Both the position numbers and the translations under genes were made by a program. Shown here in pieces: positions 1 through 64,000 of a stretch of DNA of 64,000 nucleotides. The DNA comes from Stenotrophomonas sp. WZN-1 (lineage in GTDB: Bacteria; Pseudomonadota; Gammaproteobacteria; Xanthomonadales; Xanthomonadaceae): NCBI RefSeq assembly GCF_002192255.1, contig NZ_CP021768.1, positions 3,614,001-3,678,000 of the forward strand, written 5' to 3'. How positions within the stretch are numbered: the stretch's first letter is position 1; each line of letters begins with the position of its first letter. The notes under the pieces are model-generated. The model saw only the letters and a program-made list of their open reading frames with translations. It was not told the origin of the DNA and made no database searches.

Positions 1-1763
1 AGCTGGGCCAGGCCGAGGCGCTCGGCGTTCTCGATCACCATCAACGAGGCATTCGGCACGTCCACGCCCACTTCGATGACGGTGGTGGCGACCAGCAGGT
101 CGATGTCGCCGGCCTTGAACGCCACCATCGTCGCCAGCTTCTCGGCGGCCTTCAGGCGGCCGTGCACCAGCCCAACGCGCACGCCCGGCAGCAGCGCCTG
201 CAGCGATTCGAAGGTGGCCTGCGCGGGCGTTGCATCCAGCTCCTCGCTTTCCTCGATGAGCGTGCACACCCAGTACACCTGCCGCCCCTCCTGGCAGGCC
301 AGCGCAATGCGCTCGATCAGCTCCGGGCGGCGGTCATTGTTGAGTGCGACGGTCTGCACCGGCGTGCGGCCTGGCGGCAGTTCGTCGATGGCCGAGACAT
401 CCAGATCCGCGTATTCGGACATCGCCAGCGTGCGCGGAATCGGCGTGGCAGTCATCACCAGCTGGTGCGGCACGCTGTTGCCGCCCGCGCCCTTGTCGCG
501 CAGCGCCAGCCGCTGGTGCACGCCGAAGCGGTGCTGCTCATCGACGATGGCCAGGGCCAGATCCTGGAATACAACCGCTTCCTGCATCAGTGCATGGGTA
601 CCGACCACCACCTGCGCTTCGCCGTTGGCGACCTGCTCCATCACCTTCGCGCGCGCCTTGCCGGTGACCTTGCCGGCCAGCCAGGCGATACGCACGCCGA
701 GCGGTTCCAGCCAGCCGCGCAGGTTGTTGAGATGTTGCTCGGCCAGCAGTTCGGTGGGGGCGGCCAATGCGACCTGCTTGCCCTGCTCCACCGCCAGCAT
801 CGCCGCCAGTGCGGCAACCACGGTCTTGCCGGAGCCGACGTCGCCCTGCACCAGCCGCAGCATCGGGCTGGGGCGCGCGAGGTCTTCACGGATCTGCTTG
901 AACACACGCGCCTGTGCGCCGGTCAGGGCGAACGGCAGCTGTTTCAGCAGCGCCTTGGCCAGTTTGCCGGGGCCGGCCAGCGGCGGCGCATGGTGCGCCT
1001 GCAAGGCAATGCGCTGGCGACGCAGGCTGAGGTGATGGGCCAGCAGTTCTTCCATCGCCAGGCGACGCTGCGCCGGGTGCGTGCCTGCTGCCAGGGCGGC
1101 CAGATCGGCATCCGGCGGCGGCCGGTGCACGGTCAGCAACGCACTGCGCAGCGACGGCAGGCCGAGGCCATCCAGCCAGCCGCTGGGCAGCAGTTCCAGC
1201 GCGCTTTCCTCGGGCAGGCGATCCAGGGCCTGGCCGATCAGCTTGCGCATCGTCATCGGGCCCACGCCTTCGACGGTGGGATACACCGGGTCGAGGCGGT
1301 CGCCAAGTTCGGGATCGTCGTTGCGGCCCAGCACCTGGTAGCTGGGATGGACGATTTCCAGGCCGAGGTGGCCCGGCTTGGGGGTGCCGAAGCAGCGCAG
1401 CCGGTTGCCGACCGCGAACTGGCCGACCTGCTGCTGGCGGAAATGGAAGAAGCGCAGCACCAGGGTGCCCTGCCCTTCGTCCTCCACCGCGACCTTCAGC
1501 ATCGGCCGGTAACGCATGCCGCGCTCGACCGCGACCACCCGCCCTTCCACCTGCGCCGGCACGCCGTTGCGCAGGTCTTCGATGCGGGTCAGCCGGGTCC
1601 GGTCTTCATAGCGCAGCGGCAGGTGAAGCCAGAGATCCTGCAGGGTGGCTAGGCCACGCGCCTGCAGTTTGGCGGCCACGGCCGGGCCCACGCCCGCAAG
1701 CATCGCCAGGGATGCTTCGCCGGACGGTGACAGGACCGGGGTGACCGCCGCCTTGCGTGCCAC
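1..1763 (-). CDS. recG: ATP-dependent DNA helicase RecG (C-terminus cut by window edge)
   Basis: RecG is the branch-migrating helicase that remodels stalled replication forks and Holliday junctions. About 587 codons are visible and the last part lies outside the window. The chosen start is a GTG giving MARKAAVTPVLSPSGEA, followed by the N-terminal wedge/OB region (ML.GVGP...KL...GL.T..DL..HLPLRYEDRT). Helicase motifs are present: Walker A GDVGSGKT, motif II DEQHRFG, motif III TATPIPRTL, and near the window edge ATTVIEVGVDVPNASLMVIE. It starts 7 bp after ridA stops, on the same strand, as in the gmk-rpoZ-spoT-recG block of many gammaproteobacteria. Identity is secure; the GTG start is a judgement because no in-frame ATG is close. 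Confidence 0.95.
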   Translation of the reverse strand, partial: MARKAAVTPVLSPSGEASLAMLAGVGPAVAAKLQARGLATLQDLWLHLPLRYEDRTRLTRIEDLRNGVPAQVEGRVVAVERGMRYRPMLKVAVEDEGQGTLVLRFFHFRQQQVGQFAVGNRLRCFGTPKPGHLGLEIVHPSYQVLGRNDDPELGDRLDPVYPTVEGVGPMTMRKLIGQALDRLPEESALELLPSGWLDGLGLPSLRSALLTVHRPPPDADLAALAAGTHPAQRRLAMEELLAHHLSLRRQRIALQAHHAPPLAGPGKLAKALLKQLPFALTGAQARVFKQIREDLARPSPMLRLVQGDVGSGKTVVAALAAMLAVEQGKQVALAAPTELLAEQHLNNLRGWLEPLGVRIAWLAGKVTGKARAKVMEQVANGEAQVVVGTHALMQEAVVFQDLALAIVDEQHRFGVHQRLALRDKGAGGNSVPHQLVMTATPIPRTLAMSEYADLDVSAIDELPPGRTPVQTVALNNDRRPELIERIALACQEGRQVYWVCTLIEESEELDATPAQATFESLQALLPGVRVGLVHGRLKAAEKLATMVAFKAGDIDLLVATTVIEVGVDVPNASLMVIENAERLGLAQ

Positions 1764-1770
1764 GTGGCGG

Positions 1771-2157
<387 letters not shown>

Positions 2158-2221
2158 GGGTCGCTCCGGTGCTTGGGGGAAAACAGAGCGGTGATTGTAC
2201 CGGGTGGGGGCGGTATCGGCT

Positions 2222-2262
2222 GGGGTCGGATCCGTTTCCCGGTGGGAAATGGATCCGACCCC
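2222..2262. repeat. Palindromic intergenic repeat, GGGGTC...GACCCC family
   Basis: A near-perfect inverted repeat with arms GGGGTCGGATCC and GGATCCGACCCC around a short loop. Related copies lie at 34997-35035, 53498-53536 and 56956-56994. This copy is symmetrical, while the others have AGAGCCC in one arm and GGGATCC in the other. It sits between ridA and spoT. Confidence 0.7.
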
Positions 2263-2284
2263 ATGCGTCGTGTGCGCGGGACAT

Positions 2285-2308
2285 CATCCACGCATGGCGT
2301 GGATCTAC
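2285..2308 (-). repeat. GTAG-headed palindrome (SMAG/REP-like) overlapping the spoT stop
   Basis: Read on the minus strand it is GTAGATCCACGCCATGCGTGG plus ATG, a GTAG head followed by a palindrome. The TAG of the head is the spoT stop codon at 2305-2307. Confidence 0.75.
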
Positions 2309-4467
2309 TGGCGGCGTACCGACTGCACGACCGACAGGCGACGCAGGCGGCGCATCACTTCAGCCAGGTGGTTGCGGTCGCGTACCTGGATGTTGAACGC
2401 CAGCACCGCGGCGTTGAAGTCGCGGTCCAGGTAGTCCACGCGCTCGATGTTGGAGTGGCTTTGGGCGATGGCGGCGGCCAGCTGCGCCAGCACGCCGGTG
2501 CCGTTCTCCACTTCCACCACCAGCGAGGTGTCGTAGTCGCCGGAGACGGTGGTGTCCCAGCCGATCGGCACCCAGCGCTCGGGTGACTTGCGCAGCTCGG
2601 CCAGGTTCGGGCAGTCCATGCGGTGCACCACGATGCCCTTGCCGGCGGTGTGGTAGCCCATGATCTCGTCGCCCGGAATCGGCTGGCAGCAGCCGGCGAA
2701 GGTGACCACGCCACGCTCGCTGCCGTTGATCAGGATCTTTTCCTGCGAATGGTGGCGCGAATGCGGGCCGCCACGCAGTTCGGCGTAGGCCATCAGCGCC
2801 TGCGCGGCCTGGGTCGGCATCCAGTTGCCCAGTGCGACCTCGGCCAGCAGCGCCTCCAGGCGCGGGAAGCGGTGTTCGGCCAGGAACGCATCCAGGCGCC
2901 CCTTCGGCAGCCGCTCCAGCGACGAATCCATCGCTTCCAGCGCACGGTCGAGCATGCGATGGCCCAGCTGCACGGCATCTTCGTGCTCCAGCTGCTTGAG
3001 CTGGTGGCGGATGGCAGTGCGTGCCTTGCTGGTGACCACGAATTCCAGCCACTGCGGCTTCGGCGTGGCCGAGCGCGCGGTGATGATCTCCACCGACTGG
3101 CCCGACACCAGCTTGGTGCGCAGTGGCACCAGTTTCTTGTCCACGCGCGAAGCCACCGCCATGTTGCCGACGTCGGTATGCACGGCATAGGCGAAATCGA
3201 GCGCGGTGGAGTTGCGCGGCAGGGCCAGGATCTTGCCCTTCGGGGTGAACAGATAGACCTCGTCCGGGAACAGGTCGACCTTGACGTTGTCGAGGAACTC
3301 CAGCGAGGAACCGGCGGCGCGCTGCGAGTCGATCAGCTCGACGATCCAGGCGTGGGCGCGGCTCTGCGCGCTGTTGGGTGAATCGCCACCGAACTTGTAG
3401 GTCCAGTGCGCGGCCACGCCACGTTCGGCGATCAGGTCCATTTCCTCGGTACGGATCTGCACTTCAATCGGCGAACCATACGGCCCGAACAGCACGGTGT
3501 GCAGCGACTGGTAACCGTTGGCCTTGGGAATGGCGATGAAGTCGCGGAAGCGGCCATCCAGCGGCTTGAAGGTGGCATGCACCGAACCCAGCGCGTGGTA
3601 GCAGCTGGGCACGCTGCGCACGACCAGGCGGAAGCCGAACACATCCATCACCTGGTCGAAGGATTTGTTCTCGTCGCGCATCTTGTTGTAGATGCTCCAC
3701 GGGGTCTTGATGCGGCTGATCAGCCGATGCTCGATCCCCTCCTTGGCCAGGCGCTGCGACAGCTGCACTTCCACCTGTGCCATCGCTTCGCGGCGCACCA
3801 CCGGCTGGCTGCGGATGTGTTTCTCGATGATGGCGTGGCGCCACGGGTACAGCGCCTTGAAACCGAGATTCTGCAGTTCGCTCTTGACCAGGCTCATGCC
3901 CAGGCGCTGGGCGATGGGCGCGTAGATCTCCAGCGTCTCGCGGGCGATGCGGCCACGTGCCTCGCGGCTCTGCGCGCCCAGCGTGCGCATGTTGTGCAGG
4001 CGATCGGCCAGCTTGATCATGATCACACGCAGGTCGCGCGACATCGCCAGCAGCATCTTGCGGAAGCTCTCGGCGGCCGCCTCCTGGCGGTCGCGGAACT
4101 TCAGCTTGTCCAGCTTGGTGACGCCGTCGACCAGTTCGGCCACGGCTTCGCCGAACTCGGCGGCCAATGCCTCGCGGGTCAGCGGCGTGTCTTCGATGGT
4201 GTCGTGCAGGATCGCGGCGATCAGCGCTTCCACGTCCAGGCCGAGCTCGGCCAGCACCTGGGCCACGGCCACCGGATGGGTGATATAGGGCTCGCCCGAC
4301 TTGCGCGTCTGCCCAGCGTGCGCGGAGGCTCCGACTTCCCAGGCACGGCGCAACAGCGGCAGCTGTTCCGGCGGCAGGTAATGGGCGGCGCGTTCAAGCT
4401 GGAGGACGTAGTCGGGTACGGCGGCAGTGGGGGCTGCGGCGACCTTGGCAGTGGGGCCTGGGTTCAT
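2305..4467 (-). CDS. spoT: Bifunctional (p)ppGpp synthase/hydrolase SpoT
   Basis: A 720-residue RelA/SpoT homologue that makes and degrades the alarmone (p)ppGpp. The HD hydrolase domain is intact, with HAGQTRKSGEPYITHP at about 50-65 and the metal-binding HDTIED at about 88-93, so hydrolysis is expected. The synthetase domain follows (KTPWSIYNKM, DVFGFRLVV, ending near ERGVAAHWTYK), then a TGS domain (VYLFTPKGKILALP) and a C-terminal ACT domain (SLVVEVENGTGVLAQLAA). Length is close to E. coli SpoT. It follows rpoZ on the same strand, the standard gammaproteobacterial order. Its stop codon is the TAG of a GTAG palindrome. Confidence 0.96.
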   Translation of the reverse strand: MNPGPTAKVAAAPTAAVPDYVLQLERAAHYLPPEQLPLLRRAWEVGASAHAGQTRKSGEPYITHPVAVAQVLAELGLDVEALIAAILHDTIEDTPLTREALAAEFGEAVAELVDGVTKLDKLKFRDRQEAAAESFRKMLLAMSRDLRVIMIKLADRLHNMRTLGAQSREARGRIARETLEIYAPIAQRLGMSLVKSELQNLGFKALYPWRHAIIEKHIRSQPVVRREAMAQVEVQLSQRLAKEGIEHRLISRIKTPWSIYNKMRDENKSFDQVMDVFGFRLVVRSVPSCYHALGSVHATFKPLDGRFRDFIAIPKANGYQSLHTVLFGPYGSPIEVQIRTEEMDLIAERGVAAHWTYKFGGDSPNSAQSRAHAWIVELIDSQRAAGSSLEFLDNVKVDLFPDEVYLFTPKGKILALPRNSTALDFAYAVHTDVGNMAVASRVDKKLVPLRTKLVSGQSVEIITARSATPKPQWLEFVVTSKARTAIRHQLKQLEHEDAVQLGHRMLDRALEAMDSSLERLPKGRLDAFLAEHRFPRLEALLAEVALGNWMPTQAAQALMAYAELRGGPHSRHHSQEKILINGSERGVVTFAGCCQPIPGDEIMGYHTAGKGIVVHRMDCPNLAELRKSPERWVPIGWDTTVSGDYDTSLVVEVENGTGVLAQLAAAIAQSHSNIERVDYLDRDFNAAVLAFNIQVRDRNHLAEVMRRLRRLSVVQSVRRQ

Positions 4468-4516
4468 GCCCGCAGCCTATTCCAGCGCGACGTTTACGGC
4501 AAATCCTGAATGCGAA

Positions 4517-4541
4517 ACAGCCCGCACGGGGCGGGCTGTTC
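4517..4541 (-). terminator. Hairpin between rpoZ and spoT
   Basis: Read on the minus strand, ACAGCCCGCC-CCGT-GCGGGCTGT is followed by TTCGC. It could attenuate rpoZ transcription before spoT. The T-run is weak, so function is uncertain. Confidence 0.45.
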
Positions 4542-4573
4542 GGCATATCCAACGATTACGTTGATCGATGCGA

Positions 4574-4873
4574 TCAATCGTCGTTCTTGGACATGTCTTC
4601 GTCGGCGACCACTTCCGCGGCGGCCCACTCCAGCGCTTCGCGCTCGGCACGCTCACGCTCGGCCTTCTCGACTTCGTCGATCAGCGCGTTGTCGATCTTG
4701 CGGGCGGCGATTTCGCGCAGCGCCAGCACGGTCGGCTTGTCCTCGGTCTCGCTGTTGTCCAGCGTGGCCTGCACGCCGTTGGCGAGCTGGCGGGCACGCT
4801 TGGACGCCATCATGACCAGTTCGAAACGGTTGTTAACGACTTCCAGGCAATCTTCTACGGTGATGCGGGCCAT
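4574..4873 (-). CDS. rpoZ: DNA-directed RNA polymerase omega subunit
   Basis: A 99-residue omega subunit, which helps fold and assemble RNA polymerase beta-prime and takes part in ppGpp binding. It begins [20 protein letters not shown] and carries the conserved ASKRARQL and [11 protein letters not shown] segments, ending in a short acidic tail. The length fits xanthomonad omega. It sits between gmk and spoT, as in E. coli, linking polymerase, GMP metabolism and alarmone synthesis in one transcription unit. About 110 bp separate it from gmk. Confidence 0.96.
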
Positions 4874-4983
4874 ACGGGCTCCCGGCGACCGGTCGGCCGC
4901 TCAGTCGAATGAGGGAAAGGGGACGGAGTGTACTGGCAGGGGCTGGACAAAATCAAGCCAACCCCTACCCGATTCTTTTGGAA

Positions 4984-5649
4984 TCAGTCAGTTGCACCCG
5001 GATCGGGGGTCAGCAGGGCCTGGATCAGGCCGGCGTGGCGGACCTTCTGGGCCTCCCGGCGCAGGCGGCTGGCGGTGAAGATGGCGCACAGCTCGTCCAC
5101 GGCGGTGTCGAACACCTCGTTGACGATGACGTAGTCGAACTCGTTGAAGTGCAGCATCTCGTCACGGGCCGCGCCCAGGCGCTGGGCGATGACGGCCTCG
5201 CTGTCCTGGCCGCGCTTGCGCATGCGGTCCTGCAGGGCCTGCTTGGACGGCGGCAGGATGAACACGGTGACCGTGCCCGGCACCAGCTGGCGCACCTGCT
5301 GCGCGCCCTGCCAGTCGATCTCCAGCAGCACGTCCTGGCCGGCGGCCAGCTGCGGTTCCACCGACTGGCGGGCGGTGCCCTTCCAGTCGCCGTGCACCCA
5401 GGCATGCTCGAAGAAGTCGCCGGCGGCGATCATTTCCTCGAACTTCTCCGCAGAGACGAAATGGTAGTGCTGGCCGTTCACCTCACCGGGGCGCATCGCG
5501 CGCGACGTGAAGGAGATCGACAGGGCGATCTGCGGGTCACGGGCCAGGGTGGCATTGACGATGCTGCTCTTGCCGGCGCCGGACGGGGCGGCAACGATGT
5601 ACAGCGTGCCGCGCGCAACGGCGTCCGACGGCTTCGACGGGGCGCTCAT
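4984..5649 (-). CDS. gmk: Guanylate kinase
   Basis: Phosphorylates GMP to GDP with ATP. The chosen start gives 221 residues beginning MSAPSKPSDAVARGTLYIVA, with the P-loop APSGAGKSS at about 21-29. The guanylate-kinase signature SFTSRAMRPGEVNGQHYHFV and the segment FFEHAWVHGDWKGT follow. The reading frame runs 67 codons further upstream, but that extension is Arg/Pro-rich and not family-like, so I rejected it. It heads the gmk-rpoZ-spoT block and is divergent from the formate dehydrogenase operon. Confidence 0.95.
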   Translation of the reverse strand: MSAPSKPSDAVARGTLYIVAAPSGAGKSSIVNATLARDPQIALSISFTSRAMRPGEVNGQHYHFVSAEKFEEMIAAGDFFEHAWVHGDWKGTARQSVEPQLAAGQDVLLEIDWQGAQQVRQLVPGTVTVFILPPSKQALQDRMRKRGQDSEAVIAQRLGAARDEMLHFNEFDYVIVNEVFDTAVDELCAIFTASRLRREAQKVRHAGLIQALLTPDPGATD

Positions 5650-5938
5650 GCGGCGGATCCAACGGGTTGATTTCGCAAAATTTTTCCTCGGTGTTCCAGA
5701 TCCGGCGCGGAGGATCGCGCCAGGACGGCGGGGGCTGCGCGGAACATCCTGGAACCAGGCCCGGCAGACGCTTCCCCGGGGGCGGGCACGCAACTTTACC
5801 AGAGCGGCCCCGGTGCGCGCCCTCCCGGCAGGCGCCGGGCCTTGTGCCACATGGGCATCCGGGCGCCTGTGCTATAACCGGGCTGTACCCAACGACAGCC
5901 CGGAGGCCTGCGCCTCCCCGCCATCCCAGGAGAACGGC
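5650..5938. promoter_or_regulatory. Divergent gmk / fdnG promoter region
   Basis: This gene-free stretch separates gmk (minus) from fdnG (plus). A -10-like TATAAC at 5873-5878 lies about 60 bp before the fdnG ATG, with no convincing -35 at the right distance. A GC-rich inverted repeat (GGAGGCCTGCGCCTCC, about 5901-5916) follows, then AGGAGA as ribosome binding site. I saw no clear NarL or FNR site. gmk-side promoter elements are also not clear. Confidence 0.35.
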
Positions 5939-8900
5939 ATGCCATCGATGAGCCGCCGCCAGTTCCTGAAAGTGACCGGGACAACCCTGGTCGGCTCCAG
6001 CCTGGCATTGATGGGCTTCGCGCCCGGCATCGCGCTCGCGGAGGTCAGGCAGTACAAGCTGACCCGCGCGACCGAGACCCGCAACACCTGTACGTACTGT
6101 TCGGTGGCCTGCGGCATCCTGATGTACAGCCTCGGCGACGGTGCCAAGAACGCCGAGCCGAGCATCTTCCATATCGAGGGCGACCCGGATCACCCGGTCA
6201 ACCGCGGCACGCTGTGCCCGAAGGGTGCCGGCCTGGCCGACATCATCCACAGCAAGTCGCGCCTGCTCTACCCCGAGTACCGCGCACCGGGCTCCAACGA
6301 GTGGAAGCGGCTGAGCTGGGACGATGCGCTGGACCGCATCGCACGGCTGATGAAGGAAGACCGCGATGCCAACTTCGTGCAGAAGAACGAAGCCGGGCAG
6401 ACGGTCAACCGCTGGCTGACCACCGGCATGCTGGCCGCCTCGGCCACCAGCAATGAAACCGCGGTGCTGACCCACAAGGTCGTCCGTTCCCTTGGCATGT
6501 TGGCATTCGACAACCAGGCACGTGTCTGACACGGCCCGACGGTGGCAGGTCTTGCCCCGACGCTAGGCCGTGGTGCGATGACGAATCACTGGGTCGACAT
6601 CAAGAATGCCGACCTGATCCTGATCATGGGTGGCAATGCCGCCGAGGCACACCCGTGCGGGTTCAAATGGGTGACCGAGGCCAAGGCACACAACAAGGCC
6701 AGGCTGATCGTGGTCGATCCGCGCTTCAACCGCTCGGCCGCGGTGGCCGACGTGTACGCGCCGATCCGTACCGGCACCGACATCGTGTTCCTGGGCGGCC
6801 TGATCAACTACCTGTTGACCGAGGACCGCATCCAGCACGAGTACGTGCTGAACTACACCGACATGTCGTTCCTGGTGAAGGACGAGTTCGCCTTCAAGGA
6901 CGGCCTGTATTCGGGCTACAACGAAGAGAAGCGCAGCTACGACCGTTCCAGCTGGGACTACGCGTACGGTGACGATGGCTTCGTGCGCAGCGACCCGACG
7001 CTGAAGGACCCGCGCTGCGTCTACGCCCTGCTCAAGCAGCACTACGCGCGCTACACCGTGGAGATGGTCGAGCGCATCTGCGGCACGCCGGCCGACAGCA
7101 TCCGCCAGGTGTGGGAGATGATCGCGTCCACCGCCGGCAAGGACAAGGCGATGACCATCCTGTACGCGCTGGGCTGGACGCAGCACTCGGTGGGTGCGCA
7201 GAACGTGCGCGCCGGTACCATGGTGCAGCTGCTGCTGGGCAACATCGGCGTGGCCGGTGGTGGCATGAACGCGCTGCGCGGGCATTCCAACATCCAGGGC
7301 CTGACCGACATCGGCCTGATGTCGGACCTGCTGCCCGGCTACCTGACCCTGCCGAAACAGGACGAGCAGGACTACGACGCCTACATCGCCAAGCGCACGC
7401 AGAAGCCGCTGCGCGCCAACCAGATGTCGTTCTGGCAGAACTACCCGAAGTTCCACGTCAGCCTGATGAAGTCGTGGTGGGGCGACGCCGCCACCGCCGA
7501 CAACAACTGGTGCTTCGACCACCTGCCCAAGCTCGACAAGCCGTACGACATGCTGCAGGCCTACGAGCTGATGAACGAAGGCAAGATCCACGGCTACATC
7601 TGCCAGGGCTTCAATCCGCTGGCCTCGGCGCCGAACAAGGGCAAGCTGATCAGTGCGTTCTCCAAGCTGAAGTTCATGGTCAGCATGGATCCGCTGGAAA
7701 CCGAGACCATCGCCTTCTGGCAGAACCATGGTGCGCTGAACGACGTCGACCCGGGCACGATCCAGACCGAAGTATTCCGCCTGCCGACCACCTCCTTCGC
7801 CGAGGAGAACGGCGCGGTGGTGAACTCCTCGCGCTGGCTGCAGTGGCACTGGAAGGGGGCCAATCCGCCGGGTGAAGCGCGCAGCGACATCGAGATCATG
7901 TCCGAGCTTTTCCATCGCATCAAGGCGATGTACGAGAAGGACGGCGGTGCGTGGTGGGAGCCGGTGCGCGACTTGGCCTGGAAGTATTCCAACCCGGAAC
8001 TGCCGACGCCGGAAGAACTGGCAATGGAATATAACGGCAAGGCGCTGGCCGATGTGTTCGATCCGAAGGACCCGACCAAGCTGGTGCGCAAGGCCGGCGA
8101 GCAGCTGGCCGCGTTCGGCGACCTGCGCGACGACGGCAGCACCTCCTCCGGCTGCTGGATCTACATCGGCGCCTGGGGCCCGACCGGCAACATGATGGCG
8201 CGGCGTGACAACAGCGACCCCACCGGCATCGGCAACACGCTGGGCTGGGCATGGGCGTGGCCGGCCAACCGCCGGGTGATGTACAACCGCGCCTCGTGCG
8301 ACGTGGCCGGCCAGCCGTTCGATCCGCGCCGCACGCTGCTGGCCTGGAACGGCAAGAACTGGGGCAACGTGGACGTGCCGGACTTCAAGGCCGACGAAGA
8401 TCCCGCCGGCGGGATGGGCCCGTTCATCATGAATCCGGAAGGCATCGCCCGCTTCTTCGCCAAGGCCGGCATGGCCGAGGGACCATTCCCGGAGCACTAC
8501 GAGCCCTTCGATACCCCGCTGCGCAGCAATCCGCTCAGCCCGGGGCAGGCACTGACGCTGAACAACCCGGCGGCACGCGTGTTCGCCAGCGATCGCGCAC
8601 AGATCGGCTCGCCGGACGAGTTCCCGCATGTGGCCACCACCTACCGCCTGACCGAGCATTTCCACTTCTGGACCAAGCACGGCAAGTTGAACGCCATCAT
8701 CCAGCCCGAGCAGTTCGTCGAGATCGGCGCGGCCCTGGCCGATGAGCTGGGCATCACCAACGGCAGCCGCGTGCGGGTCAGTTCCAAGCGCGGCCACATC
8801 GAAGCGGTGGCGATGGTGACCAAGCGCATCAAGGCCCTGCAGATCGATGGCCGGACCGTGCACCAGGTGGGTGTGCCAATCCACTGGGGCTTCCTCGGTG

Positions 8901-9007
8901 CGGCCAAGCCCGGATACATCGCCAATACGCTGACCAACGCCATCGGTGACGGCAACTCGCAGACGCCCGAATCGAAGTGCATCCTGGTCAAGGTCGAGAA
9001 GGTGTAG
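5939..9007 (+). CDS. fdnG: Formate dehydrogenase-N alpha subunit, selenoprotein (UGA at 6527-6529 read as Sec197)
   Basis: Catalytic subunit of the periplasm-facing formate dehydrogenase, which oxidises formate to CO2 at a molybdenum-bis-MGD centre. The product is 1022 residues if the in-frame UGA is read through. It begins with a twin-arginine signal ([13 protein letters not shown]), followed by the [4Fe-4S] ligands C51, C54, C58 and C93 ([10 protein letters not shown]...CPKG). The UGA falls at residue 197, within one residue of E. coli FdnG Sec196, in the context [16 protein letters not shown]. The same frame continues without break to the molybdopterin dinucleotide-binding C-terminus. A SECIS-type hairpin lies directly after the UGA. 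The ATG at 5939 follows AGGAGA. fdnH starts 10 bp downstream. It should not be annotated as two ORFs or as a pseudogene. Confidence 0.96.
6527..6572 (+). promoter_or_regulatory. Sec UGA codon plus bacterial SECIS hairpin in fdnG
   Basis: UGA (6527-6529) is followed by CACGGCC (6530-6536), which pairs with GGCCGTG (6566-6572). The apical stem GGCA/TGCC (6544-6547 with 6553-6556) closes the loop GGTCT (6548-6552). The E. coli fdhF and fdnG elements, as I recall them, also read CACGGCCC...GCAGGUCU at the same distance from the UGA, and SelB binds that GGUCU loop. Confidence 0.93.
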
Positions 9008-9017
9008 GAGACACGCC

Positions 9018-9935
9018 ATGTCACTGCAATCGCTGGACATCATCCGCCGCTCGGCCACCACCACGCCCTCGCCGGAGGCGCGTGGTGCGCACACTGGCCA
9101 GGTCGCCAAGCTGATCGATGTGAGCAAGTGCATCGGCTGCAAGGCCTGCCAGGTCGCTTGCATGGAATGGAACGACCTGCGCGACGAGGTCGGCAGCTGC
9201 GTCGGCAGCTATGACAACCCGCCCGACCTGAGCGAACAGTCGTGGACGGTGATGAAGTTCCGCGAGTACGAGGACGAGAAAGGCAAGCTGGAGTGGCTGA
9301 TCCGCAAGGAAGGCTGCATGCACTGCAGCGACCCGGGCTGCCTGAAGGCCTGCCCGTCGCCGGGCGCGATCATCCAGTACGCCAACGGCATCGTCGACTT
9401 CCAGGAGGAGAACTGCATCGGCTGCGGCTACTGCGTGACCGGCTGCCCGTTCGACGTGCCGCGCATTTCCAAGAAGGACCACAAGGCCTACAAGTGCACG
9501 CTCTGTTCGGACCGGGTGGCGGTGGGCCAGGAACCGGCGTGCGTGAAGACCTGCCCGACCGGCGCGATCACCTTCGGCAGCAAGCAGGCGATGACCGAGC
9601 ATGCCGCCGGGCGCGTGGAAGACCTGAAATCGCGTGGCTACGAGAATGCCGGCCTGTACGACCCGCAGGGCGTTGGCGGCACCCACGTGATGTACGTGCT
9701 GCAGCACGTGGACAAGCCGGAGCTGTACGCCGACCTGCCCAAGGACCCGCGCATCAGCCCGATGGTGGAAGTCTGGAAGGGCGTGGCCAAGCCGCTGGGC
9801 GTGCTTGCGATTGCCGCTACCGCCTTCGCCGGGTTCCTGCACTACATCGGCATCGGCCGCAACACGGTCAATGACGAGGAAGAAGAGGAAGCCGAGCACG
9901 AGGCGAAGGAGATCGAAGAGGAGCAGCGGCCATGA
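9018..9935 (+). CDS. fdnH: Formate dehydrogenase-N beta subunit (4x[4Fe-4S] electron-transfer protein)
   Basis: A 305-residue iron-sulfur subunit carrying electrons from FdnG to the membrane cytochrome. Four cysteine clusters are visible: [35 protein letters not shown] and CTLCSDRV...CVKTC. A single C-terminal membrane helix ([19 protein letters not shown]) anchors it. After the helix is an unusually acidic tail ([18 protein letters not shown]). The start ATG at 9018 follows AGGAGACACGCC. Its stop overlaps the fdnI start in ATGA, indicating translational coupling. Confidence 0.95.
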
Positions 9936-10579
9936 AGTACGCCCCGCACCCGCGGCAGATCGTGCGCTACCGCGCGCCGACCCGCATCAATCACTGGATC
10001 GTGGCGATCTGCTTCGTGCTGACGGCGCTGTCCGGGCTGGCGCTGTTCCACCCTGCCCTGTTCCCGTTGACGCAGCTGTTCGGTGGCGGCCCGTGGACAC
10101 GCATCCTGCATCCGTTCATCGGCCTGGCCATGGTGGTGGGATTTGCGCTGCTGGCGTTCCGCATGTGGCGCGACAATCTGCCGACCGCCGACGATGGCAA
10201 GTGGATGCGCGGCATGCGCGATGTGCTGCGCAACGAAGACGAGAAGCTGCCGCCGGTGGGTCGCTTCAATGCCGGCCAGAAACTGCTGTTCTGGGCGATC
10301 ATTGGTTGCCTGTCGGCGCTGTTGCTGACCGGCTTTGTGATCTGGCGGCAGTACTTCAGCCACTTCTTCCCGATCGGGGTGATCCGCTTCTCGGTCCTTG
10401 CCCATGCGCTGTTCGGCTGGGTGCTGGTGTGCGCGATCGTGGTGCACATCTACGCGGCGATCTGGATCAAGGGCTCGGTGCGGGCGATGACCCAGGGCAA
10501 GGTGACCTACGGGTGGGCGTACAAGCACCACCGGCAGTGGTTCCGGGACATCCTGCGCGGGCGGCGGGAACAGGGTTAG
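9932..10579 (+). CDS. fdnI: Formate dehydrogenase-N gamma subunit (cytochrome b556)
   Basis: A 215-residue diheme membrane subunit that passes electrons from formate oxidation to quinone. It opens [20 protein letters not shown] followed by HW, the standard start of the family with its first heme-ligand His. Four hydrophobic segments follow (about 20-40, 53-75, 113-135 and 150-172), with further His residues in [18 protein letters not shown] and VVHIYAAIW. Length matches FdnI/FdoI. The start overlaps the fdnH stop, and a composite repeat element begins 2 bp after the stop. Confidence 0.94.
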
Positions 10580-10581
10580 CG

Positions 10582-10767
10582 GCAGGGCCTGCGGCCCTGC
10601 ACCCGCAGAATCAACGTCAACGTCAACGTCAAAAGCTGGCTATACGTGGGATGGCGGTGCACTGTGGATTTGCGGGGACGCCGTGAACCCGTCCCTGGGG
10701 GCTTGGCCGCGGCATCCATGCCGCGGACACCCCGCAAACCCACAGTGCCCCGCCTTCGACAGTTCCC
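10582..10767 (+). repeat. Composite intergenic hairpin element, full copy 1
   Basis: The modules in order are: hairpin GCAGGGCCTGCGGCCCTGC; ACCCGCAGA; three CAACGT units; GTGGGATGGCGG; a long hairpin with arms TTTGCGGGG and CCCCGCAAA plus CACTGTGG and CCACAGTG; a core GACGCCGTGAACCCGTCC with a CGCGGCATCCATGCCGCG palindrome; and a tail CGCCTTCGACAGTTCC. It shares every module with 25091-25272 (opposite strand) and the core and tail with 24774-24884. It begins 2 bp after the fdnI stop. Confidence 0.75.
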
Positions 10768-10778
10768 CGGTGCTGTTG

Positions 10779-10802
10779 GTAGATGTCGACCTTGGTCGAC
10801 AC
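10779..10802 (+). repeat. GTAG-headed palindrome
   Basis: GTAGATGTCGACCTTGGTCG plus ACAC, a REP-like hairpin of the family scattered through the window's gaps. Confidence 0.7.
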
Positions 10803-10901
10803 GATGAACATGACCCCAACCATTTCAAATGGCCGGCTGTGCGCTGGACGCCGGCGCCTACAACGGCGAGGATGGAGGCTGGTTCTTCTGGCTGGCCCTG
10901 C

Positions 10902-11885
10902 ATGGCGCAACGCATCCTTGAACCCGGTGAGATCGAGACGCTGGCCTCGCGCGATGTTCCGCGCATCATCCTGCCCGATACCGAGTCGCTGTTCGCCGCT
11001 CGTGCGGACCGGCTGCGCAGCCTGGCCGCGCACAGCGCCATCGGCGGCTACCTGCAACTGCTGGCGGCGCTGGCAGATGCACAGCAGGCGCTGCTGGAGG
11101 ACCTGACACCGCAGCAGCGCGAGGAACTTCAGGCGCAGGCGCGCGCGCAGCAGTCTAGTGCGGCGGCCAGTGCCGGCATGCCGTTGCGGCCGGCCAACAC
11201 GCTTCATCTGGATGGGCGCTGGCGCGACTGGCTGCGCACGCTGTGCCGGCACTGCGCCGATGAAGCGGGGCTGCCGGCGGAAACGCGGCAGGAACTGCTG
11301 CGCGTGGCCGCCGCCAATGACACCTGGTTGGATGCGCAGGCCCACGCCGTGCTGGAACGCGATGACGCGCCCGCGGTCGACGCGGTCGCTGCGCTGCTGG
11401 TGATGAATGCATTGCAGGTGTACTGGGCCGTGCTCGCAGCCAGCTTCCGCTCCACCGAGCTGAAGCCGTTGGCCGATGCGCCAGGGCTGTGCCCGCTGTG
11501 CGGCACGTTGCCTGTGACCAGCGTAGTGCAGGCGCGCCCGCCCTATGCGTCCTACCGCTACCTGTCGTGCTCGCTGTGCGCCTGCCAATGGCACTTCGTG
11601 CGCGTTCAGTGCAGCCAGTGCGGTGCCGCCGGCAAGGACATCGCCTATCGCGCCCTGGCCGATGCCGACGGCGATACCGGCCATGCCGTGCGCGAGAGCG
11701 CGGTGCGTGCCGAGACCTGCGACCACTGCCACAGCTACCGCAAGATCCTGTATCTGGAAAAAGACCCATCATTGGAACCGGTGGCCGATGACCTCGGCAC
11801 ACTGGCGCTGGACCTGCTGCTGGGCGAGGAAGGCTACGCGCGTGCCAGCCAGAATCCACTGCTGTGGCAATCCGACAGCGACTGA
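10902..11885 (+). CDS. fdhE: Formate dehydrogenase accessory protein FdhE
   Basis: FdhE is a cytosolic iron-binding maturation factor that acts on Tat-targeted formate dehydrogenases before export. The 327-residue product begins MAQRILEPGEIETLASRD and shows the family pattern RADRLR.LA...GGYLQLLAALADAQ. The C-terminal half has four CxxC pairs typical of FdhE: CPLCG, CSLCAC, CSQCG and CDHC. The reading frame is open 73 codons further upstream across the repeat-filled gap, but that part is not family-like, so the ATG at 10902 is preferred. selA follows after 3 bp. Confidence 0.92.
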   Translation: MAQRILEPGEIETLASRDVPRIILPDTESLFAARADRLRSLAAHSAIGGYLQLLAALADAQQALLEDLTPQQREELQAQARAQQSSAAASAGMPLRPANTLHLDGRWRDWLRTLCRHCADEAGLPAETRQELLRVAAANDTWLDAQAHAVLERDDAPAVDAVAALLVMNALQVYWAVLAASFRSTELKPLADAPGLCPLCGTLPVTSVVQARPPYASYRYLSCSLCACQWHFVRVQCSQCGAAGKDIAYRALADADGDTGHAVRESAVRAETCDHCHSYRKILYLEKDPSLEPVADDLGTLALDLLLGEEGYARASQNPLLWQSDSD

Positions 11886-11888
11886 CCG

Positions 11889-13313
11889 ATGCCACGCACG
11901 CCCCCCACCCCTGCATCGGCCGCCGCCCTGCCTTCGCTGGACAAGCTGCTGCGCCTGCCTGCCTTGGCAGCCCTGATCGAGGGCCACGGCCGTACCCGCA
12001 TCACCCAGTTTTTGCGCGTACATCTGCAAGCGCTGCGTGAGCGCATCAGTACCGCGCAGCTCTCGACCGGACAGCTGCAGCAGGCCATTGAGGGTCCGGC
12101 TCTGGTCGAGGCGCTCGACGCCGCCCTTGCCGCCGATGCACGGCTGGACCTGCAGCCGATGTTCAACCTGACCGGCACCGTGCTGCATACCAACTTGGGC
12201 CGCGCACTGTTGCCCGATGCCGCCGTGCAGGCGGTCATCCGCGCAATGACCGCGCCGGTCGATCTGGAATTCGACATCACCCGCGGCCGCCGCGGCGATC
12301 GCGATGCCCGAGTGCAGGCGCTGGTCTGCGAACTGACCGGCGCTGAAGCCGCCACCGTGGTCAACAACAATGCGGCGGCGGTCCTGTTGCTGCTCAACAG
12401 CCTGGCCAACCGCCGCGAGGTGGTGGTGTCGCGCGGCGAACTGGTGGAGATCGGCGGTGCCTTCCGTATTCCCGATGTGATGCGCAGTGCCGGCGCGCGG
12501 CTGCTGGAAGTGGGCACTACCAATCGCACCCACCCGACCGATTTCACCCATGCCATCGGCACCCGCACCGCACTGCTGATGGAAGTGCATGCCAGCAACT
12601 ACGCGATCACCGGCTTCACCGCCAAGGTCGACACGGCGGCAATGGCGGCCATCGCGCACGACCACGGCCTGCCGCTGGTGGTGGACCTGGGCAGCGGCAG
12701 CCTGTGCGACCTGGCGGCATTCGGCTTGCCACACGAGCCGACCGTGCAGGAAACACTGGCGGCCGGCGCCGACCTGGTCTCATTCAGCGGCGACAAGCTG
12801 CTGGGCGGGCCACAGGCTGGCATCATCGCCGGTCGCGCTGACCTGATCGCACGGATCAATCGCAACCCGCTCAAGCGCGCACTGCGCATGGACAAGATGG
12901 GCCTGGCCGCGCTGGAAGCGGTGCTGGCCCTGTACCGCGAACCGGAGTTGCTGGCGCAACGGCTGCCGACCCTGCGCACCCTGTCTCGCACGCAGGAGGA
13001 CATGGATATGCAGGCTCACCGCCTGCTGCAACCGATGCGTTCCGCGCTCGCGGCCGACTACGATCTTGAACGGGCATCGATGCACAGCCAGATCGGCAGT
13101 GGTGCACAACCACAGGCGCAGCTGGCCAGTACCGGACTGCGCATTACCAGCGCGCGCCGTGGCGGCCTGGATCGTCTGGCCAAGCGCTTGCGTCAACTGC
13201 CGCGACCCGTACTGGGGCGCATCGCCGACGAGACGCTGTGGCTGGACCTGCGCTGCCTGGAACCTGCCGACGAAGCGGACTTCCTCGCCCAATGGAGCGC
13301 GCTGCAGGCATGA
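11889..13313 (+). CDS. selA: L-seryl-tRNA(Sec) selenium transferase
   Basis: A PLP enzyme that converts seryl-tRNA(Sec) to selenocysteyl-tRNA(Sec) using selenophosphate. It has 474 residues, close to the E. coli length. The SelA N-terminal region (LPSLDKLLRLPALAALIEGHG) and FNLTGTVLHTNLGRALLP are conserved. The PLP-binding Lys is K303 in FSGDKLLGGPQAG. It starts 3 bp after fdhE and its stop overlaps the selB start in ATGA, so fdhE, selA and selB look like one operon. The match is complete, with no missing motif. Confidence 0.97.
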   Translation: MPRTPPTPASAAALPSLDKLLRLPALAALIEGHGRTRITQFLRVHLQALRERISTAQLSTGQLQQAIEGPALVEALDAALAADARLDLQPMFNLTGTVLHTNLGRALLPDAAVQAVIRAMTAPVDLEFDITRGRRGDRDARVQALVCELTGAEAATVVNNNAAAVLLLLNSLANRREVVVSRGELVEIGGAFRIPDVMRSAGARLLEVGTTNRTHPTDFTHAIGTRTALLMEVHASNYAITGFTAKVDTAAMAAIAHDHGLPLVVDLGSGSLCDLAAFGLPHEPTVQETLAAGADLVSFSGDKLLGGPQAGIIAGRADLIARINRNPLKRALRMDKMGLAALEAVLALYREPELLAQRLPTLRTLSRTQEDMDMQAHRLLQPMRSALAADYDLERASMHSQIGSGAQPQAQLASTGLRITSARRGGLDRLAKRLRQLPRPVLGRIADETLWLDLRCLEPADEADFLAQWSALQA

Positions 13314-15238
13314 TCGTCGGCACCGCCGGGCATATCGACCATGGCAAGACGAGCCTGGTGCGGGCACTGACTGGCATCGAAACCGATCGCCTGCAGGAAG
13401 AACGCGCGCGCGGCATCTCCATCGAGCTGGGTTACGCCTATGTTCCGGTGGAAGGAACGGGCGCGGATGCTTCTGCGACGCTGGGTTTCGTCGATGTGCC
13501 GGGCCATGAGCGCTTCGTACATACGATGGTGGCCGGCGCCACCGGCATCGATGTGGCGTTGCTGGTGATCGCCGCCGATGACGGTGTGATGCCGCAGACC
13601 CGCGAGCATCTTGCGATCCTGCAGCTGCTGGGCATCGACCGCGGCGCGGTGGCGCTGACCAAGATCGACCGGGTGGATGCCGCGCGCATCGCCCGGGTCG
13701 AAATCGAGATCGCTGCACTGCTGGCCGGCACGCCGCTGCAGGATTCCCGCGTATTCGCCTGCAACAGCATTTCAGCCGATGACGCAGGCATCAAGGCCTT
13801 GCGCGCCCACCTGCACGCATGGGCCGCGCGCGATGCCCACGCGCGCCGGACGGCGCTGCGCAGCGAGCTGTTCCGCATGCCGGTGGACCGCGTGTTCTCG
13901 TTGGCGGGCCACGGCACATTGGTGACCGGCGCGGTGCATGGCGGCGTCGCCACGGTGGGCGAGCACCTGCAACTGATGCCCGCCGCCACCGATGTCCGCG
14001 TGCGCAGCATCCACGCGCAGAACCAGCCCAGCGAACACGCCATGGCCGGGCAGCGCTGTGCGATGAACCTGGCCGCCATCGCCCGCGACGAGATTCATCG
14101 TGGCGACTGGATTGCCGACCCGCGCGCGCTGCTGGCCACCACCCGCATCGATGTGCGCCTTCGGCTGTCCGCACGAGCGGCACCACTGCGCGACTGGGCA
14201 CCCCTGCACATCCACTGGGGCACGATGCACCGGCAGGCCCATGTGGTGCTGCTGGAGGACGACGATCACGGCAATGGGCAGCTCGTGCAGCTGGTGTTCG
14301 AGGCGCCGGTCTGTGCGATGTGTGGTGATCGCTTCATCGCCCGCGATTCCGCCGCCACCCACACGCTGGGCGGTGGCGTCGTGCTCGACCCGGACCCGCC
14401 ACAGCGGCGCCGGCGCAGCCCGGCACGGCTCGCCTGGCTGGGGGCACTGCAGCGGCTTGCCGCGGGTGCGGGAATCGGCCCGCTGTTGCAGCAGGCTCCC
14501 TTCGGCATTGCCATGGCCGCGCTGCAACGCTACTGCCGGCGCGCCGCCGACCAGATCGATCTGCCTGCAGACGCACAACGTATCGTCACCAGCGATGACA
14601 CGGTGATCATCCTCGCCTCGCACTGGCAGGCATTGCGCGAGCAGGTGATCACCTCGCTGCGTGGATGGCACGAGCGGCGCCCGGACGAACCCGGTGTCGA
14701 CAGCGGACGCCTGCAGCGCAGCACCCTGCCGTCGCTTGCAGCGAGCCTCTGGAATGCGCTGCTGCAGGACCTGCTGACCGATGGCACGCTGCTACGCGCG
14801 GGTGCCTGGTGGCGCCTGCCCGGCCATGACCACGCACCACCGGAACGCGAACACCTCCTGCTGGAACGCGTGCTTCCGCAGCTGCACGCCGGTGGTTTCG
14901 ATCCGCCGTGGGTGCGCACCCTGGCTGCCGATATCGGTCTGGCCGAGGAGGATATCCGCGCGGTCCTGCGCCGGGCCGCAGCCCGCGGCGATCTGTTCCA
15001 GGTGGTACCGGACCTGTTCTATGCACCGGCCCGCATCGCCGAGCTGGCCGCGATCATCGCGCAGCTGTCACAGGCCACCGGCACGGTGGATGCGGCGGCC
15101 TTCCGCGATGCCATCGGCCTGGGCCGCAAACGCAGCATCCAGATCTTGGAGTTCTTCAATCGCGTTGGCTACACTCGACGCGTCGGTGACCAACATCGGC
15201 CGCGCGGCGACCTGCAGTGGAGCGCAGCCCGCGACTGA
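13310..15238 (+). CDS. selB: Selenocysteine-specific elongation factor SelB
   Basis: A GTPase that delivers Sec-tRNA to the ribosome at UGA by binding the SECIS hairpin. From the ATG overlapping the selA stop it has 642 residues (E. coli SelB has 614). G1 is GTAGHIDHGKTSL at 4-16, G3 is DVPGHERFVHTM and G4 is TKID. EF-Tu-like beta-barrel domains follow, then C-terminal winged-helix repeats, visible in segments such as VRTLAADIGLAEEDIRAVLR and the final FRDAIGLGRKRSIQILEFFN. That last segment is characteristic of the mRNA-binding end. The frame is open 24 codons upstream inside selA; I rejected that extension. selC starts 24 bp after the stop. Confidence 0.96.
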   Translation: MIVGTAGHIDHGKTSLVRALTGIETDRLQEERARGISIELGYAYVPVEGTGADASATLGFVDVPGHERFVHTMVAGATGIDVALLVIAADDGVMPQTREHLAILQLLGIDRGAVALTKIDRVDAARIARVEIEIAALLAGTPLQDSRVFACNSISADDAGIKALRAHLHAWAARDAHARRTALRSELFRMPVDRVFSLAGHGTLVTGAVHGGVATVGEHLQLMPAATDVRVRSIHAQNQPSEHAMAGQRCAMNLAAIARDEIHRGDWIADPRALLATTRIDVRLRLSARAAPLRDWAPLHIHWGTMHRQAHVVLLEDDDHGNGQLVQLVFEAPVCAMCGDRFIARDSAATHTLGGGVVLDPDPPQRRRRSPARLAWLGALQRLAAGAGIGPLLQQAPFGIAMAALQRYCRRAADQIDLPADAQRIVTSDDTVIILASHWQALREQVITSLRGWHERRPDEPGVDSGRLQRSTLPSLAASLWNALLQDLLTDGTLLRAGAWWRLPGHDHAPPEREHLLLERVLPQLHAGGFDPPWVRTLAADIGLAEEDIRAVLRRAAARGDLFQVVPDLFYAPARIAELAAIIAQLSQATGTVDAAAFRDAIGLGRKRSIQILEFFNRVGYTRRVGDQHRPRGDLQWSAARD

Positions 15239-15262
15239 GCCCACCGGTACCGCCGTACTTTC

Positions 15263-15358
15263 GGAAGGCATGCGCATCCGGGCATGCGGCTGGGCTTCAA
15301 ACCCAGTAGGGGGCGTCGATCGTTCCCTGGTAGGTTCGACTCCTGCTGCCTTCCGCCA
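15263..15358 (+). tRNA. selC: tRNA-Sec (anticodon UCA)
   Basis: A 96-nt tRNA including an encoded CCA. The 8-bp acceptor stem pairs GGAAGGCA (15263-15270) with TGCCTTCC (15347-15354), one base pair longer than in ordinary tRNAs. The anticodon stem TGGG/CCCA carries the loop CTTCAAA with anticodon TCA. A long variable arm and the T-loop GGTTCGACTCC follow, then discriminator G and CCA. It lies between selB and selD, completing the Sec set. Confidence 0.96.
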
Positions 15359-15384
15359 TTCGTGTTTCCGCAGGAGATGTCGGC

Positions 15385-16464
15385 ATGGCCACGCACGCGC
15401 AGTCCCCCGCTCCTTCCACGGCCGATGCCCCGCAACGACTGACCTCGCTGGCCCACGGTGGCGGCTGCGGCTGCAAGATCGCGCCCGGCGTGCTGTCCGA
15501 ACTGCTGCGCGGCGTTCCAGCGCTTCCGGCACCGGCTGAGCTGCTGGTCGGCCGCGAGACCAGCGACGACGCAGCCGTGTATCGCCTCGATGACCGGCAG
15601 GCGATCGTCGCCACCACCGATTTCTTCATGCCGATCGTCGACGACCCGTTCGACTTCGGCCGCATTGCCGCCACCAACGCGCTGTCGGACCTGTACGCGA
15701 TGGGCGCGCGCCCGCTGTTCGCACTGGCCATCGTCGGCATGCCGATCAACAGCCTGCCGCAGGACACCATCCGCGGCATCCTGCAGGGCGGCGAACGCGC
15801 CTGCGCCGATGCCGGTATCGTGGTGGCCGGCGGGCACAGCATCGATTCGGTGGAACCCATCTACGGCCTGGCCGCGATCGGTGTGCTCGATCCGCAGCGG
15901 CTCAAGCGCAATGCCGATGCCCGCGCCGGCGATGTGCTGGTGCTGGGCAAGCCGTTGGGCGTGGGCGTGTATTCGTCGGCGCTGAAGAAAGAAGTCCTGG
16001 ATGCCGACGGCTACCGACAGATGATCGCGTCGACCACCCGCTTGAACAGCGTGGGCGTGCCACTGGCCGCACTGGACGGCGTGCACGCGATGACCGACGT
16101 CACCGGCTTCGGCCTGCTCGGCCACCTGCTGGAAGTGTGCCGCGCCAGCGGCGTCGCCGCCGAAGTGGACAGTGCACAGGTGCCGCTGCTGCCGCAGAGC
16201 CTGGACCTGCTGCAGCGTGGCTGCGTGACCGGTGCCTCCAGCCGCAACTGGGCCTCGTATGGCGCCGAAGTGCGCTTCGCCGAGGGCTTGGCCGCCCATT
16301 GGCAACCATTGCTGACCGATCCGCAGACCAGTGGCGGGCTGCTGGTGTCCTGTGCCCCGGAAGCGGTGGATGCGGTGCTGGCCTGCTTCCACGACGCCGG
16401 GTTCGGCCAGGCGGCCGTGGTGGGGCATTTGGGCGATGGAGCGGCGGGCGTCAACGTGCGCTGA
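15385..16464 (+). CDS. selD: Selenide, water dikinase (selenophosphate synthetase)
   Basis: Makes selenophosphate, the selenium donor used by SelA, from ATP and selenide. The 359-residue product carries GGGCGCKIAPGVL, where C28 and K31 correspond to the catalytic C17 and K20 of E. coli SelD. The Sec position of some SelDs is therefore Cys here and no recoding is needed. Later family motifs DDAAVYRLDDRQAIVATTDF, GGHSIDSVEPIYGL, TDVTGFGLLGHL and DPQTSGGLL are intact. A ribosome binding site CAGGAG precedes the ATG. It lies 26 bp after the tRNA and is the last gene of the module. Confidence 0.97.
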   Translation: MATHAQSPAPSTADAPQRLTSLAHGGGCGCKIAPGVLSELLRGVPALPAPAELLVGRETSDDAAVYRLDDRQAIVATTDFFMPIVDDPFDFGRIAATNALSDLYAMGARPLFALAIVGMPINSLPQDTIRGILQGGERACADAGIVVAGGHSIDSVEPIYGLAAIGVLDPQRLKRNADARAGDVLVLGKPLGVGVYSSALKKEVLDADGYRQMIASTTRLNSVGVPLAALDGVHAMTDVTGFGLLGHLLEVCRASGVAAEVDSAQVPLLPQSLDLLQRGCVTGASSRNWASYGAEVRFAEGLAAHWQPLLTDPQTSGGLLVSCAPEAVDAVLACFHDAGFGQAAVVGHLGDGAAGVNVR

Positions 16465-16478
16465 TGCGCTGAAACGAC

Positions 16479-16500
16479 AAGGGCGCCCGAAGGCGCCCCT
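16479..16500. terminator. Hairpin between convergent selD and yicC
   Basis: GGGCGCC pairs with GGCGCCC around CGAA on the plus strand, or around TTCG on the minus strand. The UUCG tetraloop form would serve yicC. T-runs are short on both sides. Confidence 0.55.
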
Positions 16501-16521
16501 GCTGTATCGCTGGATGCAACA

Positions 16522-17382
16522 TCACTCGATGTTCTGCACCTGTTCGCGGATCTGGTCGATCAGCACTTTCAGCTCCACCGCGGCATTGGACGTACGGCTG
16601 TCCACCGACTTCGACCCCAGCGTGTTGGCCTCGCGGTTGAACTCCTGCAGCAGGAAGTCCAGGCGGCGGCCGACCGGTTCGCGCTGCTTGAGCACGCGGC
16701 GGATCTCGACGATGTGGCTGCCGAGGCGGTCCAGCTCTTCATCCACGTCCAGCTTCTGCAGCCACAGCACCAGTTCCTGCTCAGCGCGGCCGGGGTCGAC
16801 CGGGTGCGGCAGATCGGCCAGGCGTGCGGCCAGCTTGGCGCGCTGGCCGTCGCGAATGGCCGGAATCAAGGTGCGGACTTCGGTGGCGATGCGTTCGATG
16901 CCGTCCACACGCTCGCTGATGGCGGCCGACAACTTGCCGCCTTCGCGCTCACGGGCCTCGACGAAGCCGTCCAGCACCTGGTCCAGCAGGGCCAGTGCCT
17001 CGACCTGCAGGGCGGCGGCATCGGTGGCCTCGCCGCGGGTCACGCCCGGCAGCTGCAGCAGGTCGGTGAAGCTGACCTGCAGGTTGGGGAAATCGGAGGT
17101 CAGGCGGTGCGCCAGGCGGCCCAGCTGGCCCAGCAGGGCCTCGTCCACCTGCAGGTTGGCGGCCGCTTCCGGCGCGCGCAGGCGCATCACCAGATCCAGC
17201 TTGCCGCGGCTCAGGCGCGCGGCGATGCGCTCGCGCAGCTGCGGTTCGAGCGCCCGCAGTTCCTCGGGCAGGCGGGTGCCGACCTCCAGGAAGCGGTGGT
17301 TGACCGAGCGCAGCTCGCAGCCCAGCGTGCCCCACGGGGTAACCCGCTCGCCGCCGGCGTAGGCGGTCATGCTTCGAATCAT
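16522..17382 (-). CDS. yicC: YicC/YloC family endoribonuclease
   Basis: The 286-residue product belongs to the YicC family. E. coli YicC is an endoribonuclease implicated in turnover of the small RNA RyhB. The N-terminus [12 protein letters not shown] and segment [20 protein letters not shown] are diagnostic, as is the C-terminal [20 protein letters not shown]. It is divergent from rph, the common gammaproteobacterial arrangement. Length and motifs are complete. Confidence 0.93.
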
Positions 17383-17506
17383 GGATTGTGTCCGGTGCGT
17401 GCAAAGGGGGAATGGTACCCTAGCGCCCTCACCACAGCCCCCTTGCCCGCCCCGTGAAGGCTGCGGGCGTGGCGGCGTACTCCCACGCCATTACGGAACC
17501 CGCACC

Positions 17507-18232
17507 ATGTCCGATTCCCGCCCCAGCGGCCGCCAGCCCGACCAGCTCCGCCCGGTCGTCATCCAACGCGGCTTCACCCGCCACGCCGAAGGTTCGGTGC
17601 TGGTGTGCTTCGGTGAAACCCGCGTGCTGTGCACCGCCAGCGTCGAGAACCGCGTGCCGGGCTTCCTGCGCGGCAAGGGCGAAGGCTGGGTGACCGCCGA
17701 GTACGGCATGCTGCCGCGCGCCACCCACACCCGCAGCGACCGCGAAGCCGCCCGTGGCAAGCAGGGCGGCCGCACGCTGGAGATCCAGCGCCTGATCGGC
17801 CGCAGCCTGCGTGCCTGCGTGGACCGCAACGCGCTGGGCGAGCGCACCATCACCCTCGACTGCGACGTGCTGCAGGCCGACGGTGGCACCCGCACCGCTG
17901 CCATCACCGGCGCCTACGTGGCCCTGGTCGATGCGGTGAACGTGCTGATGAAGCGTGGCGACATCAAGCGCAACCCGATCCTGGGCGCGGTGGCCGCCGT
18001 GTCCGTGGGCGTGTACCGCGGCACTCCGGTGCTGGACCTGGACTACGCCGAAGACAGCGACTGCGACACCGACATGAACGTGGTGATGAACGACGGCGGC
18101 GGTTTCATCGAACTGCAGGGCACCGCCGAAGGCCATGCCTTCCGTCGCGATGAACTGGACGCGCTGCTGGGCCTGGCCGAAAAGGGCGTGCGCGAGCTGC
18201 TGGACGCACAGCAGGCGGCGCTGTCGGCATGA
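17507..18232 (+). CDS. rph: Ribonuclease PH
   Basis: A phosphorolytic 3'-5' exoribonuclease that trims tRNA 3' ends. The 241-residue product begins [20 protein letters not shown] and contains [27 protein letters not shown], the phosphate-binding stretch [20 protein letters not shown], and [16 protein letters not shown]. It heads a tightly packed run: the VOC gene overlaps its stop by ATGA and rdgB overlaps the VOC stop in turn. The open frame extends 46 codons upstream into the yicC promoter; that part is not family-like. Confidence 0.96.
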
Positions 18233-18618
18233 ACCGGCGCATCGCCCTGACCACCCTGGTGGTGGCCGACTACGACGAAGCCATCGCCTGGTACACCGGC
18301 AAGCTCGGCTTCGCGCTGCTGGAGGACATCGACCAGGGCCACAAGCGCTGGGTGGTGGTGGGCCCGACCGACGGCAGCGCCACCGCCCTGCTGCTGGCCC
18401 GTGCCAGCGATGAGGAACAGCGCAGCCGCATCGGCAACCAGACCGGTGGCCGCGTCGCTTTCTTCCTCAACACCGACGACTTCCACCGCGACCACGCGGC
18501 GATGCTGGCCGCCGGGGTCGAGTTCCTGGAAGCGCCGCGCGAAGAACCCTATGCAACGGTCGCGGTGTTCCGCGATCTGTATGGCAACACCTGGGACCTG
18601 CTGGAGCCCCGTCAATGA
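18229..18618 (+). CDS. VOC/glyoxalase-fold protein
   Basis: A 129-residue single vicinal-oxygen-chelate domain. The pattern [18 protein letters not shown] at the N-terminus and the C-terminal [16 protein letters not shown], with its terminal acidic metal ligand, are typical of the glyoxalase/bleomycin-resistance superfamily. The substrate is not predictable. It overlaps rph upstream and rdgB downstream by ATGA junctions, so it is translationally coupled to two nucleotide-housekeeping genes. No resistance function is implied. Confidence 0.85.
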
Positions 18619-19211
18619 AGAAACTGGTACTGGCCAGCCACAACGCCGGCAAGCTGGTGGAGATGCAGGAGATTCTCGCCGACCTGCCGCTGCAGATCAC
18701 CTCGGCCGCCGAGCTGGGCCTGGGCGACGTGGAAGAGACCGGCCTGACCTTCGTCGAGAACGCGCTGCTGAAGGCGCGCGCGGCCTGCGAAGCGACCGGC
18801 CTGCCGGCGCTGGCCGATGATTCGGGCCTGATCGTCGATGCCCTCGGCGGTGCACCGGGCCTGTACAGCGCGCGCTATGCCGGCCACCCGACCAACGCCG
18901 CAGCCAACAACGCGAAGCTGCTGGAGGCGATGGCCGACGTTCCCGATGGCCAGCGCGGCGCCCGCTTCTATGCGGTGATCGTGCTGCTGCGCCACGCCAC
19001 GGACCCGCAGCCGCTGATCTGCGAGGGCCGCTGGGAAGGGCAGATCATCCGCGAACTGCGTGGCACCAATGGCTTCGGCTACAACCCGGTGTTCCTGGAT
19101 ACCACCCACGGCCTGACCGCCGCGGAGATGGAGCCGGCCCTGAAAAATGCCATCAGCCATCGTGCCCTCGCCCTGCAGCAGCTCAAGCAGCAGCTGGCCA
19201 CCTGGCTTTGA
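18615..19211 (+). CDS. rdgB: dITP/XTP pyrophosphatase (RdgB/HAM1 family)
   Basis: Hydrolyses non-canonical purine nucleoside triphosphates (dITP, XTP) to monophosphates and PPi, keeping them out of nucleic acids. The product has 198 residues. The opening LVLASHNAGKLVEMQEIL and the segment ADDSGLIVDALGGAPGLYSA are family signatures, with GTNGFGYNPVFL near the C-terminus. It overlaps the VOC gene and is followed by hemW after 48 bp that contain a GTAG palindrome. rph-rdgB-hemW is a common gammaproteobacterial order. Confidence 0.95.
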   Translation: MKKLVLASHNAGKLVEMQEILADLPLQITSAAELGLGDVEETGLTFVENALLKARAACEATGLPALADDSGLIVDALGGAPGLYSARYAGHPTNAAANNAKLLEAMADVPDGQRGARFYAVIVLLRHATDPQPLICEGRWEGQIIRELRGTNGFGYNPVFLDTTHGLTAAEMEPALKNAISHRALALQQLKQQLATWL

Positions 19212-19235
19212 CGCCTTGCTGAATACCCCAGGGAA

Positions 19236-19257
19236 GCCGGCCAGCGGCCGGCACTAC
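19236..19257 (-). repeat. GTAG-headed SMAG-type palindrome abutting hemW
   Basis: Read on the minus strand it is GTAGTGCCGGCCGCTGGCCG plus GC. Its head ends 2 bp before the annotated hemW ATG and occupies the place of a Shine-Dalgarno sequence. Confidence 0.75.
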
Positions 19258-19259
19258 CG

Positions 19260-20495
19260 ATGAAGCCCATGCCGCACGCCCACGACCACTGCAACCACCT
19301 GCCCGGCGAAACCTGCCCGGCGGATCACAACGCGGCGCCGCGCCTCGTACCGCCCCCGCTGTCGCTGTACGTGCACCTGCCGTGGTGCGTGCGCAAATGC
19401 CCGTACTGCGATTTCAATTCGCACCAGGCCAAGGGCGAACTGCCGTTCGATGCCTACATCGATGCGCTGCTGCGCGACCTCGACCAGGACCTGCCGCTGG
19501 TCTGGGGCCGGGTGGTGCACAGCGTGTTCTTCGGTGGCGGCACGCCCAGCCTGTTCCCGCCGGAAGCGATCGACCGCTTCCTGCAGCAGGCCAGCGCGCG
19601 CCTGCGCTTCGCGCCCAACGCCGAAATCACCCTGGAAACCAACCCGGGCACGGCCGAGCATGGCCGTTTCGACCGCTACCGCGCGGCCGGCGTGAACCGC
19701 CTCAGCTTCGGCATCCAGAGTTTCGACGACGCCATGCTCAAGCGCCTGGGCCGCATCCACGACAGTGGCGAAGCCGAGCGCGCGGTGAAGATGGCGCAGG
19801 ACGCGGGCTACGACAACTTCAACATCGACCTGATGTACGCGCTGCCGGAACAGACCCTGGCCGGCGCAGAGGCCGATCTGGAGCGCGCCTTCGCACTGCA
19901 GCCTGCGCATATCTCGCACTACCAGTTGACCCTGGAACCGAACACGGTGTTCTTCGCGCGGCCGCCGCAGGGTATTCCCGATGAAGACAATGCCTGGGAC
20001 ATGCAGGAACACTGCCAGGCGCTGCTGGCACAGGCCGGCTTCGGCCAGTACGAGGTCAGCGCCTACGCGCGCCCCGGTCGGCAGAGCGCGCACAACCTGA
20101 ACTACTGGCGTTTTGGCGACTACCTGGGCATCGGTGCCGGCGCACACGGCAAGATCAGCTCGGGCGCCGAGGAACACGTGCTGCGCCGCTGGAAGCTGAA
20201 GCATCCGCAGGCTTACCTGGACAGCGCCGGCACCCCGGCCTCGTTCGGGGGTGACGATGTGATCGCGCCCGAGCGCCTGCCGTTCGAGTACATGCTGAAC
20301 CTGCTGCGCCTGCACGAAGGTTTCGGCCTGCGCGATTTCGAGTCGCGCACCGGGCTGCCGCGCAGCGTGCTCGACGCACCGCTGGCCGAGGCCGTTCAGC
20401 GCGGCTGGCTGGACGTGACGGATGGCCATGTGCTGCCAACCGAGCTGGGCCGCCGCTTCACCAACGATGTGGTGAGCCTGTTCCTGGAGGAGTGA
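19260..20495 (+). CDS. hemW: HemW-like radical-SAM heme chaperone
   Basis: Related to coproporphyrinogen III oxidase HemN, but HemW proteins act as heme chaperones for respiratory enzymes. The radical-SAM motif is CVRKCPYCDF (CxxxCxxC), followed by FFGGGTPSLF and ETNPGT, with NFNIDLMYALPEQT further on. The His-rich N-terminus MKPMPHAHDHCNH is unusual and may be partly artefactual: the ATG sits directly against a SMAG palindrome without a ribosome binding site, and a second ATG lies at 19269. The length of 411 residues is slightly above the usual 380-400, so a later start is possible. Confidence 0.9.
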   Translation: MKPMPHAHDHCNHLPGETCPADHNAAPRLVPPPLSLYVHLPWCVRKCPYCDFNSHQAKGELPFDAYIDALLRDLDQDLPLVWGRVVHSVFFGGGTPSLFPPEAIDRFLQQASARLRFAPNAEITLETNPGTAEHGRFDRYRAAGVNRLSFGIQSFDDAMLKRLGRIHDSGEAERAVKMAQDAGYDNFNIDLMYALPEQTLAGAEADLERAFALQPAHISHYQLTLEPNTVFFARPPQGIPDEDNAWDMQEHCQALLAQAGFGQYEVSAYARPGRQSAHNLNYWRFGDYLGIGAGAHGKISSGAEEHVLRRWKLKHPQAYLDSAGTPASFGGDDVIAPERLPFEYMLNLLRLHEGFGLRDFESRTGLPRSVLDAPLAEAVQRGWLDVTDGHVLPTELGRRFTNDVVSLFLEE

Positions 20496-20511
20496 TCTTC
20501 CTGCCTCGCAT

Positions 20512-20576
20512 CCGCCGGGCATGGCCCGGCGCTACCCAGCAGGCAAGCGCCCGGTAGCGCCGGGCCATGCCCGGCG
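20512..20576. repeat. Inverted pair of SMAG-type palindromes
   Basis: A minus-oriented copy (20512-20536, CGCCGGGCATGGCCCGGCG then CTACC) faces a plus copy (20553-20576, GGTAGCGCCGGGCCATGCCC plus GGCG) across 16 bp. The two can also pair with each other as one long hairpin. It lies downstream of hemW. Confidence 0.8.
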
Positions 20577-20670
20577 AACAAGGTGCACGTTCACCCTAAA
20601 GTAGCGCCGACTGCGGCCGACACGGTAGATTCACAGGATCGATCCGCGGGAATCCGGGTACCGCTCGCCG

Positions 20671-22950
20671 ATGTCAGCTGTCTTTTCCATCACCTCTGCC
20701 GACAAAGCCCGCCTGGCCGCCAGCGACCTGCCACCGCGGGTGCGTGAGCTGCTGGGTGCGTTGATCGGCCTGTGCCGGCAAACGCTGGCCGCGCCCCTGA
20801 TCCTGACCGTCGAAGCGCTGGAGCAGACGCTGCTGCACGACGCCGACCGCGCACGCAATCCGATGCAGCAGGCGGACCTGATGGCCCAGCGTGGCCAGCT
20901 GCATGCGTTCGCCGGCCACTTCGCCGACCGCATGCTCGATGCCGTGGCCGAGGCGCTGGCGGGCCTGCGCGAGCCACCCACCGTCGCTGCGGCGAATACT
21001 TCTCCACCGCCGCTGCCGGGCATGCTCGGCCTGTCGCTGGTCGATGAGCATGAGGTGGATCGCGACCTGCTGCTGACCGAAATGATCCGGCGCGAGACGC
21101 TGCGCTCGACCAACACGCTGAACCTGCTGGGCCAGCGCCTGGGCGTGCTCGCTGCGGCGCCAGCCTTCGAGGCCGACACCCTGCCACTGGCACCGCAGGC
21201 CCTGTGCGCGATGGTGCGCCGGATCGCCGAACAGGACGCGCTCGGCGCGGAGGTGCAGCTTGCGCTGTACCGCAGCTTCGAGCGGCAGGTGCTGGAGCGC
21301 CTGGGCGATGTGCTGGACCGCGCCAACGCGCTGCTGGCCCAGCACGGCGTGCTGCCGGGGCTGGTCTACACCCCGTACCTGGCGCGCTCGTCGAGCACCC
21401 GGCGGATCCTCACCCAGTCGGTGGGCGGCGGCCGCGCAACCCAGCCTGCCAAGCGTGCCGCCGCGCCGTTGACCGGCTGGAACGGCTCTGCTCCCGCCGG
21501 GTCCTGGTCGAACCTGGTGCAGGACGCCTTCAACGATGCGGCCACCCCGGGTGCCGCAGCCCCGGGCGTGACCACGTCTACCGGCAGTGCGCTGCATGAA
21601 CTGCTGCAACAGGCGCGCCACGCCACGGCGCCCCCCGCGGATGCCGCTGCCGTGCCCAGTGCGGCGGTCGATGCGGTCCTCGCGCGGCTGCAGGCCCAGT
21701 CCAGCGCGGCTACCGGCGTCGCCGACCTGCAGGCTGCGGTAGTCGCCCAGCTGCGCAGCGAGCACGGCGCGCAGGCCCAGCTGGGCAGCCACGACCGCGA
21801 CAACCTCGACCTGCTGCGCATGCTGATGCAGCAGGTCCAGCAACAGCAGCGCCCCGACCCGGTACCGGCCGCCCTGCTGGCGCGCCTGCAGGTTCCACTG
21901 GCGCGTGCGGCGATGGCCGACCCTGGCTTCTTCGTACGCGACGAACACCCCGCACGCGAACTGCTCAACCAGATTGCCGAAGTCGGCGCCAACTGGCTGG
22001 GCGACGACGATGTGGACCCCCAGCTGCTGCAACGCATGGCGCAGAGCGTGCAGGCCCTGCTCGGCCAGGATGCGCGCTCGCCCGAAGCCTTCGCCACCGC
22101 CAACGAAGACGTGCAGCAGCACCAGCGCGCGGCGGCCCATCGCGCCGAACTGGCCGAGCGCCGCCACGTCGAGGCCGCGCGTGGCAAGGAACGGCTGGAA
22201 CTGGCGCGTCGCCAGGCCAATGCACAGATCGACCAGTGCTGCGACGCACAGGAACCGCCGCGCTTCGTGCAGACCCTGCTGCGCCAGGCCTGGGCCGATG
22301 CACTCACCCTCACCCGCCTGCGCCATGGCGACGATTCACCGCAGTGGCAGGAGCGCCTGCACCAGACCGAGCGCATCGCCGCGGTGACCGCGCAGGCCGT
22401 CGACGCGCCCGGCGGTACCGATGCATCGCTGGCCAGCGATGTCGAGTCCGCGCTGGTGCAGGTCGGCTATCACGCCGAAGAAGCGGCCGCCGTTGCGCGC
22501 CGCCTGGCCACGCCCGGTGGCGAGGACGAAAGCACCTCGCGCACTGAACTCAGTGCCCGGCTGAAGGCGCGTGCACGGTTGGGCGAACATGCCGCCAGCG
22601 GCAGCGGCAATACCCCGCTCGCACCGCGCAGCAGCGCCGAAGAGGCCGCCTACCAGCAGCTGGCCACCCTGCCCTTCGGCAGCTGGTTCGACATCGACAC
22701 CGGTGACGGCACCCTGCGCCGGCAGCGACTGTCCTGGTACAGCCTGCTGACCGGCCACGCGCTGTTCGTCAATCCGCGCGGGCAGAAGATCGCCGATACC
22801 GACCTCGATACGCTGGCCCGGCAGATCAGCGCCGGGCGCGCGCAGCTGGTCACCGAAGACAAGGGCCGGCTGGTCGATCGCGCGTGGCAGGCCAGCCTCG
22901 GCGCGCTGCGTGCGCTGGCCGGCGGCCGTTCCAAGGAGACGTCCGCTTGA
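20671..22950 (+). CDS. DUF1631 domain protein
   Basis: A 759-residue protein of the DUF1631 family (sometimes mislabelled thymidine phosphorylase). Recognisable segments are the N-terminal LPPRVRELLGALIGLCRQTL, the central QMRLIRREALR-like run TEMIRRETLRSTNTLNLLGQ, and the C-terminal GSWFDIDTGDGTLRRQRLSW with SLLTGHALFVNPRG, which resembles a PilZ-type beta-barrel half. It is mostly helical with Ala/Gln-rich low-complexity linkers (about 240-320 and 470-520), and I see no signal peptide. The PilZ gene downstream overlaps its stop by TTGA. Function is unknown; the context suggests a link to c-di-GMP. Confidence 0.85.
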   Translation: MSAVFSITSADKARLAASDLPPRVRELLGALIGLCRQTLAAPLILTVEALEQTLLHDADRARNPMQQADLMAQRGQLHAFAGHFADRMLDAVAEALAGLREPPTVAAANTSPPPLPGMLGLSLVDEHEVDRDLLLTEMIRRETLRSTNTLNLLGQRLGVLAAAPAFEADTLPLAPQALCAMVRRIAEQDALGAEVQLALYRSFERQVLERLGDVLDRANALLAQHGVLPGLVYTPYLARSSSTRRILTQSVGGGRATQPAKRAAAPLTGWNGSAPAGSWSNLVQDAFNDAATPGAAAPGVTTSTGSALHELLQQARHATAPPADAAAVPSAAVDAVLARLQAQSSAATGVADLQAAVVAQLRSEHGAQAQLGSHDRDNLDLLRMLMQQVQQQQRPDPVPAALLARLQVPLARAAMADPGFFVRDEHPARELLNQIAEVGANWLGDDDVDPQLLQRMAQSVQALLGQDARSPEAFATANEDVQQHQRAAAHRAELAERRHVEAARGKERLELARRQANAQIDQCCDAQEPPRFVQTLLRQAWADALTLTRLRHGDDSPQWQERLHQTERIAAVTAQAVDAPGGTDASLASDVESALVQVGYHAEEAAAVARRLATPGGEDESTSRTELSARLKARARLGEHAASGSGNTPLAPRSSAEEAAYQQLATLPFGSWFDIDTGDGTLRRQRLSWYSLLTGHALFVNPRGQKIADTDLDTLARQISAGRAQLVTEDKGRLVDRAWQASLGALRALAGGRSKETSA

Positions 22951-23321
22951 ACACGCAACCGCCGCAGGACACCCGCCGCGCGCCGCGCCGCCAGGTCTCG
23001 GACCTGGTGCCGGTCACCGACCAGATGCGCGAAAGCGTGGTGGGCCGGCTCGGCAATGTCTCCGAGACCGGCATGCTGATGCTGGCCAGCACGCCGCTAC
23101 GCGAGGATGCGCTGTACCAGTTCCGCTTCCCGTTGCCGATGGGCGACGGCCGCCACGAGGCCATCGACGTGGGCGTGCACCTGCTGTGGAGCGAACCGGC
23201 GCATGCGCCGGGCCAGAGCTGGACCGGCTTCCGTTTCCTCACCCTGTCGCGCGAGCATCGGCAGCTGCTGCGCCAGTGGGTAGGCGAAGACAGCGACGAG
23301 GGGCCGGTTTCGACGGCCTGA
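22947..23321 (+). CDS. PilZ domain protein (TTG start)
   Basis: A 124-residue protein whose TTG start overlaps the DUF1631 stop (TTGA) and is preceded by AAGGAGAC, so I prefer it to the longer open frame. It carries RRAPRRQVSDLVPV (an RxxxR-type c-di-GMP-binding arm) and GRLGNVSETGMLMLA, corresponding to the PilZ D/NxSxxG motif. These two motifs support c-di-GMP binding. It pairs with DUF1631 upstream. The target is unknown; PilZ proteins of this size usually act as adaptors in motility or surface attachment. Confidence 0.85.
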   Translation: MNTQPPQDTRRAPRRQVSDLVPVTDQMRESVVGRLGNVSETGMLMLASTPLREDALYQFRFPLPMGDGRHEAIDVGVHLLWSEPAHAPGQSWTGFRFLTLSREHRQLLRQWVGEDSDEGPVSTA

Positions 23322-23396
23322 GTGCCGGTTCCAGCACAGCGGTTTTTCCCGGTATGCGGCAGAATCTAGGGCCGTTTTCCGTGTCGAGCCACCGCA

Positions 23397-24728
23397 ATGA
23401 TCCAGCAAGACCCCGGCGCCCTGTATCCCGACCACCTGGCCGTGCTGTGCCGACGTGCCGAACAGGCGCTGGCCCGCGGCGGCTTCGATCACCTGGTGGT
23501 GCCCAGTGGCACCCTGCACTACCAGGTGTTCGATGATCGCGACTACCCGTACGCGGTCAATCCGCAGTTCAAGGCCTGGCTGCCGCTGACCCGCGTATCC
23601 AACAGCTGGATCGTGTTCACCCCCGGCAGGCGCCCCGCGGTGATCTTCCACCAGCCCTTCGACTACTGGCACGTGGTGCCGGATGCGCCGAGCGGCTGGT
23701 GGGTGGACCACTTCGACATCCACATCATCCGCAAGCCCGAAGAAGCACTGGCCCTGCTGCCGGCCGATCCGTCGCGCTGCGCGATCCTCGGCGAGCCGCA
23801 GAGCGCGCTGGGCAACTACGTGCCGAACAACCCGGCGGCGGTAGTGAACTACCTGGAATGGCACCGCGGCAGCAAGACGCCGTATGAAATCGCGCTGATG
23901 CGCCAGGCGCAGGTGCTGGGCGTGCGCGGCCACCGCGCCGCCGAGGCCGCATTCCGCAACGGCGCCGACGAATTCAGCATCCACATGGCGTACTGCCAGG
24001 CGGTCGGCCAGGATGCCAACGAGCTGCCCTACGGCAACATCGTGGCGCTGAATGAACATGCCGCCGTGCTGCATTACACCGAGCTGGGCCGCAAGGCACC
24101 GCAGCCGCTGCGCAGCTTCCTGATCGATGCCGGCGCCAGCGCGCACGGCTATGCCAGCGACATCACCCGCACCTACGCCGCGCAGGGCCACGACGAATTC
24201 GCCGCGATGATCGCCGCCGTCGATGCGGCCCAGAAGCAGATGTGCGCAGCCGTGCGCCCGGGCTTCGACTACAAGCAGCTGCACGTGGACGCACATCTTT
24301 CGCTGATGGGCGTGCTGAAGGACTTCGGCGTGATCAAGGTCTCGCCGCAGACCGCGCTGGAAACCGGCGTCAGTGCCGCATTCTTCCCGCACGGCATCGG
24401 CCACCTGATCGGCCTGCAGGTGCACGACGTGGCGGGTTTCGCAGCCAGCGACGAGGGTGGCCGCATCGAGCGCCCGGCGGGCCATCCGTACCTGCGCCTG
24501 ACCCGCGTACTGGAACCGGGCATGGTGGTGACCATCGAACCCGGCCTATACTTCATCGACATGCTGTTGAACGAAGTGAAGGACGCCAGCCATGGCGATG
24601 CGATCAACTGGGAGCGCGTGGACTTCTTCCGTCCGTATGGCGGCATCCGCATCGAAGACGAAGTGCTGTGCACCGAGGGCGAAGCGGACAACCTGACGCG
24701 GCCGGAGTTTGCGGCGGCGAACGGCTGA
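23397..24728 (+). CDS. pepQ: Xaa-Pro dipeptidase PepQ
   Basis: A metallopeptidase that splits Xaa-Pro dipeptides. Its 443 residues equal the E. coli PepQ length as I recall it. All binuclear-metal ligands are visible: the two Asp of LIDAGASAHGYASDITRTYA, His of FFPHGIGHLIGLQVHDVAG, and Glu of VTIEPGLYFID and IRIEDEVL. The N-terminal half shows the creatinase-type fold (WLPLTRVSNSWIVFTPG). It stands alone, in contrast to the pepP gene on the other strand about 1 kb away. A large repeat cluster follows its stop. Confidence 0.93.
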   Translation: MIQQDPGALYPDHLAVLCRRAEQALARGGFDHLVVPSGTLHYQVFDDRDYPYAVNPQFKAWLPLTRVSNSWIVFTPGRRPAVIFHQPFDYWHVVPDAPSGWWVDHFDIHIIRKPEEALALLPADPSRCAILGEPQSALGNYVPNNPAAVVNYLEWHRGSKTPYEIALMRQAQVLGVRGHRAAEAAFRNGADEFSIHMAYCQAVGQDANELPYGNIVALNEHAAVLHYTELGRKAPQPLRSFLIDAGASAHGYASDITRTYAAQGHDEFAAMIAAVDAAQKQMCAAVRPGFDYKQLHVDAHLSLMGVLKDFGVIKVSPQTALETGVSAAFFPHGIGHLIGLQVHDVAGFAASDEGGRIERPAGHPYLRLTRVLEPGMVVTIEPGLYFIDMLLNEVKDASHGDAINWERVDFFRPYGGIRIEDEVLCTEGEADNLTRPEFAAANG

Positions 24729-24773
24729 GCCCCTCGTGGTTTGACGCGTAGAGCAAAAGCCGCGCTTGGCCGG

Positions 24774-24884
24774 GCGGGTGGGCCATGCAGGGGACGCTGC
24801 AAGTACGTCCCTGTAAGCTCGATGGCGCCATCCATGGCGCCAACGCCCCTGCATGGCCCACCCGCACCGCCTTTGACAGTTTCC
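24774..24884 (+). repeat. Composite hairpin element, partial copy 2
   Basis: It has a 20-bp perfect inverted arm pair (24774-24793 with 24846-24865, GCGGGTGGGCCATGCAGGGG), an inner core containing ACGTCCCTGTAAGCTCGATG, a GGCGCCATCCATGGCGCC palindrome, and a tail CCGCCTTTGACAGTTTCC. It lacks the leading GCAGGGC hairpin and the CAAC units of copies 1 and 3. Confidence 0.75.
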
Positions 24885-24950
24885 TGCGCGCGTCCAACCA
24901 CGGAAAAGAAAAAAGAAAAGCAAAAGCGGGTCGCTTTCTGCGCTCGCTCT

Positions 24951-24974
24951 GTGTCGACCAAGGTCGACACCTAC
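24951..24974 (-). repeat. GTAG-headed palindrome
   Basis: Read on the minus strand: GTAGGTGTCGACCTTGGTCG plus ACAC. Confidence 0.7.
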
Positions 24975-25010
24975 CAATCGTCGTTCGTTCCAACAACCGC
25001 AATTGCCAGT

Positions 25011-25031
25011 GGATCCACGCCATGCGTGGAT
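25011..25031. repeat. Palindrome without GTAG head
   Basis: ATCCACGCCATGCGTGGAT, the same core as at 2285-2308, but the flanking tetranucleotide is not GTAG. Confidence 0.6.
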
Positions 25032-25054
25032 GATTCATTCGATATCTGACAGAT

Positions 25055-25075
25055 GTGCCGACCAACGGTCGGCAC
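25055..25075. repeat. Palindrome, GTGCCGACC family
   Basis: GTGCCGACC-AAC-GGTCGGCAC. The same hairpin recurs at 30482-30505 and in tandem at 60130-60197. Confidence 0.65.
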
Positions 25076-25090
25076 CCACCAACAGCCGCA

Positions 25091-25272
25091 GGAATCTGTC
25101 AGAGGTGGGGCGGTGTGGGTGGGCAGGACCGTTGGCGCCATGGATGGCGCCATCGAGCCCCCATGGATGGGTTTACGGCGTGTCCTGACCACCCACACCG
25201 CCCCGCCATCCCACGGAATGCGCGCTGTTGCTGTTGCTGTTGCCTCTGCGGGTGCAGGGCTGCAAGCCCTGC
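25091..25272 (-). repeat. Composite intergenic hairpin element, full copy 3
   Basis: Read on the minus strand the modules are: GCAGGGCTTGCAGCCCTGC; ACCCGCAGA; three CAACAG units; GTGGGATGGCGG; a long hairpin with arms GGTGTGGGTGG and CCACCCACACC; the core CGCCGTAAACCCATCCATGG with a GGCGCCATCCATGGCGCC palindrome; and a tail CTCTGACAGATTCC. It begins about 11 bp after the pepP stop in the same orientation as pepP, just as copy 1 follows fdnI. Confidence 0.75.
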
Positions 25273-25283
25273 AGAACAACCCC

Positions 25284-26612
25284 TTACCCCGCCATCACCG
25301 CTTCGATCTCGTCGGCGCTGCGCGCCAGGCCTTCGGTCAGTACGCGATGGCCATCATCGGTGATCAGCACGTCATCCTCGGTGCGGATGCCGATACCGCG
25401 CCAGCGCGGTTCCACCGTCGTGTCGTCCACGCCGATGTACAGCCCCGGCTCGATGGTGAACGCCATGCCCGGCTCCAGCAGGCGCGAATCGCCCGCCAGG
25501 CGGTAATCGCCCACATCGTGCACGTCCAGCCCGATCCAGTGCCCGGTCTTGTGCCGGTAGAAACGCTGGTACAGGCCCTCGGACAGGTTCTTTTCCAGCG
25601 TGCCCTTCAGCAGGCCCAGCCGCAACAGGCCTTCGGTCAGGGTCTGCACCGCCGCCAGGTGACCCATCTCGTAGGCCACGCCCGGCTTGGCCTGGGCCAG
25701 TGCCGCGGCCTGCGCATCACCGACCAGGTCGTGCAGTGCACGCTGCTCGGCACTGAAGCGACCGTTCACCGGGAAGGTGCGGGTGATGTCGCTGGCATAG
25801 CCGCGATATTCGGCACCGGCGTCGATCAGCACCAGTTCGCCGTCGCGCGAACGTGCGTTGTTGTCGCGGTAATGCAGGATGCAGCCATTACGGCCCGCAC
25901 CGACGATGCTGCAATACGCCGGCACGGCGTCGTTGGCGCGGAACACGCGTTCCAGCTCCGCCTGCAGTTCGTACTCGTGGATGCCGGCCCTGGCTGCCTT
26001 CATCGCGGCCAGATGCGCACGCACGCTGATCTGCGCGGCGTGGTGCATCAACGCCACTTCGGCGCCGGACTTGAACAGGCGCTGCTCATGCAGCAGGTGG
26101 CCCAGCTCCAGGAACTCATGCGGCGGCTGCGCGCCGTGGCGCACCTGCGAGCGAACGCGGTTGACCCAGCCGATCAGCTTCAGGTCGAAGTCGGCATCGC
26201 GGCCGAAGTGGTAATAGACGCGCGAACGCCCTTCCAGCAGGCCCGGCAGGATCTCGTCCAGATCATCGATCGGATAGGCATCATCCATGCCGAACTGCGA
26301 TACAGCGCCCTCCTGACCGGCACGGCTGCCGTCCCAGGCCTCGCGCTCGGCATCGCGCTCGCGGCAGAACAGGATGGCTTCGCCGTGGCGTCGCCCCGGG
26401 ATCAGCACCAGCACTGCTTCCGGCTCGGGGAAGCCGCTCAGGTACTGGAAGTCCGAATCCTGCCGAAACGGGTAATGGGTATCGAGGCTGCGCACCTTCT
26501 CGGCCGCGGCCGGCAGCACCAGGATCGCGTCCTCGCCGGCCATGTCCATCAGCTGGCGGCGCCGACGCTTGTATTCGCCGGCCGCGATGCCGGTGCGCTG
26601 CTTGATGTCCAT
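25284..26612 (-). CDS. pepP: Xaa-Pro aminopeptidase PepP
   Basis: Removes N-terminal residues preceding proline. The 442-residue product (E. coli PepP 441) shows the AMP-N N-terminal domain (RRRQLMDMAGEDAILVLPAA, YLSGFPEPEAVLVLIPG). Metal ligands are in LIDAGAEYRGYASDITRTFP, GHWIGLDVHDVGDY, FTIEPGLYIGVDD and IRTEDDVLIT. Its start touches the stop of the UPF0149 gene (shared base in TGATG), giving the E. coli-like order ygfB-pepP. ubiH does not follow in this window; a composite repeat does. Confidence 0.94.
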   Translation of the reverse strand: MDIKQRTGIAAGEYKRRRRQLMDMAGEDAILVLPAAAEKVRSLDTHYPFRQDSDFQYLSGFPEPEAVLVLIPGRRHGEAILFCRERDAEREAWDGSRAGQEGAVSQFGMDDAYPIDDLDEILPGLLEGRSRVYYHFGRDADFDLKLIGWVNRVRSQVRHGAQPPHEFLELGHLLHEQRLFKSGAEVALMHHAAQISVRAHLAAMKAARAGIHEYELQAELERVFRANDAVPAYCSIVGAGRNGCILHYRDNNARSRDGELVLIDAGAEYRGYASDITRTFPVNGRFSAEQRALHDLVGDAQAAALAQAKPGVAYEMGHLAAVQTLTEGLLRLGLLKGTLEKNLSEGLYQRFYRHKTGHWIGLDVHDVGDYRLAGDSRLLEPGMAFTIEPGLYIGVDDTTVEPRWRGIGIRTEDDVLITDDGHRVLTEGLARSADEIEAVMAG

Positions 26613-27160
26613 CAGTTCAGGCGCTGCCGATGGCGCGAGGCCAGCACCACGTCACCGTGCAGCAGCAGAACCGCCACGCGGATGAATTCCTCGATCTCCG
26701 ACAGGGCTTCGTCATCGTCATCGCCGCCGGCCTCGAAATCCTCGCTGGAGGCACGGGCCAGGCTGGCCATGTCGGTCAGCGCTTCTTCGCCCTCTTCGGA
26801 CAGGGTCGGGCGGCGGCCGCCGCTGCCCAGGCCGAAACCGCCCAGGAACGAGCGGGTCCAGCTGAACATGGCATCGGCCTGCGCGGACACGTCGTCGCCG
26901 TCGGTCAGCAGCAGTTCGAAGGCGAAGTCGCGGTCTTCCAGCTGCTTGATGGTCACCTGCAGCAGCTGCCCTAGCACGCTGTCGGCGGCCACCGGCGGCA
27001 GGTTGTCGTCGGCCAGCACGCGCGCCGGCCAGTCGTTGCCGGGGGCGCCGCCGGCGGCCAGCCAGCCACACAGCGCGCCGTGCAGCTCGGCAGCGGTGGC
27101 GCCCAGGCCCAGTTCCTGGCTGGCGCGGGTAACGTCGTCGACGGAGGGAAGTTCGGTCAT
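26612..27160 (-). CDS. UPF0149/YecA family protein (YgfB-like)
   Basis: The 182-residue product matches the UPF0149 family: TELPSVDDVTRASQELGLGA then TAAELHGALCGWLAAG at the N-terminus and SWTRSFLGGFGLG mid-protein. The C-terminus has an acidic stretch (EDFEAGGDDDDEALSEIEEF). The molecular role of YgfB is not settled in general; in Pseudomonas it affects gene regulation. The open frame continues 123 codons upstream over the coiled-coil gene on the other strand; I rejected that. It is divergent from the zapA pair and coupled to pepP. Confidence 0.88.
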   Translation of the reverse strand: MTELPSVDDVTRASQELGLGATAAELHGALCGWLAAGGAPGNDWPARVLADDNLPPVAADSVLGQLLQVTIKQLEDRDFAFELLLTDGDDVSAQADAMFSWTRSFLGGFGLGSGGRRPTLSEEGEEALTDMASLARASSEDFEAGGDDDDEALSEIEEFIRVAVLLLHGDVVLASRHRQRLN

Positions 27161-27313
27161 CGTGCGGCTCGTTCGGAAAGGAAACCCGGGCCGCGCACGC
27201 GCGCGCCCGTGAGACCCCGTAGTGTAGCAACCCCACGGCATCCTCTCTGCGGCCGTCAGGCCTTGCTGCGACAACGCTTGACCGCCCTGACCCGGCTTGC
27301 CTATCGTGCCTGC

Positions 27314-27535
27314 ATGGAACCCGCCGATCCCCTTGCCCAGCTGCAGGACTTCGCCGCCCGCGTGGAAGCGTTGCTTGAACGCAACCAGCGCCTGGCCGAG
27401 GAGAACCGCAGCCTGCGCCACCAGCAGGAACAGCTGGTGGCCGAGCGTTCCACGCTGCTGGCCAAGAACGAGCAGGCACGCTCGCGGGTGGAAGCAATGA
27501 TCAGCCGGCTCAAATCCCTGGAGCAGCACACATGA
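27314..27535 (+). CDS. Small coiled-coil protein (TIGR02449-like) upstream of zapA
   Basis: A 73-residue protein that is almost entirely heptad-like helix (LAQLQDFAARVEALLERN, RLAEENRSLRHQQEQLVAE, ending MISRLKSLEQH). It resembles the short conserved TIGR02449 family found before zapA in gammaproteobacteria and, in overall shape, ZapB. Its stop overlaps the zapA start in ATGA, so a role in Z-ring organisation is plausible but inferred only from context and coiled-coil form. The frame is open upstream; the ATG at 27314 gives the family-like length. Confidence 0.8.
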   Translation: MEPADPLAQLQDFAARVEALLERNQRLAEENRSLRHQQEQLVAERSTLLAKNEQARSRVEAMISRLKSLEQHT

Positions 27536-27828
27536 GCGCCGAACCGGTCAGTGTCCGCATCCTCGATCGTGAATACACCGTGGGTGTCGGCGGCGATGAA
27601 CGCGACAGCCTGATGGCCGCCGCGCGCCTGCTCGATGCACGCATGCGCGAAATCCGCGGCAGCAACCGCATGGCCGCCGTCGACCGCGTCGCCGTGCTGG
27701 CCGCGCTGAACCTGGCCCATGAACTGCAGCTGCTGCGCGACGAGAACGCCCGCCAGGCCGTGGCCCTGCAGCAGACGCTGGCCGACCTGAACCGGCGCCT
27801 GGACCGCGCGATCGACAGCACCCCATAG
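27532..27828 (+). CDS. zapA: Cell division protein ZapA
   Basis: The 98-residue product is ZapA, which cross-links FtsZ filaments. It shows VSVRILDREYTVGVGGDERD at the N-terminus, followed by ARLLDARMREIRGSNRMAAV and DRVAVLAALNLAHELQ, then a C-terminal coiled coil (LRDENARQAVALQQTLADL). The order zapA - 6S RNA - fau matches E. coli and supports the call. A strong hairpin terminator follows 2 bp after the stop. Confidence 0.94.
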   Translation: MSAEPVSVRILDREYTVGVGGDERDSLMAAARLLDARMREIRGSNRMAAVDRVAVLAALNLAHELQLLRDENARQAVALQQTLADLNRRLDRAIDSTP

Positions 27829-27830
27829 AA

Positions 27831-27904
27831 GAGGGGACGGAGGGGATCAAGGCGCATTCGCCCCTTCCGTGCCGGAAACGTCTTGATTCCCTCCGTCCCC
27901 TTTT
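27831..27904 (+). terminator. Long intrinsic terminator after zapA
   Basis: Arms GAGGGGACGGAGGGGATCAAG and CTTGATTCCCTCCGTCCCC, about 19-20 paired bases, followed by TTTT. The arm also carries the GGGGACGGAG motif seen at 4917 and 33771. Confidence 0.8.
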
Positions 27905-27967
27905 CGCGTATCTGAATTGGCACGGACTGTTGCCGACGAACGGCCTATCCAGATCCTGCGCGCTGGC

Positions 27968-27973
27968 TATAAT
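27968..27973 (+). promoter_or_regulatory. -10 box of 6S RNA promoter
   Basis: A perfect TATAAT 7 bp before the inferred 5' end of 6S RNA. No good -35 was identified. Confidence 0.7.
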
Positions 27974-27979
27974 GGCCAC

Positions 27980-28166
27980 GCGTTCTCTGCGGTACTCGAC
28001 GGCATGTGCAAACATTCGCCTTGTCCCTTAAGAACGACACCGGGAGCGCGACAGCGCCGGGAGTGCAGGTCCGCCTTGTAGCGGGAAGCCCGATGGTTCT
28101 CCAGCGTTCCCACTTGAGCCCCCGGGTTCAAGGTCGTTTCGCATGCATCGACATTGCGGAGAATGC
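27980..28166 (+). ncRNA. ssrS: 6S RNA
   Basis: 6S RNA binds the housekeeping RNA polymerase holoenzyme in stationary phase by mimicking an open promoter. The closing stem pairs GCGTTCTCTGC (27980-27990) with GCGGAGAATGC (28156-28166), with wobble pairs, leaving about 187 nt. Further pairs include GGCATG with CATGC. The position between zapA and fau is the conserved one, and a TATAAT and an intrinsic terminator frame it. Exact ends are inferred. Confidence 0.88.
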
Positions 28167-28177
28167 AATATTCCAGC

Positions 28178-28211
28178 AAGGGCGGCGTCTTCGGGCGTCG
28201 CCCTTGTTCTT
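28178..28211 (+). terminator. Intrinsic terminator after 6S RNA
   Basis: AAGGGCGGCG pairs with CGTCGCCCTT (one G-U) around TCTTCGGG, followed by GTTCTTT. Confidence 0.75.
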
Positions 28212-28249
28212 TCCGGCACAATGGCGGCTGATCCTTGCCGCACGCTGCC

Positions 28250-28839
28250 ATGACCGACACGCGCCAGGCCCTGCGCCACGACCTGCGGCAACGCCGCCGC
28301 GACCTTTCCGCCGCTGAGCGCATCGCCGCCGCCGAATCGCTTGCCGATGCCCTGCTGGCCCTGCCGTTCGCCCCGCGCGAAGGCGCGGTGGCCGGCTACT
28401 GGGCGCTGGATGGCGAAATCGCCCTGCACCGCTGGCAACTGCAGCTACCCGAAGGACTCACCTACTGCCTGCCGGTGCTGGCCGGCGACGTGCTGCGCTT
28501 CGCGCCGTGGCGGCCCGGGCAGCCGCTGACCAGCAACCGCTACGGCATTCCCGAGCCGGACGTGGCGATGGAAGACACCCTGGAACCGGCGCAGATGACG
28601 CTGGTGGTGACCCCACTGGTGGGCTTCGACACACAGTGCCGGCGGCTGGGCATGGGGGGCGGCTGGTATGATCGCAGCTTCGCCTTCCGCCACGACCGGC
28701 CGGCGCCGCCCTGGCTGGTCGGTGCTGCGTTCGCGGTGCAGCAGGTCGAGTCCTTGCCGGTGGCGTCGTGGGACGTGCCGGTGGATGCGATCTGCACCGA
28801 AGACGGCACCCTGTTCCCCTCCGCTGCCCCCGTGAACGC

Positions 28840-28843
<4 letters not shown>
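28250..28843 (+). CDS. fau: 5-formyltetrahydrofolate cyclo-ligase
   Basis: Converts 5-formyl-THF to 5,10-methenyl-THF with ATP. The 197-residue product begins MTDTRQALRHDLRQRRRDLS and has the family motifs VVTPLVGFDTQCRRLGMGGG and WYDRSF with VPVDAICTEDG near the end. A TTG five codons upstream is possible, but the ATG is preferred. It follows 6S RNA as in E. coli ygfA. Its stop overlaps the EVE gene start in ATGA. Confidence 0.93.
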
Positions 28844-29319
<476 letters not shown>

Positions 29320-29341
29320 TTCCCTGCCTGAGAGTTCTCCC

Positions 29342-29989
29342 ATGTCCGAAGCCAAGCGCCTGGCCGCCGAGAAAGCCATCGAGTACGTTGAAGACGGCAT
29401 GATCGTCGGTGTCGGCACCGGTTCCACCGTGGCCTATTTCATCGATGCCCTGGCCCGCATCCAGCACCGCATCAAGGGTGCCGTGTCCAGCTCCGAGCAG
29501 AGCACCGCGCGCCTGAAGCAACACGGCATCGAAGTGATCGAGCTGAACCACAGCGGCAACCTGTCTCTGTACGTGGACGGCGCCGATGAGTGCGACGCCA
29601 ACAAGTGCCTGATCAAGGGCGGCGGTGCCGCGCTGACCCGCGAGAAGATCATCGCCGAGGCCAGCGAGCGCTTCATCTGCATCGTCGACCCGAGCAAGCA
29701 AGTGCCGGTGCTGGGCAAGTTCCCGCTGCCGGTGGAAGTGATCCCGATGGCGCGCAGCCTGGTCGCCCGCCAGATCCGCGACATGACCGGCGGCCAGCCG
29801 ACCTGGCGCGAAGGCGTGGTCACCGACAACGGCAACCAGATCCTGGATATCCACAACCTGCAGATCACCGATCCGGAAAAGCTGGAACGCGAGCTCAACC
29901 AGCTGCCGGGCGTGGTCTGCGTCGGCCTGTTCGCGCGCCGTCGCGCCGACGTGGTGATCGTCGGCGGCGAGCCGCCGATCGTGCTCTGA
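29342..29989 (+). CDS. rpiA: Ribose-5-phosphate isomerase A
   Basis: Interconverts ribose-5-phosphate and ribulose-5-phosphate in the pentose phosphate pathway. The 215-residue product has [17 protein letters not shown] near the N-terminus, [17 protein letters not shown] with its catalytic Asp/Glu/Lys region mid-protein, and [12 protein letters not shown] near the C-terminus. Length is that of E. coli RpiA within a few residues. It is probably in one run with fau and the EVE gene. Confidence 0.96.
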
Positions 29990-30010
29990 CCCTTCCGAAG
30001 GATCCTGACG

Positions 30011-30454
30011 ATGTCGCTGTTGCGTTCGCTGCTGATGCTTCCGCTGCTGGCCCTGGCCGGCTGTGCCACCGACGCGGCCCGTCATTGGGTCGAGCTGGAT
30101 GGCGCCCGCTACCAGGTGGAGCTGGCCACCAACGATGAAACCCGCGCGCGCGGGCTGATGTTCCGCGATCAGATGTCGGCCGACCACGGCATGCTGTTCA
30201 TCCACGACCGCGAAGAAATGCAGGCGTACTGGATGAAGAACACCAAGATCGCGCTGGACATCCTGTACTTCGACAGCCAGCGCAAGCTGGTCAGCCAGCA
30301 GCGCGATGTGCCGCCGTGCTCGGCCGGCGACATGTGCCCGCCCTATCCCAGCGGCGGCCCGGCGCGCTACGTGCTGGAGCTCAACGCTGGCCAGGCCGAG
30401 AAGCTGCAGCTGAAGGATGGCACGGAGCTGAAGCTCGGCCCGGGCATCGAGTAG
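30011..30454 (+). CDS. DUF192 lipoprotein
   Basis: The 147-residue product carries a lipoprotein signal (MSLLRSLLMLPLLALAGCAT, lipobox LAGC) and then a DUF192 domain: ARGLMFRDQMSADHGMLFIH, AYWMKNTKIALDILYFD and YVLELNAGQAEKLQL. DUF192 proteins are small beta-rich envelope proteins of unknown function. It starts 21 bp after rpiA. Its TAG stop falls in a GTAGATCC stretch like the GTAG palindromes nearby. Confidence 0.88.
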   Translation: MSLLRSLLMLPLLALAGCATDAARHWVELDGARYQVELATNDETRARGLMFRDQMSADHGMLFIHDREEMQAYWMKNTKIALDILYFDSQRKLVSQQRDVPPCSAGDMCPPYPSGGPARYVLELNAGQAEKLQLKDGTELKLGPGIE

Positions 30455-30481
30455 ATCCTCGCCCTGCGTTGAGGAGGACCG

Positions 30482-30505
30482 GTAGGTGCCGACCTTGGTC
30501 GGCAC
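30482..30505 (+). repeat. GTAG-headed palindrome
   Basis: GTAGGTGCCGACCTTGGTCG plus GCAC. A second hairpin GTGTGGGCCAAGGTCCACAC lies at about 30533-30552. Confidence 0.7.
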
Positions 30506-30636
30506 TGACTTGCCGCGCGCGGGCAGGCTGTGGTGTGGGCCAAGGTCCACACCCACCGGAAGCCCATCGACCCAGGCCGTGACTTTTTCACGCGGCACCG
30601 CTTGAAACCGCCTGCGAATGACGCCAGTCTGTGGCC

Positions 30637-31482
30637 ATGCAGGACCGGATCACACTCCCCGACTGGGATGCACTGGCCGACCTCGAAGACGAGGCGCTGC
30701 CACTGTTGCCGACCGCGCTGCTGATCGCGCGCGATGAATACCCCGATCTGCAGCCGTCAACCTACGACGCGCTGATCCAGAGCCACGTCGAGCATCTCCG
30801 TTCGGAAGTGGACAGCATCGACAACAGCCCGTTGAAGATGGCGGCGATCAACCGCCACCTGTTCGACGAACTGGGCTACAGCGGCGACCACGACGAGTAC
30901 TACGATCCGCGCAACAGCTACCTCAACCAGGTATTCGAGCGCCGCCTGGGCAACCCGATCTCGCTGGCGCTGGTGCAGATGGAAGTCGCGCGCCGGCTGG
31001 GCATTCCGCTCGACGGCGTGTCCTTCCCCGGCCACTTCCTGGTGCGCCTGCCGGTGGACGACGGCGTGCTGGTGATGGATCCGTTCAATGGCGGCCGCCC
31101 GCTGGACGTGGACGAACTGCGCGAGCGGGCCAAGTCACACCTGGGCGGGCAGATGCCCGACGACCAGGTGCTGGCGCAGATCCTCGACCCGGCGCCGGCG
31201 CGCGCGATCCTGATGCGCATGCTGCGCAACCTGCACGGCGTGTATGCCGAGGCCGGCGAATGGGACCGCGCCGCGCGCAGTGCCGACCGCCTGCTGAAGC
31301 TCGCCCCGGAGCAGGACGATGCGCTGCGTGATCGCGGCCTGGCCTACCTGCAGCTGGAGTACCTGGCCGGTGCCCGCCACGATCTGGGGCAATACCTGAA
31401 GCGCAACCCGGAAGCCAGCGATGCGCAGTGGCTGCGCGAGAAGCTGATCGACCTCGGGGGGCCAGTGCCGCGGCTGCATTGA
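30637..31482 (+). CDS. SirB1-like transglutaminase-fold / TPR protein
   Basis: A 281-residue protein (283 if the GTG at 30631 is used). The N-terminal two-thirds is a SirB1/transglutaminase-like domain (YYDPRNSYLNQVFERRLGNP, ISLALVQMEVARRLGIPLDG, VSFPGHFLVRL). The C-terminus is a TPR-like pair (GEWDRAARSADRLLKLAPEQ, LEYLAGARHDLGQYLK). Orthologues often lie beside prmC/prfA in other bacteria, but here it is alone. No catalytic activity has been proved for the family. It is cytosolic, without a signal peptide. Confidence 0.85.
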   Translation: MQDRITLPDWDALADLEDEALPLLPTALLIARDEYPDLQPSTYDALIQSHVEHLRSEVDSIDNSPLKMAAINRHLFDELGYSGDHDEYYDPRNSYLNQVFERRLGNPISLALVQMEVARRLGIPLDGVSFPGHFLVRLPVDDGVLVMDPFNGGRPLDVDELRERAKSHLGGQMPDDQVLAQILDPAPARAILMRMLRNLHGVYAEAGEWDRAARSADRLLKLAPEQDDALRDRGLAYLQLEYLAGARHDLGQYLKRNPEASDAQWLREKLIDLGGPVPRLH

Positions 31483-31505
31483 GGGCGTCGGTGTGCGCAC
31501 CCACC

Positions 31506-31529
31506 GGTAGCGCCGGGCCATGCCCGGCG
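31506..31529 (+). repeat. SMAG-type palindrome
   Basis: GGTAGCGCCGGGCCATGCCC plus GGCG, lying between convergent genes just before the rubredoxin stop. Confidence 0.8.
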
Positions 31530-31539
31530 GCCATTGCAA

Positions 31540-31731
31540 TCAATCGACCTCGACCATCTCGAAATCGGCCTTGGTCACGCCACAGTCCGGGCAGGTCCAG
31601 GTCTCGGGAATGTCCTCCCAGCGCGTCCCCGGCGCGATGCCCTCCTCCGGCAAGCCGTCCGCTTCGCTGTAAAGGAAGCCGCAGACCACGCACATCCAGG
31701 TGCGCAAGGTGGTGGGGGTGGCATCGCTCAT
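31540..31731 (-). CDS. Rubredoxin
   Basis: A 63-residue FeS4 electron carrier. The two metal-binding motifs are CVVCGFLY and CPDCGVTK, separated by the usual [16 protein letters not shown] segment, with a short family-typical end DFEMVEVD. I chose the ATG giving [18 protein letters not shown]; an upstream ATG would add 17 residues that do not look like rubredoxin. It is divergent from thiE. The electron-transfer partner cannot be told from the neighbours. Confidence 0.93.
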
Positions 31732-31798
31732 CGGATAATCAGGGCTGGATTCACGGGCCGCCATTGTCCCATCGCGGTCCACTCACCGGTAGCCATCG

Positions 31799-32425
31799 AT
31801 GACTTCTGCTTCCCCGGCGCCCCGCGGCGTCTACCTGATCACCCCGGACGAGCCCGATACCGCGCGCCTGCTGGCCCGCACCGCGCCGCTGCTGGCCGCG
31901 GGCGCCACCTGGCTGCAGTACCGCAACAAGACCGCCCGTGACGCGCTGCGGCGCGAGCAGGCCACCGCTCTGCAGGCGCTGTGCATGGAACACGGCGTGC
32001 CGCTGATCGTCAACGACGACCCGGCGCTGGCCAAGGCGGTCGGCGCGGCCGGCGTGCATCTGGGCGGCACCGACGGCGACATCCCCAGCGCGCGCGCCCG
32101 GCTCGGCCCCGATGCCATCATCGGCGCGTCCTGCTACGACCAGCTGGACAATGCCAAGAAGGCCGTGGCCGCCGGCGCCAGCTACGTGGCCTTCGGCGCG
32201 TTCTTCCCGACCACCACCAAGATCACCAGCAGCCGCGCCCATACCGACCTGCTGCGGCAAAGCGCCGCACTGGGCGTGCCGCGGGTGGCGATCGGCGGCC
32301 TGACGCCGGACAATGTCGGTCCCATCATCGACGCCGGCGCCGATCTGGTCGCCGTGGTCAGCAGCGTGTTCGCCGCCGAAGACCCGGTTGCGGTCCAGCG
32401 CGCCTACCTCGCCCAGTTCGCGTAA
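31799..32425 (+). CDS. thiE: Thiamine-phosphate synthase
   Basis: Joins HMP-PP and thiazole phosphate to give thiamine phosphate. The 208-residue TIM-barrel protein has [38 protein letters not shown], and phosphate-binding [20 protein letters not shown] near the C-terminus. It precedes hemL by 16 bp, giving the small thiE-hemL unit known from other gammaproteobacteria. Confidence 0.95.
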
Positions 32426-32441
32426 CGCCCAGGAAATCCGC

Positions 32442-33731
<1,290 letters not shown>

Positions 33732-33741
33732 GGCTCGCCCT

Positions 33742-33766
33742 GGTAGGTGCCAACCTTGGTTGGCAC
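33742..33766 (+). repeat. GTAG-headed palindrome
   Basis: GTAGGTGCCAACCTTGGTTG plus GCAC, followed by AAAAAGGGGACGGAGGGGAT, the GGGGACGGAG motif also seen at 4917 and 27833. Confidence 0.7.
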
Positions 33767-33792
33767 AAAAAGGGGACGGAGGGGATCTACTG

Positions 33793-33814
33793 GTAGAGCC
33801 ACGCCATGCGTGGC
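33793..33814 (+). repeat. GTAG-headed palindrome
   Basis: GTAGAGCCACGCCATGCGTG plus GC, 3 bp before the azurin stop codon on the other strand. Confidence 0.65.
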
Positions 33815-33817
33815 CGC

Positions 33818-34267
33818 TCAACCGAAGACGAATTTGCCCTTCATCATCGCGAAGTGGCCGGGGAACGAGCAGAAGAAGGTGTAGTCACCGCCCTTCTGCA
33901 GCCCCTGGGTAGAGAAGCGCACGCGCGTGGTCTCGCCGCCGCCGATCACTTTGGTATGCGCCAGCACGCGCTTGTCAGCCTTCGGCAGGTAGCTGTCGGC
34001 CAAGGTCATGCGCATGCCCGCCATGGCCACCGGCTGGTAATCGGCGGTGCGGGTCAGCACCCAGTTGTGTCCCATCGCGGTGGCGGCGAGCTTGCCGGTG
34101 TGGCGCAGGGTCAGGTCCACCGCACTGCAGTCGGCGGCAACCTTGATCTCGCGGCTGCTGAAGCTCATCTGGTCGGTGCTGTCGATGCTCACCGCACACA
34201 CCCGTGCCATCGCCGACGGCGCCAGCATCAGCGCACCCAGTCCCACTGCCACCATCCAAGCTTTCAT
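33818..34267 (-). CDS. Azurin (periplasmic type-1 copper protein)
   Basis: A 149-residue periplasmic blue-copper electron carrier. The signal peptide MKAWMVAVGLGALMLAPSAM is followed by CAVSIDSTDQMSFSSREI. Copper ligands fit azurin: His in MGHNWVLT, then CSFPGHFAMMKG supplying Cys, His and Met. The second disulfide Cys is in VAADCSAVDL. The ATG at 34267 is preceded by AGGAG, so the longer open frame is not needed. Azurins commonly donate electrons to peroxidases or nitrite reductases, but no partner lies next to it. Confidence 0.94.
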   Translation of the reverse strand: MKAWMVAVGLGALMLAPSAMARVCAVSIDSTDQMSFSSREIKVAADCSAVDLTLRHTGKLAATAMGHNWVLTRTADYQPVAMAGMRMTLADSYLPKADKRVLAHTKVIGGGETTRVRFSTQGLQKGGDYTFFCSFPGHFAMMKGKFVFG

Positions 34268-34390
34268 CGCTGCATCTCCTGCGGATTCAAGCGCCATTCT
34301 AGGCAGGCTCCTGCGGCGCCGTCTGCGACCGTCTGTCGCATGCCAACTCCAGGGTTTCCCGCGCACTCACTGCAGTGGCATGCTCGGCCG

Positions 34391-34993
34391 ATGCGGATCG
34401 ACCTGTTGCTGCTGGATGTGGATGGCGTTCTGGTGCAGTACCAGCGCGCGCAGCGCGTGCTGCACCTCGCGCAGGCGCTGGAGGTTCCTACGCTGGCCGT
34501 GCAGGCCGCGCTGTACGACAGCGGGCTGGAAGCCGCGCACGACAATGGCACGGTGAACGGTCCGGACTATCTGGCACGGCTGGGCGCACTGCTGGGCAGA
34601 CCCGTCGATGTGACGACATGGACCGCCGCGCGCCAGGCCGCCAGCCATCCGCAGCGCGCGGTGCTGCAGCGACTGCAGGCCCTGCAGCTGCCAATCGCGG
34701 TACTGACCAACAATGGCGCACTGATGGTGCAGGCATTGCCCACCCTGCTGCCGGAACTGTTTCCTGCGCTGCAGGGCCGCGTGTTCTGCAGCGCGGATTT
34801 CGGCCTGCGCAAACCTGCGCCCGCGGTATTCCTGCGCACACTCGACGTACTCGGCGTGGCGCCTTCGCGCACGCTGTTCGTCGATGATCTGTTCGCCAAT
34901 GTGCGTGGCGCGCGCGCTGCCGGCCTGCACGCGGAAACCGTGCGCGATGGCCGAGGGTTGGGCAAGGTGTTGAAGCGTTACGCGATGGGCTGA
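34391..34993 (+). CDS. HAD-family hydrolase
   Basis: A 200-residue haloacid-dehalogenase-like protein. Motif I is LLLDVDGVLV (nucleophile and acid Asp near residues 9 and 11), motif II VLTNNG, motif III Lys in GLRKPAPAVFL, and motif IV TLFVDDLFANV. The cap is small and helical, as in HAD-IA phosphatases such as YihX. The substrate is not predictable. It is divergent from azurin with a 123-bp gap. A GGGGTC palindrome follows its stop. Confidence 0.9.
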   Translation: MRIDLLLLDVDGVLVQYQRAQRVLHLAQALEVPTLAVQAALYDSGLEAAHDNGTVNGPDYLARLGALLGRPVDVTTWTAARQAASHPQRAVLQRLQALQLPIAVLTNNGALMVQALPTLLPELFPALQGRVFCSADFGLRKPAPAVFLRTLDVLGVAPSRTLFVDDLFANVRGARAAGLHAETVRDGRGLGKVLKRYAMG

Positions 34994-34996
34994 TCG

Positions 34997-35035
34997 GGGG
35001 TCAGAGCCCTCTCCTCAGAAGAGGGATCCGACCCC
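34997..35035. repeat. Palindromic repeat, GGGGTC...GACCCC family
   Basis: GGGGTCAGAGCCCTCTCC then a short loop and GAGGGATCCGACCCC. It lies between convergent HAD and argD genes and may act as a bidirectional terminator. Confidence 0.7.
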
Positions 35036-35047
35036 AGCGCCTGGGCT

Positions 35048-36274
35048 TCAGCGCGCTGCGATGAACGCGGCAATGGCCGCGCGCAGGCGCTTCAGGCCTT
35101 CGGCCACTTCTTCGTCGGTGATGTTCAGCGACGGCACGAAGCGCAGCACGTCCGGGCCGGCCTGCAGGGTCAGCAGGCCCTGCTCGGCGGCGTGGTCAAG
35201 GATCGCACCGGCCTGGCCGGCAAAGCCCTTGCTCAGCACCGCGCCCAGCATCAGGCCACGGCCACGCACGTCGCTGAACACGCCGAACTCGTCGTTGATG
35301 CGGGCGAAGCCATCGCGCAACGCCTTCGACTGGCGGCTGACGTTGGCGGCGATCTCCGCCGAGGCCAGCTTGCGCAGCGCCACGCGGGCCACCGCCGCAG
35401 CCAGCGGGTTGCCTCCGAAGGTGGTGCCATGCGCGCCGAACTGCATGGTCTCGGCCACCTTCGGGCCGGCCAGCATCGCGCCGATCGGGAAGCCGCCGCC
35501 GAGTGCCTTGGCCAGGGTGACCATGTCCGGCACCACGTCGTCCTGCCAGTGCGCGAACAGCGTGCCGGTACGGCCCATGCCAGCCTGGATCTCGTCCAGC
35601 ACCAGCAGTGCGTTGTGCTGGTCGCACAGTTCGCGCACGCGCTTGAGGAAGCCGGCCTTGGCCGGCATCACGCCGCCCTCGCCCTGGATCGGCTCCAGCA
35701 TCACCGCCGCCACGTCGCCGGCGGCCATCGCGGTTTCCAGCTGCACCTCATCGTTGAAATCGATATAGCGGAAGCCACCGGGCAGCGGCTCATAGCCTTC
35801 CTGGTACTTCGGCTGGGCGGTGGCCGTCACCGCACCCATGGTGCGACCGTGGAAGCTGCCACGGAAGGTGATGATCACCCGCTTGTCGGCCGGGCGGCCC
35901 TGGCTGGAGGCCCACTTGCGGACCATCTTGATCGCCACTTCGTTGGCTTCGGCGCCGGAATTGCACAGGAACACGCGCTCGGCGAAGCGGCTGGCCTTCA
36001 CCAGCTCCTCGGCCAGGTGCAGCGGCGGCGCGCTGTAGAACACGTTGCTGGTGTGCCAGAGCTTGCCGGCCTGCTCGACCAGCGCGGCCACCAGGTCCGG
36101 ATCGTTGTGGCCCAGGCCACACACGGCGATGCCGGCGGCCAGGTCGATGAACTCACGGCCCTGGCTGTCCCACACGCGGGCGCCCTGGCCTCGCTCCAGA
36201 ACCACCTGGCGGGGCTTGTAGACCGGCAGGTAGTAGTGCGAAAGGGAGATCAGCGGATCGGTAGCGGCGGTCAT
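35048..36274 (-). CDS. argD: Acetylornithine aminotransferase (ArgD/AstC type)
   Basis: A class-III PLP aminotransferase of arginine metabolism. The 408-residue product has SHYYLPVYKPRQVVLERGQG at the N-terminus, FLCNSGAEANEVAIKMVRKW, ITFRGSFHGRTMGAVTATAQ, DEIQAGMGRTG, and the PLP Lys in MVTLAKALGGGFPIGAML. The same fold could serve succinylornithine (AstC) or N-succinyl-DAP (DapC) transamination, and sequence alone does not separate these. No other arg or ast gene is near. It is divergent from a K+ channel gene 63 bp away. Confidence 0.9.
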   Translation of the reverse strand: MTAATDPLISLSHYYLPVYKPRQVVLERGQGARVWDSQGREFIDLAAGIAVCGLGHNDPDLVAALVEQAGKLWHTSNVFYSAPPLHLAEELVKASRFAERVFLCNSGAEANEVAIKMVRKWASSQGRPADKRVIITFRGSFHGRTMGAVTATAQPKYQEGYEPLPGGFRYIDFNDEVQLETAMAAGDVAAVMLEPIQGEGGVMPAKAGFLKRVRELCDQHNALLVLDEIQAGMGRTGTLFAHWQDDVVPDMVTLAKALGGGFPIGAMLAGPKVAETMQFGAHGTTFGGNPLAAAVARVALRKLASAEIAANVSRQSKALRDGFARINDEFGVFSDVRGRGLMLGAVLSKGFAGQAGAILDHAAEQGLLTLQAGPDVLRFVPSLNITDEEVAEGLKRLRAAIAAFIAAR

Positions 36275-36337
36275 GGCAGTCGGCAGGGTTCAGGAATCCC
36301 CATTCTCGCGCCGGAACCCCTGCGGCACAATGCGCCC

Positions 36338-37210
36338 ATGCGACCGTTTTCTGCCCCCCAGCTGAACCCCGCCACCGAGACCGGCTGGCGCCGCCGGTGG
36401 TTCGACATCATCTATCGCCACGACTCGCGGCCCTCGCGCAATTTCGACCTGATCCTGGTGGTGGCGATCGTCGCCAGCATCCTGGTGGTGATGATCGACA
36501 GCGTGCAGCACCTGCACGCCGAATGGTCCACCGGCCTGTACATCCTGGAATGGGCCTTCACGATCATCTTCACCGCCGAGTACCTGCTGCGGCTGGCGGT
36601 GGTCAAACGCCCGCTGCGTTACGCGGTGAGCATCTGGGGCATCATCGACCTGCTGTCGATCCTGCCCGCCTACCTGTCGATGTTCATCCCCGGCGCGCAG
36701 AGCCTGCTGGTGGTGCGCGCGCTGCGCATCCTGCGCGTGTTCCGCATCCTCAAGCTGACCCGCTACATCGAGGAAAGCGGCGTCCTCATGACCTCGCTGT
36801 GGCGCAGCCGGCGCAAGGTGCTGGTGTTCCTGTTCACGGTGATCACCATCACCATCATCGCCGGTGCGCTGATGTATGTGATCGAAGGACCGGAGCACGG
36901 CTTCACCAATATTCCAGCCAGCATGTACTGGGCGGTGGTGACCATGGCCACGGTCGGCTTCGGCGACATCGTGCCGCAGACCGTGCTCGGCCGCTTCGTC
37001 ACCTCGGTGCTGATCCTGATCGGCTACAGCATCATCGCCGTGCCCACCGGCATCTACACCGCCGAACTGGCCAGCACCATGCGCGAAGCCGAACTGGCTG
37101 CGCGCCGTGACGCGCGCGGGTGCCCGCACTGCGGGCTGGAAGGTCACGAACCCGACGCCCGCCACTGCCGCAGATGCGGCGGTGAACTGCCGGATGCGTT
37201 CAGCCATTGA
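36338..37210 (+). CDS. Voltage-gated-type K+ channel with C-terminal zinc ribbon
   Basis: A 290-residue six-helix ion channel. S1 begins near RNFDLILVVAIVASILVVMI. The S4 voltage-sensor helix shows spaced arginines (RALRILRVFRILKLTRYIEE), and the pore carries TMATVGFGDIVP at about 203-214 as selectivity filter, followed by S6. After S6 a cytosolic tail ends in CPHCGLEGHEPDARHCRRCG, a four-Cys zinc-ribbon-like motif. The start at 36338 is the first in-frame ATG next to the channel-like sequence; the open frame runs far back through argD, which I reject. The function is K+ conductance; the gating trigger is unknown. Confidence 0.9.
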   Translation: MRPFSAPQLNPATETGWRRRWFDIIYRHDSRPSRNFDLILVVAIVASILVVMIDSVQHLHAEWSTGLYILEWAFTIIFTAEYLLRLAVVKRPLRYAVSIWGIIDLLSILPAYLSMFIPGAQSLLVVRALRILRVFRILKLTRYIEESGVLMTSLWRSRRKVLVFLFTVITITIIAGALMYVIEGPEHGFTNIPASMYWAVVTMATVGFGDIVPQTVLGRFVTSVLILIGYSIIAVPTGIYTAELASTMREAELAARRDARGCPHCGLEGHEPDARHCRRCGGELPDAFSH

Positions 37211-37218
37211 GGGTCATG

Positions 37219-37311
37219 CCGGCCAACGGCCGGCGCTACCGAAACTGCCTGGTGCGCGCCGGGCATGACCCGGCGCGACCCTCGGTAGATCCACGCCCTG
37301 CGTGGATCCTC
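37219..37311. repeat. Cluster of three palindromes
   Basis: GCCGGCCAACGGCCGGCGCTAC (GTAG head on minus strand) is at about 37219-37240, GCGCCGGGCATGACCCGGCG at about 37256, and GTAGATCCACGCCCTGCGTGG at about 37287. They fill the gap between the channel and the convergent lipoprotein gene. Confidence 0.7.
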
Positions 37312-37312
37312 C

Positions 37313-38254
37313 TCAATGCATGCGGTTGCTGGTGGTCACCAGGTCGTTGTAGGCATCCAGAATCGTCGACTGCGCGCCTTCGGGATCGGTGGTGAGCCAG
37401 CTGCCCGATGCCTTGCGCTCGGCCGCCAGCGCATCAGCGGTGATCGGCTTGCCCTGCTCCAGGCGCTCGACACCGCGGCCCGCCGTGCGGACCAGCTTGT
37501 CCGCCGAGCGCTGCACATGGCCCCACATCGGGTCGTCCTTGCCGACACCCCCGTTCTGGATTTCCGTCACCAGCGCCTGATAGTCGGCCAGCTGCCTGCG
37601 CAGCACCGCCACATCCGGTGCGTCGCCCTGGAACGCCATCGCCAGCTGCTTGCCGTCACCGACAAGGCGCAGGTGGTAATACGCCAGCGAACGGCCCTCG
37701 CGTTCCTCGATCTGCTTCAGCTGAGCGGCGCGACGACCGTTCTCGTTCTTTTCCAGCGCCGCATCCATCGCTTCGCTGGCCTTGAAAAACTCAGCATAGG
37801 CCTGCATCAGCGGAGCATGCTGGCTGCGCATTCCTTCACCGCCGTCACGACGATAGTCTTCGCGGGTGAAATAGCCATCGGCGCGCTCGACCAGGGTGTT
37901 CAGAGCCTGGAACGCCTGCTGGTACTGCCGCGCGGGCGCATCCAGCGGCGTCGCGGGGGACTTTGCCAGCGCATCGGTCAGCGGCTGGCCGCAGTACTCG
38001 ACGCGGTGCGACAGCACCTTGCCGGGTGAGCGCGGCTGCGCTTCCTTGCCGGTCGGGCCCGCCTTGGGGTCCTTCATCCAGCCCGTGTAGGTCTGGAAGC
38101 CTTCATGGATGGGCTGTTCGACGCCGTTGTAGCACTCGATGTAGGCGTTGATCTTTTCCAACCCGGGATCGGCGACAGCCAGGCCCGCCGGGCTGTTGCA
38201 GCCGGCCAGCGCGCCGAGCAGGAGAACAGGAAGCAGGCGTATGGATGTGTTCAA
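37313..38254 (-). CDS. DUF3829 (YiiG-like) lipoprotein, paralogue 1 (TTG start)
   Basis: A 313-residue predicted lipoprotein. The start is taken as a TTG preceded by AAGGAACTGA, giving NTSIRLLPVLLLGALAGCNS with lipobox LAGC. The body matches the helical DUF3829/YiiG family: INAYIECYNG near the start, YTGWMKDPKAGPTGKEA, YYHLRLVGDGKQLA, and a C-terminal LDAYNDLVTTSNRMH. The adjacent gene encodes a paralogue with the same landmarks. Function is unknown. The longer open frame with an ATG is rejected because it would bury the lipobox. Confidence 0.82.
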   Translation of the reverse strand: MNTSIRLLPVLLLGALAGCNSPAGLAVADPGLEKINAYIECYNGVEQPIHEGFQTYTGWMKDPKAGPTGKEAQPRSPGKVLSHRVEYCGQPLTDALAKSPATPLDAPARQYQQAFQALNTLVERADGYFTREDYRRDGGEGMRSQHAPLMQAYAEFFKASEAMDAALEKNENGRRAAQLKQIEEREGRSLAYYHLRLVGDGKQLAMAFQGDAPDVAVLRRQLADYQALVTEIQNGGVGKDDPMWGHVQRSADKLVRTAGRGVERLEQGKPITADALAAERKASGSWLTTDPEGAQSTILDAYNDLVTTSNRMH

Positions 38255-38414
38255 ATCAGTTCCTTGCACCAGTGATAACTGCAGCCATCGTCCTGCATGG
38301 CGCGGGCGCGCGCTCCAGCACCTCGGGAAGGTGCTGGTATTCGGGGCTGCGGGGTGTGTCATACCGCAATCAACCTGCTCAATCGCGACAAAAATGACGC
38401 GCTGAGCTTCCCGC

Positions 38415-39407
38415 TTACTGGCGGTTGCTCTGGAAAACCAGCGAGTTGTATTCCTGCATCAGCTTGCTGGCCGAGCCGCGCGGCGCCATCGAGGGCGAAT
38501 CCAGCATGCGCCGTTCGAAATCGCTGTAGGGCGTCTTGCTGCTGACCCGCTGCAGCCGCTCCTTGCCTTCGCGCCGGAAGTTCTCGGCTTCGCGCTCGAA
38601 GCTGTTCCAGTCCAGCTTGCCCGGCTCCTGATCGGCCACCTTGGCATGCGCCTCGTCGGAAATACGGTTGAAGGCGTCGAGTCGTTCACGGGCTTGAGCC
38701 GGATCAAAGTCGTCCTCGCTCATCAGCTCCACGATGGCCTTGGCTTCCAGCATCATCGCCAGACGGTAGTACGCGCGCGTGCGCCCCTCGGCCTGCTCCA
38801 GCGCCTTGAGCTGCTCGCGCTGGGCAGCGTCGTTCTGGCGCTCCAGCTCGGCATTGAACGTTTCGCTGGCAGCCACGAAATCCTTGAAGGCAGCCATCAA
38901 GGGCGCGTGCAGCTGCTTGCCCCTGGCAAACTGGTCGTCTTCGTAGTCCTGGCGATCATAGTAGTCATGGGCGTCCTTGCTGAGCGGCACCAGCGCCTTC
39001 AGCACCTGCTGGTAATGGCTGGCAGCGGCATCGAGATCGGCCAGCGCCGGCTTGGCAGCCATCGCCTCGGTCACCGGGGCGTCGCACTGCTTCATGTCGT
39101 AGTCGCTGATCTCGAACGGCCCGTACACATGCGTCTCGCGCCCGGTCGGGCCAGCCTCGACGTCCTTGATCCAGCGCGTGTAGGACTGGAGGCTGTCGTG
39201 CGTCTTCGAATCAAGCGTGTTGAAGCAGCCGATGTAGGCGTTGAGCTTGGCGGTCAACTGCTGCTGTGTGTCGGACGGGGCCGTGCTGGCGTCCGGCGTG
39301 CCGGAAGCAGCGGCGCCACCCGCAGCTGCGGGGGCCTTGCCACCGCAGGCGGTCAGGATCAACGACAGCGAAGCGGCCAGCGCCGCGACGGAAAGAGTGC
39401 GTGACAT
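38415..39407 (-). CDS. DUF3829 (YiiG-like) lipoprotein, paralogue 2
   Basis: A 330-residue lipoprotein: signal MSRTLSVAALAASLSLILTA then CGG, with an Ala/Gly/Ser/Thr linker to about residue 45. Family landmarks parallel paralogue 1: LNAYIGCFNTLDSKTHDSLQ, YTRWIKDVEAGPTGRE, ASHYQQVLKALVPL, RTRAYYRLAMMLEAKAIVEL and the final LMQEYNSLVFQSNRQ. The two genes lie in the same orientation with a 160-bp gap, a tandem duplication that has diverged. A TAGAAT (minus strand, 39445-39450) could be its -10 box. Confidence 0.84.
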   Translation of the reverse strand: MSRTLSVAALAASLSLILTACGGKAPAAAGGAAASGTPDASTAPSDTQQQLTAKLNAYIGCFNTLDSKTHDSLQSYTRWIKDVEAGPTGRETHVYGPFEISDYDMKQCDAPVTEAMAAKPALADLDAAASHYQQVLKALVPLSKDAHDYYDRQDYEDDQFARGKQLHAPLMAAFKDFVAASETFNAELERQNDAAQREQLKALEQAEGRTRAYYRLAMMLEAKAIVELMSEDDFDPAQARERLDAFNRISDEAHAKVADQEPGKLDWNSFEREAENFRREGKERLQRVSSKTPYSDFERRMLDSPSMAPRGSASKLMQEYNSLVFQSNRQ

Positions 39408-39500
39408 CAGTTCACATCCCTGTTGAAAACGATTACAGCCGCATATTCTAGCGCAGCAGGCCGAGGGTCGCAGCCCTCGGCCTCATCCCGCGACGCGCGG

Positions 39501-40328
39501 TCAATCCAGGAACAGATCCGGCAACAACGGCCGCGACGGATCCACCGCATAGCCGGACAGATCGGTGACGCCCGCCTGCGCCAGCACTTCATCGTCGATC
39601 AGGAACTGGCCGTGGAAGCCGGCCGCTTCACGCACCAGCACCGCATGGGCAGCGTCGGCCATGATCTGCGGCGTACGGCAGCCGGCCGCATCCACGCCGG
39701 GAATCATGTTGATCGCATCCGTGGCGATCACCGTGCGCGGCCACAGCGCATTCACCGCCACACCCTGCGGGCCGAATTCCGCGGCCAGACCGAGCGTGAC
39801 GAAGCTCATGCCCATCTTCGCCAGCGTGTAGCCGGTATGCGCGCCCCACCACTTCGGTTCCAGGCTCGGCGGCGGTGCCAGGGTGAGGATGTGCGGGTTC
39901 GGCGCCTGCAGCAGGTACGGCAGGCAGGCCTGCGCACACAGGAAGCTGCCACGCGAATTGACCTGCTGCATCAGGTCGAAGCGCTTCATCGGCGTATCCA
40001 GCGTGCCACGCAGCCAGATCGCACTGGCGTTGTTGATCAGGATATCGATGCCACCGAAGGTGTCGACCGTAGCAGCAACTGCGGCCTGTACCTGCTCCTC
40101 CTCGCGGATGTCGCACTTCAGCGCCAGCCCTTGGCCGCCGGCCGCCGTAACGGCCTCGGCTGCGGTGTGGATGGTGCCCGGCAGCTTCGGATTCGGCACC
40201 GACGACTTGGCCGCGATCGCCACGTTGGCCCCGTCGCGCGCAGCGCGCAGTGCGATGGCCAGGCCGATGCCGCGCGAGGCTCCGGTGATGAAAAGGGTTT
40301 TGCCCTGCAGACTGCCCACGTTCCACAC
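39501..40328 (-). CDS. Short-chain dehydrogenase/reductase (HSDL2-like)
   Basis: A 275-residue SDR. The cofactor motif is TLFITGASRGIGLAIALR. NNASAIWLRGT follows, and the active-site helix is YTLAKMGMSFVTLGLA. The catalytic Ser position reads LTLAPPPSLEP, as in the HSDL2/hydroxysteroid-dehydrogenase-like group. The C-terminal MADAAHAVLVREAAGFHGQF is also family-like. The frame starts with GTG, and another GTG lies three codons later; neither has a strong ribosome binding site. The substrate is unknown and the likely cofactor is NADP(H). Confidence 0.86.
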   Translation of the reverse strand: MWNVGSLQGKTLFITGASRGIGLAIALRAARDGANVAIAAKSSVPNPKLPGTIHTAAEAVTAAGGQGLALKCDIREEEQVQAAVAATVDTFGGIDILINNASAIWLRGTLDTPMKRFDLMQQVNSRGSFLCAQACLPYLLQAPNPHILTLAPPPSLEPKWWGAHTGYTLAKMGMSFVTLGLAAEFGPQGVAVNALWPRTVIATDAINMIPGVDAAGCRTPQIMADAAHAVLVREAAGFHGQFLIDDEVLAQAGVTDLSGYAVDPSRPLLPDLFLD

Positions 40329-40427
40329 TCCAGCGTATGCATTGAACGGCTAGTATGCCGCGCCGACGCGGAGTTCACCCGGCCTTGACGATACTCGGGC
40401 CTCCAGTCAACGCACGAGGTCCACGCC

Positions 40428-41111
40428 ATGCGCCGTTCCCGCCTGTTGCTGCCTGCCCTGGGGCTTGCCCTGCTGACCGCCTGCCAAGGCCGTTCGCCGG
40501 AACCCGGCAAGGAGCCTCCTGCCGGTGACGCGCCCAGCGCAGAGCAGGCCGCCGCCGACGGCAAGCTGCGCTGGAGTGAGGCAGTGGTGTGGGATGGCGA
40601 CCTCAACGCCTGCCGCCAGGGCGAGAATGCGGCCACCCGCGAGTGCCTGCGCGATGCGATGCGCGCCGGTGGTGCCAGCGCCGATGCGATCACCGCCGCC
40701 GAACAGTTGTCCACCGGCGGCGAGCTGGCCTATGTGACCGCCTGGCACGAGAACGAAGGACTGGGCATTGCCACGGTCGAATACCCGTTCCGCGCCAACA
40801 CCAACGAAGGCACCCGCCTGGTCGACGCCAGCGGCAAGCGCATCGACGTGGATGCCGTGCAATTGGACGACACCCTGCGTGCCGACCCCGCCGTGCAGGA
40901 ACTGCTGAAGGCCAACCCGCAGGCCACGCCGTTCGCACCGGCGCAGTCGGCCGGGGCCACGCCGCTGGAGAACGGCGGCATCCGCCTGCTGTACCGCACG
41001 CCGCTGCGCGACTGCCACGCCTGCCCGGATGTGGGCCAGCTGCAGATCGCCTACGACTTCGACGCCAAGCGCAACTTCATCGGCCAGCAGGTAGTGCCAG
41101 CGACGCCGTAA
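40428..41111 (+). CDS. Predicted lipoprotein, unknown
   Basis: A 227-residue protein with a lipoprotein signal (MRRSRLLLPALGLALLTACQ) and a Pro/Gly/Ala linker. The mature part contains four Cys: two near LNACRQGENAATRECLRDAM and two in a late RDCHACPDVGQLQIAYDFDA. The latter CxxC could be redox-active or structural. I do not recognise a named family. It is divergent from the SDR gene and precedes an inverted SMAG pair. Confidence 0.7.
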   Translation: MRRSRLLLPALGLALLTACQGRSPEPGKEPPAGDAPSAEQAAADGKLRWSEAVVWDGDLNACRQGENAATRECLRDAMRAGGASADAITAAEQLSTGGELAYVTAWHENEGLGIATVEYPFRANTNEGTRLVDASGKRIDVDAVQLDDTLRADPAVQELLKANPQATPFAPAQSAGATPLENGGIRLLYRTPLRDCHACPDVGQLQIAYDFDAKRNFIGQQVVPATP

Positions 41112-41114
41112 GCA

Positions 41115-41179
41115 GGTAGCGGCGGGCCATGCCCGGCGGACGCAACGTCCAATGCCGCCGGGCATGGCCCGGCGCTACC
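41115..41179. repeat. Inverted pair of SMAG-type palindromes
   Basis: A plus copy (41115-41138) faces a minus copy (41155-41179). The CTA at 41175-41177 of the minus copy is the TAG stop of the DUF2867 gene. Confidence 0.8.
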
Positions 41180-41681
41180 GATAGGCGCGCACCTGCTTTT
41201 TCAACAGGTGCGGCACGATCAATCGATGTACCGGCGCCACCGGCAGCATGTACACGCGCCCGAACGCGTTGTGCGTATGCACCACCGTCGCCACTTCCAG
41301 CACGTCACCCCGCCACTGCAGGGCCAGCTGCACACGCAGGTGGCGGTCGTCGTCTTCCAGCACGATGGCATCGTCGTCCAGCGACTGCAGGGTGAAGATG
41401 CCCAGCCGTTGCCCCGGACGCGGCTGCGCGATGTCCTGCACCGCACGCAACGAGCCCAGGTGCTTCATGCCGAGCAGGCGCATGCCGCGATTGCGCAGCG
41501 CCATCAGCCCATCGAACCAGCCGGGAATGGTCGCCGCCATATCGCGATAGGCCTGCAAGGCCGAGCGCCCATCACGACGGGTCGTCGCCTGGCAGGCGTG
41601 CACGAAGTCGGCGCCAGCCAACTGTGGGCGCAGGACGCTGCCCGCGCTCGGCGGGCCGGTCACCACCTGCGCAGGGCTCAC
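41175..41681 (-). CDS. DUF2867-like protein (GTG start)
   Basis: A 168-residue protein read from a GTG that overlaps the kinase stop (GTGA). The central LMALRNRGMRLLGMKHLGSL, then LGIFTLQSLDDDAIVLEDDD, RHLRVQLAL, and the C-terminal GRVYMLPVAPVHRLIVPHLL resemble DUF2867, a small lipid-handling-like (START-superfamily shape) family of unknown role. Stop TAG is supplied by a SMAG palindrome. It is tightly coupled to the upstream kinase-like gene, so the two may act together. The family call is moderately secure. Confidence 0.72.
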   Translation of the reverse strand: MSPAQVVTGPPSAGSVLRPQLAGADFVHACQATTRRDGRSALQAYRDMAATIPGWFDGLMALRNRGMRLLGMKHLGSLRAVQDIAQPRPGQRLGIFTLQSLDDDAIVLEDDDRHLRVQLALQWRGDVLEVATVVHTHNAFGRVYMLPVAPVHRLIVPHLLKKQVRAYR

Positions 41682-42340
41682 GGCTTCGGCCCCTGCCCCT
41701 CGTTGTCTTCCCAATGCAGGATGCGGCGGGTGACGAAGCGATAGACCGGCTTGCCGGTGGCGAACCACAGGTCGCGCACCCACGAGGTGCGCTTGAGCAC
41801 GCGCTTCTCCACCGGGGTGAGCGACTCGCGGCAATACATGCGCTTGTGCTTGAGGAGATGGCGCAGGTCCTCGCGGGCCAGCAGGCGCATCCAGCGCGAG
41901 CGCGGGTTGCCGATCACCGCCAGCTGGAAGTCGATCAATGCCGGGCGGCCGCCGTCGGTGACCAGCCAGTTGGCTTCCTTGGCCAGATCATTGTGTGCCA
42001 CGCCATTGCGATGCAGCTGCTGCAGCAGGCGACGCGCGGCGCGGAACCAGGCCAGGTCACCGCGTGGCGGACGCTGGTACATGGCATCGCCGGCCATGAA
42101 GCTGCGGTCGAGATGACGGCCATCCCACGCCAGCAGCCGCGGCACATCGGCCATGCCGTGGAGGTGGCGCAGCGCGCGTGCTTCGCGGCGGGCCAGCCAC
42201 CAGGCCGGCAGCCGCAACCACAGCGGCGTGGCGCCCAGATCACGGCGTACGAAGGGGCCGGCAGGCCCTTCCACAAGGAGGATGCGACCGAAGCTGTCGG
42301 CCTTCAGGGCGTGCGAGGGCGTGTCTGGCGAATGCGGCAT
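41678..42340 (-). CDS. Small atypical protein-kinase-like (RIO/Kdo-kinase fold) protein
   Basis: A 220-residue protein with a reduced kinase core. It has a catalytic loop HNDLAKEANWLV (HxDLxxxN) and a metal-binding LIDFQLAVI in place of DFG. The N-terminal lobe is short (SFGRILLVEGPAGPFVRRDL) and lacks a clear glycine-rich loop. This architecture is seen in RIO-like and lipopolysaccharide-core kinases; the substrate is unknown. It starts 85 bp from the divergent DedA fusion gene and overlaps the DUF2867 gene. Phosphotransfer activity is inferred from the loop only. Confidence 0.75.
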   Translation of the reverse strand: MPHSPDTPSHALKADSFGRILLVEGPAGPFVRRDLGATPLWLRLPAWWLARREARALRHLHGMADVPRLLAWDGRHLDRSFMAGDAMYQRPPRGDLAWFRAARRLLQQLHRNGVAHNDLAKEANWLVTDGGRPALIDFQLAVIGNPRSRWMRLLAREDLRHLLKHKRMYCRESLTPVEKRVLKRTSWVRDLWFATGKPVYRFVTRRILHWEDNEGQGPKP

Positions 42341-42413
42341 GTGCCCATTCTAGGCGATGGCGACGGTTGCAAACGGTCACGAAGCGGCTGGGAACCAGTC
42401 ACCTTCACGCCCC

Positions 42414-42419
42414 TATAAT
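42414..42419 (+). promoter_or_regulatory. TATAAT directly before a start codon (possible leaderless mRNA)
   Basis: A perfect TATAAT ends 6 bp before the ATG at 42426, so transcription would begin at or near the A of the start codon. No Shine-Dalgarno sequence fits between. The -35 region is weak. Confidence 0.55.
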
Positions 42420-42425
42420 CGGGCA

Positions 42426-44420
42426 ATGGACTCTTCATGGATCGACGCCACCCTCGCGTGGATTGCCGCTCACCCCGTGCTGGCGGGTGCCGTTATCTTC
42501 CTCATCGCCTTCTGCGATGCGGTGATCATTCTCGGTGCCATCGTGCCGGCCCTGCCACTGTTGTTCGCAGTGGGCGTGTTCATCGGCCTGGGCCAGATCT
42601 CCGGGCCGTATGCGGTGGCGGCGGCGGCGCTGGGTGCGTTCGCCGGTGATGGCATCAGCTACTGGATCGGCCGCCGCTGGGGCGACCGCCTGCGTGGCGT
42701 GTGGCCGTTCAGCCGCTACCCGCAGCTGCTCGACCGCGGCGAGAACCTGTTCCGCCGCAATGCCTTCAAGAGCATCCTGATCGCACGCTACGTGGGCGCC
42801 ATCCGCCCGTTCGTGCCGGCCATCGCCGGCATGATGAAGATGCCCGCCAGCCGCTACGTGCAGGCCAGTGGTATCGCCAGCATTTCGTGGGCGGTGCTGT
42901 TCCTGGCACCGGGCTGGGTGCTTGGCGAGGCCTACGACGCGGTGGCTGCGGTGGCCGGGCGGCTGGTGGTGGTGGTCGGCCTGCTGGCGGTGATCCTCGG
43001 CCTGGTCTGGGCGATCGTGCTGTACGGCTACCGCTGGTCGGCCGCACGCATGGACAACTGGCTGGCACGCCTGCTCGACTGGTCCAACCGCCATCCGACA
43101 CTGGGCCGCTATACCGTCGGTGTACTGGACCCGAAGCGGCGTGAGTCGGTGCCGCTGGCAATGCTGGCGTTGATGCTGCTGGTGCTGGGCTGGGGCTGGT
43201 TCGCGCTGCTGACCGTGGTGGTCGCGCACGGTGAACCGCTGGCGATCGACCTGCTGGTGCACCAGGCCATGCTGGCCCTGCGCAACCCGTTGGCCGATTA
43301 CCCGATGGCCGCTCTGGCGTCGCTGGGTGCCTGGCAGGTATTGCTGCCGGCCACCGCGGCGGCGATGGGCTACCTGATCTGGCGCCGGCGCTGGATGGCG
43401 GCCGCGCACTGGCTGGCCGCCCTCGCCTTCGGCCTGGCATTGACCATGCTGCTCGGTGCCACGGTGGATGTGGTGCGACCGGTCGATGCCAGCAGTGGCT
43501 TCGGCTTCCCGTCGGTGTCGGTGACCATGGCCACCATCACCTTCGGCTTCTTCGCGGTGCTGATCGCCCGCGAGATGCCCGGCCGCACCCGCGTCTGGCC
43601 GTACCTGGTGTCGGGCATCGTGGTCAGCCTGATCGGCTTCTCGCGCCTGTACCTGGGCGCGCATTGGCTGAGCGACGTGATCGGCGGCATGCTGTTCGGC
43701 ACGTTCTGGCTGCTGGTGCTGGGCATCGCCTACCGCCGCCGGTTCAACCGCTCGTTCTGGGTGAAGCCGGTGGCGTGGCTGTTCTACGGCGTCTTTGCCG
43801 TCGCCGCGATGTGGTACGCACCGCGCCATATTCCGGTGAAGCTGGAACGCTTCGAGCCGACCCTGCCGGCCCCGCAGGCGATGGACATGCAGGCCTGGTG
43901 GCAGCACGACTGGGCGAAGCTGCCGGCGCGCCGCAACGAGTTCGACGACGACCAGCGCTGGCCGCTGGACGTGCAGGTGGCAGGCCCGCTGGCGCCGCTG
44001 CAGGCGCAGCTGGAAGTACGCGGCTGGAAGCGGCAGGAACAGGCCGGCTGGCAGGAAGCGCTGCTGATGCTGGACAAGAACACCGGTGCCGACGAACTGC
44101 CGGTGCTGCCGGCCACGCTGGAAACGCGCGTGGAAGCGCTGCTGATGGTGCGCCAGGGTGCGCAGCCGGATGAGCGCTATGTGCTGCGCCTGTGGCCGGC
44201 GCCGGCCCGGCTGCAACCGGGCAACACGCCGCTATGGCTGGGCAGCGCGCAGACCCTGCGCTACGAGCGTCATTTCGAGTGGATCGGCATGTGGCACCCG
44301 CTGCGTGGCGTCGACCCGGCGCTGAACGCGGTGAAGGACGCCGTGCAGGACCTGCCGCAGCGCGAGGATGTGCACAGCGAAACCGGGTTGCCGGTGCTGC
44401 GGTTGAAGACGACGCCGTGA
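42426..44420 (+). CDS. DedA - PAP2 - LssY C-terminal fusion membrane protein
   Basis: A 664-residue polytopic protein with three parts. Residues about 1-210 are a DedA/SNARE-associated domain (GAFAGDGISYWIGRRWGDRL, LIARYVGAIRPFVPAIAGMM). About 235-440 is a PAP2-type membrane phosphatase. About 470-664 is a soluble LssY_C-like domain (LDVQVAGPLAPLQAQLEVRG, RYERHFEWIGMWHPLRGV). PAP2 motif 3 is intact (SRLYLGAHWLSDVIGG). Motif 1 has only VRP without the Lys, and motif 2 reads FPSVSVTM instead of PSGH, so the acid-base His is missing. DedA proteins handle polyprenyl or phospholipid carriers, so lipid-carrier recycling is a reasonable guess, but phosphatase activity is doubtful. Confidence 0.88.
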   Translation: MDSSWIDATLAWIAAHPVLAGAVIFLIAFCDAVIILGAIVPALPLLFAVGVFIGLGQISGPYAVAAAALGAFAGDGISYWIGRRWGDRLRGVWPFSRYPQLLDRGENLFRRNAFKSILIARYVGAIRPFVPAIAGMMKMPASRYVQASGIASISWAVLFLAPGWVLGEAYDAVAAVAGRLVVVVGLLAVILGLVWAIVLYGYRWSAARMDNWLARLLDWSNRHPTLGRYTVGVLDPKRRESVPLAMLALMLLVLGWGWFALLTVVVAHGEPLAIDLLVHQAMLALRNPLADYPMAALASLGAWQVLLPATAAAMGYLIWRRRWMAAAHWLAALAFGLALTMLLGATVDVVRPVDASSGFGFPSVSVTMATITFGFFAVLIAREMPGRTRVWPYLVSGIVVSLIGFSRLYLGAHWLSDVIGGMLFGTFWLLVLGIAYRRRFNRSFWVKPVAWLFYGVFAVAAMWYAPRHIPVKLERFEPTLPAPQAMDMQAWWQHDWAKLPARRNEFDDDQRWPLDVQVAGPLAPLQAQLEVRGWKRQEQAGWQEALLMLDKNTGADELPVLPATLETRVEALLMVRQGAQPDERYVLRLWPAPARLQPGNTPLWLGSAQTLRYERHFEWIGMWHPLRGVDPALNAVKDAVQDLPQREDVHSETGLPVLRLKTTP

Positions 44421-44426
44421 TGGAGC

Positions 44427-44450
44427 CGCCGGGCATGGCCCGGCGCTACC
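44427..44450 (-). repeat. SMAG-type palindrome
   Basis: CGCCGGGCATGGCCCGGCG then CTACC (GTAG head on minus strand), 6 bp after the stop of the DedA fusion gene. Confidence 0.8.
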
Positions 44451-44492
44451 GCCGCGCTCTGGCCGTCGCCACCGCTGGTGGGGGTTTACTGG

Positions 44493-45071
44493 CTACGGCA
44501 TCCAGCCCAGCAACTGCTGCAGGCGCTGGTGCGGGTCGTCCATCTGCAGCAGTTGCAGGCGCTGCTGCTCGCTCAGCGGCAACAGCTCGGCCAGCCGCCA
44601 GCCGACCCAGCTGGCCTGGTCCAGCAACGCCGGGTTGGCCGGCGCATAGGCCTCGCCGGCCTGTTCGATGATGTGCCCCAGCACTGTGGCCAGCAGCGCG
44701 TGCTGCGGCCGCAGTTCGTCGTCGGGGTCTTCCTCGCACCAGCGCACGTCGGCCACCACCAGGCCGTTGTCACGCACGCGGGTACGCTCCACATGGAAGC
44801 GGCGGGTACCGCGCAGGCGCAGCTGCAGCACGCCATCTGCGCCGACATCGAAGTCTTCGATGCGTACCTGCACGCCATAGGCCGCCGGTGTCGCTGGTGC
44901 GCCAACTTCCTCGCCATCGAGGATCAGGCAGACACCAAACCCCTCACCACTGCGGCCGCTGTCGCGGACCAGGTCCAGATAGCGCCGCTCGAATACACGC
45001 AGGCCCACCGCCGCACCCGGTACCAGCGTGGTGTGCAGCGGAAACAGCGGCAGCGGGTTGTCGACGCTCAT
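44493..45071 (-). CDS. LON N-terminal (substrate-binding) domain protein
   Basis: A 192-residue stand-alone LON-N/PUA-like domain: LPLFPLHTTLVPGAAVGLRV then FERRYLDL at the N-terminus, GVQVRIEDFDVGADGVLQLR in the middle, and a helical C-terminus (LSEQQRLQLLQMDDPHQRL). There is no AAA or protease module, so it is not Lon itself; such proteins are widespread and poorly characterised. Its start overlaps the mpl stop in ATGA, so it is translationally coupled to cell-wall recycling. Confidence 0.9.
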   Translation of the reverse strand: MSVDNPLPLFPLHTTLVPGAAVGLRVFERRYLDLVRDSGRSGEGFGVCLILDGEEVGAPATPAAYGVQVRIEDFDVGADGVLQLRLRGTRRFHVERTRVRDNGLVVADVRWCEEDPDDELRPQHALLATVLGHIIEQAGEAYAPANPALLDQASWVGWRLAELLPLSEQQRLQLLQMDDPHQRLQQLLGWMP

Positions 45072-46432
45072 CGGGCCTGCAGGGCGGCGAGGAAGCGGCG
45101 CGGAGCGCCGTCGAAGCCACCATTGGACATGAACACCACGTGGTCGCCGCTGCGCGCGCTGGACTGCAGCTGCGCCAGCAATGCATCGGTATCCGGCACC
45201 GCGTGGGCTTCACCACGTACCGCCGCGATCACTGCAGCAGCATCCCAGGCCAGTTCCGGACGATGCAGGAACACCACTTCATCGGCCAGCGCCAGCGACG
45301 GTGCCAGTGCCTGCGCATGTGCGCCCAGCCGCATCGAGTTGCTGCGCGGTTCCATCGCGACCACGATGCGCGCATCGCCCACCTTGGCACGCAGGCCTTC
45401 CAGCGTGGTGGCGATTGCGGTCGGGTGATGGGCGAAATCGTCGTACACGGTGATGCCGTCATGGCTGCCGATCACTTCCATGCGGCGCTTGACGCTGCGG
45501 AAGCGCGCCAGCGCCGGAATCACCTCGGCCGGCGCCACGCCCACTGCATGCGCGGCGGCCAGCGCGGCCAGGCCGTTGAGCACGTTGTGGCGGCCCAGCA
45601 GCGACCACTGCACATCGCCCAGCGCCTGCCCGCGATGGTGCACGCGGAACGCACTACCATCGGCGGCCAGCAGTTCGGCATGCCATTCCAGCGACGGATC
45701 GAATCCGAAACGCTCGACCGGGGTCCAGCAGCCCATCGCCAGCACTTCGGCCAGGTGCTGATCCTCGCCGTTGACGATCAGGCGGCCACGCGCCGGTACC
45801 GTCCGCACCAGGTGATGGAACTGGCGCTGGATCGCCGCCACGTCCGGGAAGATATCAGCGTGGTCGTATTCGAGGTTGTTGAGGATGGCCACCAGCGGCC
45901 GGTAGTGCACGAACTTGCTGCGCTTGTCGAAGAAGGCCGTGTCGTACTCATCGGCTTCGACCACGAACTCGCGTCCCTGGCCCAGGCGCGCGGAGACGCC
46001 GAAATCCTCGGCGACGCCCCCGATCAGGAAGCCCGGCGAGCGCCCGGCGCTTTCCAGCAGCCAGGTGAGGATGGTGGTGGTGGTGGTCTTGCCGTGGGTG
46101 CCGGCCACGGCCAGCGTGTCGCGCCCCGGCAGGACCTGCTCGGAGAGCCACTGGGCGCCGGAAATGTAGCGCTGGCCGGCATCGAGCACGGCCTCGACCG
46201 CGGCATTGCCGCGCGACAGTGCGTTGCCGATCACCACCTCGTCGGTGCCGGCCGGCACGCTGTCGGCGCGGTAGCCCTGGTCCAGAGTGATGCCCAGCTG
46301 CTCGAGCTGGGTGGACATCGGCGGGTAGATGGCCTGGTCGCTGCCGCTGACCGAGTGGCCCAGTTCCCGCGCCAGGGCGGCCACGCCGCCCATGAAGGTG
46401 CCGGCGATTGCAAGGATATGTACGCTGCTCAT
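45068..46432 (-). CDS. mpl: UDP-N-acetylmuramate:L-alanyl-gamma-D-glutamyl-meso-DAP ligase
   Basis: A murein-recycling ligase that attaches recovered tripeptide to UDP-MurNAc. The 454-residue Mur-ligase family protein begins MSSVHILAIAGTFMGGVAAL with ARELGHSVSGSDQAIYPPMS. The ATP-binding loop is LAVAGTHGKTTTTTILTWLL, followed by EADEYDTAFFDKRSKFVHYR, characteristic of Mpl rather than MurC, and YDDFAHHPTAIATTLEGL. The open frame continues 66 codons upstream; the ATG at 46432 matches the family. It is coupled to the LON-domain gene downstream. Confidence 0.95.
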   Translation of the reverse strand: MSSVHILAIAGTFMGGVAALARELGHSVSGSDQAIYPPMSTQLEQLGITLDQGYRADSVPAGTDEVVIGNALSRGNAAVEAVLDAGQRYISGAQWLSEQVLPGRDTLAVAGTHGKTTTTTILTWLLESAGRSPGFLIGGVAEDFGVSARLGQGREFVVEADEYDTAFFDKRSKFVHYRPLVAILNNLEYDHADIFPDVAAIQRQFHHLVRTVPARGRLIVNGEDQHLAEVLAMGCWTPVERFGFDPSLEWHAELLAADGSAFRVHHRGQALGDVQWSLLGRHNVLNGLAALAAAHAVGVAPAEVIPALARFRSVKRRMEVIGSHDGITVYDDFAHHPTAIATTLEGLRAKVGDARIVVAMEPRSNSMRLGAHAQALAPSLALADEVVFLHRPELAWDAAAVIAAVRGEAHAVPDTDALLAQLQSSARSGDHVVFMSNGGFDGAPRRFLAALQAR

Positions 46433-46763
46433 GACCGAGGATTGTGACCGATGACGGCTGTATAGGGCCAATGTCCGATCCCGGGTAAGACAACCCCTAC
46501 ACGGGATGTGAGAAAACTCCAAGCAGCTGTCAGGGAATTCCCGATAGCGATGTTCTGTGAACCCGGACACAATTCGAACTGCCAGCCGCAGTACCCGAAC
46601 CGGTCCTACTCCCCAAGAGGCCATCCCCAAGGGAGCTCATGCTGCGGGGCCCTGAGCAAGCCCTTCGCTGGCGCCTATCAAACGACACAGGCCTGATCCT
46701 CGCGGACCAGGCCTGTGTTTTTTTGCGCCCGAGGAGCCGGCAGTTCGCGCCGGCCCAGTCGGA
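46433..46763. other. 331-bp gap between adk and mpl
   Basis: No gene is seen. adk and mpl both read leftward, yet the strong hairpin with T-run at 46685-46724 terminates rightward transcription. The stretch 46540-46684 contains two C-rich motifs (ACTCCCCAAG, ATCCCCAAGGG) and could be a plus-strand small RNA. No clear promoter was found. Confidence 0.4.
46685..46724 (+). terminator. Strong plus-strand intrinsic terminator of an unseen transcript
   Basis: ACACAGGCCTG (46685-46695) pairs perfectly with CAGGCCTGTGT (46708-46718), followed by a seven-T run. In the minus direction the hairpin is followed by CGTTTGAT, a poor terminator for adk. Confidence 0.75.
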
Positions 46764-47327
46764 TCAGGCCTTGATCGCCGCCAGGATGCGGGCTTCGATC
46801 TCGTCCAGCTCACCGACGCCATCGACGCGGGCCAGGGTGCCACGGCCGGCGTAGAAATCGACCACCGGGGCGGTCTGGTCGTTGTAGACCTGCAGACGCT
46901 GGCGCACCGCTTCCGGATTGTCATCGGCGCGGCCCTGCTCCTTGGCACGGCCGGCGATGCGGTCGACCAGCAGTTCGGTGGCCACGTCCAGCTGCACCAC
47001 GGCGTCCAGCGGCTGGCCGATCTTGGCCAGCAGGCCGTCCATCGCATTGGCCTGGGCCACGTTGCGCGGGTAACCATCGAGGATGAAGCCCTTGGCGACA
47101 TCAGCCTGGGTCAGGCGCGACTCCAGCATGCCCAGCAGGATGTCGTCCGACACCAGGTTGCCGGCATCCATCACCGTCTTGGCCTGCTTGCCCAGCTCCG
47201 TGCCGGCGGCGATTTCCGCGCGCAGCATGTCACCGGTCGAAATGTGGGCGATCCCCAGCTTTTCCTTCAGGCGCGTCGCCTGTGTCCCCTTGCCCGAACC
47301 GGGCGGTCCCAACAGAACCAATCGCAT
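46764..47327 (-). CDS. adk: Adenylate kinase
   Basis: Interconverts ATP + AMP and 2 ADP. The 187-residue product is the short-LID form: MRLVLLGPPGSGKGTQATRL with the P-loop GPPGSGKGT, HISTGDMLRAEIAAGTELGK, and FILDGYPRNVAQANAMDGLL. The LID region is short (DRIAGRAKEQGRADDNPE) and has no Cys4 zinc site. The ATG at 47327 gives the family N-terminus; upstream sequence is not conserved. It is divergent from pfp with a 136-bp gap. Confidence 0.96.
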   Translation of the reverse strand: MRLVLLGPPGSGKGTQATRLKEKLGIAHISTGDMLRAEIAAGTELGKQAKTVMDAGNLVSDDILLGMLESRLTQADVAKGFILDGYPRNVAQANAMDGLLAKIGQPLDAVVQLDVATELLVDRIAGRAKEQGRADDNPEAVRQRLQVYNDQTAPVVDFYAGRGTLARVDGVGELDEIEARILAAIKA

Positions 47328-47463
47328 TGACCTGACTCCAACGTGTTGAAAACAAAGAAGGTTCGCGTCCCGGACGGTCCGGTATCGCTGCACCGCAATA
47401 GCGCCACTTTACCGCATCCGGGTAATGTCCCTGCAATGTCCCCTCCCCCGAGCAGGTAGAAGC

Positions 47464-48720
47464 ATGCGCAACGGTACTCTCCTTTATGCCCAGTCCGGCG
47501 GTGTCACCGCCGTCATCAATGCCACGGCAGCAGCGGTGATCGAGCAGGCACGGGCCAAGGGCATCAAGGTCCTGGCCGCCCGCAACGGCATCCTCGGCGC
47601 CCTGCGCGAGGAGCTGATCGACACCAGCAAGGAGAGCGCCGCAGCCATTCGCGCGCTGGCCCATACCCCGGGCGGCGCCTTCGGCTCGTGCCGGGTCAAG
47701 CTGAAATCGCTGGACGCCGACCGCGCCCGCTACGACCGTCTGCTGGAGGTGCTGCGCGCGCATGACGTACGCTGGTTCCTCTACAACGGTGGCAACGATT
47801 CGGCCGATACCGCGCTGAAGGTCTCGCAGCTGGCCAAGGCCTCCGGCTACGACCTGACCTGCATCGGCGTGCCCAAGACCATCGACAACGATCTGGCGGT
47901 GACCGACACCTGCCCCGGCTTCGGCTCGGCGGCCAAATACACCGCCGTCTCGGTGCGCGAGGCGGCGCTGGACGTGGCGGCCATGGCCGAGACCTCCACC
48001 CGCGTCTTCATCTACGAGGCCATGGGCCGCCACGCCGGCTGGCTGGCCGCAGCCGCCGGCCTGGCCGGCAACGGCGATGACGAAGCACCGCACATCATCC
48101 TGCTGCCCGAGCGCGCCTACGACGAAGCCGTCTTCCTGGCCAAGGTGAAGGCCGTGGTCGAGCGCGTCGGCTACTGCGTGGTGGTGGCGTCGGAAGGTAT
48201 CGCGACCGCCGATGGCCGCTTCGTCGCCGACGCCGGTGGCGGCAAGGATTCGTTCGGTCATTCGCAGCTGGGCGGCGTGGCGGCCCATCTTGCGGGACGG
48301 GTCAAGGACCAGCTCGGCCTGAAGGTGCATTGGGCACTGCCCGACTACCTGCAGCGCTCGGCCCGCCACCTGGCCAGCAGGACCGACTGGGAGCAGGCCC
48401 AGGCAGTCGGCAAGGCCGCCGTGCAGCTGGCACTGAAGGGACAGAACGGTGTGATGCCGGTGATCGTGCGCAGCAGCGATGCGCCCTATCGCTGGAAGAT
48501 CGAAGCCGCACCACTGTCGAAGATCGCCAACCACGAGAAGAAGATGCCGGCCGGCTTCATCCGCCGCGATGGCTTCGGCATCACTGCCAAGGCACGCGCC
48601 TACCTGTCGCCGCTGATCAAGGGTGAAGCACCGCTGCCGTACGGCACCGACGGCGTGCCGAAGTACGTGACGCTGAAGAACGTGGCAGTGAAGCAGAAGC
48701 TGCCGGCCTTCGAGGGCTGA
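47464..48720 (+). CDS. pfp: PPi-dependent 6-phosphofructokinase
   Basis: A reversible glycolytic/gluconeogenic enzyme using pyrophosphate instead of ATP. The 418-residue product has LLYAQSGGVTAVINATAAAV, the GGND motif (YNGGNDSADTALKVSQLAK) and IGVPKTIDNDLAVTDTCPGF. An Asp after GGN and the Lys of PKTIDND are the marks of PPi specificity. FIYEAMGRHAGWLAAAAGLA supports fructose-6-phosphate binding. Xanthomonas campestris is known to rely on a PPi-PFK, so this fits the proposed lineage. Together with hppA and ppa it suggests strong use of PPi in energy metabolism. Confidence 0.95.
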   Translation: MRNGTLLYAQSGGVTAVINATAAAVIEQARAKGIKVLAARNGILGALREELIDTSKESAAAIRALAHTPGGAFGSCRVKLKSLDADRARYDRLLEVLRAHDVRWFLYNGGNDSADTALKVSQLAKASGYDLTCIGVPKTIDNDLAVTDTCPGFGSAAKYTAVSVREAALDVAAMAETSTRVFIYEAMGRHAGWLAAAAGLAGNGDDEAPHIILLPERAYDEAVFLAKVKAVVERVGYCVVVASEGIATADGRFVADAGGGKDSFGHSQLGGVAAHLAGRVKDQLGLKVHWALPDYLQRSARHLASRTDWEQAQAVGKAAVQLALKGQNGVMPVIVRSSDAPYRWKIEAAPLSKIANHEKKMPAGFIRRDGFGITAKARAYLSPLIKGEAPLPYGTDGVPKYVTLKNVAVKQKLPAFEG

Positions 48721-48885
48721 GGTGCACCCGCGCCCTGTGTGGAGCACAGGGCGCATTGCGGTAGCCGCCGAAGCGCCCCACAATCGGGCTCCGGCCCGGG
48801 GCAAAGGGGCCGCCGCAAACCAGATTCGACGCTGCCCAGCCTTCAAGGCCCGGGCCTGTGCTGCCATTTCACAAGGACTGTAACC

Positions 48886-49680
48886 ATGAAGCACCCGATC
48901 CTGATCGCCGCGCTGCTGTGCGGTGCTGCCGCGCCGGCCTTCGCTGCGACCTGCGAAAGCAACTTCCAGAAGAAGGGCAATCCCTTCGTCGGCACTACCT
49001 TCACTTCATCGGTCACCCACCCGGACCTGACCGTGGCCAGCGCCATCGGCCAGATGCGGGTGATCGCCAAAAACGCCAACATGGACGTCCTCAGCGAGGA
49101 CGTGGAAGGTGGCTCGATGCTGATCGAAGAGCCGGAATCCATGGCCCACAAGCCGATTCCGATGATCATCAGTGCCACCGCCGAAGGCGGCCAGGGCACC
49201 GTCGGCATGGTGGTGAAGGTCAACAAGGGCGCCATTGCCTCGGCCGACGGCGTGCGCGAAGAAATGTGCAAGCTGCTCAACCAGATCAAGCCGGGCAAGG
49301 CTGGCGAACAGGCGGCCAAGGCGACTCCGCAGGCGTCGGTGGTAACGATTGCCGCCGACCGTTTCGGCTTCCAGCTGCGCAACCAGAACAAGGACAACCC
49401 GGCCGCAGTCGAGCCGCGCTACAAGGGCAAGACCTACGCCATTACCGGCCGCATCACCACCGTCCTGCGCAGTGGCGGCACCTACAACACCAGCTTCGAC
49501 CTGCCCAGCGATGGCAGCATCGACTTTGAACGCGTGGCCATTTCCTGCTCGTTCGCAGCCAACCAGGCCGCGTATGCGCTGGCCCTGCGTCCGCGCGAGA
49601 AGGTGACGCTGACCGGCGTGGTCGACAGCTACGACCAGATTGGTCGTGTGTTGTGGCTGAAGGACTGCCGCGGCAATTGA
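48886..49680 (+). CDS. Secreted protein with OB-fold (tRNA_anti-like) C-terminus
   Basis: A 264-residue exported protein. The signal peptide MKHPILIAALLCGAAAPAFA ends at an AxA site, and the mature part starts ATCESNFQKKG. Residues about 30-140 form an unrecognised alpha/beta region. About 165-264 resembles the tRNA_anti-like OB fold used by small periplasmic proteins (YKGKTYAITGRITTVLRSG, REKVTLTGVVDSYDQIGRV then LWLKDC). Three Cys are present. There is no evidence that it binds tRNA, and function is unknown. Confidence 0.75.
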   Translation: MKHPILIAALLCGAAAPAFAATCESNFQKKGNPFVGTTFTSSVTHPDLTVASAIGQMRVIAKNANMDVLSEDVEGGSMLIEEPESMAHKPIPMIISATAEGGQGTVGMVVKVNKGAIASADGVREEMCKLLNQIKPGKAGEQAAKATPQASVVTIAADRFGFQLRNQNKDNPAAVEPRYKGKTYAITGRITTVLRSGGTYNTSFDLPSDGSIDFERVAISCSFAANQAAYALALRPREKVTLTGVVDSYDQIGRVLWLKDCRGN

Positions 49681-49697
49681 TCGCTGCCGGCATGGGG

Positions 49698-49730
49698 AAA
49701 GGCCCGGGTGCGCAAGCGCCCGGGCCTTTT
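49698..49730. terminator. Intrinsic terminator after the OB-fold gene
   Basis: AAAGGCCCGGGTGCG then a CAAG loop and CGCCCGGGCCTTTT, a GC-rich stem with A-run and T-run on either side. Confidence 0.85.
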
Positions 49731-49800
49731 CGTTTCCACAACGGTTCACGCCTGGCGCACGTGCGTCGCAGCAGGATGGATGCCCCGCCTGGAGATCACC

Positions 49801-50190
49801 ATGGCACTGCGTGTTGTTCGACTGGGTACGCCGCGCCACCCCAACGAAGGGCTGCGTATCGGCACCGTTCGGCGCCCGCCGCGCGGCGTACCACGCAGCG
49901 AATTCGCCAGACAGGACTGGTACGACGTCTGGTTCCCGACCCTGTCACCCAGCGCGGAGCTGGTGAAGCAGGCCCATGAAGCGAAGACCGCCGCCGACTG
50001 GACTGCGTTCTTCCGCCACTACAAGGCCGAGATGAAGGCCCCCGATGCCGCTCACGCGCTGGAGCTGCTGGCCGCGATGTCGCAGCACAGCGACATCAGC
50101 GTGGGCTGCTACTGCGAGGATGAAGCGCACTGCCATCGCAGGGCGCTGCGCGAGCTGCTGGTGGCGCGCGGGGCGACGTTGGCGGATTGA
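49801..50190 (+). CDS. DUF488 family protein
   Basis: A 129-residue protein with the DUF488 hallmarks: RIGTVRRPPRGVPRSEFARQ at the N-terminus, YDVWFPTLSPSAELV, and the C-terminal ISVGCYCEDEAHCHRRALRE, whose Cys/His cluster is conserved in the family. DUF488 function is unknown. The ATG at 49801 is preceded by CTGGAGATCACC, a fair ribosome binding site; the upstream extension through the terminator is rejected. Confidence 0.88.
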   Translation: MALRVVRLGTPRHPNEGLRIGTVRRPPRGVPRSEFARQDWYDVWFPTLSPSAELVKQAHEAKTAADWTAFFRHYKAEMKAPDAAHALELLAAMSQHSDISVGCYCEDEAHCHRRALRELLVARGATLAD

Positions 50191-50203
50191 TGATTGCAGG
50201 GTT

Positions 50204-50225
50204 GCCGGCCAGCGGCCGGCACTAC
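50204..50225 (-). repeat. SMAG-type palindrome
   Basis: GCCGGCCAGCGGCCGGCACTAC; GTAG head on the minus strand. Same sequence class as 19236-19257. Confidence 0.75.
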
Positions 50226-50262
50226 CTGTGGATGACCGCGTGGGTACACCGTCCAAACAATT

Positions 50263-50766
50263 TCAATTGCAGCCCTTGCCTTCCATCTGCAGCTGCGCGG
50301 CGAACATCGTCACCTGCGGAATCTGGCCGGCTGCGGCCTGCTTCTTCGCCTCTTCCAGATAGATGCGCGACTGGCCCTGCCCATCCAGCTCGACCTTGTT
50401 GCTCGACGGCAGGCGCCACACCCGCACCACCGCCTGCTGCGCCGGGCACGCGGCATTGGGCACGCGGATCACATCGTTCAGCTTCCAGCCCTTGTCGGTA
50501 CTCGGCTGTGCCTTGGTGTAATCGACGAAACGCGCACGCGGCTGGCACTGCTCGCTGGTACGCACGGCCGAGAAGCGGTACGGCGCAGCGGCATCGCCGG
50601 TGAACACGCCTTCCAGGCGCGCGCAGGCCTCAGGGATCTGGCGCAGGGTATGCACCGCGCCCACGGCCTGGGGGGCACCCACGGCGCGCTGCAGCTCCGG
50701 GGTTTCCGCGGCGAGTGCCGGCACGGCCGGGACCAGGGCGGCAAGCATCAACAGGGACAGGCGCAT
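50263..50766 (-). CDS. Secreted protein of unknown function
   Basis: A 167-residue protein with a cleavable signal ([20 protein letters not shown]). The mature part has four Cys ([33 protein letters not shown]), likely two disulfides. The middle contains [20 protein letters not shown] and a repeated VxVWRLP type strand; I do not recognise a family. The ATG is preceded by AAGGAGATCCCCC. It is divergent from hppA, with a SMAG palindrome in the gap. Confidence 0.7.
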
Positions 50767-50852
50767 GGGGGATCTCCTTCAGGACTCCGCGCAGGCTTGC
50801 AGAGACTGGCTTAACGGGGTGCAAAGGCGCATCCATCGAGCAGCCTCCGCGC

Positions 50853-50878
50853 TCGCCGGGCATGGCCCGGCGCTACCA
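50853..50878 (-). repeat. SMAG-type palindrome
   Basis: CTCGCCGGGCATGGCCCGGC then GCTACC, GTAG head on the minus strand, in the divergent gap before hppA. Confidence 0.8.
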
Positions 50879-51049
50879 TCCGGGCGCAGGTGCACGCATA
50901 CTGCGGGGCACCAGGGAATGCTGAACACCGCCATACGTCGGACGACCACCAAGGTCGGTACGGGTTGGTTCCAGGCTGCAGCCCGTCGTCCCCCTCGTGG
51001 TGCCGTTCATCGCCACTGGATGCCTACATCCATTCTGCGGAGGGGTCTA

Positions 51050-53077
<2,028 letters not shown>

Positions 53078-53099
53078 ATTCGCGCCCTGCGCAAAGCCT

Positions 53100-53125
53100 G
53101 TAGAGTCGAGCTTGCTCGACTCTAC
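53100..53125. repeat. Perfect GTAG palindrome between convergent genes
   Basis: GTAGAGTCGAGC-TT-GCTCGACTCTAC, a 12-bp perfect stem with GTAG on both strands. Its minus-strand TAG (53122-53124) is the stop of the small membrane protein gene. Confidence 0.8.
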
Positions 53126-53427
53126 GGCCGCGCCCGCCTCAGCCACCGGACGACAAGCAGCACGACGGCGATCATCCAACAGGCGTAGATCGGCCGGTCC
53201 CAGCCATCGAAGAGGCTCAGCGGGCTGCCGATGAAGGCGAACGAGGCCAGCCACGCGCAGAGTACGCCGGGCAGCCACGAGCCACGCCAGATGCAGAAGG
53301 CCGCGAACAACAGCAAGGGCAAGGTCAGCATGATCGCCGGCGTGAACGGTGCCAGCGAAAGAACGGCCACGCATGCAGCCAGGAACACGCTGCACCAGGC
53401 CAGCACCCGTAACGTCCGTGTCGTCAT
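53122..53427 (-). CDS. Small three-helix membrane protein
   Basis: A 101-residue hydrophobic protein with about three membrane segments (VLAWCSVFLAACVAVLSLAP, AIMLTLPLLLFAAFCIW, YACWMIAVVLLVVRWL) and a basic C-terminus RRARP. No family is recognised. The ATG giving MTTRTLRV is chosen; an ATG 10 codons upstream is possible. It lies downstream of tonB in the same orientation, separated by a GGGGTC palindrome, so membership in the tonB operon is uncertain. Stop TAG comes from a GTAG palindrome. Confidence 0.6.
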   Translation of the reverse strand: MTTRTLRVLAWCSVFLAACVAVLSLAPFTPAIMLTLPLLLFAAFCIWRGSWLPGVLCAWLASFAFIGSPLSLFDGWDRPIYACWMIAVVLLVVRWLRRARP

Positions 53428-53497
53428 GCCAGCCTCCGCGCGTCCATTGACGGTCATGCACGAGCATAACGCCTGCGCGCTGCCGTGAATTCCGGTT

Positions 53498-53536
53498 GGG
53501 GTCAGAGCCCTTACCTGCGGAAAGGGATCCGACCCC
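53498..53536. repeat. Palindromic repeat, GGGGTC...GACCCC family
   Basis: GGGGTCAGAGCCCTTACC then a loop and AAAGGGATCCGACCCC, 8 bp downstream of the tonB stop codon; a plausible terminator for the operon. Confidence 0.7.
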
Positions 53537-53544
53537 ACGGCGGG

Positions 53545-54264
53545 TCACCGCCCGCGCAGGAAGAACGACACCGGCACCATCACTTCCACCGGGTCGCCGG
53601 ACACTTCGGCCGGCGGCACCGGTACCGGGCTTGCCCGCTGCACGGTGTCCAGCGTCTCCTGGTCGAGCAGCGCGAAGCCACTGCTGCGGCCCAGCTTCAA
53701 CCCCGAGACCGCGCCATCGCGGGCCACGGCAAAGCGCACGTAGACCACGCCCTGCTGGCGCAGCCGCTCGGCCTGGCGCGGATAGCGCCGGTGCTTCTGC
53801 AGGTGCCCGAGCAGGCGTCCTTCCCAGGTCGCCTCGGCACGACTGCGCTCGCCCGCCGTGGTCTGCGGTGCGGTGTAGCGTGCGGCCCCGTCAGCAGCCA
53901 CCTGCGGCGGTGCGCTGGTCTGCGCGACATTGGCCTCGGCGGTGTCCGGCGACGGCGTTGGCTCCGGTGTACGCGGTGGTGGCAGGTCACCCTGCGGCTG
54001 CACCGGCGCCTTGGGCTGGTCACGCACGGCCGGCGTCGGCACCTGCCGCTGTTGTTGCTGCCGCAAAGGCCCGGTCGCGACCTCGCGCGGCGGCACCGGC
54101 GGTGCCTGTACCATCGGTGCCAGTTCCAGCATCAGTGCCGCAGGCGGCACCGTTGCGGCCAGCGCTGGCGCACGGGCCGCCCACCAGCAGGCCGCGCCGA
54201 TCAACAGCGCGTGCACCAGCATCACGATCGCCAGGCTGGTCGCCCAGCGCCGCAGTCCACTCAT
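53545..54264 (-). CDS. tonB: TonB energy-transducing protein
   Basis: Couples the proton-motive force to outer-membrane receptors. The 239-residue product has an N-terminal membrane anchor (TSLAIVMLVHALLIGAACWW), including the His of the TonB anchor. A periplasmic Pro-rich spacer follows (about 40-125, e.g. PPPRTPEPTPSPD), then a C-terminal TonB domain (YPRQAERLRQQGVVYVRFAV, LDQETLDTVQRASPVPVPP). Its start overlaps the exbD stop in ATGA. The setting beside heme oxygenase and a TonB receptor points to a dedicated heme-uptake TonB system rather than the general one. Confidence 0.93.
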   Translation of the reverse strand: MSGLRRWATSLAIVMLVHALLIGAACWWAARAPALAATVPPAALMLELAPMVQAPPVPPREVATGPLRQQQQRQVPTPAVRDQPKAPVQPQGDLPPPRTPEPTPSPDTAEANVAQTSAPPQVAADGAARYTAPQTTAGERSRAEATWEGRLLGHLQKHRRYPRQAERLRQQGVVYVRFAVARDGAVSGLKLGRSSGFALLDQETLDTVQRASPVPVPPAEVSGDPVEVMVPVSFFLRGR

Positions 54265-54686
54265 CGTGCGCCCTGCTCCAGGCCAACCAGCGCCACCTTC
54301 AGGTAGCCGGCCGCTCGCAGCGCGTCCAGGGTGCGCATCAGTTCGCCGTAGGGCACACGGGTATCGGCACGCAGGAAGATGCGCTGTGCGGTGTCATCGT
54401 GGGTGGCGGCCTTCAATGCGGCAGCCAGTCCCACGCGCGCCACCGGCTGCTCGCCAACACGCAGCGACAGATCGGCCTGCACGGTCACGTACACCGGCGC
54501 CGGTTCCGGCGGCGTGGCGCTGGCACTGCTGGCCGGCAGCTGCACCGGCACCGACACGGTGGCCAGCGGTGCAGCCACCATGAAGATGATCAGCAGTACC
54601 AGCATCACGTCGATGAAGGGTGTGACGTTGATCTCGTGCGCTTCTTCCGGTGCATCGTCACGGTCGGACGCGGTCCTGATCGCCAT
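54261..54686 (-). CDS. exbD: ExbD proton-channel subunit
   Basis: A 141-residue one-helix subunit of the ExbB-ExbD motor. The N-terminal helix EINVTPFIDVMLVLLIIFMV holds the essential membrane Asp. The periplasmic part includes SVPVQLPASSASA and IFLRADTRVPYGELMRTLDA, a typical ExbD/TolR segment. It is coupled to tonB by an ATGA overlap and lies 9 bp after exbB. Length is normal. Confidence 0.95.
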   Translation of the reverse strand: MAIRTASDRDDAPEEAHEINVTPFIDVMLVLLIIFMVAAPLATVSVPVQLPASSASATPPEPAPVYVTVQADLSLRVGEQPVARVGLAAALKAATHDDTAQRIFLRADTRVPYGELMRTLDALRAAGYLKVALVGLEQGAR

Positions 54687-54695
54687 CGTCGTGCC

Positions 54696-55445
54696 TCAGT
54701 GCACCGCACGCAGCGGTGTTGCCGCGGTGCGGGGAGCGGTGCGATCGAGATCACGCGAGACCAGCTGCTGCACGGCCGCGGACAGATCGCCGAGCAGCCC
54801 ACGCAGGCCAGCCAGCACGCGGCTGAAATGGTTGTAGACCAGTACCGCGGGAATCGCCGCGACCAGGCCCAGCGCGGTCGCCAGCAGGGCCTCGGCGATG
54901 CCGGGCGCGACCACCGCCAGGTTGGTGGTGTTGCTGTGGGCGATGCCGATGAAACTGTTCATGATGCCCCACACCGTGCCGAACAGGCCGACGAACGGCG
55001 CCACGGCGCCGATGCTGGCCAGCACGCCGATGCCGCGCCGCTGCATGCGCGCGGTTTCCAGTTCGATGCGGTCCAGGCGCGAGGCAACGCGTTCCTTGGT
55101 GCCATCGCGGCTGTCCAGCTCCTGCGACAGGCGCAGTTCGGTTCGCGCTGCGTCCAGCATGGCGAGTGCGGTGCCCTGCTGCAGGCTGGCCTCTACGCTC
55201 CCGCCGGGCAGGCTCGGCACCTGCAGCAACAGCGCGCGCGCTGCACGCAGCTGCCGGCCCTGCCGGGCCAGCTCCCAGCCCTTGGCCAGCAGCACGGTCC
55301 AGGTGGCCAGCGAGGCAAGTGCCAGCGCGATCATCACCGTCTTCACCACCACGTCGGCGGCCAGATACATACTCCACGGGGTCAGAGCAGGAGCAGCCAC
55401 GGGGGCCAGGTCAGCAGGCAGCATCGTCTCGGTTTCCATCAGCAT
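54696..55445 (-). CDS. exbB: ExbB proton-channel subunit
   Basis: A MotA/TolQ/ExbB-family subunit. The product is 249 residues from the start chosen (MLMETETMLPAD). Alternatives are ATGs at 55439 and 55424, and the last has the best ribosome binding site (GGAAACCGAG). Helix 1 is VVKTVMIALALASLATWTVL, and the conserved C-terminal pair is GIGVLASIGAVAPFVGLFGT with GIMNSFIGI, then APGIAEALLATALGLVAAIP. Its start region overlaps the end of the DUF454 gene. The order exbB-exbD-tonB is intact. Confidence 0.93.
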   Translation of the reverse strand: MLMETETMLPADLAPVAAPALTPWSMYLAADVVVKTVMIALALASLATWTVLLAKGWELARQGRQLRAARALLLQVPSLPGGSVEASLQQGTALAMLDAARTELRLSQELDSRDGTKERVASRLDRIELETARMQRRGIGVLASIGAVAPFVGLFGTVWGIMNSFIGIAHSNTTNLAVVAPGIAEALLATALGLVAAIPAVLVYNHFSRVLAGLRGLLGDLSAAVQQLVSRDLDRTAPRTAATPLRAVH

Positions 55446-55878
55446 CGGGGGTCGCGGCGCGACGACGGGCCGCGCGCGGATCATTGGCGTCATCCACTTC
55501 CACCACCGGATTGGGCTCCAGCCGCGGTGCCGGGCGGCTGAGCACGTAGCCGGCGCTGACCGCGAAGAAGAGGCCCACGCCCAACAGCAGGCGCCACGAC
55601 GGGTGCGCGCCCCAGCAGAACAGCGCGAAGCCCACCGCCATGCCGACGGTGGCGAACGCCTTGCCCTTGCGCGACACCGCGCCCTGTTCGCGCCACAGCC
55701 GCAACGACGGGCCGTAGCGCGGATGCGCCAGCAGGCGCTGCTCGAACTTCGGCGAACTGCGCGCGAAGCAGCCCACGGCCAGGATCAGGAAGATGGTGGT
55801 CGGCATCACCGGCAGCAGCGCGCCGATCACCCCGAGGCCGACCATCAGCCAGCCCAGCGCGAACCAGAGCCAGCGCAT
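55411..55878 (-). CDS. DUF454 (YbaN-like) inner-membrane protein
   Basis: A 155-residue small membrane protein of the YbaN/DUF454 family. It has WFALGWLMVGLGVIGALLPV and MPTTIFLILAVGCFARSSPK, then FEQRLLAHPRYGPSLRLWRE, then two further hydrophobic segments and a polar, Asp/Arg-rich tail of about 45 residues longer than usual. Family function is unknown. Its place between hemO (31 bp upstream) and exbB (overlap) suggests a role in heme or iron uptake, an inference from context. Confidence 0.88.
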   Translation of the reverse strand: MRWLWFALGWLMVGLGVIGALLPVMPTTIFLILAVGCFARSSPKFEQRLLAHPRYGPSLRLWREQGAVSRKGKAFATVGMAVGFALFCWGAHPSWRLLLGVGLFFAVSAGYVLSRPAPRLEPNPVVEVDDANDPRAARRRAATPDADGNRDDAAC

Positions 55879-55909
55879 CAGCGTTGGGCCTGCGGGCGGG
55901 CGCCGTGCA

Positions 55910-56497
55910 TCAGGCGAATTCCACTTCGACGTGGCCGTGCACGCTGCGGAATGCGGTGTCGGCCGCGTCGATCACCTGCTGCTCCTGCTCGGCACTCAGC
56001 GGCACCGCGTCCAGCGCGGCGGTGAACTCACGCCAGTGGCGCGCGGCGCCATCGGGGTGCGCAGCCAGGTGGCGGGCGCCGAAATCACGATCCAGGCCGA
56101 GCTTGGCGGCCATCTTGTACAGCACGGTGCCTCCCAGGTTGGAACCTTCGGCCACATACAGCCACCCCAATGCGGCGGGCAGTTCCAGATCGGACGGCAA
56201 CGCCGCGATGTCGGCCCCCGGCAGCGTCTGCTCCAGGTCCTGCAGGTCGCGCGCCACCTGGGTCAGGCGGCGGCGCTCGCCCAGGTCCGGCAGCAGTGCG
56301 TCCAGCGCAGGGTTGGCGTACAGCGCATCGATGCTGCGATGGAAGCGGTACTGCACGCGCAGGAAACGGGCGAAGTTGCTGCGGTCGGCGAAGATGTCGC
56401 CGGCCATGATGCGCTTGTCCAACGCGCCATGGCTGTCGCGGGTGGCGGCCTTGAGCCGCAGGCTGCGGCTGTCTTCAGGGGCGATGTGTGCGTTCAT
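55910..56497 (-). CDS. hemO: Heme oxygenase (biliverdin-forming)
   Basis: Opens the heme ring to release iron, CO and biliverdin. The 195-residue all-helical product has the proximal-His segment LKAATRDSHGALDKRIM near residue 23 and the distal-helix motif WLYVAEGSNLGGTVLY, both typical of bacterial heme oxygenases of the HemO/BphO group. No phytochrome gene is near, so iron acquisition rather than chromophore supply is the likely role. The ATG at 56497 is the family-like start. It heads hemO-DUF454-exbB-exbD-tonB and is separated from the receptor gene by a plus-strand DUF2789 gene. Confidence 0.92.
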   Translation of the reverse strand: MNAHIAPEDSRSLRLKAATRDSHGALDKRIMAGDIFADRSNFARFLRVQYRFHRSIDALYANPALDALLPDLGERRRLTQVARDLQDLEQTLPGADIAALPSDLELPAALGWLYVAEGSNLGGTVLYKMAAKLGLDRDFGARHLAAHPDGAARHWREFTAALDAVPLSAEQEQQVIDAADTAFRSVHGHVEVEFA

Positions 56498-56605
56498 GGG
56501 GGGATGCCAAGGGGGGTCGTCCTGCTGTAGACGTTCGCCATGGGGCTTTCCCCAAGGCCATGTGCACCGATAATGGCGTATCCCTTCTTTCCGCAGGAAC
56601 CGACG

Positions 56606-56863
56606 ATGATCACCACCGAACCGCGCATGACCAACCTGTTCCTGCAGCTGGGCCTGGACGCCAGCGCCGAGGGCATCGCCCGCTTCATCCGCGAGCACCA
56701 GCTGGCCACCGATGTGGAAGTGGTCGAAGCGCCGTACTGGAACGATGCCCAGCGCCAGTTCCTGTCCGAATCACTGCAGGCCGATGCGGCATGGACCACG
56801 GTGGTGGATGAGCTGAACGAGTCGCTGCACGAAGATGCCGTGAAGGCGGCGACCGGGTTGTAA
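56606..56863 (+). CDS. DUF2789 family protein
   Basis: An 85-residue acidic protein: TNLFLQLGLDASAEGIARFI then REHQLATDVEVVEAPYWNDA and QRQFLSESLQADAAWTTVVD. This helical pattern matches DUF2789, a small proteobacterial family without known function. It lies on the strand opposite to the heme genes, inside the gap between receptor and hemO. A GATAAT (about 56569-56574) may be its -10 box. An ATG 7 codons later (MTNLF) is an alternative start. Confidence 0.85.
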   Translation: MITTEPRMTNLFLQLGLDASAEGIARFIREHQLATDVEVVEAPYWNDAQRQFLSESLQADAAWTTVVDELNESLHEDAVKAATGL

Positions 56864-56910
56864 GCGGACGCCGGACGTGACCAGGCACTGGCGATTGCAC
56901 GGCAGAAGCG

Positions 56911-56930
56911 GTGCGGACCAAGGTCCGCAC
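56911..56930. repeat. Palindrome, GTGCGGACC family
   Basis: GTGCGGACCAAGGTCCGCAC, a REP-like hairpin without GTAG head. Confidence 0.65.
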
Positions 56931-56955
56931 CCACCGAGGGCGGTCGGGGCTCGCT

Positions 56956-56994
56956 GGAGTCAGAGCCCTTTCCGCAGGAAAGGGATCCGGCCCC
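56956..56994. repeat. Palindromic repeat, GGGGTC...GACCCC family
   Basis: GGAGTCAGAGCCCTTTCCGC then AGGAAAGGGATCCGGCCCC, between the convergent DUF2789 and receptor genes. Confidence 0.65.
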
Positions 56995-57013
56995 AGCGCT
57001 CATCCGCGACCGA

Positions 57014-59932
57014 TCAGTACTTCCAGGTCAGCGCCAGCCGCGCGGTGCGGCCCGGGGCCGGCATCACGCCCAGGGCCAGCGGGTCCAGGTAGTAGCGGTC
57101 GGTCAGGTTGTCCACGCCGGCTTCCACCGACAGCTGGTCGTTGAAGCTCCAGCTGGCGAACAGGTCGACCAGGGTGGTCGGCCGGTACAGCTGCTGGATC
57201 GCCGACAGGCCCACGTTCCAGTCCTTGTCCAGCTTGCTGATCGGGCCGGCGTTGTGGACCACGCGGGTACCGAAGGTCAGGCGCTCGTCGAACAGGCGCG
57301 AGCCCAGGGTCAGGTTGACCATGTAGCGCGGCGGGTTCTGGGTATTGGTGTACGAACCCTCGAAGCCGCCATCCACGCAGTCGGGCGTGTTGGCCAGCTC
57401 ATCGTTCCTGCGCTGTGCACCATAGGCACGGCGCTCGGCGGCGATGTCCGGCGCGCAGGTCTTCGCCTTGAAGTAATAGTGCGCGGACAGATCGGCAAAC
57501 ACCTTGCCGCTGTCATAGCTGGACTGGAACTCCATGCCCGAGACCTTGAACTGGTCGACGTTGCGGATCAGGCCGGCCGACAGCGTGCGGTAGTCACGAG
57601 TGATCAGGTCGTCGATGCGGGTATCGAAATACGCCAGCTTCAGCGCCAGGCGGTCGCCCGCGGTGAACAGGTCATAGCGGATGGTGCTGGCGCCGATTTC
57701 CCAGCTGCGCGCACGCTCCGGCTTCAGCTCGCCGACCGGCTTGGCAGCGGTGAACAGGCCCAGCGTGGTCTCGAACAGGCTCGGCAGCTTGGTGCCTTCG
57801 GCGTACTTCACGTAGACCATGGTGTCTTCGCTGAAGCGGTAGGCCACGCTGGCGGTCGGCGAGAACGCGGTATCACGGCGGCGGATCGGCTGCGACCAGG
57901 TCCAGCTGACCGGCACTTCCAGGTCCTGCGCCTTGCCGGCGTCGTAGAAGTTCCAGCCACCGATGTCACCCACCGTACCCTTCTTGTACGGTGAAGCCAG
58001 CAGCGATTCCTGGGTGAAGTTGCCGTTGGCATCCGGATACCAGTTCAGCAGCGCGATGCGCTTGGCCCGCCACGACGGCAGCGCCGGGTTGCCATTGAGC
58101 AGCTCGGTGTAGCGGTACTGGCCCTGCACCTCGTAGGCATCGGGTGTGGCCAGGCGGTTGCGATCGTGCACATCCACGCGGTTCCAGCGACCACCGGCCA
58201 GCAGTTCCCAATGCTCGTCGGGCTGCCACTTCAGCGAGGCCACGGCGCTGTATTCCTTGCGCTCGGCGTTGCGCAGGAAGCGGTTGTTGACCAGGTCGTC
58301 GTACATGATCGGGCCCGAGCTGCCCGGGGCGATGTCTTCGTCGCTGTAGGACAGGCCGTAGTCGAGGGTGAACGCGCCGGCACGAGTATCGAACTTCGAG
58401 GTGTTGCTGGCATCCAGGCCGAAGCGTTTCTGTCGCAGCGGATTGCGGTAGGCATCCTTGTAGCCGGGGTCGCCGCTGAAGCTGGGCGCGTCATACCACT
58501 CGGTGCGGCGATCGAAGTACCACGGCGTGATGCCGGTCAGGCTGTTGTACATCACGCTGTCGGTGTCGGTGTAGGCGGCATTGACGCGCAGGTCGACCAG
58601 CTCGCTGTCCGGGTTGAAGCGGTAGCGCAGGCTGTAACTGTCCATGTCGACATGGCCCGGATCCCATTGCGGAATGCGGTCACGATCCACGCGGATGATC
58701 TGCGAGGCCATGATCTCGCCGGCGGCGCCTTCATAACGGCGGTAACCGGCCTCCAACGTCTGCGCGTCGTCGATGCGCCAGGTGCCCTTGAGCAGCGCCG
58801 ACGTCGAGCGCGACGAGGTATTGAACACCTCGGTACGCGGCGGATTCAGCGGCGCCAGCGTGCGCCGGGTCTGCGGGAAATCGTCGTAGCCATGCTTGCC
58901 GGAGAAGTAGTTGCCGTTGTCGCGGTGGGCGTAGGCGGCGACCAGATCGAAGCGGTCCCAGTGACCTGCGCCGGCCACGTTGAAGAACTGGCTGCCGGTG
59001 GCACTGCGATCGGTACGTGGCGCGGCACTGTAGGACGGCAGGTTGTTGGCGCTGCCATTGGCCAGGCCACCGCGCACGCGCACGCCGAAGTCGCGGCCCT
59101 CGCGCAGCACGTCACCGATCTTCAGCGTTTCCATCTCGACCACGCCGCCGATGCCGCCGGAGGCATTGGCCTGCAGGCTCGGGCCCTTGGTGATGGTCAG
59201 GCTGGAGATCAGGTCCGGGTCGAGGTAGGTGCGCTGTGACTGGCCTGCGTAGCCTCGGTAGGTGTCCATGCTGGACTGGCCACCGTCGATGATCACCGGC
59301 ACGCGGCCCTGGCCCTGGATGCCGCGGATATTGACGTCGAAGCCGTTGCCCACGCGCGGATCACCAGCCGTGACACCGGCCACGCCCTTGACGATGTCGC
59401 CGTTGGAGGTACCGCGGAAACGCTCCAGGTGCGTGCGATTGAGCGTGGTGGTGGAGCCCACGCTGCGGTAGCTGTCGAGCAGGCGCGCTTCATCACTGGT
59501 CGCACCGCTGTCGACACGGTCTCCGGCCACGCTCAGCGTGTCGGTGACGATCACGCCGCTGTCAGCCTGCACCGGCGTTGCGGCCTCCAGGGTGACCGCA
59601 TCGGCGCTGACCCGGCGCACCGCCAGGCCACTGCCCTGCAGCAGGTGCTGCAACGCCTCGTTGGCCGGCAGGCTGCCGCTGACTGCGCGCGAGGTTACGC
59701 CACGCGCCAGCGATGCGGGGTACACCACCTGCACGCCGGACTGGCGCATGTAGCTGCGCAGCGCGTCATCCAGCGGTTGCGCCGGAATGTCGAAGCGCTG
59801 CACGGCAGCGTGATCGCCGCTGGCGCTCTGCGCCAGTACGGACGGCGCGGCACTGGCCAGGCCGGCCGCGAGCAACGCGATGCACAGGCGGGACGGGCGC
59901 AGCACGCGGCCCGGACGATGGGAGTCGAACAT
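57014..59932 (-). CDS. STN-type TonB-dependent heme/hemoprotein receptor
   Basis: A 972-residue outer-membrane receptor. A signal peptide (CIALLAAGLASAAPSVLAQS region) precedes an STN signalling domain (FDIPAQPLDDALRSYMRQSG, VQVVYPASLARG), which talks to the FecR anti-sigma factor upstream. The plug follows at about 150-280 (NGDIVKGVAGVTAGDPRVGN, SLTITKGPSLQANASGGIGG), then the barrel, with KYAEGTKLPSLFE in the region used by hemoglobin/heme receptors and a terminal aromatic residue (LALTWKY). The heme assignment rests on general likeness to TonB-hemoglobin/transferrin/lactoferrin receptors and on hemO nearby; the usual FRAP/NPNL heme motif was not seen. Confidence 0.88.
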   Translation of the reverse strand: MFDSHRPGRVLRPSRLCIALLAAGLASAAPSVLAQSASGDHAAVQRFDIPAQPLDDALRSYMRQSGVQVVYPASLARGVTSRAVSGSLPANEALQHLLQGSGLAVRRVSADAVTLEAATPVQADSGVIVTDTLSVAGDRVDSGATSDEARLLDSYRSVGSTTTLNRTHLERFRGTSNGDIVKGVAGVTAGDPRVGNGFDVNIRGIQGQGRVPVIIDGGQSSMDTYRGYAGQSQRTYLDPDLISSLTITKGPSLQANASGGIGGVVEMETLKIGDVLREGRDFGVRVRGGLANGSANNLPSYSAAPRTDRSATGSQFFNVAGAGHWDRFDLVAAYAHRDNGNYFSGKHGYDDFPQTRRTLAPLNPPRTEVFNTSSRSTSALLKGTWRIDDAQTLEAGYRRYEGAAGEIMASQIIRVDRDRIPQWDPGHVDMDSYSLRYRFNPDSELVDLRVNAAYTDTDSVMYNSLTGITPWYFDRRTEWYDAPSFSGDPGYKDAYRNPLRQKRFGLDASNTSKFDTRAGAFTLDYGLSYSDEDIAPGSSGPIMYDDLVNNRFLRNAERKEYSAVASLKWQPDEHWELLAGGRWNRVDVHDRNRLATPDAYEVQGQYRYTELLNGNPALPSWRAKRIALLNWYPDANGNFTQESLLASPYKKGTVGDIGGWNFYDAGKAQDLEVPVSWTWSQPIRRRDTAFSPTASVAYRFSEDTMVYVKYAEGTKLPSLFETTLGLFTAAKPVGELKPERARSWEIGASTIRYDLFTAGDRLALKLAYFDTRIDDLITRDYRTLSAGLIRNVDQFKVSGMEFQSSYDSGKVFADLSAHYYFKAKTCAPDIAAERRAYGAQRRNDELANTPDCVDGGFEGSYTNTQNPPRYMVNLTLGSRLFDERLTFGTRVVHNAGPISKLDKDWNVGLSAIQQLYRPTTLVDLFASWSFNDQLSVEAGVDNLTDRYYLDPLALGVMPAPGRTARLALTWKY

Positions 59933-60129
59933 GGGGGAACCTGTCAGGTAATCGGTGCCGCGAACGCGGCGTCATCCGCAACACGGGCGGACACGGCGAC
60001 GTACGTGGCGGCGGCGGGTACGTTCGCGGAGTAAGACGGATGAAAGCGTGGCAACCCCAAGGGGATTTGCAGTCGCGGCAGGTGCCGACGCTTGGCCGGC
60101 GGTTGTAGCGGCGGATGCCGGCCCTGATC

Positions 60130-60197
60130 GGCTGATTGCAGTGGTGGGTGCCGACCGTTGGTCGGCTGGTTGCAGTGGTGGGTGCCGACCGTTGGTC
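60130..60197 (+). repeat. Two tandem 34-bp units containing a palindrome
   Basis: Units 60130-60163 and 60164-60197 differ at one base. Each has GGCTGRTTGCAGTGGTGGG followed by TGCCGACCGTTGGTC. The GTGCCGACC hairpin is the same as at 25055. It lies in the 288-bp gap upstream of the receptor gene; the rest of that gap shows no clear feature. Confidence 0.75.
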
Positions 60198-60220
60198 GGC
60201 ACAGGGGGAATGACGTGGAT

Positions 60221-61180
60221 CTACCGATGGACGATGGCGACGCCGAGCGGCAGCCGGGTCACCTGCAGTCCGGCCGTGGCGGCCAGCGCATCCAGCGCCT
60301 GCTCCGGGCGGTCGATGCGCAACGCCGCACTGACCGCTGGCAACCGTGACAGATCGCCACGCACGAAGGTCGGGCCAGCGCGATAGCGCCCCACCCATCG
60401 CACCGCGTCGGCGACGCGGGCCTGTTCCAGCAGCAGCTCACCCTGACGCCAGGCGCCGACGCTGTCGGCCGCCACGTCCCCCAGTCGCGTCACGCCGCCG
60501 TGTTCACCGTAGGCCGCGCGCTGGCCCTGCTGCAGGTAGGTCCAGCCACCGTCAACCGGGCTGGCCATCCGTACCCTGCCCTGCCCGACCTGGGTTTCCA
60601 CCTGGTCATGGCCCCGCGCCACGGTGAAGGCGGTCGAGATGTCCTCGACCACGCCATTGCCGGCGCGCACGCTGAAACGTCGCTGCGCATCCGGACTGAC
60701 CTCGAACCAGGCACGCCCGCGCAGCAGCTCGACCTGGCGGGCGTTCGCATCAAAGTGCACCGCAATCGCACTGTCGGCGTCCAGGACCGCACGGCTGCCA
60801 TCAGGCAGCAGCACGTTCTGCACCTGATGCGTGCTGCGGTGATCGGACTGCAGGCGCAGCCACGCCTCCGGCCATGCCACCAGCATTGCCAGCATTGCTG
60901 CCGCAGCCATGGCCCAACGCAGTCGGCGCGGGCGTCGACGATCCACCCGCGCGGGCTGCGCTCGCGGCCCGACGCTGCGCCACAGCGCGCGCTCATGCTC
61001 GAAGGCCCTGCGGTGCCCCGGCTGTTGCAGCCAGTGTTCGAACGCCTGCATGCGCGCGTCGCTGATATCGCCCGAGGCCAACCACGCGATCCAGCCCCGG
61101 GCCTGTTCGGCCAGGGCATCGTCATTGGCGGCGGGCAGCATGTTCGGCGGGCTCATCGGCTGGCGGACAGGCGCATTCAA
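60221..61180 (-). CDS. FecR-type anti-sigma/sigma-regulator
   Basis: A 319-residue inner-membrane regulator that transmits the receptor signal to the ECF sigma factor. The N-terminal DUF4880 region has ARGWIAWLASGDISDARMQA with FEHWLQQPGHRRAFE. A single membrane helix follows at about 90-108 (AMAAAAMLAMLVAWPEAWL), then the periplasmic FecR domain (VLLPDGSRAVLDADSAIAVH, LLRGRAWFEV, FTVARGHDQVE) and a C-terminal secretin/TonB short-N-like end (FVRGDLSRLPAVSAALRIDR). It sits between sigma factor and receptor, the standard cell-surface-signalling order. Confidence 0.93.
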   Translation of the reverse strand: MNAPVRQPMSPPNMLPAANDDALAEQARGWIAWLASGDISDARMQAFEHWLQQPGHRRAFEHERALWRSVGPRAQPARVDRRRPRRLRWAMAAAAMLAMLVAWPEAWLRLQSDHRSTHQVQNVLLPDGSRAVLDADSAIAVHFDANARQVELLRGRAWFEVSPDAQRRFSVRAGNGVVEDISTAFTVARGHDQVETQVGQGRVRMASPVDGGWTYLQQGQRAAYGEHGGVTRLGDVAADSVGAWRQGELLLEQARVADAVRWVGRYRAGPTFVRGDLSRLPAVSAALRIDRPEQALDALAATAGLQVTRLPLGVAIVHR

Positions 61181-61260
61181 GCGCGGGCGGGGGAACTAGA
61201 CCGCATCCACGGTCCAGTGATCAAGACGTTTGTGCGAAGGCCAGCCCCAAGCTGGCGCGA

Positions 61261-61761
61261 TCATCGACCGCTGCGCGCCCAGGCCAGGCGTTGCAGCGCG
61301 GCACGTACGTGATTCTCCACCGTGGTCACCGATACTCCAAGGCGACGCGCGATCTCGGCCTGGGTCAGGCCCTGGAGGCGGTTGAGCCGGAAGATGGTGC
61401 GGGTCGGCTCCGGCAGATGGCTGGCCGCGTCGAGTACCCGCTGCAGCTCGTCCTGCGCCATGGCCTGCGCTTCGGTGGAGATCACCTCGTCCGGCCCCCA
61501 CAGGTAGTGATCGGCCAACAGGCGGTTGCGCCGGGTCGACTCACGGCCGTGGTCGGTGGCCAGATTGGCGGCCAGCCGGTACAGATAGGCGCGCGGATTG
61601 TCGATGGGCTGGCTGTCATCGACCCCGCGGGCCTTGAACCACACCGCCTGGATCACGTCCTCGGCGCCGTTGTCGCCCCCCAGGATGCGCTGCACCCGGC
61701 GCAGCAGCGCTGGCCGCTCGCGGATCAGCAGTTCGGTGAGGGAGGCAGCATTGGAGGACAT
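61261..61761 (-). CDS. FecI-type ECF RNA polymerase sigma factor
   Basis: A 166-residue ECF sigma factor. Region 2 includes LLRRVQRILGGDNGAEDVIQ then AVWFKARGVD and DNPRAYLYRLAANLATDHGR. Region 4 is LPEPTRTIFRLNRLQGLTQA followed by EIARRLGVSVTTVENHVRAA. It is first in the sigma-FecR-receptor cassette, and a Fur-like palindrome lies about 50 bp upstream, so iron-repressed expression is expected. The targets are presumably its own receptor and the hemO-tonB operon. Confidence 0.93.
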   Translation of the reverse strand: MSSNAASLTELLIRERPALLRRVQRILGGDNGAEDVIQAVWFKARGVDDSQPIDNPRAYLYRLAANLATDHGRESTRRNRLLADHYLWGPDEVISTEAQAMAQDELQRVLDAASHLPEPTRTIFRLNRLQGLTQAEIARRLGVSVTTVENHVRAALQRLAWARSGR

Positions 61762-61809
61762 GCGCGGAGCCGGGACGACAGACGGAAGGCGCCGCGCATG
61801 CTACTCCGT

Positions 61810-61834
61810 TAATGCGAATCAGTCACGTTCGCAT
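61810..61834 (-). promoter_or_regulatory. Candidate Fur box upstream of the ECF sigma gene
   Basis: ATGCGAA and TTCGCAT flank TCAGTCACG, an imperfect inverted repeat resembling Fur sites found before fecI-type genes. It is 49-73 bp before the sigma ATG. Confidence 0.5.
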
Positions 61835-61845
61835 CATCCGCAGGA

Positions 61846-62322
61846 TCATAGGCAGTCGGTCAACCCGTCATAGACATGGGTCCGGGTGCCGGGCAGCGTC
61901 GCATGCAGGGCGTCGTACCCGGTTGCTGCATCCCACACAGCCAGCAGCTCGGCCAGACGGGTTCCCGGTGCAAGCGGGAGCACACAGGCATAGCTCCCAT
62001 GGTCGACGTTGATCTGCCCGGTCTGTTGCACCTGGGTATAGCTTCCAGCGAAGGTCCAGATGCAGCTACCCACCACGCCGGTGGTTCGATGCACCGAACA
62101 GCGCAGGCGCATGGGCCGGAGGTTGTAGTACTGCCCTTCGCAGAAGGTGTCGCCGCAGATATCGTCGAAGCCGCGCACCAAAAGGCGCTCAGCGGCAAGG
62201 AAGCGCTCGCGGCCGGCCGCCGGATCGGGATGGTCACGGGCATCGACATATGGCGGCGCTGCCTGGGCGCCCGCTGCCATCAGCAGCCCACAGGCCAGCC
62301 ATCGGGCGAGGAAGATGCGCAT
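61846..62322 (-). CDS. Secreted Cys-rich protein, tandem paralogue A
   Basis: A 158-residue exported protein with signal peptide MRIFLARWLACGLLMAAGAQ then AAPPYVDARDHPDP. The signature ICGDTFCEGQYYNLRPMRLR is shared with paralogue B (LCGDTWCEGEYSNYRVMEFR). The rest is also parallel: GVVGSCIWTFAGSYTQV, INVDHGSYACVLPLAPGTRL and a C-terminal LTDCL. Six Cys suggest three disulfides. I recognise no named family. Its start shares a base with the stop of paralogue B, so they are co-translated. Confidence 0.75.
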   Translation of the reverse strand: MRIFLARWLACGLLMAAGAQAAPPYVDARDHPDPAAGRERFLAAERLLVRGFDDICGDTFCEGQYYNLRPMRLRCSVHRTTGVVGSCIWTFAGSYTQVQQTGQINVDHGSYACVLPLAPGTRLAELLAVWDAATGYDALHATLPGTRTHVYDGLTDCL

Positions 62323-62813
62323 CAGCCCGCCCTCCCGGTCTTCCGGATGCAGTCAGGCAGCGCGTCGAACAGGCCATGGTCGAGGCCTGGCAGAGCGGCG
62401 GTCAGACCATCGGGCGCTTCCAGCGAAGCGTGGAAGGCTTCTACAGGCACGCCCGGCTGCAGCTCCACCGGACAGGCCCAACGACCATTGTCGACCTGCA
62501 CTTCACCCGTGTCGGCCTGCACGACCAGCTCGCTGGCCGCCACCACCCACACGCATCGCTGCACCGTCCCGCGATGCGCCAGCACCGCGCAGCGGAACTC
62601 CATCACCCGGTAGTTGCTGTACTCCCCCTCGCACCAGGTATCGCCGCATAGCCTGTCGAATTCACGCACGAGGGCGGCCTCCAACCCATAGGCGCGTTCC
62701 CAGTTGGCCTCGGGCGCGGGGTAATCGATCAGGTCCACGTGCAGGCCGCGGGCGAGGACAGGCAGGGATACCAGCAACAGCACGGCCCCGATGCATCGGG
62801 CATACCAGGACAT
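62322..62813 (-). CDS. Secreted Cys-rich protein, tandem paralogue B
   Basis: A 163-residue exported protein: signal WYARCIGAVLLLVSLPVLAR, then HVDLIDYPAPEANWERAYGL. The shared core is DRLCGDTWCEGEYSNYRVME followed by FRCAVLAHRGTVQRCVWVVA and the VDNGRWACPVELQPGVPVEA region, ending LPDC. The Cys pattern matches paralogue A throughout. The ATG at 62813 is preceded by CCAAGGAGTCCTGCC, a good ribosome binding site. Function is unknown; location next to the iron-regulated cassette may be coincidental. Confidence 0.75.
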   Translation of the reverse strand: MSWYARCIGAVLLLVSLPVLARGLHVDLIDYPAPEANWERAYGLEAALVREFDRLCGDTWCEGEYSNYRVMEFRCAVLAHRGTVQRCVWVVAASELVVQADTGEVQVDNGRWACPVELQPGVPVEAFHASLEAPDGLTAALPGLDHGLFDALPDCIRKTGRAG

Positions 62814-62997
62814 GGCAGGACTCCTTGGGAATGGGCATCCAGCCTGCGCCAGCACGCCCCCCGGCCCCATCAGCCCAGGCCGTAGTGCTCCGTCAGGCCT
62901 TGCCGCGCGGGCGGGTCGGCGCCCTCCCCCTGCACAGCGCCCGGCAAAGGCATAAAATGGTGAGCTATCCGTCTATATCCCCCACCTGGAGCACACC

Positions 62998-63534
62998 ATG
63001 GGCCTGGAACTCGTCTCGCCCGGCAAGAACCCGCCGGAAGAAATCAACGTCATCATCGAGATTCCGAAGGACTCGGAGCCGGTGAAGTACGAAGTGGACA
63101 AGGAAACCGGCGCGATCTTCGTCGACCGCATCCTCTCCACCCCGATGCGCTACCCGTGCAACTACGGCTACGTGCCGAGCACCCTGTGTGGCGACGGCGA
63201 TCCGGCCGACGTTCTGGTAGTGCTGCCGCTGCCGCTGGTGCCGGGCTCGGTCGTGCGCTGCCGTCCGGTCGGCGTGCTGAAGATGAGCGATGAGGCAGGC
63301 AGCGACGAGAAGATCCTGGCCGTGCCGGTCTCGAAGATCTTCAGCGGCTACGCCCACGTCGAAGACATCGCCCAGGTCTCGAGCCACTGGCTGGAGCGCA
63401 TCGGCCACTTCTTCGAGCACTACAAGGACCTGGAGAAGGGCAAGTGGGTCAAGCTGGACGGTTGGGGCGGCGCCGCTGAGGCCAAGCAGATCCTGATCGA
63501 GGCGCACCAGCGCCATCTCGACAGCAAGGCCTGA
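62998..63534 (+). CDS. ppa: Inorganic pyrophosphatase (soluble, family I)
   Basis: Hydrolyses PPi to phosphate. The 178-residue product starts MGLELVSPGKNPPEEINVII and has the metal-binding GDGDPADVLVVLPLPLVPGS (the DxDPxD signature), FVDRILSTPMRYPCNYGYVP, and a C-terminal HYKDLEKGKWVKLDGWGGAA. It is hexamer-type family I like E. coli Ppa. It coexists with the PPi-using pfp and hppA in this window, which compete for the same substrate, so its regulation would be of interest. Confidence 0.97.
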   Translation: MGLELVSPGKNPPEEINVIIEIPKDSEPVKYEVDKETGAIFVDRILSTPMRYPCNYGYVPSTLCGDGDPADVLVVLPLPLVPGSVVRCRPVGVLKMSDEAGSDEKILAVPVSKIFSGYAHVEDIAQVSSHWLERIGHFFEHYKDLEKGKWVKLDGWGGAAEAKQILIEAHQRHLDSKA

Positions 63535-63686
63535 GCCTGAACCGGATCGCTCCGGCGGTACCCTGCCGGAGCGATGCGGGTCACGTTTCATGACGACGGC
63601 ACATCACTCTTGCTGCCGTATTAGGTAAATTGCGTCACTTCACACGTCATCGACATCCATCGTCGAGACAGCCAGGGGAATGTGTC

Positions 63687-64000
63687 GTGCGTATTCTGCT
63701 TGTTGGGGATGCAGCCAGCCTGCCGGCCGAGCTGACCGAATTCATTGCCGATCTTGGGGAAGACTGGCAGCCGTTGACCGCCACCGATGGCCAGGCCGCG
63801 ATGACCGCGGTGGCCACGCAGGGCGTGGACGCGGTGATCGTCTGCCCGCAGTTGCCCGATCTCAATGCCACCACGCTGCTGGGCCAGATCCGGACCCTGC
63901 GCCCGGAGACCATCCGCATCGCGCTGGTCGATGCACAGCATGGCAACCGGCCACCGCCGGCGCGCCTGATCGGCGTCGCCCACCGCTTCCTGCCGCTGCC
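63687..64000 (+). CDS. Receiver-like protein, N-terminal part (cut by window edge)
   Basis: About 104 codons are visible from a GTG preceded by CAGGGGAATG. The sequence RILLVGDAASLPAELTEFIA, then TATDGQAAMTAVATQGVDAV, IVCPQLPDLNATTLLGQIRT and RIALVDAQHGNRPPPARLIG follows the receiver (REC) fold. The phosphorylation-site Asp after beta-3 is replaced by Cys53 (VIVCPQLPD), and the acidic pair after beta-1 is a single Asp. Xanthomonads have proteins joining such a domain to an HDOD module; whether that follows lies outside the window. Confidence 0.65.
   Translation, partial: MRILLVGDAASLPAELTEFIADLGEDWQPLTATDGQAAMTAVATQGVDAVIVCPQLPDLNATTLLGQIRTLRPETIRIALVDAQHGNRPPPARLIGVAHRFLPL

Follow-up and report, generated by a model that had tools for sequence, protein, structure and literature searches.

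A 10.5-kb block in a Stenotrophomonas maltophilia group bacterium carries fdnG, fdnH, fdnI, fdhE, selA, selB, a tRNA-Sec gene and selD in a single orientation, at 5939-16464 (+) of the window (the whole 64,000-nucleotide stretch analysed). It is probably a selenocysteine (Sec)-decoding cassette for one selenoprotein, inserted between yicC and gmk, inherited thereafter, and exchanged partly piecewise among Xanthomonadales. An earlier note had described a complete, contiguous fdnGHI-fdhE-selA-selB-selC-selD module, and each part was indeed found on the + strand in the claimed order (NCBIfam, ARAGORN, Rfam). Protein families were assigned from NCBIfam scores against curated cut-offs, and chance is excluded as the source of the block's family matches. 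The features are:

4984..5649, - strand: gmk, left flank, ATG intact (TIGR03263; junction inspected)
5939..9007, + strand: fdnG, Sec-containing formate dehydrogenase-N alpha subunit (TIGR01553, 1477 bits, cut-off 814; TGA read as Sec)
6524..6582, + strand: bacterial SECIS element (SECIS_3, RF01989, 81.4 bits, gathering 63, E 1e-17)
6527..6529, + strand: Sec codon, in-frame TGA in the reading frame of fdnG
9018..9935, + strand: fdnH, iron-sulfur beta subunit (TIGR01582, 471 bits, cut-off 335)
9932..10579, + strand: fdnI, cytochrome b556 gamma subunit (TIGR01583, 194 bits, cut-off 116)
10580..10901, + strand: gap between fdnI and fdhE, containing inverted repeats plus a GTAG-headed palindrome (repeats read by eye)
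10902..11885, + strand: fdhE, formate dehydrogenase accessory protein (TIGR01562, 245 bits, cut-off 188)
11889..13313, + strand: selA, L-seryl-tRNA(Sec) selenium transferase (TIGR00474, 571 bits, cut-off 268)
13310..15238, + strand: selB, Sec-specific elongation factor (TIGR00475, 419 bits, cut-off 242)
15263..15358, + strand: selC, tRNA-Sec, anticodon TCA (ARAGORN; Rfam RF01852 at 15263-15354, 64.4 bits, gathering 47)
15385..16464, + strand: selD, selenophosphate synthetase, Cys form GGGCGCK (NF002098, 527 bits, cut-off 299)
16481..16498, strand unassigned: GGGCGCC-CGAA-GGCGCCC hairpin after selD, a possible terminator (read from the sequence)
16522..17382, - strand: yicC, right flank, stop codon intact (TIGR00255; junction inspected)

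The proposed overlaps of fdnH with fdnI and of selA with selB are present (4 bp each). That most other gaps fall below 30 bp holds for fdnG-fdnH (10 bp), fdhE-selA (3 bp), selB-selC (24 bp) and selC-selD (26 bp), but not between fdnI and fdhE. There the TIGR01562 match begins at residue 76 of a mechanical ORF from 10683, so the fdhE start is most likely 10902 and the gap about 322 bp; its length differs among strains and its palindrome is presumably SMAG/REP-like. The TIGR00475 match begins at residue 25 of a selB ORF from 13238, and fdnG ends in TAG at 9005-9007. Downstream, 57 bp separate selD from yicC; the intervening hairpin also occurs in genome G209 and was not called by a terminator scan.

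The signature genes of the Sec-decoding trait, according to PMC1273633, are selB and selC, and both are found here (TIGR00475; RF01852/ARAGORN), together with selA and selD (TIGR00474, NF002098) and one gene in which an in-frame UGA, at 6527, is followed by a SECIS match. The three FdnGHI subunits score above their family cut-offs (TIGR01553, TIGR01582, TIGR01583), FdhE is encoded in the block and FdhD elsewhere in the chromosome. The UGA-containing formate dehydrogenase of the earlier note is thus borne out. All 36 sequences with an fdnG match (48 examined) have TGA at this codon, and of 26 genomes searched 15 yielded an FdnG, each time with a single TGA. Folding of the SECIS in 13 of 17 distinct sequences gave 15 predicted pairs, of which 12 are kept in all 13 and three are broken in one to three sequences; two show two-sided changes. 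The bacterium's own genome has one SECIS_3 match, and no SelU was found in it. Judged by its families, the block would be expected to act as an ordinary UGA-to-selenocysteine module for one detected selenoprotein, formate dehydrogenase-N.

Could the machinery instead be present but idle, with the UGA mainly read as stop and the module decaying? FNR-box and promoter scans upstream of fdnG returned no site, which favours such a reading, although scans of this type may be poorly suited to GC-rich Stenotrophomonas. Against this, the SECIS is nearly invariant, FdnG is 97-99% identical in seven other block-bearing Stenotrophomonas, and all 10 named whole-block loci are open in all seven proteins save for the one TGA. 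Taken with 12 loci from genomes bearing G handles, this makes 22 of 24 loci in which the seven proteins are near-full-length pieces with the sole stop in FdnG; contig ends interrupt the other two. Idle machinery is therefore very improbable.

The biochemical roles of the block proteins are those that their families suggest. SelD would supply selenophosphate, the host seryl-tRNA synthetase would charge SelC, and SelA would turn Ser-tRNA(Sec) into Sec-tRNA(Sec). SelB would bring this to the SECIS hairpin directly after UGA 6527, with predicted Sec incorporation and read-through of FdnG. FdnG would receive the Mo cofactor, served by host FdhD and with FdhE as maturation factor, and would be exported with FdnH by Tat (a Tat-type signal, SRRQFLK, was read by eye) before joining FdnI in the membrane. 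The predicted activity is that of a periplasmic formate:quinone oxidoreductase passing electrons to quinones and most plausibly on to the nitrate reductase NarGHI; this coupling to nitrate we infer, as we do the direction and the donor of the transfer discussed below. FdhD (G000:C1:2409881-2410600) and the Mo-cofactor genes, noted earlier as missing from the block, are located outside it on the same chromosome, where narG, narH, narK, moaA and a gene for a MoeA-like protein were found. The arrangement is self-sufficient, as had been proposed, in that the block holds all Sec factors, but FdhD, the Mo cofactor and the electron acceptor come from elsewhere.

The block is patchily distributed, as the earlier note had expected. 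SelA, scored as present at more than 250 bits, occurs in 15 of 297 sampled family genomes and in 9 of 17 from the same genus. Some match was obtained in 70 family genomes; 55 of these scored no higher than 30 bits and were discounted, being presumably other PLP enzymes. Five of 17 candidate loci, distant (36-42% identity across roughly 100 residues at most) and with no block gene, were also rejected. The tRNA-Sec search exceeded its gathering score in 23 of 23 genomes, with best scores of 60-80 bits in the 15 SelA-bearing family genomes against 47-52 bits in the eight SelA-less same-genus ones; since a locus of about 47-52 bits occurs in SelA-less genomes too, selC was counted only at 60 bits or more.

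Within the genus, the block lies between gmk and yicC in the nine SelA-bearing genomes. The two flanking genes are 10.8-12.2 kb apart in eight of them and on different contigs in the ninth (G071), where the block is split over two contigs. In all eight SelA-less genomes gmk and yicC adjoin, with 17-184 bp between aligned parts; in the four whose junction was read base by base they overlap as ATGA, and no FdnG was found in any of the eight at E <= 1e-100. Because the site is thus occupied in some relatives and empty in others, acquisition of the block followed by inheritance in block-bearing Stenotrophomonas is likely, the probable point of entry lying between these two housekeeping genes in an ancestor of the group. 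The same eight-gene order occurs in four other genera of the family (G043, G046, G057, G047), and neither gmk nor yicC was found in the 20 kb read around those blocks. Relatives of the cassette occupy other places in other Xanthomonadales, and the gene trees point to exchange among them, in part piece by piece.

A carrier was sought. No integrase or transposase was found among the block's own genes. A SelA search of viral contigs returned six pattern stretches and no relative, and megablast of the whole block against plasmids gave 108 records, none with 80% of the block. With tblastn, SelA matched 340 plasmid records, the best about 64% identical and from Cupriavidus, and a Cupriavidus plasmid record of 2.5 Mb, typed as non-mobilizable, carries the full gene order at lower identity.

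Gene trees (simple LG+G4 models) give conflicting histories for the two parts of the block. In the fdhE+selABD tree Stenotrophomonas groups with G046 (100/100), and the AU test rejects Stenotrophomonas+G043 (p 6e-5); in the fdnG tree it groups with G043 (100/100), and Stenotrophomonas+G046 is rejected (p 1.7e-12). AU p values for this conflict range from 6e-5 to 2e-79, for groups partly picked after the per-gene trees had been seen. The rpoB tree, a single marker that includes five of the nine block-bearing same-genus genomes and is without G047, places G046 with G057/G005/G211 and rejects G046+Stenotrophomonas (p 3e-41). It also places G239 inside Xanthomonadaceae (100/100); the G239 block is divergent, has an inverted selD and groups with G725/G734 of a second family (100/100). 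Gene trees and species tree thus conflict, with one constraint, all Xanthomonadaceae block rows held together, not rejected (p 0.127, likelihood down by 456). In the type A block tree the broad order is Burkholderia + G518, then the second family, then Xanthomonadaceae; this agrees with taxonomy, as descent with loss would too.

An ancestral block, passed down vertically in Xanthomonadales, lost in most lineages and occasionally moved within genomes but never between species, would explain that order and the single site throughout block-bearing Stenotrophomonas. It demands, however, loss in 282 of the 297 sampled family genomes and several relocations, and leaves unexplained both the mutual conflict of the fdhE+selABD and fdnG trees and their clash with rpoB, in which G046 stands with G057 and not near Stenotrophomonas, as well as a G239 block allied to the second family. 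We regard it as unlikely. Where the earlier note had set universal vertical presence with congruent trees against transfer, presence is patchy and the trees conflict.

Alternatively, the conflict might stem from rate differences, from model error or from conversion confined to fdnG, the block being otherwise one inherited unit. The models were simple, and identities of G043 and G046 to the window differ little for the sel genes (SelA 75/78%, SelB 70/74%, SelD 78/79%; FdhE 64/70%). The full support on both sides and the AU values speak against it, as does the DNA: across the segments between 6100 and 9850, which cover fdnG and most of fdnH, G043 is 85-94% identical to the window, falling mostly to 58-86% beyond them, whereas G046 is at 78-90% in that first part. 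This explanation is doubtful, with perhaps one chance in a few.

Since the fdnG and fdhE-selA-selB-selD trees differ significantly, parts of the block seem to have been exchanged separately, and the trees argue against both simple descent and strict one-unit transfer. The proposal that the trait is inherited or transferred as a unit survives for its likely acquisition and subsequent inheritance within the genus, but not for a history shared by all its genes. Tentatively, and at somewhat less than even chances, a kit may circulate among Xanthomonadales that equips a genome with the 21st amino acid in one step, landing at various sites, with its halves (fdnG and most of fdnH; fdhE-selA-selB-selC-selD) recombining separately. 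Such a kit would let hosts refresh the enzyme half or the decoding half alone.

In E. coli, the fdnGHI and sel genes are spread over several loci. Its FdnGHI has the same enzyme family and SECIS class as the block, and among 14 control genomes SECIS_3 was found in E. coli only. Co-transfer itself was proposed earlier (PMC1794560, PMC2643945). The 2008 K279a genome paper names the fdn and selenocysteine genes of S. maltophilia as putatively acquired (PMC2643945); where the insertion lies, what became of yicC-gmk, how the block is distributed and tree tests are absent from its relevant passages and are given here. In Zhang (2006), selABC is described as transferred together with fdhA, and selA-selB-selC operons have fdhA as a neighbour in Alpha-, Beta- and Gammaproteobacteria/Pseudomonadales (PMC1794560; the string "Xanthomonad" has no occurrence in its text). 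As described there, the systems resemble the block in that Sec factors adjoin the sole selenoprotein gene and co-transfer is suggested, and differ in that selD perhaps evolves independently; here selD adjoins selC, an adjacency termed rare in 2005. Burkholderia arboris (NZ_CP101525.1) shares the order fdnGHI-fdhE-selA-selB-selC, and selD was not found in that stretch. Cupriavidus sp. EM10 (NZ_CP076061.1, the 2.5-Mb record filed as a plasmid) has that order plus selD, found some 1.3 kb downstream of selC; its fdnG, selA and selB are matched as separate fragments. For these two relatives, SelA identity is 57-67%. The kind of transfer is thus already described, and what is added is the insertion site, the adjacent selD, the distribution and the mosaic history.

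The finding is real, well documented and modest, and leaves the known picture of Sec biology unchanged. It offers a clean gain of Sec decoding, with occupied and empty sites within one genus and all four Sec factors together with their one detected client. As factors and client sit in one 10.5-kb segment, the spread and upkeep of Sec decoding become directly testable, and the distribution predicts which Stenotrophomonas species can take formate as an electron donor via FdnGHI.

The genes fdnG, fdnH, fdnI, fdhE, selA, selB, selC and selD share the + strand between 5939 and 16464 of the window. All eight are present and the seven proteins each score above the curated threshold of a corresponding NCBIfam model, bearing out the contiguous fdnGHI-fdhE-selA-selB-selC-selD module claimed in an earlier note. 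The small gaps also claimed hold for all spacings (26 bp or less, or overlapping) but that between fdnI and fdhE, where the most likely fdhE start, 10902, leaves a gap of ~322 bp. Its GTAG-headed palindrome resembles Stenotrophomonas SMAG repeats, and its length varies from ~140 to 480 bp across Stenotrophomonas loci.

Sequence features of the block
6524-6582: SECIS_3 match, 81.4 bits
6527-6529, + strand: in-frame TGA of fdnG, from the sequence
10580-10901: fdnI-fdhE gap, with inverted repeats including the GTAG-headed palindrome, read by eye

The selenocysteine (Sec) position is TGA in all 36 sequences holding the fdnG region; in the other 12 of the 48 examined, the available stretch has no fdnG match. 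A search at E <= 1e-100 finds FdnG in 15 of 26 genomes, with one TGA in each. A SECIS consensus fold built from 13 of 17 distinct sequences comprises 15 pairs, of which 12 are intact in 13/13 sequences and three are broken in one to three, and two pairs show two-sided changes (A-U to C-G in four sequences, G-C to U-G in one). At 22 of 24 loci checked the seven proteins were matched near full length, the sole stop being that in FdnG; at the remaining two the block is interrupted by a contig end.

Partner genes lie elsewhere on the chromosome (C1) of the home genome, G000.

G000:C1:2409881-2410600: FdhD, adjoining an FdhF/YdeP-family oxidoreductase gene
G000, ~C1:2510-2522 kb: clustered narG, narH, narK, moaA and MoeA-like protein

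The MoeA-like protein falls under the NCBIfam cut-offs and above that of Pfam MoCF_biosynth, and a search of G000 for SelU found none. SECIS_3 has a single match in the whole genome, and because it models one SECIS class G000 may encode further selenoproteins. A tRNA-like locus (G000:C1:2770626-2770713), with equivalents in block-bearing and block-less genomes, scores ~47-52 bits against tRNA-Sec and is probably a different, long-armed tRNA.

The patchy occurrence proposed earlier is evident from SelA matches above 250 bits, present in 15 of 297 family genomes sampled and 9 of 17 from the window's genus. At E <= 1e-60, SelA occurs in 18/151 genomes of the order and 17/369 of the class, two overlapping samples. 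A named genome collection held 17 SelA loci, 12 close (11 titled Stenotrophomonas and one [Pseudomonas] hibiscicola; some apparently on the same contigs as our sampled genomes) and five distant. The whole block is present in 10 of the close loci, L034 and L038 ending at a contig edge, and block genes are absent from the distant ones.

The eight-gene order is complete in four other Xanthomonadaceae genera (G043, G046, G057 and G047), in G321 from another order, and in three of the seven second-family loci fetched from ten matches (G688, G660, and G707 with ~3.2 kb fdnI-fdhE spacing); selD is inverted in the other four. Among 13 loci fetched from 14 class matches outside the order, one has the full block, two (G518, G566) have fdnGHI-fdhE-selAB-selC with no selD nearby, and ten lack that order. 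A Cupriavidus plasmid record has all eight genes in order, with piecewise matches for three. In G057 fdhD adjoins fdnG, and near the G046 block lie an extracellular solute-binding protein (ModA-like by eye) and a bestrophin. G239, Xanthomonadaceae by rpoB, carries a divergent block with inverted selD upstream of fdnG. In both G239 and G272 the divergent block has close to it a second SelB-like match, to the GTPase domain, at 28-29% identity (L084 1045-1794, L085 10238-10987).

Where is the block inserted? The two flanking genes, gmk and yicC, adjoin in 8/8 SelA-less genomes of the genus, their aligned parts 17-184 bp apart, and FdnG was not found in these eight (E <= 1e-100). Base-level sequence, printed for four of them, shows in each the end of yicC running into the start of gmk as ATGA. 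In the window neither the yicC stop (16522) nor the gmk ATG (5649) is disrupted and the block lies between them; it therefore separates a pair otherwise probably coupled. The presence/absence check suggested earlier finds this site occupied, with gmk and yicC 10.8-12.2 kb apart, in eight of nine block-bearing genomes of the genus; in the ninth, G071, they are on different contigs. Beyond the genus, G043, G239 and G272 also have gmk next to yicC, with selA on another contig, and neither gene is present in the ~20 kb read around the block of G043, G046, G057 and G047.

In another genus (g7), some genomes have ~10-11 kb between yicC and gmk but no SelA match; the one such stretch read, in G291 (L098 2364-12819), has Pfam matches to a TonB-dependent receptor and to FecR and, judged by eye, likely TonB/Exb genes. 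Distances are similar in G111, G134, G202, G271 and G281, whereas spacing is close in other g7 genomes such as G006, and the site therefore looks like an insertion hotspot. Between selD and yicC, 1.15-1.25 kb is present in block-bearing L036, L037, L038 and L086-L088, which in L086 (14409-15577) codes for an HTH protein plus a nucleotidyltransferase that resembles AbiEii (PADLOC match weak, best E 3e-7). L040 (S. maltophilia SJTL3; 14528-21377) extends >6.8 kb past selD with no yicC in that stretch, and encodes a 1277-residue protein with a weak N-terminal LmuA-like match (E 5e-6).

An rpoB tree of 29 chosen genomes, G047 being absent for want of an rpoB match, groups its five block-bearing Stenotrophomonas together (90/94), G046 with G211, G005 and G057 (100/99), and G043 with four block-less genomes of the window's genus (100/100); block presence switches at least five times. 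The p values of AU tests, here and below, are only indicative because the tested groups were partly named after seeing the trees: rpoB rejects Stenotrophomonas+G046 (p 3e-41) and G239+G272+G725+G734 (p 1e-8). The five-protein block tree (19 rows) places G043, then G046, nearest Stenotrophomonas, and G239 with G725 and G734 (100/100), rejecting a second family held together (p 8e-35). The fdhE+selA+selB+selD tree joins Stenotrophomonas with G046 (100/100), rejecting Stenotrophomonas+G043 (p 6e-5) and G046+G057+G047 (p 2e-79), whereas fdnG joins it with G043 (100/100), rejecting Stenotrophomonas+G046 (p 1.7e-12) and G046+G057+G047 (p 5e-7). At the DNA level G043 matches the window at 85-94% identity over 6100-9850 and mostly at 58-86% beyond. 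Counting against exchange, holding all Xanthomonadaceae block rows together is not rejected (p 0.127, likelihood drop 456). The earlier proposal of transfer as a unit is upheld in part: block trees conflict with rpoB, but fdnG and fdhE-selA-selB-selD disagree with each other.

Excerpts of Zhang et al. (2006; PMC1794560) describe selA-selB-selC operons with neighbouring fdhA, propose co-transfer of operon and fdhA, and suggest that selD might evolve independently; Romero et al. (2005; PMC1273633) treat selB and selC as signature genes of Sec decoding, and a selD adjacent to the other sel genes, as here, was called rare in 2005. Part of the K279a genome paper names fdn and selenocysteine genes as putatively acquired (PMC2643945), and the block was not found in the portion seen of a 2026 review (PMC13188914). 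Among the matches listed for Stenotrophomonas/Xanthomonadaceae selenocysteine, such clusters and Burkholderia selA, titles and abstract beginnings describe neither the insertion site nor mosaic trees. Overall, the Sec module is real, intact and conserved, and it belongs to a known kind. It was probably acquired at gmk-yicC by an ancestor of the block-bearing Stenotrophomonas, and there are signs of piecewise exchange of its parts within the family.
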